Shown here: in pieces, positions 1 to 52,793 of the stretch
Numbering within the stretch: the stretch's first letter is position 1
Layout of the letters: the number at the start of each line of letters is the position of its first letter
DNA from: Sphingopyxis sp. KK2
GTDB lineage: Bacteria; Pseudomonadota; Alphaproteobacteria; Sphingomonadales; Sphingomonadaceae
Direction: 5' to 3'
NCBI RefSeq assembly: GCF_001990265.1
Contig: NZ_LYVN01000012.1
Location: 1-52,793, forward strand
Length of the DNA stretch: 52,793 bases
The notes under the pieces: generated by a model
What the model saw: only the letters and a program-made list of their open reading frames with translations
Told to the model about the DNA's origin: nothing
Databases searched by the model: none
Made by a program: the position numbers and the translations under genes

Positions 1-1
1 C

Positions 2-817
2 CCCGCCTATACCGCCGAGCAGCGTGCGGCGGGGATGCAGGGGCAGGGGCGCATCGGCCTCGTCATCTCGGCCGAGGGGGCGGTGGTCGAGGCGGCGATC
101 CAGCATAGCAACGCGCCGGCCGAACTCGATGCCGCCGCGCTGGCGGCGGCGCGGGCGCTGAAATTCGCGCCGGCGGCCGACAAGGCGGGCAAGCCGATCG
201 CGGTGCCCGCGGTGCTGCCCTTTTCCTTCGCGGCGGCCGACGGCAATCCGATGTATGTCGAGCGCGTCGAGCCGCTCTTCAGCGACGCGGCACGCGCGGC
301 GGGTGAGCATGGCAAGGTGGTGATCGACGGCAAGATCGGGGCCGACGGGCGGCTGATCGACGCGGTGGTGACGACAAGCAGCCGGTCGGCGATGCTCGAC
401 GCGGCGGCGCTCGAGGCGGCCACCGCCTCGCGCTATCGTCCGTATCGCGACGGCGCCGGAAAGCCGATCGCGCTGCCGGTGCGGCTGCCCTTCGGTTTCG
501 ACAATTACCGCACGCCGGGACCCGGCGGCGGCATATTGCGCTATCGCTGCGACCAGTTCGTGCGCGACGAAAGCTGGTGGGCTGCGACCTGGCCGGCGAG
601 CGAGAAGCGCGAATTCTATACGATGATGCTGGGGATCGGTGCGTTGTCGCAGGGCATGTTGTCCGAGCCTGCGAAGCTCCGCGAGAAGATGGCGGCGTTC
701 GATCTGCGCTATGCGGCGGCGGGGCTGGAATGCGCGGCGCGGCCCGAGAAATTGTTCGTCGACGTCATGAAGGTCGAAGGGCCGATCGCGCGGCGGATGG
801 CCGAGCAGGCGAAATAG
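2..817 (+). CDS. TonB C-terminal-domain protein, 5' partial
   Basis: The reading frame is open from the window edge, so the start is missing. Two consecutive TonB C-terminal-like modules can be seen: each has a G-x-V/I-x-x-x-x-x-x-A-x-G-x-x-x-x-A strand pattern, then L-D-A-A-A-L-x-A-x-x-x-x-x-(F/Y)-x-P, ending in P-V-x-L-P-F-x-F. A C-terminal stretch of about 90 residues has no clear family. TonB C-terminal domains contact TonB boxes of outer-membrane receptors and span the periplasm. This could be an energy-transducer paralogue or a protein that reused the fold. No membrane anchor is visible because the N-terminus is cut off. Confidence 0.6.
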   Translation, partial: PAYTAEQRAAGMQGQGRIGLVISAEGAVVEAAIQHSNAPAELDAAALAAARALKFAPAADKAGKPIAVPAVLPFSFAAADGNPMYVERVEPLFSDAARAAGEHGKVVIDGKIGADGRLIDAVVTTSSRSAMLDAAALEAATASRYRPYRDGAGKPIALPVRLPFGFDNYRTPGPGGGILRYRCDQFVRDESWWAATWPASEKREFYTMMLGIGALSQGMLSEPAKLREKMAAFDLRYAAAGLECAARPEKLFVDVMKVEGPIARRMAEQAK

Positions 818-898
818 CCGGCGATATTAGCCATTGCCAAGCCGGTCGATATCGCGAGGATGGCTCGCACCCAAAACGGACTCGACAGGGGATAAGCC

Positions 899-1477
899 AT
901 GAAAAAGACTCTGATGCTCGCGATCGCCAGCAGCCTCGCCCTCGCGGCGTGCGGCGACAAGGCGGCCAAGGACGGCGAGTCCGGCAAGGCCGCGTCGAAC
1001 GAGCCCCCCGAACTGCGCCAGCCGGGCAGCTGGAGCCAGGAGATCGAGATCGTCAAGCTCGAGGGATCCGAAGTGAAGCCCGAGGACAAGGCCAAGATGC
1101 AGCAGATGTTCTCGATCCTCAGCGGCATGACGGTATGCGTGACCCCCGAGGTGGCGAAGCAGGAGGATTTGGCCAAGAGCCTGTCCGACATGGGCGCGCG
1201 GGGCGAGAATTGCGCCTTCGACAAGAAGGTCTTCAGCGGCAAGACGGTCGATTTCGCGTCAACCTGCAAAGGCGACGGCGGCATGACGACAAAGGTGACG
1301 GCGACCGGCACCAGCGGCGCTACCGCGCAGGACATCACGATGACGATCCTTGCGAACAAGGAAGATGGTACCAAGGCAACCGAGGTGGTCATGCGTCTCA
1401 CCGGCGAGCGCAAGGGCGAATGCGGGCCGAACGACATCGCGCTGCCGCCGCCGCCGGCGCCCGCCGCCAAGAGCTGA
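899..1477 (+). CDS. DUF3617-type lipoprotein
   Basis: A 192-residue protein with a lipoprotein signal peptide: charged start, hydrophobic stretch and lipobox L-A-A-C with the modified Cys at residue 18. The mature part carries the DUF3617 pattern: a W-S-Q-E-I opening, cysteines in V-C-V-T-P, E-N-C-A-F and S-T-C-K, and a closing M-R-L-T-G-E-R-K-G-E-C segment. It ends in a proline/alanine tail. The start is supported by AGGGGA seven bases upstream. DUF3617 proteins are small periplasmic or lipid-anchored proteins of unknown role, common in sphingomonads. Confidence 0.75.
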   Translation: MKKTLMLAIASSLALAACGDKAAKDGESGKAASNEPPELRQPGSWSQEIEIVKLEGSEVKPEDKAKMQQMFSILSGMTVCVTPEVAKQEDLAKSLSDMGARGENCAFDKKVFSGKTVDFASTCKGDGGMTTKVTATGTSGATAQDITMTILANKEDGTKATEVVMRLTGERKGECGPNDIALPPPPAPAAKS

Positions 1478-1489
1478 TCGGGTCCGCCG

Positions 1490-1891
1490 ATGCTCGGTTA
1501 TGTGACCATGGGCGCCAGCGATCTGGACCGGGCGCGCGGATTCTATTCCGCGCTGCTCGGGACGATCGGCGCCAGCGAGCTGATGCGCATGTCCGATACG
1601 GAGGCGAACGGCTTCACGCTTTACGGCACCGGCTGGGGTCAGCCGGGGATCGCGGTGACGCGGCCCTATGACGGCCAGCCCGCCGATCGCGGCAACGGCC
1701 ATATGGCGGCGCTGGTCGTCGACGAACGCGCCAAGGTCGATGCGCTGCATGCCAGGGCGCTCGAACTCGGCGGGACCTGCGAAGGCGCGCCGGGCCTGCG
1801 CGGCGACGAGGGCGAACAGGCCTTTTACGCCGCCTATTTCCGTGACCTTGACGGCAACAAGCTCTGCGCCTTCCGGATCGGACCGGCCTGA
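1490..1891 (+). CDS. VOC (glyoxalase/bleomycin-resistance) family protein
   Basis: A 133-residue single-domain VOC fold protein. The opening M-L-G-Y-V-T-M-G-A-S-D-L-D-R-A-R-G-F-Y is the usual first beta-alpha motif, and the end Y-F-R-D-L-D-G-N-K-L-C-A-F is the usual last metal-ligand strand (D-x-x-G-N). VOC proteins bind a divalent metal and act as lyases, isomerases, dioxygenases or sequestering proteins; the substrate cannot be told from sequence. It starts 12 bases after the lipoprotein gene, and its stop codon region leads straight into the next frame. Confidence 0.7.
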   Translation: MLGYVTMGASDLDRARGFYSALLGTIGASELMRMSDTEANGFTLYGTGWGQPGIAVTRPYDGQPADRGNGHMAALVVDERAKVDALHARALELGGTCEGAPGLRGDEGEQAFYAAYFRDLDGNKLCAFRIGPA

Positions 1892-2481
1892 GCGCCGCGA
1901 CCTGGCTCGACCGGCGCTGGGCGCCGCTCCTCGTCGGGCTCGCGGCGGGGCTCGTCGCTGTCGCCGCCGCGCTTGTCGCCGGCAAGGGCGCGCCGCAGGA
2001 GGCGCTGCTTGCCGCGCGCTGGACCGCGCGCACCGCCGCGCCGGTCTTCCTTGTCGCCTATCTTGCCTCGACGCTCTGGCGGCTGTGGCCCGGGGCGCTG
2101 ACCGCCGCGCTGCTCAAGCGCCGCCGCCAATGGGGGCTGGGCTTCGCGCTCGCGCATACGATCCATCTCGCCGCGCTGCTGGTGAATATCATCGCCTTCC
2201 GCCCGCGTCCTTTGATGACGCTCGTTGGCGGCGGGCTCGCCTATGCGATGATCTATCTGATGGCGCTGACCTCGAACGACGCGTCGCAGCGCGCGCTCGG
2301 CAAGGGGTGGAAATGGCTCCACCGCATCGGCATCCATTATATCTGGCTGATCTTCACGATCAGCTATGTCAGCCGCGCGATCCACGCCGACCCCGCCTAT
2401 CATGTCGAAGGGCGGCTGCTGGCGCCGCTGTTCCTTGCGGCGCTCGGCCTGCGGCTCTATGCGGGTCGCAGGCGGCGATGA
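1888..2481 (+). CDS. Ferric reductase-like transmembrane (MsrQ-type) protein
   Basis: The frame has several hydrophobic helices, conserved histidines (A-H-T-I-H-L and L-H-R-I-G-I-H-Y-I-W-L) and a final R-L-Y-A-G-R-R-R-R, as in ferric-reductase-like b-heme membrane proteins related to MsrQ. The start is uncertain. The first ATG/GTG/TTG in frame is GTG at 2182, which would remove the first helices. The full family length is obtained only from CTG at 1888, which overlaps the upstream TGA. I chose the long form because hydrophobic coding sequence continues unbroken to that point and family homology extends upstream of 2182. Expected role: inner-membrane electron transfer by two b hemes. Confidence 0.65.
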   Translation: MSAATWLDRRWAPLLVGLAAGLVAVAAALVAGKGAPQEALLAARWTARTAAPVFLVAYLASTLWRLWPGALTAALLKRRRQWGLGFALAHTIHLAALLVNIIAFRPRPLMTLVGGGLAYAMIYLMALTSNDASQRALGKGWKWLHRIGIHYIWLIFTISYVSRAIHADPAYHVEGRLLAPLFLAALGLRLYAGRRRR

Positions 2482-2965
2482 TGCGTCGGCAGGGGCGACC
2501 GCATCGTGATTTTCAACAGGGATATGCAGGCGGACTTGCCGGACCGGGAAACGGGTGGGGCCATTTCCCGACCCGGCGAAGTCTCTGTGTATGAAGTCGG
2601 AGAGCCATGTGACAGATGCCAGGGACCAGCTCGCACCTATCGGTTCACCAACCTCAATTCGTCATGCCGGACCAAGGCCCGGACCAGACGGCGACGTCAT
2701 CGAGATGACACCACCACGGTCATGGATTGCCCGAAACGGGACAAGAGGGTGAGTTACAACGGGTCACGTAGCGGGTTGTCGCAATCCGGTAGGGAATTTT
2801 TAACCTTGTTTCGCCGTTTTTCGCGCCCGTTTGGCCGCAGCGTAATTTTATGTTATAGAAATTGGCTTTGTTGTTACCGTTACAAAGAAGTAACAACGGC
2901 TGGTCGCGCCAGGTTATTGGCGTATCTACCGCGCAGCAGCTCGCTAGTGGGCAATCAGGGGTAGT
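2482..2965. other. Gene-free leader between membrane protein and TPR gene
   Basis: No convincing gene. It holds a weak hairpin (CGGGAAA at 2545-2551 with TTTCCCG at 2564-2570) and, near the end, an A/T-rich patch with the inverted repeat at 2870-2897. Confidence 0.5.
2870..2897. promoter_or_regulatory. Inverted repeat upstream of wHTH/TPR gene
   Basis: Perfect 8-bp arms GTTGTTAC and GTAACAAC are separated by 12 bases. A further GTTAC lies inside the spacer. The repeat sits 68-96 bases before the start of the next gene in an otherwise A/T-rich patch, so it is a candidate operator, possibly for autoregulation by the wHTH protein. Confidence 0.4.
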
Positions 2966-4765
2966 ATGGACCGCACGAAGGTGAGCGCTGATCAAACTTC
3001 CGACGATGCCGAGAGCATCGTTGCCGACGAACTGGCGCGCCTGCTCGAATCCCCGATGTTCGTACGCTCGCCCGTGCTGACCCGGCTGTTGCAATATCTG
3101 GTCGACCACCGGCTGCAGGGCAATCGCACCGCACCAAAGGCCTATGCCATCGCGACCGAGGCGCTGGGACGCAGCAGTGACTTCGATCCCGCCATCGACA
3201 GCTATCCGCGGGTTATGGTCGGCCGGCTGCGCAACCTGCTCGACCGCTATTATGCCGAGACGCCATGGCTTCACCGGCTGCGCGTGCCGCAAGGCAGCTA
3301 TGAGATCGTCGTCCAGCATCGCACCGCGCCGCCCAGTTCGCGCAATGCCGACGCGCCGCGCGACGAGAGCACCGCGACGCAGCCCGACGCGGGCGGTGCG
3401 GCCTCGATGCCGCCCGCCAAGGCCATGCCGCCGGCCGCACCGGTGCCGGGCCGCTCGCGCCGCATCCTGCCATGGCTGGGTTTCGCCGTCGCGCTCGTGC
3501 TCGCTGCGCTTGCCGGCTGGTGGTTCGCGCGGTCGGACGGGCAATTTCTCGGTGCCGATTTCGTGCCCATGCCGACGATCGAGGTGAGCAACCCGGCGTC
3601 GGGCGACACCGGACCCTCGCGCGCGATGGCGCGCGGACTCGACGGCAAGCTGCGCGACGGGCTGCGCCGCTTCGAACTGGTGCAACTCCTGTCGTCGCGC
3701 AAGCCTGGCGCGGCGGCGCGGCAGGTCCCCGCCGATTACCGGCTCGACGCGTCGATCGTCCGCACGCTCGAAGGGCCGGTCGATGTGACGCTGGTGCTCA
3801 ACCGGGTCGCCGACGAGCGCGCGATCTGGTCGCAGCAGATTCGCCTGACCGACGAAGACATCCCCGAGTTCCGCGGCCTCGAACCGGCGATCGCCCAGAT
3901 GGCGGGCGACTATGGCGTCATCGTGCGCGACCAGTTGCAGCGCGAGCCCGACAATTATGCCCCGGGCTTCCCGTGCCTCGCGCAGTTCAACCGGCTGCGC
4001 CAGATGCGCAGCCCGGCGGCGGCGCTGCGCATCGACCGCTGCCTGCGGGCAACGCTGGTCGACATGCCGGGCGACCCGGTGCCGCTGGCCGCGCTGTCGC
4101 TGCTCCGCTTCGGCGAATGGCAGCAATTGCGTGCGACGCCCAAGGGCAAGGAAGCCTTTGCCGAAGGCCAGGATTTCGCGCAGCGTGCCTATATGGCCGC
4201 TCCGAACAGCGCGCCGGGCATCTTCGCCATGGCGCGCGCGCATTTTTATTCGAGCAATTGCCAGCGCGGGGTCGCGATGGGCAATTCGGCGGTCGAGCTC
4301 AACCCCTATGACCCCGACCTCGCGGGGTTCATGGGGCTGTTCAAGACATCGTGCGGGCTGGGTGCGGAGGGCGAGGCGCTGCTCGCGCGATCGGTGATGC
4401 TCGACGATTCGCACGCGGGTGTGCCCGCGGTGACCCTGGCCTTCGTGCATTCGCAGCGCGGCGAACAGGCCGAGGCGCTGGCCTTGCTCGATCGCATGCC
4501 GTCGCCGAGCAACCTCGAACCCCAATATCTGATGGTGCGCTCGATCGTGCTCGCGCGGACGGGCAAGGTCGACGAAGCGCGTGTCCTCTGGCGCCGCCTG
4601 CTCGACTATACCGGCCAGCCGGCCGCGGCGCCGCCCGAGACGGTGCTGCGCCAGTTCATGATAACCCCCGCGGTGATCGCCCGCGCCTCGATCGCACTCC
4701 GCGAAACGGGGGTCGTCGGACCGCGACCGGCGCCGCCGCCCGCCGGAGCGAAGCCCGCCAATTGA
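2966..4765 (+). CDS. Membrane-anchored wHTH/TPR protein
   Basis: A 599-residue protein. Residues about 15-115 match the N-terminal domain shared by many alphaproteobacterial TPR or adenylate-cyclase-like proteins (L-x-S-P-x-F-x-R-S-x-x-L-T-R-L-L-Q-Y-L-V, then K-A-Y-A-I-A-x-E-A-L-G-R-x-x-D-F-D-P-x-x-D). A proline/alanine linker follows, then one transmembrane segment near 167-187. The periplasmic half has TPR-like helical repeats. The likely role is signal sensing with a cytoplasmic DNA- or protein-binding head, but the output is unknown. The ATG has AGGGG five bases upstream. It ends 31 bases before the next gene. Confidence 0.65.
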   Translation: MDRTKVSADQTSDDAESIVADELARLLESPMFVRSPVLTRLLQYLVDHRLQGNRTAPKAYAIATEALGRSSDFDPAIDSYPRVMVGRLRNLLDRYYAETPWLHRLRVPQGSYEIVVQHRTAPPSSRNADAPRDESTATQPDAGGAASMPPAKAMPPAAPVPGRSRRILPWLGFAVALVLAALAGWWFARSDGQFLGADFVPMPTIEVSNPASGDTGPSRAMARGLDGKLRDGLRRFELVQLLSSRKPGAAARQVPADYRLDASIVRTLEGPVDVTLVLNRVADERAIWSQQIRLTDEDIPEFRGLEPAIAQMAGDYGVIVRDQLQREPDNYAPGFPCLAQFNRLRQMRSPAAALRIDRCLRATLVDMPGDPVPLAALSLLRFGEWQQLRATPKGKEAFAEGQDFAQRAYMAAPNSAPGIFAMARAHFYSSNCQRGVAMGNSAVELNPYDPDLAGFMGLFKTSCGLGAEGEALLARSVMLDDSHAGVPAVTLAFVHSQRGEQAEALALLDRMPSPSNLEPQYLMVRSIVLARTGKVDEARVLWRRLLDYTGQPAAAPPETVLRQFMITPAVIARASIALRETGVVGPRPAPPPAGAKPAN

Positions 4766-4796
4766 CAGCATCGCCGCCGACGAACAGGATCGGGCG

Positions 4797-5999
4797 ATGC
4801 TGACAATCTTTGCCGCCCTGACGCTTGCTGCCGCACCGCCGCCGCCCGCGCAGGTCGCGGTCGCCTTCGACCGCGAGGGCAAAATCGAAACGCGCGTCGT
4901 CGAGGGGGAGGCCGACCGGGCGACCGGACGCCCGCTGACCGCCGACGATCCGGTGCGGATCGCGTCGGTGTCGAAGCTGGTCGTCGCGCTCGGCGTGCTG
5001 CGGCTCGCCGAGGCGGGCAAGCTCGACCTCGATCGCGACGTGTCGGATTATCTCGGCTGGCGGCTGCGGGCGCCGGCCTTTCCCGACCGGCCGGTGACGC
5101 TGGGACAATTGCTCGGCCATCGCGCCGGGCTCACCGACAATGTGAATTATGCGCTGCCGCTCGACAGCGATCTCGAAACGGTGCTGCGCGATCCCGCCGC
5201 GTGGGACGCGGCGCGGCCGCCCGGCGGCGATTTTACCTATGCCAATCTGAACTATCCGGTGGTCGCCGCGGTGATCGAGGCGGTTGCCGGCGAACGCTTC
5301 GACCGGGCGATGGCACGGCTGGTCCTCGAACCGCTGAGGCTCGAAGCCTGTTTCAACTGGACGACGTGCAGCGACGGCGCGGTGGCGCGCGCGGTGGTGC
5401 TGTACGGCGCCGATGGCAGCGTCGAGCGCGACGAGTTGAAGGGGCAGCGTCCGGCCTGTCCGGTCGTGCCCGCCACCGATGGCAGCTGCGACCTTTCCGT
5501 CTATCGCCCCGGCCGCCATGGCGCGGGGTTCAGTCCGCAGGGCGGATTGCGCATTTCGGCGAACGGCCTGGCGCGGATCGGCGTGATGCTGCTGCGCCGC
5601 GGCGACGGCTTCCTGAAGCCCGAAAGCCTCGCGCGGCTCGAGGCGATGGCGCCGGTGCATCCGACGAGCGGCGAGGGGACGGGCGGCTTTTTCTGCGAAT
5701 ATGGCATGGCGATGCACAGCAATGGCGGCCCCGCACTCGCCGATCCCGCGTGCCGCGACGATCTGTTCGGCGACGGGCGGCTGCGGCTCGGCCATTCGGG
5801 CGATGCCTATGGTCTGCGCTCGGGATTGTGGTTCGACCTTGAACGCGGGCGAGGCATTGCCTATTTCACCACGCAGGTGCCGGAGGGGCAGAAAGGGAAG
5901 CGGTCGGCCTATAGCGCCGCAGAGGAGGCATTGGTCGACAAAGCACGCGCCGGGCACCCCGACGCCAGCCCTCTTGCCAGCCCCGCTGGGGCGCATTAG
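4797..5999 (+). CDS. Serine hydrolase, beta-lactamase/class C-type
   Basis: A 400-residue secreted or periplasmic protein with a short N-terminal hydrophobic segment. The catalytic S-x-x-K tetrad is S57-V-S-K60. A Y-A-N motif (in F-T-Y-A-N-L-N) and a late G-H-S-G-D motif complete the class C/esterase B triad. Extra cysteines in the central part suggest disulfides. The family includes beta-lactamases, D-Ala carboxypeptidases and EstB-type esterases; the H-S-G rather than K-T-G third motif favours an esterase or peptidase. It lies just upstream of acpP but is separated from it by a short leader. Confidence 0.75.
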   Translation: MLTIFAALTLAAAPPPPAQVAVAFDREGKIETRVVEGEADRATGRPLTADDPVRIASVSKLVVALGVLRLAEAGKLDLDRDVSDYLGWRLRAPAFPDRPVTLGQLLGHRAGLTDNVNYALPLDSDLETVLRDPAAWDAARPPGGDFTYANLNYPVVAAVIEAVAGERFDRAMARLVLEPLRLEACFNWTTCSDGAVARAVVLYGADGSVERDELKGQRPACPVVPATDGSCDLSVYRPGRHGAGFSPQGGLRISANGLARIGVMLLRRGDGFLKPESLARLEAMAPVHPTSGEGTGGFFCEYGMAMHSNGGPALADPACRDDLFGDGRLRLGHSGDAYGLRSGLWFDLERGRGIAYFTTQVPEGQKGKRSAYSAAEEALVDKARAGHPDASPLASPAGAH

Positions 6000-6043
6000 G
6001 GCAAATCCCAACATTCACGGCTTAGTCAGAAAAGGAATAGCGC

Positions 6044-6280
6044 ATGAGCGATTCGGCCGAAAAGGTTAAGAAGATCGTCGTCGAACATCTGGGCGTCGAA
6101 GCCGACAAGGTCACCGAGGAAGCGAGCTTCATCGACGATCTGGGCGCCGACAGCCTCGACATCGTCGAACTGGTGATGGCGTTCGAAGAAGAATTCGGCG
6201 TCGAAATCCCCGACGACGCGGCGGAAAAGATCGCCACCGTCAAGGACGCGATCGACTATATCGAAGCGAACAAGGGCTGA
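6044..6280 (+). CDS. acpP: Acyl carrier protein
   Basis: A 78-residue acidic protein with the diagnostic [10 protein letters not shown] motif; Ser37 is the 4'-phosphopantetheine site. It carries growing acyl chains in type II fatty-acid synthesis in the cytoplasm. The context is typical: fabF follows downstream with its own start, and a strong intrinsic terminator sits between the two, so acpP can be expressed at a higher level than fabF. The AAAGGA element precedes the ATG. Confidence 0.97.
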
Positions 6281-6334
6281 TCCAGCCTGTCCGGCGTTGC
6301 CGGACGCGGCGGCGACGCCGCCCACGCGTTTCCG

Positions 6335-6382
6335 GCTTCCCGGTCCCGAGCGCTCGCGCGCAGAGACCGGGAAGCTTTTTTT
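6335..6382 (+). terminator. Intrinsic terminator after acpP
   Basis: A perfect 11-bp stem (GCTTCCCGGTC at 6335-6345 with GACCGGGAAGC at 6365-6375) is followed by seven T. It separates acpP from fabF. Confidence 0.9.
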
Positions 6383-6463
6383 ATGCGCGCGGCTCCTCTA
6401 GAAGCGCGCCGAGACGATTGATATCGGGTCCCGGGCGAAGCGGGGCCGACGAAAGGAATGATT

Positions 6464-7726
6464 ATGCGCCGGGTTGTGGTGACGGGATTGGGTTTGGTGA
6501 CGCCGCTGGGCGGCGACGTCGAGACCACATGGGCCAATCTGCTCGCGGGCAAATCGGGCGCCGGCCAGATCACCCATTTCGACGCGTCGGACCAGAAATG
6601 CACGATCGCGTGCGAGGTGAAGCCTGCCGACCATGAATATGGCTTCGATCCCGGCAAGCGCGTCGACCACAAGGTCCAGCGCCAGGTCGACCCGTTCATC
6701 ATCTATGGCATCGATGCCGCGGGACAGGCGATCGAGGACGCGGGACTCGAGGAGATGTCCGACGAACTCAAGCTGCGCGCCGGCTGTTCGATCGGATCGG
6801 GCATCGGCGGCCTGCCGGGCATCGAGAGCGAAAGCCTGCTGCTCGCCGAAAAGGGCCCGGGTCGCGTTTCGCCGCACTTCGTCCACGGCCGCCTGATCAA
6901 CCTGATCTCGGGCCAGGTCAGCATCAAATATGGCCTGCAGGGTCCGAATCATGCCGTCGTCACCGCCTGCTCGACCGGCGCGCATTCGATCGGCGACGCG
7001 GCGCGGATGATCCGCGACGACGATGCCGACATCATGCTCGCGGGCGGCGCCGAGGCGACGATCTGCCCGATCGGTATCGCCGGCTTCGCGCAGGCGCGCG
7101 CGCTCAACATGAGCAGCAACGACGCCCCCGAAAAGGCCAGCCGCCCCTATGACAAGGACCGCGACGGTTTCGTCATGGGCGAGGGCGCGGGCGTGGTCGT
7201 GCTCGAGGAATATGAGCATGCCAAGGCGCGCGGCGCCAAGATTTATGCCGAGGTCGTCGGTTACGGCCTGTCGGGCGACGCCTATCATGTCACCGCGCCG
7301 CATCCCGATGGTTTCGGCGCCTATCGCTCGATGGAAATGGCGCTGAAAAAGGCGGGCATGACCCCCGCCGACATCGACTATGTCAACGCGCACGGCACCT
7401 CGACGATGGCCGACACGATCGAGCTGGGCGCGGTCAAGAAATTGTTCGGCAACGAAATCGCCAATGTGTCGATGAGCTCGACCAAGTCGGCGATCGGCCA
7501 CCTGCTCGGCGGCGCCGGGGCGGTCGAGACGATCTTCTGCATCCTCGCGATCCGCGACCAGATCGTCCCGCCGACGCTCAATCTCGACAATCCCGACGAG
7601 GGCACCGACGGCGTCGACCTGGTGCCGTGGAAGGCGAAGAAGCGCCCGGTCAAGGCGGCGTTGAACAACAGCTTCGGTTTCGGCGGGACCAATGCGAGCC
7701 TGATCGTCAAGGCGGTCGAGGGCTGA
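6464..7726 (+). CDS. fabF: Beta-ketoacyl-ACP synthase II
   Basis: A 420-residue condensing enzyme elongating acyl-ACP with malonyl-ACP. The Cys-His-His triad can be read: the nucleophile in V-T-A-C-S-T-G, the histidines in N-A-H-G-T-S-T and K-S-A-I-G-H-L-L-G-G-A-G. The end N-N-S-F-G-F-G-G-T-N-A-S-L is the family signature. I chose the second of two in-frame ATGs (6464, not 6458): AAAGGA is then six bases upstream, and M-R-R-V-V-V-T-G-L-G is the usual N-terminus. The next gene, mltG, starts four bases after the stop, so the two are co-transcribed. Confidence 0.97.
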   Translation: MRRVVVTGLGLVTPLGGDVETTWANLLAGKSGAGQITHFDASDQKCTIACEVKPADHEYGFDPGKRVDHKVQRQVDPFIIYGIDAAGQAIEDAGLEEMSDELKLRAGCSIGSGIGGLPGIESESLLLAEKGPGRVSPHFVHGRLINLISGQVSIKYGLQGPNHAVVTACSTGAHSIGDAARMIRDDDADIMLAGGAEATICPIGIAGFAQARALNMSSNDAPEKASRPYDKDRDGFVMGEGAGVVVLEEYEHAKARGAKIYAEVVGYGLSGDAYHVTAPHPDGFGAYRSMEMALKKAGMTPADIDYVNAHGTSTMADTIELGAVKKLFGNEIANVSMSSTKSAIGHLLGGAGAVETIFCILAIRDQIVPPTLNLDNPDEGTDGVDLVPWKAKKRPVKAALNNSFGFGGTNASLIVKAVEG

Positions 7727-7730
7727 TCCC

Positions 7731-8663
7731 ATGCGCTGGCTGCTTGCAGCCCTGATGGCCTTGACGCTCGCCGCCTGTTCGGGCGGCGCGCCGCGCGACA
7801 CGGTGGTCGTCATCCCGCAAGGCGCGAGCATCGCCAAGGCGGGCGAGATCGTCGAGAAAGCGGGCGCGGTCTCGGCGTCGAGCTTTCGCAACGAGGCGCG
7901 CTTCTTCGCCTCCGACGACCCGATCAAGCCCGGCGAATATAAGATCGAAAAGGGGATGGACGCGGGCGACATCCTCGAACTGTTCCAGTCGGGCAAGACG
8001 GTCCAGCGCTTCGTGATGATCCCCGAGGGCATGCCGTCGATCATGGTCTGGGACCGGCTGATGGCCGAAAGCCGCTTGAAGGGCGACATTCCGGTGCCCG
8101 CCGAGGGCAGCATCCTGCCCGACTCTTATGCCTTCACCACCGGCGAAAGCCGCGCCGCGGTCGTCAAGCGCATGCAGGCGGCAATGGACAAGGCGTTCGA
8201 CGCGCTTTGGAAAAAGCGCAGCCCGCGGACCGCCGCGAAGGACCGCAACGAGGCGATCACGCTGGCGTCGATCATCGAGAAGGAAACCGCCGTTGCGGCC
8301 GAACGCCGCACGGTCGCGGGGGTCTATACCAACCGGCTGGGCGTCGGCATGCGGCTGCAGGCCGACCCGACGATCATCTACCCGATCACCAAGGGCAAGC
8401 CGCTCGGCCGCCGCATCCTGCGCAGCGAGATCCAGGCGGTGAACGGCTATAATACCTATAGCATGGCGGGGCTGCCGCAGGGACCGATCGCCAACCCCGG
8501 CAAGGCGTCGATCGCCGCGGCGCTCGACCCCGAGGCGAACGACTATCTCTTCTTCGTCGCCAAGGGCGACGGCGGCCATATTTTCAGCCGCACGCTGAGC
8601 GAGCACAACGCCAATGTGCAAAAATGGTACCGGCTCCGCCGCGATCGCGGGGAGATGGAATAG
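7731..8663 (+). CDS. mltG: Endolytic murein transglycosylase MltG
   Basis: A 310-residue YceG/MltG family protein that cuts nascent glycan strands and so limits their length. A LysM-like N-terminal part is followed by the catalytic region A-S-I-I-E-K-E-T-A with the catalytic Glu, N-R-L, the L-Q-A-D-P-T-I-I-Y segment, and the closing Y-N-T-Y-x-x-x-G-L-P-x-G-P-I-x-N-P-G. The N-terminus has a lipobox-like L-A-A-C (residues 13-16), so this version may be lipid-anchored and not a bitopic membrane protein as in E. coli. It is tightly coupled to fabF. Confidence 0.95.
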   Translation: MRWLLAALMALTLAACSGGAPRDTVVVIPQGASIAKAGEIVEKAGAVSASSFRNEARFFASDDPIKPGEYKIEKGMDAGDILELFQSGKTVQRFVMIPEGMPSIMVWDRLMAESRLKGDIPVPAEGSILPDSYAFTTGESRAAVVKRMQAAMDKAFDALWKKRSPRTAAKDRNEAITLASIIEKETAVAAERRTVAGVYTNRLGVGMRLQADPTIIYPITKGKPLGRRILRSEIQAVNGYNTYSMAGLPQGPIANPGKASIAAALDPEANDYLFFVAKGDGGHIFSRTLSEHNANVQKWYRLRRDRGEME

Positions 8664-8701
8664 CGCGTCTCCCCGGCTCGGGTGACGGACAGGGGGTGAC
8701 G

Positions 8702-9460
8702 ATGACGGCCAAGCTCTTCCTCCATGGCGTGCCCGACAGCCCGGCGATCTGGCGGCCGTTGCTCGCCGCGCTCGACCTTGGCGATACGCCCGTCGCGGTG
8801 CCCGCGCTCCCGGGCTTCACCGCACCGCTGCCGGCGGGTTTTGCCGCGACCAAGGAGGCTTATGCCGACTGGGCGGTGGGGCAGGCCGAAGCCTTGTTCG
8901 CGCAGCACGGCCCGATCGACATCGTCGGGCACGACTGGGGTGCGCTGATCGCGCAGCGGGTGGCGATGCTGCGGCCCGATCTGCTGCGCAGCTGGGCGAT
9001 CTCGAATGCGGTGATCGATCCCGATTATCGCGGGCATCGCCTCGCGCGGATCTGGAACACCCCGATCCTCGGCGAGCTGTACATGATGGTGAGCAACCAG
9101 CCCGCGAAACTTGCCGAGGGCCTGACGGCGGCGGGCATGCCCGCCGACATCGCGGCCGAAGAAGCGGCGCAATGGGCGAATAAGGACAAGCGCCGCGCGA
9201 TCCTGAAACTATACCGCTCCGCCAAAGGGCTGAGCTTCGCGCATGACTGGGCGCTCGACATCCCTAAGCTGCCGAAGGCGGGCGCGCTCGTCTGGGGCGC
9301 GGGCGATCCCTATGTCGAATTGTCGGTGGCGCAACGCTATGCGGCGAACACCGGGACGCCGCTGACGGTGATCGACGGGGCAGGGCATTGGGCGATCGCC
9401 GAGCGTCCGGCCGAGGTAGCGGCGGCGTTGAAGGCCTTCTGGGGCGGCCTAACGGCCTGA
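8702..9460 (+). CDS. Alpha/beta hydrolase with Asp nucleophile
   Basis: A 252-residue alpha/beta hydrolase. The nucleophile elbow reads G-H-D78-W-G, with Asp in place of Ser, as in haloalkane dehalogenases and epoxide hydrolases. The oxyanion-side motif H-G-V-P-D-S-P and the terminal G-A-G-H-W-A-I-A-E-R-P with the catalytic His are clear. The substrate is not predictable. The ATG at 8702 follows AGGGGGTGACG; a longer upstream frame overlapping mltG is not credible. It starts 38 bases after mltG and is probably in the same transcript. Confidence 0.75.
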   Translation: MTAKLFLHGVPDSPAIWRPLLAALDLGDTPVAVPALPGFTAPLPAGFAATKEAYADWAVGQAEALFAQHGPIDIVGHDWGALIAQRVAMLRPDLLRSWAISNAVIDPDYRGHRLARIWNTPILGELYMMVSNQPAKLAEGLTAAGMPADIAAEEAAQWANKDKRRAILKLYRSAKGLSFAHDWALDIPKLPKAGALVWGAGDPYVELSVAQRYAANTGTPLTVIDGAGHWAIAERPAEVAAALKAFWGGLTA

Positions 9461-9610
9461 TAATATTATTTCATCGCTTTATACGATTATTGTCATGCAT
9501 TTTATCGATTGGCGTTTTTCCGCGGCTTTCCCCATTTGGGGACCATCAGAGACAGGGTGTCCCATGGACGTCGGCATTCCCCCTCCTCCCCGCCGCGTTC
9601 TTCCCTGTCC

Positions 9611-10183
9611 GTGAACGGCGATCCGGTCATCCCCCCTCCCGGCCGGATTCCTGGTGCCGCGCCCATCATCGTGACTGCGACGATGGGTGCGGCCGACCAG
9701 CACCGCTTCGACACGCTCCGCGCCCGCCATTTTCCGCCCGAGCGCAACCAGCTTCGCGCCCATATCACGCTGTTCCACCAGTTGCCGCCGTCGTGCCTCG
9801 GTGAACTCGACCGCCTGCTCAAGGCGATCGCGCAGGATGCGCCGCCGCCCGCGACCGTCAGCGACATCTTCTCGCTCGGGCGCGGCGTCGCCTATCGGAT
9901 CGAAAGCCCCGAACTGCTCGCGATCCGCGCGCGCATCGCCGACTGGTTCGCGGGCTCGCTGTCGGCGCAGGACCAGGGTGTGCCGCGGCTCCACATCACC
10001 GTCCAGAACAAGGTCGATCCCGCCGAAGCCAAGGCGCTGCTCGCCGAACTGCGGCGGGATTTCCGCCCGCATCCGCTGGCGATCACCGGGCTTGCCGCGC
10101 ATCATTATCGCGGCGGGCCGTGGGAAACCGCCTTCGAGCGCAATTTTCGCGGAAGGCGGGCGCGAGGTCAGGGAGCATATTGA
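9611..10183 (+). CDS. 2'-5' RNA ligase family protein (2H phosphoesterase)
   Basis: About 190 residues with the two H-x-T motifs of the 2H phosphoesterase superfamily: H-I-T-L (after R-A-H) and H-I-T-V (after P-R-L). The family includes ThpR-type RNA 2',3'-cyclic phosphodiesterases. The start is uncertain: I use GTG at 9611, where homologous sequence begins, but the frame is open back to a TTG at 9509 and no strong ribosome site is seen at either. It lies directly before the tRNA-Met, with hairpins at 10194-10211 and just after that may end its transcript. Confidence 0.65.
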   Translation: MNGDPVIPPPGRIPGAAPIIVTATMGAADQHRFDTLRARHFPPERNQLRAHITLFHQLPPSCLGELDRLLKAIAQDAPPPATVSDIFSLGRGVAYRIESPELLAIRARIADWFAGSLSAQDQGVPRLHITVQNKVDPAEAKALLAELRRDFRPHPLAITGLAAHHYRGGPWETAFERNFRGRRARGQGAY

Positions 10184-10238
10184 CCGGGGGGCGGCGCCTA
10201 TCTATAGGCGCTGCTCGCCCAACAGGGCGGCCTTTCGG

Positions 10239-10315
10239 GGCGGAGTAGCTCAGCTGGTTAGAGCACCGGAATCATAATCCGGGTGTCGGGGGTTCAAGTC
10301 CCTCCTCCGCTACCA
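10239..10315 (+). tRNA. tRNA-Met (CAT), elongator type
   Basis: A 77-base cloverleaf. The acceptor strands GGCGGAG and CTCCGCT pair with one G-T at the tip. The D-arm is AGCTCAGCTGGTTAGAGC, and the anticodon stem CCGGA/TCCGG encloses the loop ATCATAA (anticodon CAT). The T-loop is GGTTCAAGTCC and CCA is encoded. The first acceptor pair and the rest fit an elongator rather than an initiator. An integrase gene follows 191 bases downstream, so the 3' end is a likely integration site. Confidence 0.95.
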
Positions 10316-10506
10316 AAGACCCATATTCCACCAACGACCCATTTTGACCACCGGTGGATTTTTCTGCAATAAAATCAACTATTTCTTGCGGTTCATTGCG
10401 TGCTTGGGCGTCCCGTTGCGGCTCGCTGCGACCACCCACGTCGATTTGAATTGGGGGTATTTTGGGGGTATTTTTGGCCTGTCCCCAAAACAGGCGATAC
10501 CCCCAC

Positions 10507-11865
10507 ATGGCTCTCAAGGAACTCGAAGTAAAATATGCCACCAAGCGACAGCGGCCCTACAAGCTGTCCGACGGGGAGGGGCTGCACCTGCTCGTTCAGC
10601 CCAGCGGAGCGAAGCTCTGGCGTCTGAAATATCGGTTCGACGGCAAGGAAAAGCTGCTCAGCTTCGGCAAATATCCGGTCGTCACGCTGGCAATCGCCCG
10701 CGAGAAGCGCTGGGAAGCCAAGCGCCTGCTCGATCAGGGCAAAGACCCGGCGGAGGCGAAGAAACAGGCGAAAAGGCAGCGGGCTGCCCTCAAGCTGTTC
10801 GAGGAGATCGCGCGGGCCTGGCATCGGAATCGCGCCGAGGGGCTCGACCCGGCGCACGCCAAGCGTGTCATCAACCGGATGGAGCGCGACGTCTTTCCCG
10901 TCATCGGCAAGCGCCCCATCGCCGAAATCGACGCCCCCGAGATTCTGGAAATGATCAGGGCGGTCGAAGCGCGTGGTGCCCTCGACGTCAGCCGGCGCCT
11001 CAAGCAGGGCGTGAGCCAGGTTTTCCGGTTCGCGATCGCGAGCGGCTGGGCGACGGTCGATCCCACCCTCGGCCTCAACGATGCGCTCAGGCCCAAACCG
11101 CCCGTCAGGCACATGGCGCGCGTGCCTCTCGCCGAGTTTCCGACGCTGGTTCGCGCTATCCTGGCCTATGACGGCGAGGAAACGCCCCGGAGGAGCGACA
11201 TCACGCGCGACGCGCTCATGTTCACCCTTCTGACCTGGGCCCGGACGAGTGAAACCCGGTTTGCCAGATGGGACGAGTTCGAGAATCTCGACGGGGAGCA
11301 ACCGCTCTGGCGGTTGTCGTGCGAACGCATGAAGATGGAGCGCGAGCATCTTGTGCCGCTGTCGTGCCAGGCCGTCGAGCTGCTGCGCCGTCGCCGCCGG
11401 GAAACCAACAGCGACTTCGTGTTTCCAGGTGCCAAGCAGGAGAAGCCGATTTCAGAGAATACGATGATCTATGCCTGTTATCGCATGGGATATCGCCGAC
11501 GCCAGACGGTGCACGGGTTTCGGGGGCTGGCTTCAACCTGGGCGAACGAAGCCGAGTGCTACAAACCCGATTGGATCGAGATGGCGCTGGCGCACGAGGA
11601 CGAAGATGAAGTGCGCGGGGCGTATAACAGCGCGCTCTATCTCACCCCGCGACGGCGAATGCTCCAGGATTGGGCGAACATGATCGATGAAATCGCCAGA
11701 CCTCCGAGCGTCGGGGACCGTGTGGCGCGCGCAGAGCCGCCGAGATCGACGAGCCCTCACCGGGTTGAGCCCGAGCCTCAACGCCTGTTGCCGGAGACGC
11801 GTGACGCTTTCTGGCGGCGGCCACGTCGACCGGTGCTTATTACGGCAACGGATATTCGCGACTGA
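10507..11865 (+). CDS. P4-type tyrosine integrase (DUF4102 N-terminus)
   Basis: A 452-residue site-specific recombinase. The N-terminal domain M-A-L-K-E-L-E-V-K, then Y-K-L-S-D-G-E-G-L-H-L-L-V, is the DUF4102 arm-binding region. The catalytic domain shows the first Arg in W-A-R-T-S-E-T-R, the H-x-x-R box as H-G-F-R, A-L-A-H-E, and the tyrosine in G-A-Y-N-S-A. I chose ATG 10507, since the longer TTG start at 10462 adds residues unlike the family. It is full length, with no sign of decay. Its place right after tRNA-Met marks the left end of an integrative element. Its C-terminal tail is longer than usual. Confidence 0.93.
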   Translation: MALKELEVKYATKRQRPYKLSDGEGLHLLVQPSGAKLWRLKYRFDGKEKLLSFGKYPVVTLAIAREKRWEAKRLLDQGKDPAEAKKQAKRQRAALKLFEEIARAWHRNRAEGLDPAHAKRVINRMERDVFPVIGKRPIAEIDAPEILEMIRAVEARGALDVSRRLKQGVSQVFRFAIASGWATVDPTLGLNDALRPKPPVRHMARVPLAEFPTLVRAILAYDGEETPRRSDITRDALMFTLLTWARTSETRFARWDEFENLDGEQPLWRLSCERMKMEREHLVPLSCQAVELLRRRRRETNSDFVFPGAKQEKPISENTMIYACYRMGYRRRQTVHGFRGLASTWANEAECYKPDWIEMALAHEDEDEVRGAYNSALYLTPRRRMLQDWANMIDEIARPPSVGDRVARAEPPRSTSPHRVEPEPQRLLPETRDAFWRRPRRPVLITATDIRD

Positions 11866-11973
11866 ATGGACGGCACCTGTCGTGTGCCGTCGCTCGCGCT
11901 CCTTTCGAGGTGAGCCTGGCCCCAACCGCGGGTCCCATGCCTCTCGAGAGGCAGAGGAGACCCGAGCCAGCAA

Positions 11974-11997
11974 TTAACACAACATTCGTTTGCAGAA
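11974..11997. promoter_or_regulatory. Shared 24-bp dyad, upstream of PhyH1
   Basis: Left arm TTAACACAAC, spacer ATTC, right arm GTTTGCAGAA. The left arm matches the cluster consensus TTTACGCAAC at 8 of 10 positions; the right arm is degenerate. It lies 54-78 bases before the PhyH1 start. Confidence 0.5.
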
Positions 11998-12051
11998 TCA
12001 TTCCGCCTCGTTTATCTGTGGGTCGCAGTCCAGTATCGGGAGAAACGCGTC

Positions 12052-12897
12052 ATGGAAGAGTCGGTAAGGAAGGCCTATCGGGAGGACGGCGCCGTTCTCA
12101 TGAAGAATGTCCTTAACGCGGAACAGTTGGCAGCGTGTCGCGACATCTACGACTGGATTGTCGCGAATCCGGGTCCCAATGGTCATGCCCTGTATCGGGG
12201 GGACCAAAAGGAGCACATCTCGTCGCACGTCGACAATGCCAATCCGCTCGTTAAGGATCGCCTTGACCGTTTCGTGGCAACGCTGCCCCTCGGCGACCTG
12301 TTCGCCGACCTCTGGGGATCCCGGAATGTCTGGTACTTCGCCGAGGAGGTCTTCCTGAAGGCCGGCGGCGAAGGCACCCGTACCTATTGGCATCAGGACA
12401 CCTCCTATCTTCCCTGGGCCGGAAATCACTGGGGGAACGCCTGGATCAGTTTCGAGCCTATCCCCAAGAAGAACGCGCTCGAGATCATTCGCGGCTCGCA
12501 TCGGGGGCCGCTCTACGACGGCACGACCTTCAGTCCGAACGACCCGACCGACCCGCTCCATGGCGGCGACGCGCTGCCACGTCTCCCGGACATCGAGGCG
12601 GAACGCAAGGCCGACCCGGGCAAGTATGAGGTACTTTCCTGGGCAACCGAGCCGGGTGACGTGCTATTCCTGCATCCCGGCTCACTTCACGGCGGCGCGA
12701 ACGTCGACGCCGATTGTCCCGAGCGACATACGCTCGTCTTCCGCTTTTTCGGCGATGACGCGACCTTCCGTCCGCTGCCTGCGGTCAGCAAGTCGGGCTA
12801 TGAGCGCAACGGCAATCTTTTCAAGGAAGAGGTTGCCAAGATGGAGCCCGGCGCGCCTTTCCGCGCATCGATCTTCCCGCAAATCGTCGAAGCATGA
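12052..12897 (+). CDS. PhyH-family Fe(II)/2OG dioxygenase 1
   Basis: A 281-residue member of the phytanoyl-CoA dioxygenase family, which uses Fe(II), O2 and 2-oxoglutarate to hydroxylate or otherwise oxidise small molecules. The iron triad is H114-x-D116 in W-H-Q-D-T-S-Y-L-P-W, and H213 in S-L-H-G-G. The nearby R-H-T-L-V-F-R-F supplies candidate 2OG-binding arginines. A conserved block G-N-x-W-Y-F-A-E-E precedes the H-x-D. It is clearly paralogous to the dioxygenase at 15923-16762 (same lengths, motifs and spacing). It starts the cluster after the integrase, has a dyad operator upstream, and ends at a strong terminator, so it is a single-gene unit. The substrate is unknown. Confidence 0.88.
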   Translation: MEESVRKAYREDGAVLMKNVLNAEQLAACRDIYDWIVANPGPNGHALYRGDQKEHISSHVDNANPLVKDRLDRFVATLPLGDLFADLWGSRNVWYFAEEVFLKAGGEGTRTYWHQDTSYLPWAGNHWGNAWISFEPIPKKNALEIIRGSHRGPLYDGTTFSPNDPTDPLHGGDALPRLPDIEAERKADPGKYEVLSWATEPGDVLFLHPGSLHGGANVDADCPERHTLVFRFFGDDATFRPLPAVSKSGYERNGNLFKEEVAKMEPGAPFRASIFPQIVEA

Positions 12898-12967
12898 CGG
12901 CCGTCGACGCTCGGCCGTAGCCGATCCTGAGTATCTCCCGCCGATTATTCGGCTCCGGGCAACTGAC

Positions 12968-13003
12968 GCGGCGGCGGCGGAACTCCGCCGCCGCCGCTCT
13001 TTT
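12968..13003 (+). terminator. Intrinsic terminator after PhyH1
   Basis: A perfect 13-bp G/C stem with an AACT loop (12981-12984) is followed by TCTTTT. Confidence 0.85.
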
Positions 13004-13313
13004 GTTGTCTTCCTGACGTTCGTTCCGCGGGCCGGATCGGCGCGGGCGGTCTAGGCCGGCACCGGCGCAGCACCGGCCTGATCGACCTCCTGCTGGCGCA
13101 CAGAATGTCCCCGTGCCGACCATAGAATGGCGAGCCGTCGATAATCTGGCTGGATATGCAAGCGCGTCGAGGATTTCGCGGACGGCCAGCCGCCCTCAGG
13201 GGGGCAGGCGACAGCCGCAGGCCAATCGGTCCAACAAGCACGATAATGTCACCTGTCACGCCATCGATGTGACGCCTGGCAAGGTGTCCGCGCCCGACGG
13301 CTCGATATCCTAC

Positions 13314-13337
13314 TTTGCAAAACATATGTTGCGTAAA
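13314..13337. promoter_or_regulatory. Shared 24-bp dyad at the FAD oxidase promoter
   Basis: Arms TTTGCAAAAC and GTTGCGTAAA flank ATAT, and the centre AACATATGTT is a perfect palindrome. The right arm contains TTGCGT, which with TATTCT at 13351-13356 (16-bp spacer) makes a sigma70-like promoter. Binding would therefore cover the -35. Confidence 0.65.
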
Positions 13338-13474
13338 ACTGCGACCTTGTTATTCTCATAGTCCGGACCTGCGCAGGCATGCGCATGACAACGGGTTTTC
13401 GAGGCATTTCGGCGTTCCCGGCGCGGGTCGCTCGGGTTCCGCGCTCCACGCAGCGCGGAAGAAGATGGGGAAGC

Positions 13475-14821
13475 ATGATGCAAGATAGTCAGGGCACCGC
13501 CAACGTCACCAGTCGCTATCGTCCCATCGGCGGCTGGCTGGAGACGCCGCGCGATTTGCAACCAAGCCTCGACACATCCGTCACGGCTGACGTCGTCGTG
13601 GTTGGAGGGGGATTTGCCGGCCTTTCGACCGCGCTCGAATTGGCCTCCACTGCTGCCGATGTCGTGCTGCTCGAACAGGAGTTTGCGGGCTTCGGCGCGA
13701 GCGGCCGAAATGCCGGCTATCTCGCCGGCGGCCAAGGTCTCGATTATGACATGTTCCTCAAGCGTGTGAGCGCCGACCAGGTCAGGCAAATCGTTCGCTA
13801 CTTCGAGGAAGGTGTGACCTATGTCGAAGGGAAGATAGCGCAGTACGGGATTGAATGCGACTATCTGAGGACAGGTCTCCTCCGTGCCGGCATCCACCCC
13901 TCACAGGAAAAGAAGCTTCGCGAAAGCATGGCGCACGGCAACGAATTTGGTGCGTCGGCGCAATTTCTGGGTGAAAAGGAGCTACGCGCACGCGGCATCC
14001 CGCCCGCGTTCCTTTTCGGCTACCTGACGGCCAATGGCGGGACCCTGCAGCCTGGCAAATATGTGCTCGGGCTGCGGCGCGCCGCGATCGATGCCGGGGT
14101 TCGGATTTTCGAGAAGAGCCCGCTCGTTCGCTATGTCGAAGGCCCGACCGTCCGGTGCGAGACCGAAAAGGGATCCGCGACGGCGCCGTTCGTCGTGTTC
14201 GCCACCAATGGCTACACGCCGCAACTCGGCCTTCTCCGCGACAAGGTCGTGCCGATCCGCGTATCCGCGCTCGAAACCCAGCCCCTCACGCCAGCCCAGC
14301 TCGCGGCACTCGGATGGGAGAATAGGGAAGGGATAACAACCCAGCATCTGATCATGGAGAGCCATCGTCTGACCGTCGATAACCGGCTGGTTCTGACCAC
14401 GAAGCATCTCGATTACGTATATGGCTCGAAGACCCCCAACGTTCCCGACAAGGTGGCTTACAAGGAGCTGGCGGGGCTCTTGGGCGAGCGCTTCCCGATG
14501 CTGGGACGCGTCGCGGTGCGAGCTTGCTGGAGCGGCTATATCAGTTTCGCCTATGATGCCTTGCCGGTCGTGGGCGAAACAGGCGACCGCGGGAACATCC
14601 TCTACACTGCCGGCTGCTCGGGCCATGGCGTGGGCACCCAATCCTATGTTGGACGGCTGTTGTCGGACCGGGTGCGCGGGATCGAACATCCCATGCTTGC
14701 CGCGCTTCGCCACGCAACGCCGCGCACGTTGCCCGAGCCGCTCCAGTGGGGCATGATGAAGTCGATGTTTGGCGCAGCCCATTTCCTTGACAACCGCGTC
14801 AATCGCAAGGTTCGCAACTGA
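13475..14821 (+). CDS. FAD-dependent amine oxidase-type oxidoreductase (DAO family)
   Basis: A 448-residue flavoprotein of the DAO/OrdL group. The FAD-binding loop G44-G-G-F-A-G49 and the acidic end of strand 2 (V-V-L-L-E-Q-E) are followed by G-A-S-G-R-N-A-G-Y, typical of gamma-glutamylputrescine oxidase-like enzymes. The C-terminal part has Y-T-A-G-C-S-G-H-G-V-G-T closing the flavin site. The family oxidises primary or secondary amines or N-methyl groups with O2, giving imine/aldehyde and H2O2. I chose ATG 13475 (GGGGAA upstream) over the longer frame from 13379. It is convergent with the TetR gene downstream. Confidence 0.82.
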   Translation: MMQDSQGTANVTSRYRPIGGWLETPRDLQPSLDTSVTADVVVVGGGFAGLSTALELASTAADVVLLEQEFAGFGASGRNAGYLAGGQGLDYDMFLKRVSADQVRQIVRYFEEGVTYVEGKIAQYGIECDYLRTGLLRAGIHPSQEKKLRESMAHGNEFGASAQFLGEKELRARGIPPAFLFGYLTANGGTLQPGKYVLGLRRAAIDAGVRIFEKSPLVRYVEGPTVRCETEKGSATAPFVVFATNGYTPQLGLLRDKVVPIRVSALETQPLTPAQLAALGWENREGITTQHLIMESHRLTVDNRLVLTTKHLDYVYGSKTPNVPDKVAYKELAGLLGERFPMLGRVAVRACWSGYISFAYDALPVVGETGDRGNILYTAGCSGHGVGTQSYVGRLLSDRVRGIEHPMLAALRHATPRTLPEPLQWGMMKSMFGAAHFLDNRVNRKVRN

Positions 14822-14830
14822 ATTCCCTAT

Positions 14831-14861
14831 CCGGCGACGGGGCGGCAGCGCCCATCGCCGG
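14831..14861. terminator. Hairpin between convergent oxidase and TetR1 genes
   Basis: CCGGCGA (14831-14837) pairs with TCGCCGG (14855-14861), with an inner GGGCG/CGCCC extension. There is no long T run, so it is a probable bidirectional terminator. Confidence 0.5.
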
Positions 14862-14873
14862 CGTGAGGGCCGA

Positions 14874-15509
14874 TCAGCTGCGCGATGGCGCCATCTGCCG
14901 AAGCAAGGCGTCGAGGAGCCGGTCGACCCGCTCAGGCGTGAAGCGGTCGGGCTCGATCGGTAACATCATCGCCCATCCATCGGCGAGAGCGGCGATCTGT
15001 TCGGCAAGCAGCTCCGCGGAAATGTCGTCACGGATCGTTCCCGATTTCTGTTGAGCTTCGATCCGCCTCGTGGTGATACGGCGGTATTGCGCGTAGGTAT
15101 CCCTGTATATCGCAGCAAGCTCCGCGTCATGACGCGCGCGCGTCAAAAGCTGGAAACCGGCAGGCCATATAAAAGAATCCGCGTTGATGTCGAACCAGTG
15201 TTCAAAACGGCGACGATAATCGCCGATATCTTCGCCAGCATAAAGCATCTCGTCGAACCGTTGGAACATATATTCGACGATCGCGGCGAACAGCTGCTCC
15301 TTGTTCGCAAAATAATAGGTTACCGCGCCCGTCGTATATCCGGCCTTTTTTGCAACTTTGCGCAGCGATGCGCCGCCCAGTCCCAATTCAGCGATAACCT
15401 GGACACCGGCGTTGAGCAGCTCGATCCGCCTGGCTTCGCGGTCGCCGACGGGACGTCCCCTGCGTATTGTCACGTTGTCAGTGGGGGAGAGATGCCCATC
15501 GCCTTTCAT
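14874..15509 (-). CDS. TetR-family regulator 1 of the PhyH cluster
   Basis: A 211-residue TetR repressor. The basic R-R-G-R-P-V-G-D-R-E-A lead-in is followed by the HTH A-S-L-R-K-V-A-K-K-A-G-Y-T-T-G-A-V-T-Y-Y-F-A-N-K-E. The recognition part T-T-G-A-V-T-Y-Y-F is identical to that of the second TetR at 22650-23321, so both should bind the same DNA. The C-terminal ligand domain differs between them. I use the ATG at 15509; a TTG six bases further upstream is possible. A version of the cluster dyad lies at 15544-15567, about 35-58 bases upstream, which suggests autoregulation. Confidence 0.88.
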   Translation of the reverse strand: MKGDGHLSPTDNVTIRRGRPVGDREARRIELLNAGVQVIAELGLGGASLRKVAKKAGYTTGAVTYYFANKEQLFAAIVEYMFQRFDEMLYAGEDIGDYRRRFEHWFDINADSFIWPAGFQLLTRARHDAELAAIYRDTYAQYRRITTRRIEAQQKSGTIRDDISAELLAEQIAALADGWAMMLPIEPDRFTPERVDRLLDALLRQMAPSRS

Positions 15510-15543
15510 ACGCAAAGCGTAGCGCCATTACGCTTCCGATCAA

Positions 15544-15567
15544 TTGAAATGTCGTGCGTTTTTAAAA
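15544..15567. promoter_or_regulatory. Shared dyad upstream of TetR1
   Basis: Arms TTGAAATGTC and GTTTTTAAAA around GTGC, the same spacer as at the PhyH2 site. The arms are degenerate, so this is a weak match. Confidence 0.4.
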
Positions 15568-15845
15568 AACGGCGACGAGTTCGCTTTGCGACGTCTCATC
15601 ATCGGTCGTGGACTAACGCTGCAATCTGCCCGCGTCGATCGAAGACGACGACCGCTGCCGCCGGCGGACGGGAGCATTGTCGAAATCGGAGCGGGCGCGG
15701 GTGCTCCTGACAGGACCGGTATGCTGGTCGTTTCGAACCAGCCGTTGCTTCAGCACAGCGCCGAACGAAACGCATTATTGCGATGAAGCCCGCGGCACCG
15801 TCGCATGAGACCGTCTTCCGCTTGTGCCGACAGCTGACCAGCTTA

Positions 15846-15869
15846 TTTAGATATCGTGCGTTGCGTAAA
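15846..15869. promoter_or_regulatory. Shared 24-bp dyad at the PhyH2 promoter
   Basis: Arms TTTAGATATC and GTTGCGTAAA around GTGC. The right arm is identical to that at the FAD oxidase promoter and includes TTGCGT as a possible -35, with TATGGC 17 bases on. It is 54-77 bases before the start codon. Confidence 0.6.
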
Positions 15870-15922
15870 TATGATTCAGCGGCTATGGCGGAGTCGGAAT
15901 CATATTTTAGGGAGCTGCAAAA

Positions 15923-16762
15923 ATGGATGCTGCGTTGCGTAGGAGCTTCGATGATGATGGCGCTGTCGTCGTAAGGAACTGCCTCGATAGCGATCAACTG
16001 GCACTGTGCCGGGGTGCGTTCGACTGGGCCGTTGAAAACCATGGGCCGAATGCTTCCATGATGTTCGAGGGGACGGAGCAGCAGTCGCACGTCGACAACG
16101 CCAATCCGAACGCCAAAGAGCGCCTGGACGAACTGGTGACTCAACTGCCGTTCGGGAAAATTTTCGCCGACCTGTGGGGCTCGGAAAACGTCTGGTATTT
16201 TGCCGAAGAGATCTTTTTCAAGACGGGTGGCAATAGCGCCCGGACCTCCTTCCATCAGGATACCTCCTATCTGCCTTGGACCGGCAAGCATTGGGGCAAC
16301 GCCTGGATCAGTTTCGAGGCGGTGCCGAAGAAGAATTCGCTGGAGATCGTCAAGGGTTCGCATCGCGGAATCCAGTATGATGGTCCCAATTTCACGGATC
16401 CCAACGACCCGACCTCGCCCCTCCACGGCGAGGCGGCAGTGCCTTTCCTGCCGCGTCTTCCCGACATCGACGCCGAGCTCGCCCGCGATCCGGCCGCCTA
16501 TGACATTCTCTCGTGGGCAGTCGAGCCGGGCGATGTGGTGCTCCTCCACCCGCACTCGCTGCACGGCGGCGCACAAACCGATCCCGACTTCCCGACCCGC
16601 CACACGCTGGTCCTGCGCTTCTTCGGTGACGATGCGACCTTCCGCTCGCTTCCCGAGAGCAATTCCGGCCTCGGTCGGGGCGGCATCCTGTTCACCGAAG
16701 AAATGGACAAGCTCAAGGACGGTGACCGCTTCCGCGCGCCGGTGTTCAAGAAACTCGTCTGA
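15923..16762 (+). CDS. PhyH-family Fe(II)/2OG dioxygenase 2
   Basis: A 279-residue paralogue of the dioxygenase at 12052-12897. The iron ligands are H111-Q-D113 in F-H-Q-D-T-S-Y-L-P-W and H214 in S-L-H-G-G-A, with the same following R-H-T-L-V-L-R-F-F-G-D-D-A-T-F block. The main visible differences are a shorter loop near residue 50 and changes around the entrance residues after H-x-D (T-G-K for A-G-N). That fits a related but not identical substrate, or a second step on the same molecule. AGGGAG lies eight bases before the ATG. It is a single-gene unit divergent from TetR1. Confidence 0.88.
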   Translation: MDAALRRSFDDDGAVVVRNCLDSDQLALCRGAFDWAVENHGPNASMMFEGTEQQSHVDNANPNAKERLDELVTQLPFGKIFADLWGSENVWYFAEEIFFKTGGNSARTSFHQDTSYLPWTGKHWGNAWISFEAVPKKNSLEIVKGSHRGIQYDGPNFTDPNDPTSPLHGEAAVPFLPRLPDIDAELARDPAAYDILSWAVEPGDVVLLHPHSLHGGAQTDPDFPTRHTLVLRFFGDDATFRSLPESNSGLGRGGILFTEEMDKLKDGDRFRAPVFKKLV

Positions 16763-17637
16763 CGCGCGATTTGGGTGCCGCCCCGTTTCACCGAGGGTGA
16801 TGCATCCAGACTGCCGGGCGTTTCCATATCGCGGGAGCGCCCGGCGTCGACCGGTATCGGGTTCGGCCGCGACGGGAACAGCCATCGAAGGCGGCTTCGT
16901 GTTCGGCGCTATTGCACCCCGCCTCTTGGTGTCGGACGCGGAAGTTGGACGAGGTATCTGACGTATTTTTCCGCGACTGGGCGGAGGTCGCCCATCCTAT
17001 GCGGTACGATTCACTGGACGCTCGCTGCGCGCCTCTGACAGGCGAGCGGTCTCGTGAGGCTCTCTTCGGTCCCGAAGCCGCTGCCTGACCCGTCTTCGGG
17101 CCAAGTGCCGCCCGGTCGCCCGGGCACGGCAAATTCCAGACCCCATGTTTCCGCTCATCCTGTCCGGCGCTGGCGGCCGACCGGACAGGCGGTAGCGTCC
17201 AGAGCCCCGTTCCGCGAAACCTTCGCTGAACCGCAACCCCATATGCGCAATGAAGCCGTCGCACGCGCTGCAGAGGCCTTGCCCTATTCTAGCGGGCCTG
17301 ACGTGGGGTAGAAGTCTGCCACTATTACCAGGGGTGTCATCGGCGTGCGGCGGCCCAAGCCGTGAAGACCCTGACTGGTCTGGCGGAAGTGGCTTTGCCC
17401 GGCGCATCGCATGTGCCTCAATCGGCCCAGACCTGTCGGCGTTCGACATGTCTTCCTGGAACCGGCACAGCAAGGCAATGGCCGGCGCCGACGTCCGGCG
17501 GTGCCGGAAATCAGGTCAGGACTTGAAACGTCTTTGCCCCGACCCGAACGGAGGCGGGCGGGCTCCGTCAGAAGCCCGCCCGCTCATGTCCGGGACGCTT
17601 CAAGGCGCAGCGGCTATGCCGCGGCGCCTCGAACCCG
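16763..17637. other. 875-base gene-free stretch
   Basis: No frame here looks like protein on either strand: the open frames are Arg/Pro-rich and have no family pattern. The TBDT terminator hairpin lies near its right end. It may be the remains of a lost gene. Confidence 0.45.
17554..17583 (-). terminator. Hairpin after the TonB-dependent receptor
   Basis: GCGGGCGGGC (17554-17563) pairs perfectly with GCCCGCCCGC (17574-17583) around a 10-base loop, 55 bases after the receptor stop. No T run follows on the minus strand. Confidence 0.55.
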
Positions 17638-20121
17638 TCACCATTTTCTGGTGAGACGGATACCCAGTTCGCGCGGGCGCGAGACCGAGAAGGCTTCGCC
17701 CCAGTCGCCCACGAGCGCATAAGACGACAAGGTCCGAACATTGGCACCATAGACGACCCGCTTGTTGGTCAGGTTGGTCCCGAACAACTCGATCTTCCAG
17801 TCGTCGACGTCATACCCGATGCTGCCATTGAACATGATGTACGCGGGCGCCTTGCGAGCAGGCGCGTTGATGCTCAGACTCCGAAGTTGATTGATCGTGG
17901 AGCTGCGGAAATCGAAGCCGAGATTGAAGGTCAGTGCGCTGTCCGCGAAATTATGCTCGTAGGTGAGCGAACCGGCGCCGCTCCAGTCGGGCGCACCGGG
18001 CAGCCGGTCGCCCGAGCTGCCGTGGATGGCGTCCGGCACGATGCCGCCTGCGGCATTCCCGGCGGGATAGCTGAAGTCGCCCGTCAGTCGCGCGCGGGCG
18101 TACGCCAACCCCAGGCTGAAGCTCAGGCCCTGCGGGCCGATGGGACCCTGGAGTTCGGCCTCGAAGCCCTTCGACGTGGCCTCGGTTCCGTTCACAACGG
18201 CGGGATAGAGGTTGAACGGCGTTTGCAGATCGATCTGCGGATCGTCCCATTTGATGTAGAAAGCGCTCAGCGAATAATAGATGCGCGAGAATTTGCCCTT
18301 CGCTCCGATTTCGAAGTTGTTGGTGCGATCGGGCTTGTAGACCAGCAGCGGCTCGGGCTCGAGGCCGAGGCCCGAGAGCGCGAATGCGTTGGTCCCGCCG
18401 CGGCGGAAGCCTTGCGAGAAGGTGGCGTAAATCTGGCCATCCTCATACCATTTGTACGATGTGTTCAGCTTGAAGATCTGGTCGGTGACCTTGTTCGCAT
18501 TGGCAGCGGCAAAGTCGAAGATGAACAGCTGGCTTGCGCCCGCCAGCGTCGAACTGAATTTCTGCCGGAAGATGCGGGCGCCGCCGGTGACCGACCAGGC
18601 ATCGGTCACGTGCCAGGTCAGATCGCCGTAGAAGGAAATCTCGTTGAACTTCTGGTTCGCCACCTGGCCATAGGTTTCGCCATCGGCAAGCGTCGGCACA
18701 TACCCGCCTCCAAGGACGCGTGGGACGCGCGACCCGCTTGCAGCGAAGCTCTGATCGCTTGCGCCGGGGGCGTAAACGAACAGGCCGATCCGGCGCTTGT
18801 GCTGCTGAAGGAATACGCCGGCCGTGTAGTCGATGGGTCCGCCCTCGCTGGACACGATGCGCAGTTCCTGCGTCCAGGAGCGTTCGTTGTCGGAATTCAG
18901 CACGGGCAATACGGCGCGCGGGTTGGCGGGCGTTCCGGTATAATAGACACCGTAAGGCGAGCCGAGCAGAGCGACCGTGGAGTCGTTGACGATTTCCCCT
19001 TCGGTCTTGCCGTAGGCGATCGTCGAGGAAACGGTGGCGAAGCCGAGGTCGTAGCTCATGTCGAGCGTTGCAAGCTGCGTGCGGCGCTCCCAGGGTTCCA
19101 GGGTTGGAACCGAGCGCTCATAGTCGCCCGTGGCCTCCAATGTGCGTCGCGGATCGAGCGGCGAAGGCCCGCCGGCAAAAGCATTGTTGTCGATATTGCC
19201 GCCGTTGCCGCGTGACTTCGCGAAATTATAGGCGAGGTTTACCGAAAGATCGTCGGTCGGTTCCCACAGAAGCGAAGCCCGCGCCGAAGTCGTTCGCGCA
19301 AAGTTATAATCCTTCTTGTCGAAATAGACGCCGGGGCTGTTGGCAACATCAGCTTGGTCCGCGAGCACAGGGGCTCCGGTGAGATAGCTGTCTCCTTGCC
19401 GTTTCAGCACATCGCGGGCATTGATGAAGCCGCCTTCATATTCGTGCCGGGCATTAAGACGCAGCGCCAGACGGTCGCCGATCGGAAGGTTGACCGTTCC
19501 TGCGAACAGATAGGAGGGATCGCTCGAATGGGCGGTCGTTCCGATAGAAGCGGTGACCGATCCGCTGGTCTCGCCCAGCCGCGGCTCGTTGGGAACGATA
19601 CGCACCGCGCCGGCAAGCGAGCCGGCTCCATAGAGCGTTCCCTGCGGTCCGCGCAGAACTTCGACGCGCCCGATGTCATAAAGCGGCAGCGACCCCGTTA
19701 TGGACGCATTGCCGAGGTAGAAACCCACCGGTGACTGAAAGTAGCGCGCGGCCGCGGTCGTCGGCTGCGAGGCGTTGAGGCCGCGAATGATGGGAATCTG
19801 CGATGCCGACGTGCGCGCGCCGCTATCGATGATGTTGAAGTTTGGAACCTGACGGGTCAGCGATGCGACATCGGTTACATTGGCGCGCTCGAGCTGCTCG
19901 TTGCCATAGGCCGAGATATTGAAGGGCAGGCTCGTCACCGTCTCTTCGCGGCGGCTTGCGGTCACGATGATGTCGCCCTGGTTCTCGACCTCTTTGGAGG
20001 CTGGCGCAGCTTCCTGCGCCTGCACGTCCATCGCCGGCAGCAGCGCTGCAAGACCGACCAGACAGCTGGCGGCGTGCAGCATGGCCCTGCGGCGTTGCAT
20101 GGTCCTTTGGTGTGTGATCAT
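17638..20121 (-). CDS. TonB-dependent outer-membrane receptor
   Basis: An 827-residue receptor for active uptake across the outer membrane. A signal peptide ends near A-Q-A-Q-E, and a TonB box-like G-D-I-I-V-T-A-S-R-R is followed by the plug domain (N-I-S-A-Y-G, R-Q-V-P-N-F-N-I, I-I-R-G-L-N, V-E-V-L-R-G-P-Q-G-T-L-Y-G). The beta-barrel ends in the terminal R-L-T-R-K-W with the C-terminal aromatic. It is of the sphingomonad catabolic type, with no siderophore signature. I chose the internal ATG (M-I-T-H-Q-R) because AAGGGGAG lies seven bases before it; a start 21 bases upstream lacks such a site. A cluster dyad is found in its promoter. Confidence 0.93.
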   Translation of the reverse strand: MITHQRTMQRRRAMLHAASCLVGLAALLPAMDVQAQEAAPASKEVENQGDIIVTASRREETVTSLPFNISAYGNEQLERANVTDVASLTRQVPNFNIIDSGARTSASQIPIIRGLNASQPTTAAARYFQSPVGFYLGNASITGSLPLYDIGRVEVLRGPQGTLYGAGSLAGAVRIVPNEPRLGETSGSVTASIGTTAHSSDPSYLFAGTVNLPIGDRLALRLNARHEYEGGFINARDVLKRQGDSYLTGAPVLADQADVANSPGVYFDKKDYNFARTTSARASLLWEPTDDLSVNLAYNFAKSRGNGGNIDNNAFAGGPSPLDPRRTLEATGDYERSVPTLEPWERRTQLATLDMSYDLGFATVSSTIAYGKTEGEIVNDSTVALLGSPYGVYYTGTPANPRAVLPVLNSDNERSWTQELRIVSSEGGPIDYTAGVFLQQHKRRIGLFVYAPGASDQSFAASGSRVPRVLGGGYVPTLADGETYGQVANQKFNEISFYGDLTWHVTDAWSVTGGARIFRQKFSSTLAGASQLFIFDFAAANANKVTDQIFKLNTSYKWYEDGQIYATFSQGFRRGGTNAFALSGLGLEPEPLLVYKPDRTNNFEIGAKGKFSRIYYSLSAFYIKWDDPQIDLQTPFNLYPAVVNGTEATSKGFEAELQGPIGPQGLSFSLGLAYARARLTGDFSYPAGNAAGGIVPDAIHGSSGDRLPGAPDWSGAGSLTYEHNFADSALTFNLGFDFRSSTINQLRSLSINAPARKAPAYIMFNGSIGYDVDDWKIELFGTNLTNKRVVYGANVRTLSSYALVGDWGEAFSVSRPRELGIRLTRKW

Positions 20122-20739
20122 CGCTTTACTCCCCTTGCTCATTGTTTGTGTGACGGCTTTGTCGGTGTCTGTCCGGCGGCTGAGCTGCCTGCCGTGCTGT
20201 CAGCATTTGTCGGGTGCTTGAGCTGGGGAGGCGCCGGGGGGCGGCCGCGCCAGGGAAGCGACATCGCCCGATCATCGGTCGGATGGCCAATGTGCGATCG
20301 CCGATGACACGCGACATATCCGCATCCTCCCGGACGTTGGAATCTGCACCGGCAGCTGGTGGCCGCCGTTTTCATCACTAATGTTATGTCAAATATTTCG
20401 GGGATGTCGAGAGCGATTTTCATGCATGTTCGCGGAACGACCAGAATGAGCCCCGCCATGGGTTTGCCTGTCACAAACCATTGAAAAATGAGGCTTAAAG
20501 TACCTGCTTCGAGACGTTCGAAACGCTCTCGCCATGCGCTCGGACAATTTTCCGCCTCGCATGTGATATATTTGCAACGACAGTCGTTCTTGAAAATATG
20601 GCGGCGCCGACTTCCTGCGCCCGAGTCGGCCGGCGGGACACGCGCGCGGACCGGCTCGTCCTGCGGCGGGATGCGTCTCGCGATCCAGCGATCGCAAGCG
20701 GGCGCCCGCCCTTGAAACGGGTGAAACCGGGCGTGGCGG
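20122..20739. other. Promoter region of the receptor gene and MFS tail
   Basis: About 620 bases without a gene. The receptor promoter and dyad are at 20369-20392; the rest shows nothing recognisable. Confidence 0.5.
20369..20392. promoter_or_regulatory. Shared dyad upstream of the TonB receptor
   Basis: Read on the plus strand: TTTTCATCAC, TAAT, GTTATGTCAA. The right arm is identical to that of the MFS site. On the minus (coding) strand it gives a perfect TTGACA, a likely -35, about 250 bases before the receptor start. Confidence 0.55.
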
Positions 20740-22068
20740 TCATGGCGTCACCTTCCCGAAATCTGCTTGCGCGGTTCGCAAGGGCGCCAGATTGCAATAG
20801 TGGGCACAGAACAAAATGATCCACGACAACAGGATCAGCGCGCCACCGACGCTCAGAAATGCCTCGACCGACCAGTGGGTCAGAAACCAGCCTGTGAATT
20901 TGGTCCCGCCTGCAGTGCCCAGCGCGTGGATGGCAGGGAAGGCCACAAAAATTCTACCCGACCTGTCCAGTTCACGCGCAATGCCCAGCAGATAGGCGTA
21001 GGCTGCGGTAACGAAGGCGCCCTGGATCGCCAGCGCCGCGATAAACACGTCGGGCTGGCGAAACGTCAGGGCAGGATAGGTCAGCACGACTGCAGCCATC
21101 GCAACGGTTATCATCGTTATTGGCGATCCCAGCCGTCTGCCGATCAGGGCCGGCGCAATGCCGCCGACCAGCGAGCCGATGAGTCCAGCCGCGACAAGCG
21201 CGCCCGCCCCGTTCACTTCCATCCCGTTCGCAACGCCTATGACGCCCACGAAATTGTAAATGCCACCCCAGCTCACGCCAAGGAAGATCGCCCCCGCCAC
21301 CATCGCCAGCAGCGGAGCGGCGAGCATCCGCGCGGACAGCCGATCCTGCTGGACGTGCGACGCGTGCGCCGCATCGGACGATAGCAGGCGACGCCCTAAC
21401 CCCAGCGCCAAGGGCGTCGAAATGGCGAACAGGATCGCGCCCATCAGGAATGTCTGGACGATGCCGATGCCCGGCATTGCGAAGGAGATGAGCGTCGCGA
21501 TCAACGTCGAGCCGAATATGGCAAGACTATAGGTCCGGGTAGGATTTGGGGTGTCGCCGAGGATGGCGAAGGCGGGCGTGGCGGCGAAGCCCGTCGAGAG
21601 GCCGATTACGAACCATCCGGCGACCAGGGACGACAGATCCGAGAAAAAGGAAATGAAAAGCAGCGAGCCTGCAGCAACGAGCAAAGCGGCGGCGCTGGAT
21701 GTCATGACATTCACACGCCTGAGCCATAAGGGACCCGCGGCGATGACAATGCCGTGTCCAAGGACATAGGCCGAACCAACCGAACCCATCTGGCTTTCGT
21801 TGAGCTTCATGCCTTCGCGCAGCAACTCGAGGACCGTCGGAAGGATATTCGTCGGAAGGATGCCCAGCGTCCAGATGAGGCCTGCGCAGAGAAGGAGAAC
21901 GGTCGCTCGATCCGATTGCGGTCGCACCTTTGACAGATAGGCATCCCTCGCATTGGGCGTTCGGACGGCAGGATGTGGCAAGTCAGCCTTCACGCCGGTA
22001 GCGACTTCGCACGCCGTAGCTGGTTCGCCACTCTCGCCGCCGGCGGCCCACGGTCCGGATTCAGTCAT
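20740..22068 (-). CDS. MFS permease of the PhyH cluster
   Basis: A 442-residue major-facilitator protein with about 12 hydrophobic helices and a hydrophilic N-terminal extension of roughly 45 residues. No family fingerprint points to a substrate. Together with the TonB receptor it offers a full two-membrane import path, although export of a product cannot be excluded. I chose M-T-E-S-G-P-W as start (GGAG about nine bases upstream). The promoter is well formed on the minus strand, TTGACA at 22217-22222 and TATTGT at 22195-22200 with a 16-bp spacer, and is overlapped by the cluster dyad. Confidence 0.82.
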   Translation of the reverse strand: MTESGPWAAGGESGEPATACEVATGVKADLPHPAVRTPNARDAYLSKVRPQSDRATVLLLCAGLIWTLGILPTNILPTVLELLREGMKLNESQMGSVGSAYVLGHGIVIAAGPLWLRRVNVMTSSAAALLVAAGSLLFISFFSDLSSLVAGWFVIGLSTGFAATPAFAILGDTPNPTRTYSLAIFGSTLIATLISFAMPGIGIVQTFLMGAILFAISTPLALGLGRRLLSSDAAHASHVQQDRLSARMLAAPLLAMVAGAIFLGVSWGGIYNFVGVIGVANGMEVNGAGALVAAGLIGSLVGGIAPALIGRRLGSPITMITVAMAAVVLTYPALTFRQPDVFIAALAIQGAFVTAAYAYLLGIARELDRSGRIFVAFPAIHALGTAGGTKFTGWFLTHWSVEAFLSVGGALILLSWIILFCAHYCNLAPLRTAQADFGKVTP

Positions 22069-22649
22069 ATCGTTGCTCCGGTGGACGGCCATGGAGGCTG
22101 CCTGCCCAGGAGATGTCACGCACGGGGTTCGGCCTGTGTCAGCCTTCGCCCGCCGCTCGGTTTCCCGGTTCGGCTCGTCGTCCAGTCGACTCGGACAATA
22201 ATCGTAACAATAGTTATGTCAACGGTCGGGCCGGCCCGGGCTCGAGGCGCTTCGGTGCGGCACCCGTCCCGCGGAATCGGGCAGCCGTCGTCGCAAACCG
22301 TCCTTCCGCCTTGGCGGGCGATCTGCCGTTGTTGTTATACCCCCGGTAACGTCGAGTTCCGCCCGGCAGAAATCGCACGGCGGGGTGGGAGGGCAAGATA
22401 GCTTCGCACGCGTCGCCGTTTTCGAGGGTAAGACAAAAGGAGGAGGCGCGACCGCATTCCATCGGCAGATGGCACCGCGGACGTTAGAGTCGGTGCGACA
22501 TCGTATCCGTGACGATCACCCAGGGGGCCAGCCGGGGGGATCGGAGGTGGTGCGCGAAGTGCTCGGCAAGCGTCCAGCGCATCGAGGTCATTGCGCGGGA
22601 CTTGGCGACAGTCCCAAGCCGGCCTTGGGTCCGACGCCGGCTTGGGCCG
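22069..22649. other. Control region between MFS and TetR2 genes
   Basis: About 580 bases holding the MFS promoter and dyad (22195-22222). The remainder has G/C-rich short repeats but no gene. Confidence 0.5.
22199..22222. promoter_or_regulatory. Shared dyad overlapping the MFS promoter
   Basis: Arms TAATCGTAAC and GTTATGTCAA around AATA; the inner TAAC-N4-GTTA is a perfect dyad. It spans the -35 and spacer of the minus-strand TTGACA-16-TATTGT promoter, so a bound TetR would block polymerase. Confidence 0.65.
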
Positions 22650-23321
22650 TTACCGCCGAACCGCTTTCGCGGGCGGTTCGATCATCTTGAGAACGGCATC
22701 GGTCAGTTCGTCCATGCGGGTCCCGACAAAGCGTTCGGGCTCGATCGGGAACATCATCGCCCAGCCGTCCGCGAGGGCAGCGATCTGATCGGCGATGATA
22801 TCGGCGGCGATGTCGTCTCGTACCTCCCCCGACCGTTGCTGCATGGCTACCGTCGCCGTGAGCCTGGCGCGGTACGCCGAATATCGGCGCTGATAAATCT
22901 CTGCCAATGCCGGTTCATGGCGGGCCTGCGCCAGCAGCTGAAACTGCGCCATCCATTGGTCGGAATCGGTATTCATTTCTTTCCAGCGGCGGAATCGCTG
23001 CCTCAAGTCGCCCACTGCTCCGCCTATGTCCAGCAGCGTGTCCCACTCGTCGAACAGATGCTCGAGGATAGCGCGAACCATCGCTTCCTTGTTCTGGAAA
23101 TAATAGGTGACGGCCCCCGTCGTGTGTCCCGCCCGGCTCGCGACCTTGCGGAGCGAAGCACCGCTATATCCGAGTTCCGCAATCGTCGCGATGCCGGCGC
23201 GGAGCAGTTCGTTCCGTTTGCTTTCGCGGTCCCCCACGGGGCGGCCTCGACGCGCTACCGTCTGGTCGTCTGGATCGCCGTCGTCTTCGAACGCGGCTGC
23301 GGGAGCATGCTTGGTCATCAT
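22650..23321 (-). CDS. TetR-family regulator 2 of the PhyH cluster
   Basis: A 223-residue TetR repressor. The HTH reads A-S-L-R-K-V-A-S-R-A-G-H-T-T-G-A-V-T-Y-Y-F-Q-N-K-E and is preceded by R-R-G-R-P-V-G-D-R-E-S, almost the same as TetR1. The ligand domain is only moderately alike (shared P-D/A-F-Q-L-L-A/T-x-A-R-H and D-G-W-A-M-M-x-P-I-E-P-x-R-F). Two regulators reading one operator with different ligand domains could integrate substrate and intermediate signals. No full dyad is clear in front of it; a lone half-site TTAAGGCAAC lies at 23355-23364. Confidence 0.87.
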   Translation of the reverse strand: MMTKHAPAAAFEDDGDPDDQTVARRGRPVGDRESKRNELLRAGIATIAELGYSGASLRKVASRAGHTTGAVTYYFQNKEAMVRAILEHLFDEWDTLLDIGGAVGDLRQRFRRWKEMNTDSDQWMAQFQLLAQARHEPALAEIYQRRYSAYRARLTATVAMQQRSGEVRDDIAADIIADQIAALADGWAMMFPIEPERFVGTRMDELTDAVLKMIEPPAKAVRR

Positions 23322-23473
23322 GCCACCACCCCTACAGAAACAATCCGCAAAAGCAATTAAGGCAACGAATGATCTAAGATTGCGGGACGACCATCGAATC
23401 TATGGCCCTGAAGAACTCGCTGGTAACTTGTCTGCCGTTCCCCAGGGCCGCGATGGAGAACGGCCTCGTCCGG

Positions 23474-24337
23474 TCAGTTCTTCAGGAAATCGCCGAGCTC
23501 GGTGAAGTTCACCATCCACACGCCGAACGTTCCGACGGGATATTGCGACCGGAAACCAAGTATCCGCTGGACCCGCTCGGGAAGGTCGCGAACCAGTGCA
23601 GGATCAGCAAGGAACGGTAGCGCGTCTCCCGGGGTCAGATATCCCACAACCAGAGGAATTGTGATGCCGCGGCGATAAACGTCGCGGGTCCGGTTCGCAC
23701 CGCCGGCATGGACCGTTTTGCCGCTGAAGAAGACGGCATCGCCGGCTTCCATTTCCACCGGAACCGACATCTCATGCGAGCCGAGTTCGTCGAAATCGGC
23801 CCATTTGTGGCTGCCGGGAATAACGCGCGTCGCGCCATTCTCCTCGGTGAAATCGGTGAGGGCGATGATGAAATTGACGATGATCTCCGGCCCGGAAGGC
23901 CCCATCGCCTTGAAGGGCGGCCACGCGCCGAGGTCGCGATGCAACATCTGGGCGGGGCTGTTCGGGCCGATTTCGATGACCTGCGACGTGTCCAGCCAGT
24001 AGGTGCCGGACTCCTTCAGAAAGATCGCGTCACCAAGCGCATGGTAGAGGTCATGATCGAGAATTTCCTCCCGGAAGGTGCGGCTTGCCCGGGTTACGTC
24101 GGTCAGGCGCTTTGTATTGGCGCCGTGAAATTCCTTGATCCCCTCCTCGTCATGCTTGCTCCCGACCGACAGGGCCTGCATCGATGGCTCGATGTCGGCA
24201 TTGAGGGCGCGAACCTGGTCGGAGGTCAGGTAGTTTTTGAGGATGACGCAGCCGTCCTCCCCGACAATCGCGAGGATGTCCTCGATGGGGGCCGTGCTCG
24301 GCACCGAGCGGATTGCGCTTTTCGTAAGGGTAGTCAT
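23474..24337 (-). CDS. PhyH-family Fe(II)/2OG dioxygenase 3, divergent type
   Basis: A 287-residue dioxygenase of another PhyH subgroup. The iron ligands are H133-R-D135 in M-L-H-R-D-L-G-A-W-P and H210 in T-V-H-A-G-G-A-N. The block E-I-I-V-N-F-I-I-A-L-T-D-F-T-E-E-N-G-A-T-R-V-I-P-G-S-H recalls the FtmOx1-like group known for multi-step oxidations of natural products, and R222/R223 in Y-R-R-G-I-T may bind 2OG. It shares little beyond the core with dioxygenases 1 and 2, so it probably performs a different step. AAAGGA lies upstream of the ATG, and the cluster dyad is at 24455-24478. Confidence 0.87.
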   Translation of the reverse strand: MTTLTKSAIRSVPSTAPIEDILAIVGEDGCVILKNYLTSDQVRALNADIEPSMQALSVGSKHDEEGIKEFHGANTKRLTDVTRASRTFREEILDHDLYHALGDAIFLKESGTYWLDTSQVIEIGPNSPAQMLHRDLGAWPPFKAMGPSGPEIIVNFIIALTDFTEENGATRVIPGSHKWADFDELGSHEMSVPVEMEAGDAVFFSGKTVHAGGANRTRDVYRRGITIPLVVGYLTPGDALPFLADPALVRDLPERVQRILGFRSQYPVGTFGVWMVNFTELGDFLKN

Positions 24338-24694
24338 TGAGGCGTTATCCTTTCCCGATCAACGGATCCCGATGATGGACGCGACATCATGTCTGTCAGG
24401 CTTTTCGATGCGGAAATCCGTGCGTTTGCCGGTGCTCCCACGTCCCACCAAACATTATCCTAACGATAGTTTTGTAAAAGTCGACCCCTCGAAACATGTG
24501 CGGTGTAAAATCGAAATCGCGCGCGGCCCGGTCAGATCAAGTTGGGCGGTCTCGAGACAGGTGGAACGATATGGGCGGCGCCGTTCCAAAGCGTCCGCTG
24601 GCGAGGCAGCGCCGCTTTTGAGATCGGAGATCCGGCGCGGCGTGCCGTCACGACGTAGATCTACGGCCCGAACGTGCGGACCGCTGGCATGTCC
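24338..24694. other. PhyH3 leader and right edge of the cluster
   Basis: It contains the last cluster dyad (24455-24478) and nothing else recognised. Confidence 0.5.
24455..24478. promoter_or_regulatory. Shared dyad at the PhyH3 promoter
   Basis: Arms TTATCCTAAC and GTTTTGTAAA around GATA. On the minus strand TTTACA serves as -35 with TAATGT about 15 bases on, in nearly the same arrangement as the MFS promoter. Confidence 0.6.
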
Positions 24695-24968
24695 TCAGGC
24701 CAGTTCGGGGTCGATCCCGCCCGCTTCGAGACGCTCGATCAGGGGGCGCAGCTGCCGGGTTTTGCGCCCGGGCCCAGATCTCATCCTCCAGCTGCTCGCT
24801 GGACGCTTTCCTGATATCCTGAACCCTATATTCTGCGAACCGGCCCCTCGCGTCGAAGCCGCCGGCTACTATGGCCATCGCGGCGCGATTGCCGACGCGG
24901 ACGAAGTGCCAGATCCCGTCTTTCGACCGTCCCCAAAGTTGGACGGAATTTTCGTCGCTACCGGCCAT
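24695..24968 (-). pseudogene. Small conserved protein, frameshifted
   Basis: From ATG 24968 (GGAGG seven bases upstream) the frame encodes S-V-Q-L-W-G-R-S-K-D-G-I-W-H-F-V-R-V-G-N-R, then A-A-M-A-I-V-A-G-G-F-D, G-R-F-A-E-Y-R-V-Q-D-I-R and E-D-E-I-W-A-R-A-Q, after which it turns Arg/Pro-rich. If one base of the T4 run at 24760-24763 is removed, the frame continues as T-R-Q-L-R-P-L-I-E-R-L-E-A-G-G-I-D-P-E-L-A and stops at 24695, giving a clean protein of about 90 residues. So this is a single-base insertion in a homopolymer, real or a sequencing error. Function unknown. Confidence 0.65.
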
Positions 24969-25019
24969 GGCTTCGCCTCCTGTGGTGTCTATCGCGAGCC
25001 GGGGTGAACCATGTCAGGA

Positions 25020-25217
25020 CTACATTGGCAACGGACGGTCTCCGGTCCAAAGCTGCGCGAGCTTGTCGGCGATCGCTTTCCAGCGTGCGACGCCCGCAGC
25101 GTCGTTCGCGGCCGCGAGGATCGCGATGCGTTCTGCAATGTGAAGCGCGGCAGTGTCGCCATGCTCCTGCTCCAACAGCAGTGCGCACGCCCATAGCTCC
25201 TTGTCGGGCGTCATCAT
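25020..25217 (-). CDS. DUF6961-like small protein
   Basis: A 65-residue protein, M-M-T-P-D-K-E-L-W-A-C-A-L-L-L then H-G-D-T-A-A-L-H-I-A-E-R-I. It is helical and resembles short sphingomonad proteins of the type T-P-E-R-E-L-W-A-C-A-x-x-L with a following H-G and a mid-protein A-x-R. The frame is open much further upstream, but that part is low-complexity and unlike protein. The start may be the first or the second ATG. It sits 51 bases downstream of the frameshifted gene's start, on the same strand. Confidence 0.6.
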   Translation of the reverse strand: MMTPDKELWACALLLEQEHGDTAALHIAERIAILAAANDAAGVARWKAIADKLAQLWTGDRPLPM

Positions 25218-25717
25218 GCGGCGATGACAGCATGGCGGGCGGCGTCGCGCAACAGGCGGCCGATGTTCGTGGGGATGGCTTCCCGGGCCCCAGAGAATGT
25301 TCGAACCGGGATCGGCAGGGGCGGACCACCGCAGGACGAGGACTTTCGGCTTTGGCCGGGCGGAGCTTGGCCGTATTCGGGCGCGCGGCTTGAAGCCGGA
25401 AAGCGTCCTTGTCCCCGCGGCAAAAGCGGCCACCGGTAAGGACAGGGGCCGAAGCCTGACATGTCCTGCACCTGAAAATGCCGGCAGACCGGGTGCGCGC
25501 GACGTGCCGGAGGCTTCCGCCAAATTAATCGAGCGACTGCAAAATCATCGGATGGACGTCGGCGCGCGACGACGCAGAGCACGAATGCATCAGGTTGCTG
25601 AAACATGCGTCCACCGCGATCTTTTTCATCCTTTGCAGACCGCGGTTCCGGTCGCGGAGCCCACGATAAGACAAGTGTCGCTCGTGGCGGGGCCGAAGAG
25701 CGTCGACGCGGTCGCTG
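25218..25717. other. 500-base stretch without a supported gene
   Basis: No frame has a family pattern or a good ribosome site. Nothing else is seen. Confidence 0.45.
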
Positions 25718-26545
25718 TCACGCTTTCAGCTTTATCTTCCGTTCGACTTCCGCACCGGATTTCTCGGCGCTCTTTCGGCGATTGAAGACGCTACGCATAT
25801 GCCGCATGTCGGCGGGGCTCAGATGTTTTTCCGCAGCGACGAACTGCTCCTGTTCCTCTTCGCGAATGTGATGGAGGTATTTTTCCTTGGTCGCCGCAAA
25901 ACGACGTAGCCATCCGGGCGAGGCCATGTCACGAGCGGCGAGATCGGCAAACATGTCGTCGATTTCCTTATGCTCGGCGACAGCATGACGGGCATCCTCG
26001 GTCGTCTCGGGATTGCGTAGCACCGTCGACCACAGTGCCTGCTCTTCGGCGGCTGCATGGCCTTTGATTTCGTGCACTAGCTCGCTGAAAAGACGGACCC
26101 GGTCGGGCGACTTGCCGACGGTGTCCTCGATCATCGCAAACAGCGCCCGATGCTTGTCATGGTCTTCGACGAGACGCCCGAAAATGTTCGGGTCACCGCG
26201 AAACGTCGTCGCGGGTGTGGAGCCGATGCGCGCGGCGCGATCGGGGGCGATCGCTTTCGCTTCGGAAATGGCGGCAGCCTTTGCCGCTTCGGGTGATCTG
26301 CGGACCTTTGTACGGACTGCCATATCGAGCTCCTCCGGCGATGCACTCCAGTCTCGCTCGCGGATGATCGCACCGCACTCGCCCCCGGCTTTTGGCCAGT
26401 CGACCTTGCGGGAGGCAGGAAGCAGCAGTCGCCGGGCGGCATCGAGAAGTTCCCGTTCGCCCAGGCGACCGCCGGCAAGGCATTCTGCCGCGAGGCTATG
26501 CCAGTCGGCAAGAAAATCGGGAGGTGGGGTGGGTCCTTCAGGCAT
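25718..26545 (-). CDS. Hemerythrin HHE-domain protein with N-terminal extension
   Basis: The hemerythrin part shows the di-iron ligand pattern: D-H-D-K-H-R-A-L-F, then E-I-K-G-H-A-A-A-E-E, and E-H-K-E-I-D-D-M-F with Y-L-H-H-I-R-E-E-E-Q-E near the end. Such proteins bind O2 or NO or sense oxygen and iron. Two starts are plausible. ATG 26545 (GAGG eight bases upstream) gives 275 residues; the internal ATG 26323 (M-A-V-R-T-K-V) has the stronger GGAGGAG six bases upstream and gives 201 residues, the usual domain content. The first 74 residues are in frame without a stop and have no family I know. A basic tail ends the protein. Confidence 0.75.
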   Translation of the reverse strand: MPEGPTPPPDFLADWHSLAAECLAGGRLGERELLDAARRLLLPASRKVDWPKAGGECGAIIRERDWSASPEELDMAVRTKVRRSPEAAKAAAISEAKAIAPDRAARIGSTPATTFRGDPNIFGRLVEDHDKHRALFAMIEDTVGKSPDRVRLFSELVHEIKGHAAAEEQALWSTVLRNPETTEDARHAVAEHKEIDDMFADLAARDMASPGWLRRFAATKEKYLHHIREEEQEQFVAAEKHLSPADMRHMRSVFNRRKSAEKSGAEVERKIKLKA

Positions 26546-26879
26546 GTCGGTGCCTCACCATATCGCCGGAAATTGTCAATCTATAAGCGCCGGCCCCTAG
26601 CCTGTGCGAGTATGCCATCGGCCATCGCATCATGCGCTATTCCCATCATTGCCAGCTTCGATACCGGCGCAATTCTTTGCATGAATGCAGGAGAGGCAAA
26701 GTCGGGGCGGCGCATCGGCTCGGGGGCGGGAGGCGGATCAATCTGTCCTCGGACAGGCATTTCACCACGCCTTGACGTCGCGGTCCTCGGCAACGAAATG
26801 GCTAGCTGCGGGTATTGTGCGATGCATTACCGCCCGGGTTCGATCCGGGCAAACCATTGGCGGAAAGGCATGAACGCCC
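26546..26879. other. Divergent leader of hemerythrin and LOV kinase
   Basis: No gene is seen. A GCCCGG / CCGGGC hairpin with a GTTCGAT loop at 26832-26850 lies 30 bases before the kinase start. Confidence 0.45.
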
Positions 26880-28565
26880 GTGCATGATGATGACAGAAAG
26901 GCGCTTGGGTCGGTCGGAACCGCGGCGCCGGTGAGCGAGACGGGCCGCGATCATCGCCGCGACACCACGGTCACGCATGGCGGGCTCGACGAAAGGGGAA
27001 GTGTCTTTTTCGCCGCGATCGAGATGACGCGGATGCCGATGATCCTCACCGATCCCAATCTGCCGGACAACCCCATCGCATTCGCCAACAAGGCCTTCCT
27101 CGATCTGACGGGCTATGAAGAGGCCGAAGTCCTCGGCCGCAACTGCCGCTTTCTGCAGGGCGCCCAGACCGATCGCGATAGTGTAGCGGAGCTGCGCGAT
27201 GCGGTCGAGCGGCGCCAGTCCATCGCCATAGAGATTCTCAACTACAAGCGGGACGGGACGCCCTTCTGGAACGCGGTGTTCATCGGCCCCGTCTACGACA
27301 CCAGCGGCAAGCTCCTCTACTTTTTCGCCAGCCAGCTTGACGTTACGCGGCGTCGCGAGAGCGAACAGGCCTCGCAGCACGCGCAGAAGATGGAAGCCAT
27401 CGGCCAGCTGACCGCGGGGCTTGCGCATGACTTCAACAACCTCCTCCAGGTCGTGAATGGCAATCTCGAATTGCTCGGCTCGCGGATCGATGACGAAAAG
27501 CAGCGCAGCTATCTTGAGCGCGCACAAGGTGCCGCCGAACGCGGCGCCAAACTCACCGGGCAGCTGCTCGCCTTCGCCCGCAAGACGCGCCTCACGCCGC
27601 GGGCCATCGACGTCAACGAATGCATCCACGCGTTTGCCGACATGCTCGAGAGCTCGCTCGGCACCCGGGTCGAGCTTCATCTGTCGCTGCGGCGCGGCCT
27701 GCCGAAAGCGGTGCTCGACCCAGAGCAGTTGGAGATGGCGATCCTCAACGTCGCGCTAAATGCGCGCGACGCCATGCCGACGGGCGGGCTGCTGACGATT
27801 TCGACCGCGAAACTGCATCTTAATGGCGATGCGCCGGCGCGGGGCCTGACACCGGGTGACTATGTCGCGATCGAACTTGCCGACGAAGGCGAGGGCATGG
27901 AAGACCATGTCATCGCCCGTGCTGCCGAGCCGTTTTTCACGACCAAGGCGACGGGTAAGGGAACCGGCCTCGGGCTCGCCATGGCGACGGGGTTTGTCCA
28001 GCAGTCGCGGGGGCGGATGGAAATCGAGAGCAAGGTGGGCGTAGGCACCACCGTGCGCTTGCTATTTCCCGTCGCGTTATCGGGCGAAGGGGAGAATAGC
28101 GAGGTAGCGCCGCTCTCGTCGCCGACCGATGTGCGCGGATCGGCGCACATCCTGCTCGTCGAGGACAATGCCGATGTACGGACACTCGCTCGCGAGAATC
28201 TCGAGGGTGCAGGGTACCGCGTGACCGTGGCGGAGAATGGCGACGCGGGTCTGGCAGCCTTCAAACAAGCCATGGGCGATGATCCCTTCGATCTCCTGTT
28301 CACCGACATCGTCATGCCGGGGACGATGAACGGGATCGCCCTTGCCGACGCGATCGCCCGGCTTGCTCCGAACCTGCCCGTCCTGATGGCGACCGGCTAT
28401 AATGAGGAGCTTGTTGCCGAGGAGCCCCGGCGTTCAGGACGCGACGTGCTCGGGAAACCCTATCGGAAGGGCGAACTGCTCGATCGTGTGTCGCAGGCAC
28501 TCGCCAGGCCCGGGCCCGACGGAGATCGACGTATACCGTCAGATTTTGGCGCCGCTGAGGAATGA
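26880..28565 (+). CDS. LOV-domain blue-light histidine kinase with receiver domain
   Basis: A 561-residue hybrid kinase. The LOV domain (about 40-157) has the photoactive Cys89 in G-R-N-C-R-F-L-Q-G, which forms a flavin adduct under blue light. The H-box M-E-A-I-G-Q-L-T-A-G-L-A-H183-D-F-N-N-L-L is followed by the ATPase N-box (N-V-A-L-N-A-R-D-A-M) and G-T-G-L-G-L-A. The receiver (about 423-540) has E-D-N, the phospho-acceptor D476 in F-T-D-I-V-M-P-G, and K526. It is soluble, with no membrane segment. The start is GTG at 26880. No separate output regulator is adjacent, so the phosphate target is unknown. Its end overlaps the convergent SRAP gene by 27 bases. Confidence 0.92.
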   Translation: MHDDDRKALGSVGTAAPVSETGRDHRRDTTVTHGGLDERGSVFFAAIEMTRMPMILTDPNLPDNPIAFANKAFLDLTGYEEAEVLGRNCRFLQGAQTDRDSVAELRDAVERRQSIAIEILNYKRDGTPFWNAVFIGPVYDTSGKLLYFFASQLDVTRRRESEQASQHAQKMEAIGQLTAGLAHDFNNLLQVVNGNLELLGSRIDDEKQRSYLERAQGAAERGAKLTGQLLAFARKTRLTPRAIDVNECIHAFADMLESSLGTRVELHLSLRRGLPKAVLDPEQLEMAILNVALNARDAMPTGGLLTISTAKLHLNGDAPARGLTPGDYVAIELADEGEGMEDHVIARAAEPFFTTKATGKGTGLGLAMATGFVQQSRGRMEIESKVGVGTTVRLLFPVALSGEGENSEVAPLSSPTDVRGSAHILLVEDNADVRTLARENLEGAGYRVTVAENGDAGLAAFKQAMGDDPFDLLFTDIVMPGTMNGIALADAIARLAPNLPVLMATGYNEELVAEEPRRSGRDVLGKPYRKGELLDRVSQALARPGPDGDRRIPSDFGAAEE

Positions 28566-29126
28566 GTGCCGCGCTCGGGCGCACCCCAAGATGTCGCTCG
28601 CGGGGATGCGCGGATCGAGCCAGGCGGCCCAGCGGTCGCGGGGCAGGGGAATGATCTGGCGGTGATGATAGGCGGCGATGTCGGGCCCTGCCTCCATCGT
28701 CAGCAGACTGAACGCTTCGCCGACATGGGCGTCGCGCCAGATGCCCGCCATGCAGAACCAGCGATGATCCTTCAGCGTGAAGAGCCATTTATCAAGCCGC
28801 TTCTGTGCCTTGTCGGTCGGGTCTGTGAACTCGTAGAAGCCGTCACAGAGGACGAGGCAACGTTTGTCGCCGAGATCGCGGCCTTCCGAGCGGACGTTGT
28901 AGACGGGCTTGCCGCCCTGACCCGGCCAGCTCCAGCGCCGGTTGACGAGCTCGCCGATCGCGTCGCCATCGCTGCTCTTCACGATCGGCGCCATGTCGGT
29001 GATGCGGACATCCTCTCGCGCCGGCACGTTCGGCGCGCCCTCGGGCATCCTGATCTTGATCTGGAGGTCATCGAAATCCTCGGCGATCGAGGCGATATCG
29101 ACTTCCAACCTGTAATCATTGCACAT
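28539..29126 (-). CDS. SRAP (YedK/HMCES-type) protein 1
   Basis: A 195-residue SOS response-associated peptidase domain protein. M-C-N-D-Y gives Cys2, which becomes the new N-terminus and makes a thiazolidine link to abasic sites in single-stranded DNA. The other active-site residues are visible: Asn in Y-N-V-R-S-E, Glu in C-D-G-F-Y-E-F, and His in Y-H-H-R-Q-I-I-P-L. The role is protection of abasic sites at replication forks. It is divergent from the second SRAP gene, and a LexA-type box lies between them. Confidence 0.92.
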   Translation of the reverse strand: MCNDYRLEVDIASIAEDFDDLQIKIRMPEGAPNVPAREDVRITDMAPIVKSSDGDAIGELVNRRWSWPGQGGKPVYNVRSEGRDLGDKRCLVLCDGFYEFTDPTDKAQKRLDKWLFTLKDHRWFCMAGIWRDAHVGEAFSLLTMEAGPDIAAYHHRQIIPLPRDRWAAWLDPRIPASDILGCARARHSFLSGAKI

Positions 29127-29173
29127 GCGTGCGCATTCCCTGTCGCCCTTGGCCGCGCTTGCGACTCAGTATC

Positions 29174-29188
29174 GTTCCCATTATGTTC
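29174..29188. promoter_or_regulatory. Alphaproteobacterial LexA/SOS box
   Basis: GTTC, seven bases, GTTC: the direct-repeat operator known for alphaproteobacterial LexA. It is 48-62 bases upstream of SRAP1 and just before the SRAP2 start. Confidence 0.75.
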
Positions 29189-29193
29189 CAACT

Positions 29194-29703
29194 ATGAGCG
29201 GCGCGCCAACCCCTTTCGACCCCGAGTCCGCGGACGGCTGCCGTGCGCTCATAAGACGCAATCCCGTGGATGAAAGCGAGATCGAAATGGTCGAGGCGGT
29301 TTGGGGCAGCGACCCGCGCTTCTCCGACGGCATCAACTATCGCTTTGTCCGCTCGGAAGGCCGCGCCTTTCCGATGCGCCGCTGCCTGATCCCCGCGTCG
29401 GAATTCCGGATGGGGACGGGCGATCATCGCTACCGGGTGACGCTCGACAGCGGCAATTTCTTCTACCTTGCTGCGATCTGGGACCCGCCGCTCGCCGACT
29501 GGCCGCTCTCCTATCGCATTCTCACCATCCCGGCGGGTGCCGATGTCATACCCTATCAGTCGCGCCACGGGGTTATCGTCCAGCGGCGCGACGTTATGGG
29601 GTGGCTCGACGGGAGCATCCCGAACGAGGTGCTGTTCGAGGAACCGCCGCGCCACAGCTTCTTCGTCGAACCGCTGAAGGCGCAGACCGAGTTCGCGCTA
29701 TGA
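29194..29703 (+). CDS. SRAP-like protein 2 lacking Cys2
   Basis: About 169 residues from ATG 29194. SRAP features remain: Asn in G-I-N-Y-R-F-V-R-S-E, Glu in I-P-A-S-E-F-R-M, I-W-D-P-P, and His in Q-S-R-H-G-V-I-V. The obligatory Met-Cys start is missing: the protein begins M-S-G-A-P-T-P, and no upstream start in frame supplies a Cys2. It may be a non-crosslinking paralogue that binds DNA only. The frame is open upstream to 29119 but overlaps SRAP1. It overlaps the following AlkB gene by ATGA, so the two are translationally coupled. Confidence 0.75.
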   Translation: MSGAPTPFDPESADGCRALIRRNPVDESEIEMVEAVWGSDPRFSDGINYRFVRSEGRAFPMRRCLIPASEFRMGTGDHRYRVTLDSGNFFYLAAIWDPPLADWPLSYRILTIPAGADVIPYQSRHGVIVQRRDVMGWLDGSIPNEVLFEEPPRHSFFVEPLKAQTEFAL

Positions 29704-30290
29704 GGTCGCGCGCCGCGCGGGCGAAGGTCACGCTGCAGCCCGCCGATCTGTTCGGCGCGCCGCTGCTGCCGGGATTGAACTACGCCGATGATGTTCTTGA
29801 TATGGCTGAAGAGACTGTGCTGATCGAGCGGATCGGTGCCGCCGGACTGACGCCGTTCCAGTTCCAGCAATGGGAAGGCAAGAGGCTCACGCGCTCGTTC
29901 GGCTGGACTTATGATTTTCAGACCGGGCGCTTTGCGCCGTCGGACCCGATTCCCGCCTGGCTCTTGCCGCTGCGCGAGCGCGCGGCCGCGTTCGCGGGGC
30001 TCGCGTCTGGCGATCTCGTGCAGGCGCTCGTCATCGAATATGGCGTCGGCGCCGGGATCGGCTGGCACAAGGATCGCCCGGTGTTCGAGCATGTCGTCGG
30101 CATTTCGCTGGGGGCCGAGGCGGCGATGCGGTTCCGGCGGCGGATAGGCTCGCGTTTCGAGCGGGTCTCGGTGCCGCTCGCGCCGCGGTCGATCTATCAT
30201 CTGGACTGCGAAGCGCGAACGGATTGGGAGCACAGTATTGTCGATATGCCGGCACCCCGCTGGTCGGTGACGTTCCGGAGCCTGCGCTAG
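29700..30290 (+). CDS. AlkB-type 2OG-Fe(II) dioxygenase
   Basis: A 196-residue alkylated-nucleic-acid demethylase. The iron ligands are H-K-D in G-W-H-K-D-R-P and a distal His in W-E-H-S-I; the 2OG-binding arginines are in the terminal R-W-S-V-T-F-R-S-L-R. The upstream L-V-I-E-Y-G-V-G-A-G-I-G-W-H is the AlkB-family core. It removes methyl groups from 1-methyladenine and 3-methylcytosine by oxidation. It is coupled to SRAP2 by a 4-base overlap and sits downstream of an SOS box, so it is probably damage-inducible. It could also act on RNA, as some ALKBH4/8-like proteins do. Confidence 0.9.
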   Translation: MRSRAARAKVTLQPADLFGAPLLPGLNYADDVLDMAEETVLIERIGAAGLTPFQFQQWEGKRLTRSFGWTYDFQTGRFAPSDPIPAWLLPLRERAAAFAGLASGDLVQALVIEYGVGAGIGWHKDRPVFEHVVGISLGAEAAMRFRRRIGSRFERVSVPLAPRSIYHLDCEARTDWEHSIVDMPAPRWSVTFRSLR

Positions 30291-30424
30291 CCTAAGCGTT
30301 TTGAGCCGATGTTTGCGCCTAAGATCATGCGCCCAAACAAAATATCGTGTCGCCGGGAACCGGATAAGGGGTATCCGGGTATTCCCGGCGAGCTTCAAAA
30401 CGATAATGGTTTGAGTGCTTCCCA

Positions 30425-30450
30425 CCGGGCCGCGCTCTCGCGCGGCCCGG
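30425..30450. terminator. Bidirectional hairpin between AlkB and PfpI genes
   Basis: CCGGGCCGCG pairs with CGCGGCCCGG around a 6-base loop between two convergent genes. Confidence 0.65.
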
Positions 30451-30488
30451 ACTAACTTCCACCCTTTTCTTGTCCCGGAATGCCGTCG

Positions 30489-31043
30489 TTAGGTGTGGGC
30501 ATCGACCGGCCCGAGCGCGTCGATGATCGCGTCGCAGAAGGCCGGGAGATCGTCGGGGCAGCGGCTCGTGATGATGTTGCCGTCGACAACCACTTCCTCG
30601 TCGACCACCTCGGCGCCGGCATTGGCGACATCGGTGCGGATCGACTTATAGCTCGTCATTTTCCTGCCCTTGGCGAGACCGGCTTCGACGAGCAGCCAGG
30701 GCGCGTGGCAGATCGCGGCAACGGGCTTGCCGGCGTCGGCAAAGGCCTTGATCAGCGCGATCGCCTTGTCGTCGACACGCAGCAGGTCGGGATTGATCTG
30801 GCCGCCCGGAAGAACAAGGGCGTCATAATCCTCTGCCTTGGCATCTGCGATCAGCAGATCGACTTCGATCTCATCGCCCCAATCGTCTTCGTCCCAGCCG
30901 GTGATGTCGCCGGTCTCGAGCGAGGCGATGTCGATTTCGGCGCCCGCATCCTGAAGCCGCTTGAGGGGCACTTCGAGTTCGGATTGTTCGAAGCCGTCGG
31001 TCGCCATGATGAGAATGCGGCGCGTGTCGAGGGGATTGGCCAT
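30489..31043 (-). CDS. DJ-1/PfpI-family (type 1 glutamine amidotransferase-like) protein
   Basis: A 184-residue single-domain protein. The nucleophile elbow is A-A-I-C-H-A-P-W, with E19 in D-G-F-E-Q-S-E and A-L-V-L-P-G-G before it. This pattern matches the YhbO/PfpI stress proteins, described as proteases, chaperones or glyoxalase/deglycases. AAGGAG lies eight bases before the ATG. It is monocistronic. Confidence 0.9.
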   Translation of the reverse strand: MANPLDTRRILIMATDGFEQSELEVPLKRLQDAGAEIDIASLETGDITGWDEDDWGDEIEVDLLIADAKAEDYDALVLPGGQINPDLLRVDDKAIALIKAFADAGKPVAAICHAPWLLVEAGLAKGRKMTSYKSIRTDVANAGAEVVDEEVVVDGNIITSRCPDDLPAFCDAIIDALGPVDAHT

Positions 31044-31384
31044 CTGATTGTCTCCTTGATGTCTTTCGACAATGCGCGGCGGCGGGAGATGTTGCGGCGT
31101 CCACGGCAGAACGCCCCGCGTTCGATCTGAGCAGATGCTGGATTGGCTTCAGGACGTTTGCCCTGACCTGTCGAAAGCGCTTTGACGGAACATGCCATTC
31201 CTGTCGCTACCGCGACGTCCTGAAAGCCCCATCCAGGTGGAAGAACCCGGGTGGGACTGCTTGTGAAGCAGGAAAATTCTCGGGATCTGAAGCGGGACAT
31301 TGACGCGCAAAGGAACCGAATATCTTATCGTGATAATCGAAAGAAATTTGAGGAATTCGATTCCGGCTCGGCCGAGGGGGGCTC
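31044..31384. other. Intergenic region upstream of orphan secreted protein
   Basis: About 340 bases, more A/T-rich than the surroundings. No gene or clear motif is seen. Confidence 0.45.
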
Positions 31385-32050
31385 ATGCGACTGACAGGGT
31401 TTGGCCGACGTGCCGTTCAGACCACCGCTCTGGCGAGCTTGCTGGTGGCCGGGGGCGTCGCATCAAGCACGGCGCAGGCGCAAAATCAGCAAACCCAGCA
31501 ATGCCTGTACGAGAAAAGAGGCAATTTCGTGCACTCACGCTCTTCCGCGCGGTACGGCGGCGTCGCCTCGTACAATGCCACCGAATATATGTTCACGCCG
31601 CATAATGACATGGTGCGGTTGAGCCTCACCTTGACGGCTGCTGCGGAAGCAAACGACAATCCAAAGGCCAGTATCAGTCTTGTGGCCGAAAACGCAGACG
31701 ATGCTTCGCTTCATGACCTGTATGAAGAGATCGATCCGCCTGACCCGATTCCTGTCGAGCGGCTGCGCATTGTGGACGAAGTGAACACGGTCCTTCTGGA
31801 CTGGCGTGACCAGCAGCCGGCGAACTGGCGGCAGCCGAACCCTCTCATTGTTGCCGAACCTGGTAGCCAACTGGAGCGAAGCATGTTGAACGGACAGCCG
31901 GTTTGGATCGAAGTCACAGTGAAAGGCGCCGGGATATCTAGGCTACGGATGCGTAGCCTGAAACTAGCGCGCGCGTTTTTTGATGCCCGGGTGATGGCTA
32001 ATGATCTGGTGGCGAAGGCGCATGATGGACGGTGCACCCTAGTCCCTTGA
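31385..32050 (+). CDS. Orphan secreted protein
   Basis: A 221-residue protein with a clear Sec signal peptide (R-R-A-V, a hydrophobic stretch, then S-S-T-A-Q-A-Q-N with cleavage near residue 33). The mature part has few cysteines (Q-Q-C-L-Y and G-R-C-T-L), a T-A-A-A-E-A-N-D-N segment and a central acidic loop E-E-I-D-P-P-D-P. I recognise no family. Base composition and codon use look less G/C-biased than the neighbours, which suggests transfer. GAGGGGGG lies just upstream of the ATG. It is alone between two long intergenic regions. Confidence 0.6.
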   Translation: MRLTGFGRRAVQTTALASLLVAGGVASSTAQAQNQQTQQCLYEKRGNFVHSRSSARYGGVASYNATEYMFTPHNDMVRLSLTLTAAAEANDNPKASISLVAENADDASLHDLYEEIDPPDPIPVERLRIVDEVNTVLLDWRDQQPANWRQPNPLIVAEPGSQLERSMLNGQPVWIEVTVKGAGISRLRMRSLKLARAFFDARVMANDLVAKAHDGRCTLVP

Positions 32051-32401
32051 TCTCTCCCCGGTCGGCAGCCGAGACCGAATGTCACTGATGCCACAAACGT
32101 GGCCTTAGGAAAGTCTGGACCGAGGCAGCGACCGCTTGGCGCCCGAAATCAGACGTTCGAACTACGCGCAGAGCGACAGGGATCCGGTCGAACTATTAAA
32201 AGCGCAATGTCCGCAATCGGCCAAACGGAGCCGCGCCACGGGCTCAGCTTCATAATGCTGCGCGCGCCATGACGGAGTAGATCGGGGCATGATCCAACTC
32301 TCAAAGGCCGTGCGGGTCCATCCCATTTTGCACCACGAGCAAAACTATGACACTTAAGCATATGCTTGACTAACGAAATTCTTGCGGTATCAGTTTAGCA
32401 T
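32051..32401. other. Control region of the ArsR-AHSA1-GST operon
   Basis: No gene. Its right end holds the operon promoter (TTGACT 32366-32371, TATCAG 32388-32393) and two AGCATATGCT palindromes. Confidence 0.6.
32356..32367. promoter_or_regulatory. Palindromic operator 1, ArsR-AHSA1-GST operon
   Basis: AAGCATATGCTT, a perfect 12-bp palindrome overlapping the putative -35 TTGACT at 32366-32371. Confidence 0.65.
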
Positions 32402-32406
32402 ATGCT
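32397..32406. promoter_or_regulatory. Palindromic operator 2, overlapping the start codon
   Basis: AGCATATGCT, the same core as operator 1, 40 bp away (about four helical turns) and containing the ATG at 32402 of the ArsR-family gene. Confidence 0.65.
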
Positions 32407-32749
32407 TCAGTATGATGCCAAACCGCTGGACCTCATTTTTCACGCTCTGTCCGATGCGGGGCGCAGGGCAATGGTCGATCGCCTGAGCCGCGGACCCACC
32501 TCGGTAAGTGATCTTGCCCGACCGATGCCCATGACCTTATCGGCGGTCGTTCAGCACCTGAAGATACTCGAAGAAGCGGGCCTCGTGAAAAGCGAGAAGG
32601 TGGGACGCGTTCGTACCTGCACGCTCGAAATGAGCGCGATGGCCAATGTCGAGCGTTGGATCGCCGAGCGCAAACGCTTCTGGCAGCAGCAATATGACCA
32701 GCTTGAGGCCTATTTGGCTGATAGTGCGCCCAAGGAGAATGACGAATGA
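32402..32749 (+). CDS. ArsR/SmtB-type regulator of the AHSA1-GST operon
   Basis: A 115-residue winged-helix regulator. L-I-F-H-A-L-S-D-A-G-R-R-A-M-V-D-R-L-S, then S-V-S-D-L-A and L-S-A-V-V-Q-H-L-K-I-L-E-E-A-G-L-V, then the wing S-E-K-V-G-R-V-R-T-C-T-L are all in place. It belongs to the non-metal subgroup that goes with AHSA1/SRPBCC genes; no metal-binding cysteine cluster is seen. Two palindromes, one over the promoter and one over the start codon, suggest tight autorepression. Its stop overlaps the next start (ATGA). Confidence 0.9.
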   Translation: MLQYDAKPLDLIFHALSDAGRRAMVDRLSRGPTSVSDLARPMPMTLSAVVQHLKILEEAGLVKSEKVGRVRTCTLEMSAMANVERWIAERKRFWQQQYDQLEAYLADSAPKENDE

Positions 32750-33219
32750 CTGTTACCAACGCCTCCTTCACGATCGAGCGGGTGCTGAATGCCAAGCCCG
32801 AGCGTGTGTTCGCCGCCTACAAAAGTCTTGAAGCTAGGAGCGCGTGGTTCAAGGCGCCCTCCGATATTGAGACGCTGGATCGCGAGCTCGACTTCCGGGT
32901 CGGCGGAAAAGAACGTTTTCATGCCCGTTGGCCGAGCGGTCTCGTCACTGACTTCCAAGCGGTCTATCACGACATTGTCGAAAATGAACGGATCGTGCTC
33001 GTCTACGATCTATTCCATGATGGCGACAAATTGTCTGTCTCCCTGCAGACTCTTGAGCTCAGGGCTGAAGGCACCCAGACGCGCCTGCTCCATACCGAAC
33101 AGGCTTCCTATTTTTCTGGCGGCATGAATGCTGTGAGCGGCCGCGAGCATGGCACCGCCTGGCATGTCGATAATCTGGTCGCCGTCATCGAAGGCCGTGA
33201 AGCGAGGGCCTTTGCATGA
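32746..33219 (+). CDS. AHSA1/SRPBCC-domain protein
   Basis: A 157-residue START-like fold protein. The opening F-T-I-E-R-V-L-N-A-K-P-E-R-V-F-A-A-Y and the following A-W-F-K-A-P, then D-F-R-V-G-G and the T-E-Q-A-S-Y-F, are typical AHSA1 motifs. These proteins bind hydrophobic ligands in a central cavity; the substrate is unknown. It is coupled at both ends by 4-base overlaps, to the ArsR-type regulator before it and the GST after it, so all three form one operon. Confidence 0.9.
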   Translation: MTVTNASFTIERVLNAKPERVFAAYKSLEARSAWFKAPSDIETLDRELDFRVGGKERFHARWPSGLVTDFQAVYHDIVENERIVLVYDLFHDGDKLSVSLQTLELRAEGTQTRLLHTEQASYFSGGMNAVSGREHGTAWHVDNLVAVIEGREARAFA

Positions 33220-33869
33220 CACTCGAACTTTTTGCGCACCCGTTCTCGTCCTATTGCCAGAAAGCACTCATCGCCTTTTACGAGAATGACATCCCCTTCA
33301 CCTACCGGATGATGGAGGATTCTGGCGTCGGGGAAGAACTCGCATCGCTGTGGCCGATGAAGCGCTTTCCGATATTGCGCGAGCACGATCGCACCGTGAT
33401 CGAAACGACCATCATCATCGAATATCTGCATCTTCATCATCCGGGACCGGTGAAGTTGATCCCCGAAGATCCGGATCTTGCCGTCGAAGCGCGGATGCTT
33501 GACCGCTTTTTCGACAATTATGTCATGACACCCCAAGGAAAATTTGTGTTCGACGCGCTTCGGCCCGCCGAAAGCCGGGATCCCTTCGGTGTCGAGGAAG
33601 CCCGCAAAATGCTGGATACCAGCTATGCTTGGCTAGATCGAAGAATGAACGGCCGCACCTGGGCCGTCGGTGATCACTTCACCCTTGCCGATTGCGCCGC
33701 CGCGCCCTCACTCTTTTATGCTGATTGGACGCACCGCATTCCGGAGCAATTCGAACATCTCGCAGCCTATCGTGCACGGCTGCTAGGACGGCCGTCGTTC
33801 GCACGCGCGATCGACGAGGCGCGCGGCTTCCGACACTATTTTCCTCTGGGAGCGCCGGACCGCGACTAG
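33216..33869 (+). CDS. Glutathione S-transferase family protein
   Basis: A 217-residue GST. The thioredoxin-like N-terminal domain has H-P-F-S-S-Y-C-Q-K-A (Ser/Cys active-site region), the cis-proline stretch K-R-F-P-I-L and the E-T-x-I-I-I-E-Y-L glutathione-binding helix. The all-helical C-terminal domain carries F-T-L-A-D-C-A-A-A-P. It conjugates glutathione to electrophiles or reduces them. It is the third gene of the ArsR-AHSA1-GST operon, an arrangement often seen for xenobiotic or thiol stress. It is convergent with the LysE gene. Confidence 0.92.
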   Translation: MTLELFAHPFSSYCQKALIAFYENDIPFTYRMMEDSGVGEELASLWPMKRFPILREHDRTVIETTIIIEYLHLHHPGPVKLIPEDPDLAVEARMLDRFFDNYVMTPQGKFVFDALRPAESRDPFGVEEARKMLDTSYAWLDRRMNGRTWAVGDHFTLADCAAAPSLFYADWTHRIPEQFEHLAAYRARLLGRPSFARAIDEARGFRHYFPLGAPDRD

Positions 33870-33978
33870 AGGGCAGGACAGGTCGTCGAATGTCCGCTCG
33901 CGAAATGTATCGCTGTAAAGCCGACCGACCGCAAACGGCCAGACCCAGTTGTTCAGAGCATTCGCACCGAGATCGCTT

Positions 33979-34587
33979 TTAACCAAAATCGGCTAGAAGG
34001 AATGATACCGCGACAGCCAGCATGATTGCCGCAAACACGCGGCGAACGGCCTTGGTACGCCGCGGGTCGGATAGCCAGTCATGTGCCCAGCTTCCCGCGA
34101 TAACGATCGACAGGTGGATGGATGTTGCGATGGCGACGCTGATCAACGACAGGATCAGCGCATTACGAATGCCGAGCGCCTCGCCATTAAGGAACTGCGG
34201 GGCCACCACGAGGAAGAAGATATAGGCCTTGGGGTTGAGGAGATTGATCAAGGCTCCGGTAGCAAAGGCGCGGCGAGGCGCACTCTGCGGCCGGATCGCT
34301 TGAGATCCATCGCCCGTGCCGTGCCAGGCTTCGATAGCGAGCCACAGCATCATTGCTGCGCCCGCGAAGCGAAGGATGTTCCAGAGTTCCGGGGCGGCTT
34401 GCAGCAATGCCGCCAGCCCCAAGGCTGCCAGAACGCCGTTCGCGAGCAGTCCCAGCGCGACGCCTGCGACGGCAGGCAGGCCGCAACGCCGGCCTTCGAT
34501 GGCGGCAAGCCCGGCGAGCCAGGCCATGTTCGGGCCGGGCGTCAACTCTATCAGCAGCACCGCAAGCGCAAACCCGATAATGTCCAA
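33979..34587 (-). CDS. LysE/RhtB-family exporter
   Basis: A 202-residue inner-membrane protein of about six helices with the family signature L-T-P-G-P-N at residues 15-20 and N-P-K-A in the middle loop. Members export amino acids or their analogues. The start is TTG at 34587 with GAGGGA about eight bases upstream. It begins 18 bases after the VIT gene and reads in the same direction, so it may belong to that operon. Confidence 0.88.
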   Translation of the reverse strand: MDIIGFALAVLLIELTPGPNMAWLAGLAAIEGRRCGLPAVAGVALGLLANGVLAALGLAALLQAAPELWNILRFAGAAMMLWLAIEAWHGTGDGSQAIRPQSAPRRAFATGALINLLNPKAYIFFLVVAPQFLNGEALGIRNALILSLISVAIATSIHLSIVIAGSWAHDWLSDPRRTKAVRRVFAAIMLAVAVSFLLADFG

Positions 34588-34605
34588 GCGCCTATTCCCT
34601 CGCGG

Positions 34606-35298
34606 TTAGACGGCAGTTCCGACCAGTCGCCCGATTCCTGCCGTCAGCGCCATGGCGAGAGCTCCCCAGAAGACGACGCGCGCGACAGGCTTCAACGGCC
34701 TCGATCCTCCCGCCGTTGCCCCAACCCATCCGAGCAGAGCAAGAAAGAGGAGCGATGCAACCGCCTCGCCGGGCACAAGCCAGTCGTGTGGGAGCATCGC
34801 TGCCGCCAGCACAGGGAGCAGGGCGCCCAGTGTGAAGGTCCCGGCCGAGGTGAACGCTGCAGTGATCGGCCGCGCCGCTGTCATGTCGGTGATATGGAGT
34901 TCGTCGCGGGCGTGGGTGCTGAGCGCATCGAACGCCGTCATCTGAGTGGCGACGGTTCTGGCGACATCGGCATCGACGCCCCGTGCTCGATAGATGCCGG
35001 CAAGTTCCTCAAGTTCAGCCTCCGGGTCTGTGGCCAGCTCGAGCCGTTCGCGTTCGAGGTCCGATCGCTCGGTGTCCGACTGCGAGCTCACCGACACATA
35101 TTCTCCGGCGGCCATCGACATCGCGCCCGCGACAAGCCCGGCAATTCCCGAGACGAGAATCGCAGAGCGCGGGGCGCCCGATGCGGCGACGCCCATGATG
35201 AGGCTTGCGGTCGAAACGATGCCGTCATTGGCACCGAGCACGGCGGCTCGCAGCCAGCCGATGCGCGACACAAGATGGCTTTCGCGGTGGCTTCTCAT
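34606..35298 (-). CDS. VIT1/CCC1-family iron/manganese transporter
   Basis: A 230-residue membrane protein. The N-terminal L-R-A-A-V-L-G-A-N-D-G-I-V-S-T-A-S-L and S-M-A-A-G-E-Y-V-S-V-S-S-Q are the conserved helix-1 and metal-path motifs of VIT transporters. A charged cytoplasmic segment with many Glu residues (E-R-E-R-L-E-L, then E-A-E-L-E-E-L) matches the metal-binding domain. It moves Fe(II) or Mn(II) out of the cytoplasm. Its start overlaps the upstream LuxR-type gene by four bases. Confidence 0.92.
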   Translation of the reverse strand: MRSHRESHLVSRIGWLRAAVLGANDGIVSTASLIMGVAASGAPRSAILVSGIAGLVAGAMSMAAGEYVSVSSQSDTERSDLERERLELATDPEAELEELAGIYRARGVDADVARTVATQMTAFDALSTHARDELHITDMTAARPITAAFTSAGTFTLGALLPVLAAAMLPHDWLVPGEAVASLLFLALLGWVGATAGGSRPLKPVARVVFWGALAMALTAGIGRLVGTAV

Positions 35299-35828
35299 CC
35301 ATTGTTCCCCTGCAGTTTGGCTCCGGCCGGTTCGATCGCATCGCCGTCGACAAGGTCTTCGACCATCAGGGCCATCAGGCCGACTTGCGAATGGACTCCG
35401 GCCTTGGCGTAGATACGCGCGAGTTGCGCCCGGATCGTCCCCGACGCCGCGCCGCGGAGGTGCGCAATCTCGGCGGCATCGAAGCCCTTGAGCGCGAAGA
35501 GCGCGACATCCGCCTCGGCGGCAGTCAGTTGCCAGTCGAGAAACCGCTGCCGGACAAGGTCCGACATGGCGCCGCGCGCCGCCGCGACCGCCGTCTCGTC
35601 AAGTCGCGCGCGAAGGATCAGCCAGCGCAGCTGGAGAGCGCCGAAGCCGACCCCGGCAAGAAGCGCGACGGTCGCGCCGGTTTCGACGAGCAGGTGCATG
35701 CTCCAGCCATCGTCCAGGATGTCGCCAGCGACGTCGGCGATGAAGAAAATGGTCGCCAGGGTCTGGAGGATCACCAAAAAGGTGGTCGCGACCGCCCGGC
35801 GTTCCAGCGATCTTCTTCGTTCCTGCAT
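35295..35828 (-). CDS. Membrane-anchored LuxR-type HTH protein
   Basis: A 177-residue protein with two hydrophobic segments (about 17-38 and 49-72) and a C-terminal LuxR-type HTH: L-T-A-A-E-A-D-V-A-L-F-A-L-K-G, then A-E-I-A-H-L-R-G and T-I-R-A-Q-L-A-R-I-Y-A-K-A-G-V. There is no receiver or autoinducer domain, so the signal is probably sensed in or near the membrane. It sits between cytochrome b561 and the VIT transporter in one operon and is a likely local regulator of iron/manganese handling. Confidence 0.8.
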   Translation of the reverse strand: MQERRRSLERRAVATTFLVILQTLATIFFIADVAGDILDDGWSMHLLVETGATVALLAGVGFGALQLRWLILRARLDETAVAAARGAMSDLVRQRFLDWQLTAAEADVALFALKGFDAAEIAHLRGAASGTIRAQLARIYAKAGVHSQVGLMALMVEDLVDGDAIEPAGAKLQGNNG

Positions 35829-35837
35829 GGCCAATGT

Positions 35838-36491
35838 TTACGCGCGGCCGGGCAACATAGCCAACAGGATTTCCCGGCCACTGCGGCGCGTCTCGAAGGC
35901 CACCCCGGCGATATGCAGTGCGATGAGAATGTAGAGCAGATTGACGGCCGTTTCGTGGACTTCCTCCCACACGCCGTCCTCGCCGCCTTCGCCCTCATCA
36001 TCGTCGTCATGATCGCCCTGTTCTACGGCCAGTTGCCGGCTGACCTCGCCTGACAGCGCGGCTCGATCGAGAAAAGCCGTCGAAGGAGGCTCCCCCATAG
36101 CTATGCCGCTGGCGATGATGACGCCGAGCATGCTCCAGATTGCATAGACCATCAGCGCGCCGAGCGGGTTGTGCGAGCGATGAACCTCCTTTTTGCCGAC
36201 CCTGATATCGCGCAGGTGGGCGAGTGCCCGGCGGGGGCTCGGGGGAAAGGCCGAGTAGCGAGCTTCGGGCGGTCCTATCATTCCCCACAGCAGGCGAAGA
36301 GCGAGGATGGCGGCCAGTGCATAGCCGACCCAGATATGCACGCCCGACCCTTCTTCGGTGAATAGCGCGTTGGCGATGATGGCGGTAACGATCGACCAGT
36401 GGGTTATTTTCACGACAGGGTCCCAGCTACGACGCGAGCGAACAGGTCTGTCGGCAAATTCTTCGGCATCGAAACGGGGCGAGTAAGTCAT
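35838..36491 (-). CDS. Cytochrome b561-like membrane protein
   Basis: A 217-residue di-heme b-type cytochrome. W-D-P-V-V-K-I-T-H-W-S provides the first heme His; others lie in S-G-V-H-I-W-V-G-Y, R-S-H-N-P-L-G-A and the last helix L-H-I-A-G-V. An unusual acidic loop (Q-G-D-H-D-D-D-D-E-G-E-G-G-E-D) sits before the last helix and could bind metal. It is the first gene of an operon followed by the membrane LuxR-type protein and the VIT transporter, which suggests coupling of electron transfer with metal transport. Confidence 0.87.
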   Translation of the reverse strand: MTYSPRFDAEEFADRPVRSRRSWDPVVKITHWSIVTAIIANALFTEEGSGVHIWVGYALAAILALRLLWGMIGPPEARYSAFPPSPRRALAHLRDIRVGKKEVHRSHNPLGALMVYAIWSMLGVIIASGIAMGEPPSTAFLDRAALSGEVSRQLAVEQGDHDDDDEGEGGEDGVWEEVHETAVNLLYILIALHIAGVAFETRRSGREILLAMLPGRA

Positions 36492-36555
36492 GATCTTTTC
36501 CTTCGCTATTGGGAGGATGTGACCATCGTTAAAGTCGCTTGGCCATCGGCGAACC

Positions 36556-36588
36556 GCTTATGAGCGCAGGCATAAGCATCTGCTTATG
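36556..36588. promoter_or_regulatory. Three alternating half-sites upstream of cytochrome b561
   Basis: GCTTATG (36556-36562), CATAAGC (36571-36577) and GCTTATG (36582-36588). The last two form a perfect dyad with a 4-base centre. The group lies 65-97 bases before the cytochrome gene. No T run follows, so it is an operator candidate rather than a terminator. Confidence 0.5.
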
Positions 36589-36686
36589 TCGAGAGAGTCA
36601 TTGGGCGCTACAAATCGGCGACATTTTGTCCCATTCACGCCTATGGCTCTTCAAATCCGACCGTCGCCTCTCGGCCACTTCCGGCG

Positions 36687-37448
36687 TTACGCTCCCGGAA
36701 TTCCGGCGAGTTCGGCTGGCGTGACGACAGGTTCGTTCCGGTCCTTCCGTTCCGAATAGCGGTCCACGAGCTGGTCGGCATGGCCACGCGTCAGGACGGT
36801 GAAACGCGCCAGCTCTTCGGCGACGTCGACGATCCGGTCATAGTAGCTCGATGGCAGCATCCGGCCGGCCTCGTCAAACTCCTGATAGGCCTTGGCGACG
36901 CTCGACTGGTTGGGAATGGTGATCATCCGTATCCAGCGTCCGAGGATGCGCAGCGTGTTGACGCTGTTGAAGGATTGCGACCCTGCGGACACCTGCATCA
37001 CAGCGAGCGTCCGACCCTGCGTCGGGCGGAGGCCCTTGTAGGCGAGCGGCAGATGGTCGATCTGGGCCTTCATGATCCCGGTGATCTGTCCGTGACGCTC
37101 TGGGCTGCACCAGACTTGCCCTTCGGACCAGAGCGAATGCTGCCTCAGTTCCTCGACCGCCGGATGATCGTCGTCTGCGACCTGGTCGGGCAGCGGCAGG
37201 TCAGACGGATCGAATATGCGTGTCTCGCAGCCGAAGAGCTGCAGCAGTCGCGCGGTTTCCTCGACGACGAGCCGGGAGTAGGAGCGCTCGCGCAAGCTAC
37301 CGTAGAGGAGCAGGATGCGCGGTGCCGGATGGAGAGGGCCGAGACCGAGGGCCGGCTGCCGGCGCAGATATTCGGGGCTGAGCGCCGGAAAATGGTCGGT
37401 GTCGACAAGCGCGCGCAGGCGCGTGAGGGTTGGGTCTGTCATGGTCAT
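36687..37448 (-). CDS. arsH: ArsH organoarsenical oxidase
   Basis: A 253-residue NADPH-dependent FMN protein. [19 protein letters not shown] is the flavodoxin-like FMN-binding loop of ArsH; C-S-P-E-R-H-G, then K-A-Q-I-D-H-L-P, and [17 protein letters not shown] are also family features. It oxidises trivalent organoarsenicals (for example methylarsenite) to less toxic pentavalent forms. It overlaps the Acr3 gene by four bases and ends the ars operon. Confidence 0.95.
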
Positions 37449-38509
37449 GCTTCCGACGGAGTGCTTGCGGGAAACCAGCGGTGCCCGAGGCGAAATGCCA
37501 CGCCGACGAGGAGGATGAGGACGGGAACCTCGACGAGCGGGCCGATCACTGCCGCGAAGGCGACGGGCGAGGCGAGGCCGAAGGCGGCAATCGCGACCGC
37601 GATCGCGAGCTCGAAATTGTTGCCCGCAGCGGTGAAGGCGACCGCAGTCGTGCGCGGGTAATCGGCCTCGATGAGCTTGCCCATCCAGAAGCTGATAAGG
37701 AACTGGACAACGAAATAGATCGTAAGCGGGATCGCGATGCGGACCACGTCGCCAGGGATCGTCACGATCTCACCACCCTTCAGGCTGAACATGGCGACGA
37801 TGGTGAACAGCAGCGCGACGAGCGTGATCGGCGCGATCTTGGGCAGGAAGCGGTTCTCGTACCAGTCGTTGCCCTTCGTGCGGGTGAGGATATTGCGCGT
37901 CACATATCCGGCGAGGAACGGGATGCCGAGATAGACGAGCACCGCTTCCGCGATCGTCCAGAAGTTTACGTCGATGACGCTGCCTTCTAGCCCGAACAGC
38001 GGCGGGAGCACCGCGAGGAAGAACCAGGCGTAGACGCTGAAGAAGAGGATCTGGAAGATCGAGTTGAAGGCGACCAGTGCCGCGACATATTGATTGTCGC
38101 CCTTGGCGAGCTGGTTCCACACGATCACCATCGCGATGCAGCGCGCGAGGCCGATCAGGATTAGGCCAGTCATATACTCGGGCTTGTCTGAGAGGAAGAT
38201 GACTGCCAGCGTGAACATCAGCACCGGACCGATGATCCAGTTCTGGATGAGCGAGATGGCGAGCACGCGCCTGTCGTCGAACACGCGCGGGAGTTCGTCA
38301 TAGCGAACGCGGGCGAGCGGCGGGTACATCATGAGGATCAGCCCGATCGCGATCGGGATATTGGTCGTTCCCACCGACAGGGCGTCGATCGCGCCGGGCA
38401 GACCTTCGAATATCGTGCCCAAGAGTACGCCCAGCGCCATCGCGAGGAAAATCCAGAGCATCAGGTAGCGGTCGAGGAACGACAGCCGTTCCTTCTTGAT
38501 CTCAGCCAT
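37445..38509 (-). CDS. acr3: Acr3-type arsenite permease
   Basis: A 354-residue inner-membrane protein with about ten helices. [27 protein letters not shown] (the essential Cys in helix 4) and [16 protein letters not shown] are Acr3 signatures. It exports As(III) as an antiporter. It starts three bases after arsC and overlaps arsH, so the transcription order is arsR-arsC-acr3-arsH. Confidence 0.95.
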
Positions 38510-38512
38510 CGC

Positions 38513-38941
38513 TTAATCGCCGACGCGATTGCCGGCGGCGTCGACGACGGGCTGGCCGTCCTCCCTACTAAAGACGCCGAGCTGCGTGGCCGGAAGGATG
38601 TCGAGCACGGCCTCTGAGGGTCGACAGAGCCTGACCCCGAGCGGTGAGACAACGAGCGGGCGGTTGATCAGGACCGGATGCGCCATCATCGCATCGATGA
38701 GTTCGGCATCGCCGAGCGCCGGATCTTCAAGGCCGAGTTCGGCATAGGGGGTGCCTTTTTCGCGAAGAAGATCGCGGGGCGTCAGCCCGGCGCGCGCGAT
38801 CAGCTGTTCGAGCAGGACGCGAGATGGCGGCGTCTTCAGATATTCGACGACGTGTGGTTCGATCCCGGCGTTGCGGATCAGCCCGAGGGTGTTGCGCGAC
38901 GTGCCGCAGTCGGGATTGTGATAGATGATGATATCGGTCAC
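38513..38941 (-). CDS. arsC: Glutaredoxin-coupled arsenate reductase
   Basis: A 142-residue ArsC of the glutaredoxin type. N-P-D-C-G-T-S-R-N-T holds catalytic Cys12, and H-P-V-L-I-N-R-P-L-V with the conserved arginine follows, then V-R-L-C-R-P-S-E. It reduces As(V) to As(III), which Acr3 expels. The start is GTG at 38941 with AAGGAA about nine bases upstream. A longer frame covering the arsR end is not credible. Spacing to arsR is 14 bases. Confidence 0.94.
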   Translation of the reverse strand: MTDIIIYHNPDCGTSRNTLGLIRNAGIEPHVVEYLKTPPSRVLLEQLIARAGLTPRDLLREKGTPYAELGLEDPALGDAELIDAMMAHPVLINRPLVVSPLGVRLCRPSEAVLDILPATQLGVFSREDGQPVVDAAGNRVGD

Positions 38942-38955
38942 GGCCTTGGCTTCCT

Positions 38956-39285
38956 TCAGCAGCAGGCGAGTTCGGCGAGCAAGGGCTCGCATAGCTCGGC
39001 GCGACCCTGGCAACAGTCCTTGGCGAGGAAGAGCATAAGGCCGCGAAGCGCATTGATGTCGGGGCGCTGGATGAATTGGCGTCCGCACTTTTCCGACTGA
39101 ACGAGCCCAGCCTTGGCGAGGACGGCAAGGTGGGTCGAGAAGGTGCTCTGCGTCAGTCCCGACTGTTCGACGAGCTGTCCTGTCGAAAGACCTTCGGGTT
39201 CATGTTGCACGAGCAGGCGGAACGCATCGAGCCGCGTCGGATGTGCGAGTGCGGCAAGGGCGAGCAGGGCGGCATCATTGTTCAT
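38956..39285 (-). CDS. arsR: Arsenic-responsive ArsR repressor
   Basis: A 109-residue winged-helix repressor. A-L-A-H-P-T-R-L-D-A-F-R-L-L and the recognition helix L-T-Q-S-T-F-S-T-H-L-A-V-L are clear. The C-terminal end is Cys-rich (D-C-C-Q-G-R-A-E-L-C, ending A-C-C), a likely As(III) site of the C-terminal ArsR subgroup rather than the helix-3 type of E. coli. Two direct-repeat operators lie immediately upstream. It is the first gene of the ars operon. Confidence 0.94.
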   Translation of the reverse strand: MNNDAALLALAALAHPTRLDAFRLLVQHEPEGLSTGQLVEQSGLTQSTFSTHLAVLAKAGLVQSEKCGRQFIQRPDINALRGLMLFLAKDCCQGRAELCEPLLAELACC

Positions 39286-39287
39286 GT

Positions 39288-39308
39288 ATCGGAATTATCC
39301 GATGGGTT
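39288..39308. promoter_or_regulatory. ArsR operator 1
   Basis: A dyad of ATCGGA and TCCGAT around ATTA/TAAT, followed by GGGTT. It begins three bases upstream of the arsR start codon. Confidence 0.65.
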
Positions 39309-39325
39309 CGTACGGGTCAAGACCA

Positions 39326-39346
39326 ATCGTATTTTTCCGATGGGTT
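39326..39346. promoter_or_regulatory. ArsR operator 2
   Basis: The second copy shares ATCG and the block TCCGATGGGTT with operator 1, 38 bases away in the same orientation. It lies between arsR and the divergent acetyltransferase gene, so it could serve both. Confidence 0.6.
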
Positions 39347-39443
39347 GTCTCGGTCTTCTCGCGCTCCGTCTGGGCAGGGTGCGTTGATCGTCCGACCGCG
39401 GCAGGTCAGTGTGTCCAGATCCCGATTTTGAAGTGATGCAGAT

Positions 39444-39929
39444 ATGGATGTTCGTCAGATAGTCTTGGGAGACGCGCCAGCGGTTCAGGCCATCTACGCA
39501 CCCTATGTAACTTCCACCACGATCTCGTTCGAGGAAGTGCCGCCCGATGTCGCGGAGATGGAAAGACGCATCGCCGCCATTCTGCTCAAATATCCCTATC
39601 TTGTAGCCGAAGTTGACGGGCAGGTTGTCGGTTACGCCTACGCTAGCGAGCACAGGACTCGCGCAGCATACCGTACATCCGTCGATGTCACTGTCTATGT
39701 GGCGCCCGGCGCACAGCGGAGCGGGGTGGCGCGCCGCTTGTATTCCAGTTTGCTGCCTACCGCGGCGAACATGGGCTATCACGCCGCATTTGCGGGCATT
39801 GCGCTGCCAAATGACGCGAGCGTCGGGCTGCACGAAGCAATGGGCTTTGAACCGATAGGCATCTACCGCGAGGTCGGACGAAAATTTGATGCTTGGCACG
39901 ATGTCGGTTGGTGGCAACGACTGTTGTGA
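39444..39929 (+). CDS. ArsN1/phosphinothricin-type N-acetyltransferase
   Basis: A 161-residue GNAT enzyme. T-T-I-S-F-E-E-V-P, L-V-A-E-V-D-G-Q-V-V-G-Y-A-Y-A, then Y-R-T-S-V-D-V-T-V-Y-V and Q-R-S-G-V-A-R-R-L-Y (acetyl-CoA loop), then I-A-L-P-N-D-A-S-V-G-L-H-E-A-M-G-F follow the PAT/Bar pattern. In ars loci this family includes ArsN1, which acetylates the arsenic antibiotic arsinothricin. Its divergent position from arsR with a shared operator region supports that reading over plain phosphinothricin resistance. No experiment in the sequence can tell the two apart. Confidence 0.8.
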   Translation: MDVRQIVLGDAPAVQAIYAPYVTSTTISFEEVPPDVAEMERRIAAILLKYPYLVAEVDGQVVGYAYASEHRTRAAYRTSVDVTVYVAPGAQRSGVARRLYSSLLPTAANMGYHAAFAGIALPNDASVGLHEAMGFEPIGIYREVGRKFDAWHDVGWWQRLL

Positions 39930-40237
39930 ATGATCCGGAGGCGGCGCACGCGGTTGAATCTGGTTTCTGTCGTAGCAGGCTGGCGAACACCGAATGGCCA
40001 CTTTTCGCATTTTTTGCACAGAAGCGGACCGTCCCAAATCGGCCAAGCCCGGGAGATCACCCGACACTCACCGCATGTTGTTCAACTCGCCGTATCCTCA
40101 TCGTGAAGTCGTTTCTCCTCAAGCTGCGACCTTCGCGCTCACCGTCGGATATCGTCCGCCGCGTCACATACCGAAGTCTGGAAAATCCGACGGTTTGTGG
40201 CCCGCTTCGATTGCGACGAAGCGGGCAACGTGAGGTC
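39930..40237. other. Intergenic region with hydrolase terminator
   Basis: About 310 bases between convergent genes. Only the hairpin at 40200-40226 is recognised. Confidence 0.5.
40200..40226 (-). terminator. Hairpin after alpha/beta hydrolase
   Basis: GCCCGCTTCG pairs perfectly with CGAAGCGGGC around a 7-base loop, 12 bases after the stop. No T run. Confidence 0.55.
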
Positions 40238-40951
40238 CTAGTTGTCGTTCTCGACGGTCGCCGCGACCGCTTCCAGGATGACGTCGGCCACCTCTTCCGG
40301 CTTCGAGAGAAGGCTGAGATGCCCCGCCTTCAACTCGACGGTCCTTGCCTTCATGGCGGCCGCAAGTTCGCGCTCCAGAGCGACGCTAACGATGCGATCC
40401 TCTGTCGAGACGATGTAGTGGGTCGGACGCGTTTCCCACGCTGCCTTCGTGATCTTGTCACTGAAGGTGCTTGCGGCGAGCGGCGGCTGAACCACGGCCA
40501 ATGTTCGTGCCTCGATCTCCGGCAAATCCTGTGCGACGTCGGAAATCCAGCCTTCGACGTTGAGCTTCAGAAAGCCGGAACCGTCGTTGTCGATGTGGCT
40601 CAGTGCGGGTGGCGCATCGTGCCGACCGACCTGCTCGCCCACTGTTTCGCCGGCCTTCGGCGCAAAGGCCGCGACGAACACCATCGACTTCACCTTGGGA
40701 TCGTTGCCGGCCTCGGTAATGACGGCACCGCCCCAGCTGTGGCCTACCAGAACAATCGGGCCATCGATCGCGTCGATCGCACGCCTGGTTGCCGCCACAT
40801 CGTCGGCGAGCGACGTTGTGGGGTTCTGCACCGCTATAACCGGGACTTTTTTGGCGAGCAGAAATGGAATTACCCGGCTCCAGCTCGAACCATCTGCCCA
40901 AGCGCCATGAACGAGTATGACGGTCGGTGCCGCCTGCGAATGGTCACTCAT
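40238..40951 (-). CDS. Alpha/beta hydrolase (Ser nucleophile)
   Basis: A 237-residue hydrolase. V-I-L-V-H-G-A-W-A-D-G-S-S-W is the oxyanion region, G-H-S-W-G-G the nucleophile elbow, and A-G-H-L-S-L-L-S-K-P the catalytic His. It resembles the salicylate-esterase-like proteins often annotated as alpha/beta hydrolases of unknown substrate. I chose the ATG at 40951 with AGGAG nine bases upstream; the frame is open further but the added part overlaps the pirin end and is not protein-like. Confidence 0.85.
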   Translation of the reverse strand: MSDHSQAAPTVILVHGAWADGSSWSRVIPFLLAKKVPVIAVQNPTTSLADDVAATRRAIDAIDGPIVLVGHSWGGAVITEAGNDPKVKSMVFVAAFAPKAGETVGEQVGRHDAPPALSHIDNDGSGFLKLNVEGWISDVAQDLPEIEARTLAVVQPPLAASTFSDKITKAAWETRPTHYIVSTEDRIVSVALERELAAAMKARTVELKAGHLSLLSKPEEVADVILEAVAATVENDN

Positions 40952-41024
40952 AACTTGATGCTCCTGCTCATTCTGGTCTGCTATCGGGAAAAGCTGCAAG
41001 CCCTCAGGCTGCGTTCCCTTTTCA

Positions 41025-41723
41025 TCAGGCGGCGTCGACGAGAACGATTTCGCTGTCCTCAATGGCAGTGACGCGCAGCACGTCGATATTGCTGATTGCG
41101 GCTCCGTCGCGGGCATTTACCCGGACGTCGTCGATCTGAACGGCGCCCTTGGCCGGGACGAGATAGGCCTTGCGGTCCTTGCCCAGCGGATATTCGGCGG
41201 TCTCGCCAGCCCGCAACGTGGCGCCGAGGACGCGGGCGTCGGTGCGGATCGGCAGCGCGTCATTGTCGTTGTGATAGCCCGAGGCGAGCGTCACGAATTT
41301 GCCCGACCGTTCGCCCTTGGGGAAGGGCTTGGCACCCCACTGCGGCGCTTCGCCGTCGCGGGTCGGCATGATCCAGATCTGGAAGATTTTCGTGGTGACA
41401 TCCTCGAGATTATATTCCGAATGGCGGATGCCGGTGCCGGCGCTCATGACCTGCACGTCGCCCGCTTCGGTGCGACCCTTGTTGCCGAGATTGTCCTGGT
41501 GCGTGATCGCGCCTTCCCGGACATAGGTGATGATTTCCATGTCGCGATGCGGATGCGGCGGAAAGCCGGTCTGCGGTTCGATCGTGTCGTCGTTCCAGAC
41601 GCGCAGATTGCCCCAGCTCGTGCGGGCGGGGTCGTGATAGCCGCCGAAAGAGAAATGATGCTTGGCATCGAGCCAGCCATGGTTGGCGCCGCCGAGGCTG
41701 TCGAAAGGTCGAAGTTCGATCAT
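41025..41723 (-). CDS. Pirin family protein
   Basis: A 232-residue bicupin. The Fe ligands of the N-terminal cupin are visible as H57-P-H59 in F-P-P-H-P-H-R-D-M-E, and H101/E103 in I-R-H-S-E-Y-N. Y-V-R-E-G-A-I-T-H-Q-D and V-Q-V-M-S-A-G-T-G-I complete the fold. Some pirins are quercetinases or redox-sensing regulators. GGAGA lies six bases before the ATG. It is divergent from a LysR-type gene 112 bases away, which probably controls it. Confidence 0.93.
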   Translation of the reverse strand: MIELRPFDSLGGANHGWLDAKHHFSFGGYHDPARTSWGNLRVWNDDTIEPQTGFPPHPHRDMEIITYVREGAITHQDNLGNKGRTEAGDVQVMSAGTGIRHSEYNLEDVTTKIFQIWIMPTRDGEAPQWGAKPFPKGERSGKFVTLASGYHNDNDALPIRTDARVLGATLRAGETAEYPLGKDRKAYLVPAKGAVQIDDVRVNARDGAAISNIDVLRVTAIEDSEIVLVDAA

Positions 41724-41835
41724 AGTCTGTCTCCAGGGCCGCACCGGGATGGCGGCCGATGGAGCTGATTTAGGCGTTGCGGCCATTCCCGTTCAGTGGG
41801 ATAAAACGCGGCAATATGTTCGAGGAAATGGAAAA

Positions 41836-42765
41836 GTGAACAACCCCGGCACGCCGACGCTCGACCAGCTGCGCATCTTCCTCGCGATCGTCGACACGGG
41901 GAGCTTCGCGGCGGCCGGGCGCCAGCTCAACCGTGCCGTATCGGTGATCAGCTATGGCATCGCCAATCTCGAGGCGCAGCTCGGCCTCACGCTTTTCGAA
42001 CGCGAGGGCACGCGCAAGCCGCAACTCACCGTCGCGGGCCGCGCGCTCTTGTCGGAGGCGCGGGCGATTTCGGTCGGGATCGACGGGCTCCGCGCCAAGG
42101 TGAAGGGGATGCTCGACGGGCTGGAAGCCGAACTCGATCTGGCGGTCGACGTGATGCTGCCGTCCGAAAGGCTGGGCCGGGTGCTGCGCGCCTTTGCCGC
42201 CGAATTCCCGACGGTTCAGCTCCGGCTCCATGTCGAGGCGCTCGGCGCAATCACCGCGATGGTCCTCGATCGCAAGGCCATCCTCGGCATCTCGGGGCCC
42301 TTGGCGGTCGGGGTCGAGGGTGTCGAATGCGTTGCAGCGGGGTCGATTTCCATGGTCCCGGTGGCGGCGCCCGATCATCCGCTCGGACGGATGGAGCGGA
42401 TCCCGCCCGGAGCCGGGCGCGATTATACGCAGCTCGTACTTACCGATCGCTCGCGCTTTACCGAAGGGCGCGATTATTCGGTGATGAGCCCCAAGACCTG
42501 GCGGCTCGCCGACCTCGGCGCCAAGCATGCATTGCTGCGCGAGGGCATCGGTTGGGGCAATATGCCGCTGCCGATGATCGAGCCCGATCTGGTCGCAGGG
42601 ACGCTGGTGCAACTTGCGATGCCCGACCATCCGGGCGGGACCTATCGATTTGCAGGCGTCTGGCGCCGCGACACGCCGCCGGGACCGGCAGCCTCTTGGC
42701 TGCTCGAACAGTTCGTCACGCTTGGCCAGCATGATGCGGAAATTGCCGGGATGATCGACCTTTAA
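41836..42765 (+). CDS. LysR-type regulator, divergent from pirin
   Basis: A 309-residue LysR protein. The N-terminal HTH T-L-D-Q-L-R-I-F-L-A-I-V-D-T-G-S-F-A-A-A-G-R-Q-L-N-R is clear; S-Y-G-I-A-N-L-E-A-Q-L-G-L-T-L-F-E-R is the recognition part. The effector domain is complete. The start is GTG at 41836, since no ATG lies in frame nearby and the domain begins there. Its 3' end overlaps the convergent porin gene by four bases. The probable target is the pirin gene; the large minus-strand operon is another candidate. Confidence 0.9.
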   Translation: MNNPGTPTLDQLRIFLAIVDTGSFAAAGRQLNRAVSVISYGIANLEAQLGLTLFEREGTRKPQLTVAGRALLSEARAISVGIDGLRAKVKGMLDGLEAELDLAVDVMLPSERLGRVLRAFAAEFPTVQLRLHVEALGAITAMVLDRKAILGISGPLAVGVEGVECVAAGSISMVPVAAPDHPLGRMERIPPGAGRDYTQLVLTDRSRFTEGRDYSVMSPKTWRLADLGAKHALLREGIGWGNMPLPMIEPDLVAGTLVQLAMPDHPGGTYRFAGVWRRDTPPGPAASWLLEQFVTLGQHDAEIAGMIDL

Positions 42766-44120
42766 TATTTCAGCATCGCCTCGGCACCGACCATGCGGAT
42801 CGTTCGGCCCGGGCCGGTGTCGCGGATGAAGGCGCCGGGCCGAAAGGCCGAAAGCGATGCCGAGAAGGACAGGGTATCGCTTGCCTGCCAGGCCGCCGAA
42901 ATTTCCGCCTGGTCGCCGATATGGCGCGCGCGGCTGCTGCCCGCGGCACGGAGGAGCTGGCCGGGGAGGTCATAGATGCCGTCGCCGCGGCTTTCGCGCC
43001 AGAAGCGCGCCGCGAACAGTTCGACCGTCACGCCCTTGCCGAGATCGAAATCGACGCTGGGATGCAGGTTTACGATATTGCGCGGGCCGATCGGCGACAG
43101 CTCGCCGAAATATTTGCCCTTGGGAAAGAGCGCGTTGAAAGTGCCGAGGCGGTCGTCCGCGGCATCGCGGTCGCCACTTGCGATATTGGCGCGGAGGCGC
43201 AAGCGTGGCTTGAGTGGCGCTTGCAGGAAAGTCCATGCGGTCTCGGTCGCAAGCGACCAGGCGCGAATGCGGTCACCGTCAAACTGCCCGCGCTGGAGCA
43301 TGGCCTCCCAGTTCCAACCCAGGTTGCCGTGCCGGCCGAAGAAGCGCAGGCCGAAGGTGTCGCGGCTTTCGCGTCCGGTCCGGCCGGCAAAGCGCGCCGC
43401 CTCATTCTCATATCCCAGCCAATAGACGTCGATGCCGACATCGCTTGCCGGCGCGATCGTGGTGTAGACGCCGTCGAGCCGCCGCGTCTTCGTCGTGCGA
43501 TCGTCGAAATCGCCAGCGCCGATCGCGACGGGACGCAAGTGGAATGCGTCGACGCGCACCGGCCCGATATCCGCGATCGCGCGCAGCCCGTCGAATGCCT
43601 GCGGAATATTGGGGCCATAGCGGATGCCGACGAGCCGCTCCGACCCCATCGCGACGAGTTCGCGTCCGCCGCGCAAGGTCAGGTTGGCCTTGTCGCCCAG
43701 CGGGACGCGGACGTCGGCGAAAGCCTGCAACAGGTCGATCCCGGTTTCATCGGCTGGCCCCTTTCCGGCGCCGACGCCGCGGGCATAGCCGGCAATGCCT
43801 TGCACGAAAACCCGCGCCGGACCCGCGTGCAGGTCGGCGTGCGGCAGGACGCGCAGCCAAAGATAGCCGTCGTCGGGGGCTGGCGGATCGCCCCATAGAT
43901 TGTCGTCGAACCCCTCGAAGCGCGCCCGCGCCTCGCCGCCCAGCGTCAGATAGGCCGATCCATCGCTTGCGATCGGGATATATTTGACCTCGCGCCATCC
44001 CTTGCGGGGCGTATCGCGCAGCACCGACCAATCCTCGTCGTAGCGCAAATTGGTCTGCGCCACCTCCTGCGCCTGCGCCGCCAGGGGCAGCAGCGCGGCG
44101 AGCAGGGCGGGGATCCGCAT
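42762..44120 (-). CDS. Alginate-export-type outer-membrane porin
   Basis: A 452-residue beta-barrel with a short signal peptide (L-L-A-A-L-L-P-L-A-A-Q-A-Q). The start R-Y-D-E-D-W-S-V-L-R, then Y-L-T-L-G-G-E-A-R-A-R-F-E and A-F-A-D-V-R-V-P-L-G are AlgE/alginate_exp features; many short amphipathic strands follow. It ends in A-E-A-M-L-K-Y with an aromatic residue. In soil bacteria this family is often a general or small-molecule porin, not an alginate channel. It is the last gene of the minus-strand operon. Confidence 0.85.
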   Translation of the reverse strand: MRIPALLAALLPLAAQAQEVAQTNLRYDEDWSVLRDTPRKGWREVKYIPIASDGSAYLTLGGEARARFEGFDDNLWGDPPAPDDGYLWLRVLPHADLHAGPARVFVQGIAGYARGVGAGKGPADETGIDLLQAFADVRVPLGDKANLTLRGGRELVAMGSERLVGIRYGPNIPQAFDGLRAIADIGPVRVDAFHLRPVAIGAGDFDDRTTKTRRLDGVYTTIAPASDVGIDVYWLGYENEAARFAGRTGRESRDTFGLRFFGRHGNLGWNWEAMLQRGQFDGDRIRAWSLATETAWTFLQAPLKPRLRLRANIASGDRDAADDRLGTFNALFPKGKYFGELSPIGPRNIVNLHPSVDFDLGKGVTVELFAARFWRESRGDGIYDLPGQLLRAAGSSRARHIGDQAEISAAWQASDTLSFSASLSAFRPGAFIRDTGPGRTIRMVGAEAMLKY

Positions 44121-44122
44121 CG

Positions 44123-45715
44123 TCAGCGACGCGTGACGAAGTGGCGCACGACCGGCGGCGTATCCTCCGTCTGGAAGGCGCGCAGCGCGTCCTGCTGCAC
44201 GCGGTCGGCATTGGTCACGCGGTCGTGCTGTCGCAGATGCTCGAGCCAGCTTTCGACCGTGAAGCTCTCGATCACCGTGCCGGGAACCGACGTATCTTCA
44301 TAGACGCCCCAGTGGATGGCGCCGTCGCGGCGGCGGATGCGGCGCATTGTCTGCATCGCGGCGAAGAAATCGGGCACTTTCGCCGGGTCGACGCGATATT
44401 CGATCGTCACCAGTACCGGCCCGCTGTCATGCTCGACGGTGCCGTCGACGAGCGGTGCCGGCCAGTGCGCCGAAGGCGCGAGGTCGAGCATGCTCGCGCG
44501 GTCGAGCGGATAGCGCCAGGCAAGGATGATCGCGGCGGCGACCAGCAGCGCCGCGGCGGCGAGCAGCGTCGAGGGAACGCCGATGCGCGACGCGACCGAT
44601 CCCCACAGCGCCGATCCCCCCGCCATCGATCCCTGAAAGACGAGCAGATAGATGGCCAGCGCGCGCGCCTTGACCCAGCCGGGGGAGGTCGCCTGCGCGC
44701 CGCCGTTGAGCGACGCCATCATCGCGATCCACGCCAGCCCCGCGACGAACAAGGCTGCGGAGGCGGTCCAGAAGCCCCCCGCCAGCGACAGCGCCGCCAT
44801 CGCGGCAGCGAGCAGGATCGACGCGGCCAGGGTGATCGCGTTCGCGCCCATCCGTCCGCGCAGCTTCGGCATCAGGATCGCGCCGCCGATCGCGCCGAGA
44901 CCCATGAAGGTGAGCAGTCCGCCATAGCCCGCCGGACCAAGGCCCAGGTCGCGGCGCGCGATGATCGGCAACAGCGCCCAGAGGCCGCTGGCGAACACGA
45001 AGAAGCCGACCGAGCGGATGAGCACGACCTGCAGTTCGGGCGCGCGCATCGCATAGCGCAGCCCTGCGCGCATGGCGCCGACCATATGCTCGGCGGGCAG
45101 GTGGCGGTCGGGCGCGTTCCGGCGCCAGCGGACCAGCACGGTGATAACGCCGATTACCGACAGCGCGTTGACCGCGAAGACGGCGGCCGGGCCCGATGCG
45201 GCGATGATGACGCCGCCCAGCGCCGGGCCGATCGCGCGGGCGATGTTGACGCCCAGCGAGTTGAGCGCGACCGCCTGCTGCAATGCCTTCGGCGGCACCA
45301 GTTCGGGGACGATCGCCTGAAAGGCGGGCGCGGAAAATGCGGCGCCGACCGCGATCAGCGCGGTGAAGACCAACAGCACCCAAGCGGTGGTGAGGCCTGC
45401 CAGCGTGATCGCGGCCAGCCCGGCGGCGCCGACCAGCCCGAACAGCTGCGCGCCGATCAGCAGGCGACGGCGGTCGACGATGTCGGCGAGTGCCCCGGCG
45501 GGGAGCGCCAGCGCGAACATCGGAAAGGTCGTCGCGGCCTGCACCAGCGCGACCATCAGCGGGTCGGGCGACAGCGATGTCATCAGCCAGCCCGCGCCGA
45601 CATCGTGCATCCATGTCCCGACATTGGAGACGATGGTGGCGATCCACAGGGCGCGGAACATCGGGCTGGCGAGCGGGCGTTCGGCTGCTGCTGCGGTGGC
45701 GGCGGCGGCGCTCAT
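44123..45715 (-). CDS. MFS exporter with C-terminal ABM-like domain
   Basis: A 530-residue fusion. The first 410 residues or so are a 12-helix MFS_3 (EntS-like) permease with D-I-V-D-R-R-R-L-L in the conserved loop. Residues about 430-530 form a soluble domain, V-L-V-T-I-E-Y-R-V-D-P-A-K-V-P-D-F, then G-V-Y-E-D-T and S-W-L-E-H-L-R-Q-H, similar to antibiotic-biosynthesis-monooxygenase (ABM) folds. Its 5' end overlaps the DoxX gene by four bases and it stops two bases before the porin gene, so export across both membranes may be coupled. Confidence 0.85.
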   Translation of the reverse strand: MSAAAATAAAAERPLASPMFRALWIATIVSNVGTWMHDVGAGWLMTSLSPDPLMVALVQAATTFPMFALALPAGALADIVDRRRLLIGAQLFGLVGAAGLAAITLAGLTTAWVLLVFTALIAVGAAFSAPAFQAIVPELVPPKALQQAVALNSLGVNIARAIGPALGGVIIAASGPAAVFAVNALSVIGVITVLVRWRRNAPDRHLPAEHMVGAMRAGLRYAMRAPELQVVLIRSVGFFVFASGLWALLPIIARRDLGLGPAGYGGLLTFMGLGAIGGAILMPKLRGRMGANAITLAASILLAAAMAALSLAGGFWTASAALFVAGLAWIAMMASLNGGAQATSPGWVKARALAIYLLVFQGSMAGGSALWGSVASRIGVPSTLLAAAALLVAAAIILAWRYPLDRASMLDLAPSAHWPAPLVDGTVEHDSGPVLVTIEYRVDPAKVPDFFAAMQTMRRIRRRDGAIHWGVYEDTSVPGTVIESFTVESWLEHLRQHDRVTNADRVQQDALRAFQTEDTPPVVRHFVTRR

Positions 45716-46122
45716 GCCTTGCGCTCCTGCAGGATCGCGGCGAGCATCAGCCCGCCGATCAGGCCGGCATGCTCGAGGAAGGTATTGCGTTCATGGAAGC
45801 GCGTAACCGGATCGGCGACCTGCCAGAAGGGGTGCGCGATCAGCGTTGCGGCGGCGGTGAATACGCCGAGCGCGCCGGCGCCGAGCCAGGCCTGACGCCC
45901 GATGATGACGAGCAGCGAGCCGCCGATCTGGACGGCGATGGTCAGCGCGACGACGAGTGCGGCGGGCTCCAGCCCGAAATGCCGGGCTTCGCCGAGCGCG
46001 CCGCCAAGGTCGAACAGCTTGGCAATGCCACTGGTCCAATAGGGGAGAGTGAGGAGAGCCGCGGCGAGGGCCGCAAAGCGGCGGTCGCCGAGCAGGCGGG
46101 CGACAGGAGCAGGGGTGTTCAT
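45712..46122 (-). CDS. DoxX family membrane protein
   Basis: A 136-residue protein with four hydrophobic helices. L-L-T-L-P-Y-W-T-S-G-I-A-K-L and the last E-H-A-G-L-I-G-G-L-M match the DoxX family (related to thiosulfate:quinone oxidoreductase subunits and redox membrane proteins). It is tightly coupled to the MFS gene (4-base overlap) and starts three bases after the amidohydrolase stop. Confidence 0.87.
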   Translation of the reverse strand: MNTPAPVARLLGDRRFAALAAALLTLPYWTSGIAKLFDLGGALGEARHFGLEPAALVVALTIAVQIGGSLLVIIGRQAWLGAGALGVFTAAATLIAHPFWQVADPVTRFHERNTFLEHAGLIGGLMLAAILQERKA

Positions 46123-46125
46123 CGT

Positions 46126-48057
46126 TCAGACCGCCCAGCAACCGCAGCCGAAGGCGCCCCAGAAGCTCTGGACGTCGGCCGCCGGAACATTGGCGCCGAG
46201 CGCCGCGGCATGGTCGTGGCCATGGACGTTGCACGCACTGGCGCAGCCGCAGGCCGACGCCATCTTCTGCGCACCCTCCGGGCGGCGATAATGGCCGCCG
46301 AAGGTCGCGACGGGCGACCAGTCGGGCATGGGTTTCGGCAGCGCAGGCGCGATCGGACCATAGTCGCCTTCGCCGTGAACGACCTTGCCGCCGACGATGG
46401 TCAGCACCGCGCGCAGGTGAACGATGTCGCTTTCGGCAACGCCGAAATAATCATCCGACAGCAGCGCGAGGTCGGCGAGTTGACCGGCCTTGATCTGACC
46501 CTTCTTGCCAACCTCGTTCGAGAACCATGTGTTCTTCTCGGTCCACAGGCGCAGCGCGGTTTCGCGGTCGAGGCGGTTGCGCACGGGATAGAGGGTCGTG
46601 CCGCCCATCGTCTTTCCGGTGACGAGCCACGACAGCGAAACCCAGGGGTTATAGCTGGCGACGCGCGTTGCATCGGTGCCCGCGCCAACGGGAATGCCGG
46701 CCTCCATCATCCGCTTGATCGGCGGGGTCGCCTCGGCCGCCTTGGCGCCATAGCGTTCGATGAAATATTCGCCCTGAAACATCATCCGGTGCTGCACCGC
46801 GATCCCGCCGCCAAGCGCGGCGATCCGGTCGATATTGCGCTCGCTGATCGTCTCGGCATGATCGAAGAACCAGTTCAGGCCCTGCAGCGGAATGTCGCGG
46901 TTGACCTTTTCGAACACGTCGAGCGCTCGCGAAATCGTCTGGTCATAGGTGGCATGGAGCCGCCACGGCCATTTGCGCTCTGCAAGCAAACGCACGACGG
47001 GTTCGAGGTCGCTTTCCATGCTCGGCGGCATGTCGGGCCGTTCGACGCGGAAATCCTCGAAGTCCGCTGCGGAGTAGACCAGCATCTCGCCCGCACCATT
47101 GTGGCGATAGGTGTCGTCGCCATCGCCGGGCTTCACCTGCGTCGACCAGGTCGCAAAATCCTTGAGTTCTTCCTTCGGCTTCTGCGTGAAGAGATTGTAC
47201 GCGATGCGCAGCGTCATCTCGCCGTCCTTGTGCAGCTTTTCGATGATCTGGTAATCGTCGGGATAATTTTGGAAGCCGCCGCCCGCGTCGATCACGCTGG
47301 TGACGCCGAGCGAGTTGAGTTCGCGCATGAAGTGGCGGGTCGAATTGAGCTGATAATCCTCGGGCAGCTTCGGCCCCTTGGCGAGCGTCGAATAGAGGAT
47401 CGTCGCATTGGGCTGCGCCAGCAGCAGGCCGGTGGGATTTCCCGCCGCGTCGCGGACGATCTCACCGCCGGGCGGGTTCGGCGTATCCTTCGTATAGCCC
47501 ACCGCCCGCAGCGCCGCGGCGTTCAGAAGCGCGCGGTCATAGAGGTGCAGGATGAACACCGGCGTGTCGGGCGCCGCGGCGTTGATCTCGTCCAGTGTCG
47601 GCAGGCGCTTTTCAGCGAACTGATGTTCGGTAAACCCGCCGACGACGCGCACCCATTGCGGCGGCGGCGTGTTCGCAGCCTGCTTCTTGAGCATAGCCAT
47701 CGCATCGGCAAGGCTCGGTACGCCGTCCCAGCGCAGCTCCATATTATAGTTGAGCCCGCCACGGATGACATGGATGTGACTGTCGATCAGCCCGGGTATC
47801 AGACGGCGGCCTTTGGCGTCGATCACCGTCGCGTCCGGACCGGCGGCGGCGCGGACCTGCTGTTCGCTGCCGACGCTCAGGAATTTGCCGCCGCGGATCG
47901 CGACCGCCTGCGCCTCGGGATTGGCGCGATCGAGCGTGGTCACCTTGGCGTTCGTGATGATGAGGTCGGGCTGGTTCATGGCGAAGCTTTCCGTGGCGGT
48001 GAGAAGGGCGGTGGTCGCGGCGCCGGCGAGCGCCTGCCGGCGAGAGATCGGGTTCAT
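46126..48057 (-). CDS. YtcJ-like amidohydrolase with Tat signal and Cys/His tail
   Basis: A 643-residue metal-dependent hydrolase of the amidohydrolase_3 group. An S-R-R-Q-A-L twin-arginine motif with a hydrophobic stretch suggests export of a folded enzyme. The metal motif is G-L-I-D-S-H-I-H-V; later H-A-T-Y-D, F-D-H-A-E and G-T-D-A complete the site. The last 40 residues are unusual: A-C-G-C-A-S-A-C-N-V-H-G-H-D-H, then F-G-C-G-C-W-A-V, a possible extra metal or heme site not part of the family core. It overlaps the XapX gene at its start by four bases. Confidence 0.88.
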   Translation of the reverse strand: MNPISRRQALAGAATTALLTATESFAMNQPDLIITNAKVTTLDRANPEAQAVAIRGGKFLSVGSEQQVRAAAGPDATVIDAKGRRLIPGLIDSHIHVIRGGLNYNMELRWDGVPSLADAMAMLKKQAANTPPPQWVRVVGGFTEHQFAEKRLPTLDEINAAAPDTPVFILHLYDRALLNAAALRAVGYTKDTPNPPGGEIVRDAAGNPTGLLLAQPNATILYSTLAKGPKLPEDYQLNSTRHFMRELNSLGVTSVIDAGGGFQNYPDDYQIIEKLHKDGEMTLRIAYNLFTQKPKEELKDFATWSTQVKPGDGDDTYRHNGAGEMLVYSAADFEDFRVERPDMPPSMESDLEPVVRLLAERKWPWRLHATYDQTISRALDVFEKVNRDIPLQGLNWFFDHAETISERNIDRIAALGGGIAVQHRMMFQGEYFIERYGAKAAEATPPIKRMMEAGIPVGAGTDATRVASYNPWVSLSWLVTGKTMGGTTLYPVRNRLDRETALRLWTEKNTWFSNEVGKKGQIKAGQLADLALLSDDYFGVAESDIVHLRAVLTIVGGKVVHGEGDYGPIAPALPKPMPDWSPVATFGGHYRRPEGAQKMASACGCASACNVHGHDHAAALGANVPAADVQSFWGAFGCGCWAV

Positions 48058-48302
48058 GCGTCGCGCTCCTTAGCGGTCGGCGGCGTCCCCAATATCTGCG
48101 GGGCGCAATCCTGGTGAAAGTATCGAACCAGTTCGGGCCTGTCGGCAAGCCGCTTGGCGAGAGGGATGATCTGCTCGCCGAGCAAGATTCCCGCAAGGCC
48201 GACGAGCGCAACGATCGGAGGGGCGGGAGAACGGACGCCGAGCAGGCTGTAGACGATACCGACCAGAAGTCCGGCACCCAGCGAGACGAGGTAGAGTTTC
48301 AT
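48054..48302 (-). CDS. XapX (DUF1427) domain protein
   Basis: An 82-residue protein with two hydrophobic helices and the XapX pattern S-L-G-A-G-L-L-V-G-I-V-Y-S-L-L-G-V-R-S-P-A-P-P. A short soluble tail has Y-F-H-Q-D-C-A-P. Function unknown; it often sits in operons with amidohydrolases and isochorismatase-like hydrolases, as here. Confidence 0.9.
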   Translation of the reverse strand: MKLYLVSLGAGLLVGIVYSLLGVRSPAPPIVALVGLAGILLGEQIIPLAKRLADRPELVRYFHQDCAPQILGTPPTAKERDA

Positions 48303-48323
48303 CGTCCGTTCTCCCGTCTCGGC

Positions 48324-49160
48324 TCAGGCCCGCACGAAGGCGAGGAGGTCGGGGTTGATGACGTCGGCGTTGACCGTCAGCATGCCGTGCGAAAAGCCCT
48401 CATAGATTTTCAGCGTCGCGTTCGGCAGGATTTCGGCCTGCAGCACGCCGGCATTCTTGTAAGGCACAACCTGGTCGTCATCGCCGTGCAGGACGAGCGT
48501 AGGGACGGTGATCGCCTTCAGATCGTCGGTCTGGTCGGTTTCAGAGAAGGCCTTCACTCCATCATAATGAGCCTTGGCGCTGCCCATCATGCCTTGGCGC
48601 CACCAATTGTCGATGACCGCAGGGATGACATTCGCGCCGTCGCGGTTGAAACCGTAGAAGGGGCCCGAGGGCAGGTCGCGGAAGAATTTCGACCGGTTGG
48701 CCGCGAGCTCGCTCCGGATGCCGTCGAATACTTCGATCGGCAGGCCGCCGGGATAGCGGTCGGTCTTGAGCATGATTGGCGGGACCGCCGAGACCAGCAC
48801 CGCTTTGGCGACGCGGCCCTGCGGAATGCCGTAGCGGGCGACATAGGCGGCGACTTCGCCGCCGCCGGTCGAATGTCCGATGTGGACCGCGTTGCGGAGG
48901 TCGAGATGCTCCATCACCGCTGCCGCGTCGGCTGCATAATGGTCCATGTCATGGCCTTCGCTCACCTGCTGCGACCGGCCGTGACCGCGGCGGTCGTGCG
49001 CGACGACGCGATAGCCATTGGCGAGGAAGAAGAGCATCTGGATGTCCCAGTCATCCGACGACAGCGGCCAGCCATGATGGAACACGATCGGCCGCGCGTC
49101 CTTCGGGCCCCAGTCCTTGTAGAAGATTTGGGTGCCGTCTTTGGTGGTTACATAGCTCAT
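48324..49160 (-). CDS. Non-heme chloroperoxidase/arylesterase-like hydrolase
   Basis: A 278-residue alpha/beta hydrolase. F-H-H-G-W-P-L-S-S-D-D-W-D, then A-H-D-R-R-G-H-G-R-S and the nucleophile elbow G-H-S-T-G-G-G-E-V are the cofactor-free haloperoxidase/arylesterase signature. The acid is in H-G-D-D-D-Q-V-V-P and the His in F-S-H-G-M. These enzymes hydrolyse aryl esters and can form peracids. It sits 66 bases after the isochorismatase-like gene and is probably in one operon with it. Confidence 0.92.
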   Translation of the reverse strand: MSYVTTKDGTQIFYKDWGPKDARPIVFHHGWPLSSDDWDIQMLFFLANGYRVVAHDRRGHGRSQQVSEGHDMDHYAADAAAVMEHLDLRNAVHIGHSTGGGEVAAYVARYGIPQGRVAKAVLVSAVPPIMLKTDRYPGGLPIEVFDGIRSELAANRSKFFRDLPSGPFYGFNRDGANVIPAVIDNWWRQGMMGSAKAHYDGVKAFSETDQTDDLKAITVPTLVLHGDDDQVVPYKNAGVLQAEILPNATLKIYEGFSHGMLTVNADVINPDLLAFVRA

Positions 49161-49226
49161 GATGAAAATCCTTTCGATTGACAGGGATTGGGCCGGACGG
49201 GATGCCCTCCGGCCCGGTGGGCAAAA

Positions 49227-49886
49227 TCAGTGGCCGCCCTCCGACGCGCCGAACATCGTCTTGGCGTAGGTGATGCCGAGCCCGTAAGCGCCGCCCCATT
49301 TGCGGGCGATGCCGGTGGTCAGGTCATAGGTCTCGGCCCGTGCCCAGTCGCGCTGCAGCTCGAGCAGATACTGGAGTGCCGTCATCGGACGGGCGCCTGC
49401 CTGAATCATGCGTTCGACGGCGCGCTCATGGGCCTCTGGCGAAATGTCGCCGCTGGCATCGGTGATGACATAGGCTTCATATCCCTGCTCCAGGGCCGAA
49501 AGCGCCGGCCCGACGATGCAGACCGAGGTCCACAGGCCCGCAAACACCAGCCGGTCCTTGCCGATGCGGTTGACCTCGTCGATCACTGCGGCGTCTTCCC
49601 AGGTATTCATGCTGGTGCGGTCGAGCAGCTTTTGACCGGGAAAGGGATCGGTGACTTCGCTGAACATCGGACCCGAGAAGCTCTTCTCGGCGACGGTGGT
49701 CAGGATCGTGGGAACATTGAAGCCCGCGGCACCATTGGCAATCAGCGCGGCATTGTTACGCAGAAGTTCGGGGGCGATCGACTTGGTGGCGAAGGCCATC
49801 TGCGACTGATAATCGATAAGAAGCAGGGCGTGGTTGCTGGGGTTCAGCAGGGCCTTGCCGGGAGTAGGGGCAGCTTTGATCGACAT
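49227..49886 (-). CDS. Isochorismatase-like cysteine hydrolase
   Basis: A 219-residue hydrolase. D25 in L-L-I-D-Y-Q-S-Q-M and the nucleophile in L-W-T-S-V-C-I-V-G are two triad members; a Lys in the A-E-K-S-F segment is the likely third. The family cuts amides or vinyl ethers (nicotinamidase, isochorismatase). I use the ATG at 49886 (AGGAG eight bases upstream) rather than the GTG nine bases earlier. It is the first gene of the seven-gene operon running down to the porin. Confidence 0.9.
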   Translation of the reverse strand: MSIKAAPTPGKALLNPSNHALLLIDYQSQMAFATKSIAPELLRNNAALIANGAAGFNVPTILTTVAEKSFSGPMFSEVTDPFPGQKLLDRTSMNTWEDAAVIDEVNRIGKDRLVFAGLWTSVCIVGPALSALEQGYEAYVITDASGDISPEAHERAVERMIQAGARPMTALQYLLELQRDWARAETYDLTTGIARKWGGAYGLGITYAKTMFGASEGGH

Positions 49887-50267
49887 TTCTGACACTCCTG
49901 TTGGCTAATCCGGGACCCGATCCGTTCGGGGTGTGGCCGGTTTAGACAGGAGAATTTGTACGAAACAGACGGATAAAATTATCTGTTGTGTTCTATAAAA
50001 TAGAAAAGAAGCGAGCGGTCATAGCGGCGATGGCAGTCAGTCCGGGGTGACCGAAGGGCCGCATTATTGAATTTCAGTTTCAAAGCTGACTGACCGTTAC
50101 CGGCCAGATCAGGCGAGCTAGGGGCCAAGCTGCAACGCGCCTCATATCGGCAGTTCGGACCATCGGTTAGCGTATGCCAAATGCCCATGTGGGTCACGAC
50201 AATGGTCGCTGAATACGACTGGCCGGAATCTTTTAAGGGCCATAATCTTGCGAGCGGGGAGGCGTGA
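49887..50267. other. Operon promoter region and right-side boundary
   Basis: About 380 bases without a gene. An A/T-rich patch with two dyads (49972-50005) lies upstream of the isochorismatase operon. Truncated genes begin on the other side. Confidence 0.5.
49972..50005. promoter_or_regulatory. A/T-rich dyads upstream of isochorismatase operon
   Basis: GATAA-AA-TTATC (49972-49983) and TTCTAT-AAA-ATAGAA (49991-50005), 86-119 bases before the operon. Candidate operators; a binding protein is not known. Confidence 0.35.
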
Positions 50268-50903
50268 TTGGCAAAACATATTTGGCCGAAATGGGCACAT
50301 GATCTCATTCCTGAGATGGCGGGGCACAAGCAGGTCGTCTTCGAGGGACCGGTTACTCGCGATGTCATGTCACGCGTTTATGATCGGGATCGCCAAGGAT
50401 CCGTCGCCAAGGTTGTAGTCAGACGTGTGTGCAATACCTGCAACAACGGCTGGATGAGCGAGTACGAGGGCAAGGCGAAAGCCATGCTCGCGGCTATGAT
50501 GATGGGCCGCAACCTGGCGCTCGGTGACGACGGCGACATAGTCGTCTTTCTCAATGATCATCAAGAAGCCAAAAACGCGTTCGAGGACGTCGGCTTCCTC
50601 GTCGAAGAAGGCCACCGGGCGCTCATAGGAGAAGCAAATTGCCGAATAGAGCGTTTCTCCCATTGGGCTGCGGACGGCGCGGAACATATTCTGGGACGGG
50701 GCGGCCGCCTTCGCCCGGACCGCACCAAACAGGCGATCGATCGCGTCCTGCGACAATCGCCGCTTCCCTCGGTAGAAATAGGCGGAGCGGTCGACGACCA
50801 AATGCTCGATCATGAATTCTCTCTCGCTTCATATTCGGAGATTTCGCGCTTCGTCCTCTCCTTGCGTGGCGGCGCGGCCGTGCGTATGTTGATGGGGTCA
50901 TAG
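50268..50903 (+). pseudogene. HNH-endonuclease-like protein, truncated
   Basis: From a TTG with GGGGAGG seven bases upstream it encodes K-H-I-W-P-K-W-A-H-D-L and later V-C-N-T-C-N-N-G-W-M-S-E-Y-E-G, two blocks of HNH-like proteins that normally have a C-x-x-C before the first block. A stop codon directly precedes the TTG, so that first pair is missing. After about residue 90 (near position 50540) the frame no longer looks like the family and lies antisense to another reading frame. I take it as a 5' fragment joined to foreign DNA. Confidence 0.45.
50370..50813 (-). pseudogene. Unrecognised protein, N-terminal fragment
   Basis: Starts with M-I-E-H-L-V-V-D-R-S-A-Y-F, then A-I-D-R-L-F-G-A-V-R and V-A-F-F-D-E-E-A-D-V-L-E-R-V-F-G-F-L, which look like real protein; its ATG overlaps the upstream stop by four bases. 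Below about position 50540 the frame is antisense to the HNH-like coding sequence and turns His/Arg-rich, so only the N-terminal third or two is original. No family recognised. Confidence 0.4.
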
Positions 50904-51088
50904 CCAGGCGTTAGTTTGCGGCGTGCCTCGACCGATGGATCGATGACTTCATTTTGGTAGACCGGTCGCGGCTCGGCACGCGGCATATAGAGGCCAAGAA
51001 ACGAGCGGCGGTGCCACTTGCGATATTTGACGCTTTTTGGGATGACCTCGAGTGGCACCCAACCCCAGCCAAGCGACTTGTGCATCAC
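50810..51088 (-). pseudogene. C-terminal fragment resembling DUF2235 (Tle1-like) hydrolase
   Basis: About 92 residues. G-W-G-W-V-P-L-E-V-I-P-K-S-V-K-Y-R-K-W, then F-L-G-L-Y, V-I-D-P-S-V-E-A-R-R, and P-G-Y-D-P-I-N-I look like the end of DUF2235 alpha/beta hydrolases, a family that includes type VI secretion phospholipase effectors. The catalytic part is absent, and an in-frame stop lies just upstream. The break meets the phage-like frame on the other strand near 51095. Confidence 0.5.
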
Positions 51089-51556
51089 CGCCAGCCTGAA
51101 TCGCTCTATGACGACCTTACCATCGGCGCCAACGGCAAGTCCCTTCGCGACCGTCTCGGCGCAGCGCAGGCCGCCTACGACCCGCTCAAGGCACGCGTCC
51201 TTGCCGGCGACTGCTCGGCCTATGACGACTTCGCCGAAGCCGCGAAGGCCCTGCTCGACATCCAGCGCGAGTTTTCGGGTTCGCAGTCGCCCTATTTCAA
51301 CCTGCTCGACGAGATCACCCAGATCACGAAGGCGCGCATCGATGCGGAAGCGAACATCGCGAGCATTGCCGCGAACCGAGACTCGCCGTTCACCTCAACG
51401 GGTCAGGTGAACAATGACACCGCCCCAGTTGTCAGCGCGAGCGGCGAGACCAACCGGATCCTCGTGGAAGGGTTTCGGGCGCTCTTGGGATCGACCTCCG
51501 GAGGCGCCGGTCTTGCGCCGATCGGTTTCCTGACCCAGCGCTTCGGGACGGCCTGA
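50954..51556 (+). pseudogene. Phage structural protein, C-terminal fragment
   Basis: Only the part after about 51100 looks genuine: D-D-L-T-I-G-A-N-G-K-S-L-R-D-R-L, then A-A-K-A-L-L-D-I-Q-R-E-F-S-G-S-Q-S-P-Y-F and T-K-A-R-I-D-A-E-A-N-I-A. It resembles the end of a phage tail or tape-measure-type protein. The upstream part of the frame is antisense to the DUF2235-like fragment. Confidence 0.4.
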
Positions 51557-51557
51557 C

Positions 51558-51686
51558 ATGGGAGTGAAGGTCGCCATTCAGATGCCGCCGCCCTCGGCCT
51601 TTGCCGAGTTCGAGCGGCAGAGCGTCGCTCGCCTGAAGAGGGCCGCGCTTAACGGGACCCAGATCGCCGCGGAGAAGCGATCATGA
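51558..51686 (+). pseudogene. Short phage-like fragment
   Basis: A 42-residue frame, M-G-V-K-V-A-I-Q-M-P-P-P-S-A-F-A-E-F-E-R-Q-S, starting two bases after the previous stop, as in a phage operon. It ends early at a TGA overlapped by another ATG and looks truncated. Confidence 0.35.
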
Positions 51687-51751
51687 AGGATGCACAGCAG
51701 TCGCTGCCGTTGATAATCGAGCAGCAGCTAAATCGCTAACCCGTCGCGGGA

Positions 51752-51892
51752 TCAGGACACCGTGTACCAAGGGTCCTCTTGATCGTTCACGAAGCTGCTA
51801 CCGCCGCGCGTGCGCTTCGCCGGACTAACCTCACGAACCTCAGGCGTTTTCCAAGCTTTCAGCGACTTTGCCGATGTCGGGGTGCTTGTCAT
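51752..51892 (-). CDS. Orphan RiPP-like (lasso-type) precursor peptide
   Basis: A 46-residue peptide from an ATG with AGAGAGG six bases upstream. Residues 14-19 read W-K-T-P-E-V, like the leader motif Y/W-x-x-P-x-L of lasso precursors and of the wider W-x-x-P RiPP leaders. Thr28 sits two residues before Gly30, as the conserved Thr at -2. If cut after R29, the core is G-G-S-S-F-V-N-D-Q-E-D-P-W-Y-T-V-S: Gly1 and Asp8 could form the usual 8-residue ring, leaving a 9-residue tail. No maturation enzymes are seen in the window. Confidence 0.5.
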   Translation of the reverse strand: MTSTPTSAKSLKAWKTPEVREVSPAKRTRGGSSFVNDQEDPWYTVS

Positions 51893-52322
51893 GCTAAGCC
51901 TCTCTTTAAACGAGCGAATCTTGCATAACCTGTATTGCACTTCTGACCTAATGGGAAGGCCCGCCCGGCGATACGGGAGGGGGGGCAATCGAGCGGGCCT
52001 ATCCTTTCATCGCACGACGAGCGGAAAGGATGCGCCACCGTGCCCAAGCATGCGACGAAGCGAGTGCGCGTGTCGGGTTTGCACAAGTTACCGGAATGAT
52101 TTCAGGGCAATGGCTGCGCACAAGCTCGGTTTGTCGGGGACCACTTGCGACCCAGGTCCAGGGCAGGCAGAGGGGGCGATGCTCTTCGGGACATCGTTGA
52201 AGCGGCGCGGTCTTGATGGCTGCGTCGCTTCTTTTTTCAATCGAACCTAAATAATATTAGGCACCTTGCCCGCGCCAGATCGGCTAGAGAATGATCGACG
52301 GCGGCGGCAAAAGGGGGGAGCA
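51893..52322. other. Intergenic region with tandem hairpins
   Basis: No supported gene. Two stems follow each other: GGCCCGC/GCGGGCC (51958-51999) and ATCCTTTC/GAAAGGAT (52001-52031). Confidence 0.45.
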
Positions 52323-52544
52323 ATGCCAGCGGCGATCAACACGGATTTGATGACGTGCGACAATTGCGGAAGAGTTGGCCTTGTATCTGAACAGGCGGGG
52401 CAGTGGGTCGGCGCGACGGGCTGCTACAGCATTAGCGCCGACGGTCATCTGCATTGCCGCTGCGAGACTGTTCCGAAAGCCTCGTCGGATCAATCCCGCT
52501 GGCCTGAAACTGGTCCAGTTCTCACTGCGCGATTCCAAGCCTAG
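52323..52544 (+). CDS. Small protein with CxxC motifs
   Basis: A 73-residue frame with a strong AGGGGGGAGC before the ATG. D-N-C-G-R in M-T-C-D-N-C-G-R and H-C-R-C-E-T give four closely spaced cysteines (C-x-x-C and C-x-C), with a further Cys in T-G-C-Y, so a small zinc site is plausible. No family recognised. Its gene lies alone near the right edge. Confidence 0.5.
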   Translation: MPAAINTDLMTCDNCGRVGLVSEQAGQWVGATGCYSISADGHLHCRCETVPKASSDQSRWPETGPVLTARFQA

Positions 52545-52793
52545 TGTAGGCCGGCGCCCCCGCCCCGGTCACGCCCGCCACTAGAAATTTGCTTGGCTAG
52601 TTTGGCTTCTTGCTTTGCGCTATGCTGCTTGCGGCGGCCTCAACCGCTGGCTCGATGATCCCTCTTGGGCCGCAAGCAGGTCAGGCGTTTGGACCCCCAA
52701 GGACAGCCCTGGCCTGCTTGCCTGTACCGCAGGGGATTTGCACGCCGGTAAGTCTTGTGCGAGGCTGCGCGCGCCGTGTCCGGGTGTTGCCTC
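52545..52793. other. Structured non-coding region at the right edge
   Basis: No gene. An 11-bp inverted repeat (CTGCTTGCGGC 52625-52635, GCCGCAAGCAG 52669-52679) and an overlapping 9-bp one (GCAAGCAGG 52672-52680, CCTGCTTGC 52713-52721) cannot both form. Confidence 0.4.

Follow-up and report, generated by a model that had tools for sequence, protein, structure and literature searches.

In a 52.8-kb stretch of the Sphingopyxis sp. KK2 genome (the whole stretch analysed, hereafter the window), seven 24-bp sites share one partly palindromic motif and are predicted from sequence, with a probability of about 0.9, to be the operators of a local TetR-family regulon. The gene cluster around them very probably constitutes one catabolic regulon, since its units share this switch and another phylum carries the same switch before related enzymes beside a related repressor. 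TetR regulators usually bind a palindromic site upstream of their own and neighbouring genes. The sites lie at the positions given in the original prediction, and all 24-mers read as they were reported there (Table 1).

Table 1. Predicted operators and genes of the cluster and its context; ranks and bit scores of sites refer to the matrix built from other genomes.
Feature	Position	Strand	Context or evidence	Score	Sequence
S1, predicted operator	11974..11997	+	55 bp upstream of PhyH1	rank 6, 22.0 bits	TTAACACAAC-ATTC-GTTTGCAGAA
S2, predicted operator	13314..13337	+	upstream of FAD-dependent oxidoreductase gene	rank 1, 31.1 bits	TTTGCAAAAC-ATAT-GTTGCGTAAA
S3, predicted operator	15544..15567	-	upstream of tetR1	rank 7, 13.2 bits, weakest of seven	TTGAAATGTC-GTGC-GTTTTTAAAA
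S4, predicted operator	15846..15869	+	54 bp upstream of PhyH2	rank 5, 25.6 bits	TTTAGATATC-GTGC-GTTGCGTAAA
S5, predicted operator	20369..20392	-	about 226 bp upstream of TonB-dependent receptor gene	rank 4, 27.0 bits	TTTTCATCAC-TAAT-GTTATGTCAA
S6, predicted operator	22199..22222	-	upstream of MFS-type transporter gene	rank 2, 28.6 bits	TAATCGTAAC-AATA-GTTATGTCAA
S7, predicted operator	24455..24478	-	upstream of PhyH3	rank 3, 28.3 bits	TTATCCTAAC-GATA-GTTTTGTAAA
Possible degenerate eighth site	23357..23380	-	36 bp upstream of tetR2	rank 9, 8.1 bits, near noise
tRNA-Met	10239-10315		beside integrase
Tyrosine integrase	10462..11865	+	adjoins tRNA gene; PF22022, PF13356, PF00589
PhyH1, PhyH-family (Fe/2-oxoglutarate type) dioxygenase	12052..12897	+	PF05721	E 2.7e-19
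FAD-dependent oxidoreductase (DAO)	13379..14821	+	PF01266; true start maybe further in	E 3e-59
TetR1, likely regulon repressor	14874..15515	-	PF00440 and PF13977
PhyH2	15923..16762	+	PF05721; 62% identity to PhyH1 (alignment)
TonB-dependent receptor	17638..20142	-	PF00593, PF07715
MFS-type transporter	20740..22119	-	PF07690; under Pfam cut-off (23.9 vs 33.4 bits)	E 2.3e-5
TetR2, likely second repressor	22650..23321	-	PF00440; TetR1 paralogue, 57% identity (BLASTP)
PhyH3, distant PhyH-family oxygenase	23474..24337	-	PF05721; 29% identity to PhyH1	E 2.8e-40

The consensus originally written for these sites, with 20 fixed letters, matches S1 to S7 at 13, 17, 10, 16, 13, 13 and 14 letters, respectively, and other places in the window reach up to 14 (at 47611 and 16136) and 13, leaving only the sites with 17 and 16 matches clear of background. 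The deciding evidence on all seven is a matrix derived from 139 distinct sites in other genomes, all near relatives of TetR1 and TetR2; it includes no window site, although its members were located by seeding with the window matrix. This foreign matrix places the seven sites at ranks 1 to 7 of the window, with scores from 31.1 down to 13.2 bits and the next place at 8.8 bits, a stronger outcome than had been claimed; across 100 dinucleotide shuffles of the window its maximum was 17.6 bits, and 0.04 positions per shuffle scored at least 13. The exact AAC-N4-GTT centre, attributed originally to most sites, is present in four of the seven.

Within the organism's own genome, the sites are confined to the cluster. 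Genome-wide tests were pattern searches rather than matrix scans of every position, using a cross-species consensus written by eye from related-locus sites (TTWACRYAAC-N4-GTTRYGTWAA). At up to three mismatches, only five places were found in 4.34 Mb, namely S2, S4, S5, S6 and S7 (S1 and S3 fall outside this cut-off), compared with one for the reversed pattern, a result that supports the claim of a single regulon and gives no sign of the comparably strong sites throughout the genome that would have spoken against it. An earlier pattern, stricter left of the core, recovered S2 only. Eight one-mismatch matches to the core occur elsewhere in the genome, and their surrounding stretches score at most 1.0 bit with the foreign matrix; a third genomic copy of GTTGCGTAAA, on another contig, was rejected as an operator at -5.8 bits. 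The further proposal that the sites mark the borders of the regulon is borne out only insofar as 11974-24478 encloses every site within three mismatches.

The operator is tied to this TetR subfamily and to PhyH orthologues across phyla. A set of 71 loci with relatives of TetR1 and TetR2 was assembled from Pseudomonadota and Actinomycetota by using peptides that include the recognition stretch (TTGAVTYYF, identical in TetR1 and TetR2), so that conservation of this stretch among the loci is by construction. With the window matrix, 152 sites of at least 20 bits were found in 65 of the 71 loci; three shuffled versions of the loci gave 0-2, and 100 column-permuted matrices averaged 0.64 (maximum 4). 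This recurrence of the same palindrome near TetR relatives in two phyla supports the assignment of the sites to TetR. One of the 65 loci (L092) is counted through a site of 20.9 bits that scores 14.0 with the foreign matrix and was kept among the 139; six loci have no site of 20 bits, including L076 and L080 despite their normal recognition helix. In the genomes searched for 16 of the 71 loci (16 genomes, all with a TetR relative), the consensus gave 54 places within three mismatches (reversed control, 18), 50 of them in or within 27 kb of a fetched TetR locus; one genome (that of locus L022) has no such place, and in another (that of L056) the only one is far from its TetR. Among plasmid loci outside the matrix, two of the three fetched (seven plasmid records) have strong sites of 37.3 and 35.1 bits, the Cupriavidus locus having close kin among the matrix loci, and the remaining one has no such site (7.4 bits). 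De novo searches for perfect gapped palindromes upstream of TetR genes did not recover the motif with half-sites of 4-5, probably because the true sites deviate from perfect palindromy and the searched stretches contained coding DNA. Half-sites of 3 put AAC-N4-GTT in third place, in 17 of 71 loci against 2.9 expected.

The position of the operator relative to genes follows a recurrent pattern. Among 51 loci that contain a PhyH1/2 orthologue, 41 carry it within 350 bp upstream of that gene; the corresponding figures are 19 of 28 for an amine oxidase cluster and 21 of 61 for the TetR gene. These counts are approximate, as open reading frames in related loci were crude picks, with one representative per cluster scanned with Pfam. 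Of the 152 sites, 39 fall inside such a pick and 16 have no gene start within 350 bp. Spacing to the PhyH start is near-constant, with a median of 59 bp and quartiles of 54-60 bp (38 pairs within 0-350 bp), and 55 and 54 bp for PhyH1 and PhyH2 in the window. Promoter-like matches on the target gene's strand overlap S1 (TTAACA-16-AATCAT), S4 (two matches), S5 (one match) and S6 (TTGACA-16-TATTGT, 10 of 12); no overlapping match was found at S2, S3 or S7, and a promoter-like match at 24399-24372 lies between S7 and PhyH3, closer to the gene.

Both regulators contain the TetR_N helix-turn-helix domain PF00440 (46.7 and 41.8 bits, cut-off 24), and TetR1 gave no hit at E 1e-35 in 396 other genomes of the family. 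Identity as the choline repressor BetI was rejected, with 52.2 (TetR1) and 50.9 (TetR2) against a cut-off of 201.3 for TIGR03384, and 50.9 and 46.3 against 118 for NF001978; so was identity as a ScbR-type autoregulator receptor (59.4 and 56.2 against the NCBIfam equivalog cut-off of 150). TetR repressors with a BetI-type C-terminal domain have the PF00440 and PF13977 families in common with the window's TetR; the window differs from such systems in its two paralogous TetRs and multi-promoter cluster, and no choline or betaine gene is named among its Pfam hits. Three cluster proteins exceed the PF05721 cut-off, and the alignment of PhyH1 and PhyH2 displays HQD and a distal His in both, which we take to be the metal-ligand motif. 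Among solved structures, the best sequence match to PhyH1 is the Fe/2-oxoglutarate dioxygenase MysH (PDB 9c9n, E 1.1e-13), the match covering residues 7-151 only and implying no common substrate. The cluster was apparently imported, possibly as a tRNA-integrated genomic island; the 3' end of the tRNA has no second copy in the window, and a one-mismatch copy, which might mark the other end of such an island, occurs on a separate contig, where ARAGORN calls no tRNA.

It has to be considered whether the two repressors divide the sites, TetR1 controlling S1-S4 and TetR2 controlling S5-S7 through slightly different operators. The strong arms do differ by side, with GTTGCGTAAA at S2 and S4 near tetR1 and GTTATGTCAA or GTTTTGTAAA at S5-S7 near tetR2, and in the tree the two proteins are sister paralogues with a longer branch for TetR1 (1.54 vs 0.67; L088 and L090, whose readings are below 120 residues, were left out of the tree and the helix table). 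However, one matrix fits all seven sites, the recognition stretch is the same in both proteins, each type of arm also appears in other loci, many with a single TetR match, and a split among so few sites may be chance. Two such sub-regulons are thus rather unlikely.

A global regulator encoded outside the cluster is a highly improbable owner of the sites. Their tie to TetR1 and TetR2 is a prediction, and places within three mismatches occur in 19 of the 98 other family genomes; yet these places (26) are rarer than those of the reversed pattern (123, summed), the own genome has none outside the cluster, and the sites track TetR genes in two phyla. In two other family genomes that lack this TetR, sites of 31.8 bits (L110, beside a different TetR-like gene) and 27.8 bits (L108) indicate that use of the operator is not entirely exclusive to this subfamily. 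Still less credible is an overreading of A+T-rich promoter composition in a 63% G+C genome, to which the promoter-like matches at four sites, the partial palindromy (5-9 of 12 pairs) and one shuffled intergenic set reaching 23.3 bits would lend themselves; intergenic-only shuffles gave 0.0005 positions of at least 20 bits per set (2000 sets) against six observed, and both the foreign-matrix ranking and the PhyH spacing speak against it.

Under the favoured reading of a single local TetR regulon, dimers of TetR1, TetR2 or both would bind the 24-bp palindrome and presumably block, rather than activate, transcription of the seven units; control of tetR1 itself is less sure, because S3 is weak. 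A ligand, most likely the cluster substrate or an early product, may release the repressors, and the scattered single-gene units would then be switched on together. The pathway may oxidise an amine or N-alkyl compound entering through the TonB receptor. This substrate class is far less certain than the assignment of the operators to TetR, and is suggested by the operator also occurring, in other loci, before genes for an amine oxidase, a porin and a chemoreceptor; the window proteins tested against Pfam gave no hit to an amine oxidase domain.

Systems of this general kind are already known. Comparable loci in Pseudomonas, Cupriavidus, Streptomyces, Nocardia and others (L022-L090) encode TetR proteins 42-67% identical to those described here and PhyH1/2 orthologues that are mostly 53-72% identical. 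Their operator-bearing neighbours further include MspA and FMO-like genes, with RidA nearby in some, whereas in the present cluster the operator precedes a TonB receptor gene. Limited literature searches returned no description of this operator or of these loci; two of six operator arms do occur in papers, none of them relevant by title. A nicotine catabolism paper (PMC7688666) contains the terms TetR, amine oxidase and RidA. The Streptomyces polyamine regulators EpuRI and EpuRII were considered, and no link could be made, as the terms "palindrom", "binding motif" and "consensus" are absent from the text of PMC8998196.

Tentatively, these loci may represent an undescribed cross-phylum family of catabolic regulons for an amine-type nutrient, built on one operator and a TetR/PhyH core, in which the duplicated TetRs of the present cluster would read two different ligands onto the same seven operators. 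Across many genera, the operator offers a way to delimit an orphan catabolic regulon; the genes that follow it in other loci (for PhyH, amine oxidase, FAD oxidoreductase, porin, MFS and chemoreceptor proteins), together with the TonB receptor here, sketch how one class of compound is taken up, sensed and oxidised. An operator-reporter screen for inducers could reveal the substrate, and with two sister repressors in one cluster, the division of a regulon between duplicated TetRs can be examined directly.

The seven 24-bp sites S1-S7 hold as predicted operators of one local TetR-controlled regulon. The original prediction, which had read an operator shared by seven promoters as the mark of a single regulon, is borne out by the top ranks of all seven sites on a matrix built from foreign sequences, a consensus confined in this genome to the cluster (up to three mismatches) and a conserved spacing to PhyH genes; each 24-mer was found in the window at the position claimed for it. 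The window comprises the entire contig C12 (52793 bases), one of 320 that make up the 4.34-Mb genome, and the gene order after the integrase is PhyH1 (+), FAD oxidoreductase (+), tetR1 (-), PhyH2 (+), TonB receptor (-), MFS-type transporter (-; a call scoring under the Pfam cut-off), tetR2 (-) and PhyH3 (-). A degenerate, half-matching site (23357-23380, 8.1 bits) lies 36 bp upstream of tetR2 and is possibly a weak autoregulatory operator; position 20572, at no gene start, has a comparable score (8.8 bits).

Features of the cluster and its predicted operators (sites assigned to genes by position)
Feature	Position	Placement
tRNA-Met gene	10239-10315	upstream of integrase
Tyrosine integrase	10462-11865	after tRNA-Met, ahead of eight-gene cluster
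S1	11974-11997	ahead of PhyH1
S2	13314-13337	ahead of FAD oxidoreductase gene
S3	15544-15567	ahead of tetR1
S4	15846-15869	ahead of PhyH2
S5	20369-20392	ahead of TonB receptor gene
S6	22199-22222	ahead of MFS-type transporter gene
S7	24455-24478	ahead of PhyH3

Under the consensus originally proposed, two sites stand out (17 and 16 of 20) and two non-site positions score 14, which alone makes a moderate case for the motif. Relatives of TetR1 and TetR2 in other genomes allowed an independent test on 71 loci, from Pseudomonas, Streptomyces and other Actinomycetota, Cupriavidus, Marinobacter, Alphaproteobacteria and a few others. Seeded with the matrix of the window sites, the search recovered 152 sites of at least 20 bits in 65 of these loci, compared to 0, 1 and 2 in three sets of shuffled loci and a mean of 0.64 (maximum 4) for 100 column-permuted matrices. 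A foreign matrix of 139 distinct sites, containing no window sequence, gave the seven sites the top seven ranks in the window (31.1, 28.6, 28.3, 27.0, 25.6, 22.0 and 13.2 bits for S2, S6, S7, S5, S4, S1 and S3 respectively; next best 8.8). The foreign sites had been picked by likeness to the window matrix, but a matrix of that type was used to score the controls as well. When intergenic stretches alone were shuffled, allowing for A+T content (2000 sets), 0.0005 positions per set reached 20 bits and 0.009 reached 13 bits, against 6 and 7 observed, and the top single value was 23.3 bits.

In pattern searches, equally good sites did not appear all over the genome. The consensus TTWACRYAACNNNNGTTRYGTWAA, written by eye once the foreign sites had been seen, occurs with up to three mismatches at five places, all in the cluster (S2, S4, S5, S6 and S7), and its reversed pattern at one. 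The looser core AACNNNNGTTDYGTMAA, derived from the window sites themselves, gave 15 rows at one mismatch versus 10 for the reversed control, seven in the cluster (six places, S3 missing) and eight elsewhere, where none of the surrounding stretches exceeds 1.0 bit by the foreign matrix. Across 98 other genomes of the family, TTWACRYAACNNNNGTTRYGTWAA was found at 26 places in 19 genomes and the reversed pattern at 123 (summed); the sole genome among them with five places has 15 reversed-control places. In 16 genomes with a TetR relative, covering 16 of the 71 loci, 54 consensus places occur in 15 genomes (reversed control 18), and 50 of them, counted from listed coordinates, lie within or up to 27 kb from a fetched TetR locus. 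One such genome (G777) has no consensus place, and another (G786) has a single one, unlinked to its TetR locus.

The anatomy of the related loci is also conserved, as judged from our own ORF picks, a 350-bp limit for assigning operators to genes and Pfam searches on one representative per cluster. Operators lie upstream of a PhyH1/2 orthologue in 41 of the 51 loci having one; the corresponding figures are 19 of 28 for an amine oxidase cluster, 21 of 61 for a TetR gene and 7 of 22 for a DAO-type oxidoreductase. Smaller clusters preceded by an operator encode porins (5 loci), FMO-like proteins (6), chemoreceptors (4 and 3), MspA (3) and MFS proteins (3 and 2). Among the 152 sites, 39 fall inside a picked ORF, and for another 16 no gene starts within the 350-bp limit. 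The distance from operator to picked PhyH start has a median of 59 (quartiles 54-60; 38 pairs at 0-350 bp), and the window distances are 55 (S1) and 54 (S4). A distance so well kept from one phylum to another would be difficult to account for if the sites had no function.

TetR1 and TetR2 share 57% identity and are sisters (support 100/96, tree of 71 rows), although both are long-branched and the placing of long rows is unsure. Both contain the stretch TTGAVTYYF, which other loci share by construction because it belonged to the search bait. On the foreign matrix, the loci of two TetR relatives, L091 and L092, whose preceding helix reads VKLTDVA versus SLRKVA, reach at best 3.6 and 14.0 bits, and L089, with AN in place of AG, -2.2 bits; L076 and L080 have a normal helix and still lack good sites (2.9 and 8.2 bits). 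In another family genome, an operator-like site (L110:1501-1524, 31.8 bits) lies about 60 bp upstream of a different TetR-like gene, whose product, BetI-like as judged by eye, is 33% identical to TetR1 over 64 residues, which suggests that related TetRs have this operator type in common. In a second, a 27.8-bit site (L108:1501-1524) lies near a weak TonB-receptor match (27% identity), and nothing in the 3 kb fetched there matches TetR1.

Promoter-like matches in the same orientation as the downstream gene overlap S1, S4 (two), S5 and S6, amounting to five of the ten in the region (expected 2.9), and none overlaps S2, S3 or S7. S6 spans TTGACA plus most of TATTGT, 16 bases further, which fits a mechanism in which a TetR dimer bound to the operator would sterically repress the promoter.

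A search of 396 other family genomes at E 1e-35 found no TetR1 relative; in a draw across the whole class, at E 1e-40, 2 of 384 other genomes contain one. For PhyH1, whose nearest solved relative is MysH, the E 1e-60 search of 396 family genomes found one relative (L113, 49-50% identity). It adjoins matches to an integrase and, partially, to a TonB receptor, and the operator is absent from the 3.8 kb fetched around it. The rarity of relatives, together with the integrase and tRNA, points to horizontal gain of the cluster. A 24-nt copy of the tRNA-Met 3' end with one mismatch, located on another contig (C116:12044-12067) where no tRNA was called, may represent the other end of a genomic island. 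Seven plasmid records contain a TetR relative; strong sites are present in two of the three loci fetched from them and absent from the third. The 437-kb plasmid of a Pseudomonas aeruginosa river isolate (L101, NZ_CP093017.1) carries a TetR/RidA locus with operator, adjoining beta-oxidation, porin and chemoreceptor genes. On the Porphyrobacter plasmid pYT40, an integrase (L111:12148-13473) 82.5% identical in DNA to that of the cluster adjoins a different TetR/TonB-receptor catabolic cluster.

Companion genes in other loci (amine oxidase, RidA, DAO, acyl-CoA ligase, porin and chemoreceptor) suggest that the pathway oxidises an amine-type nutrient. Limited literature searches, covering open-licence papers and long result lists in part, yielded no description of this operator and regulon family. 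Local regulons under TetR control are a known kind, and the cluster is thus a further member of that kind.
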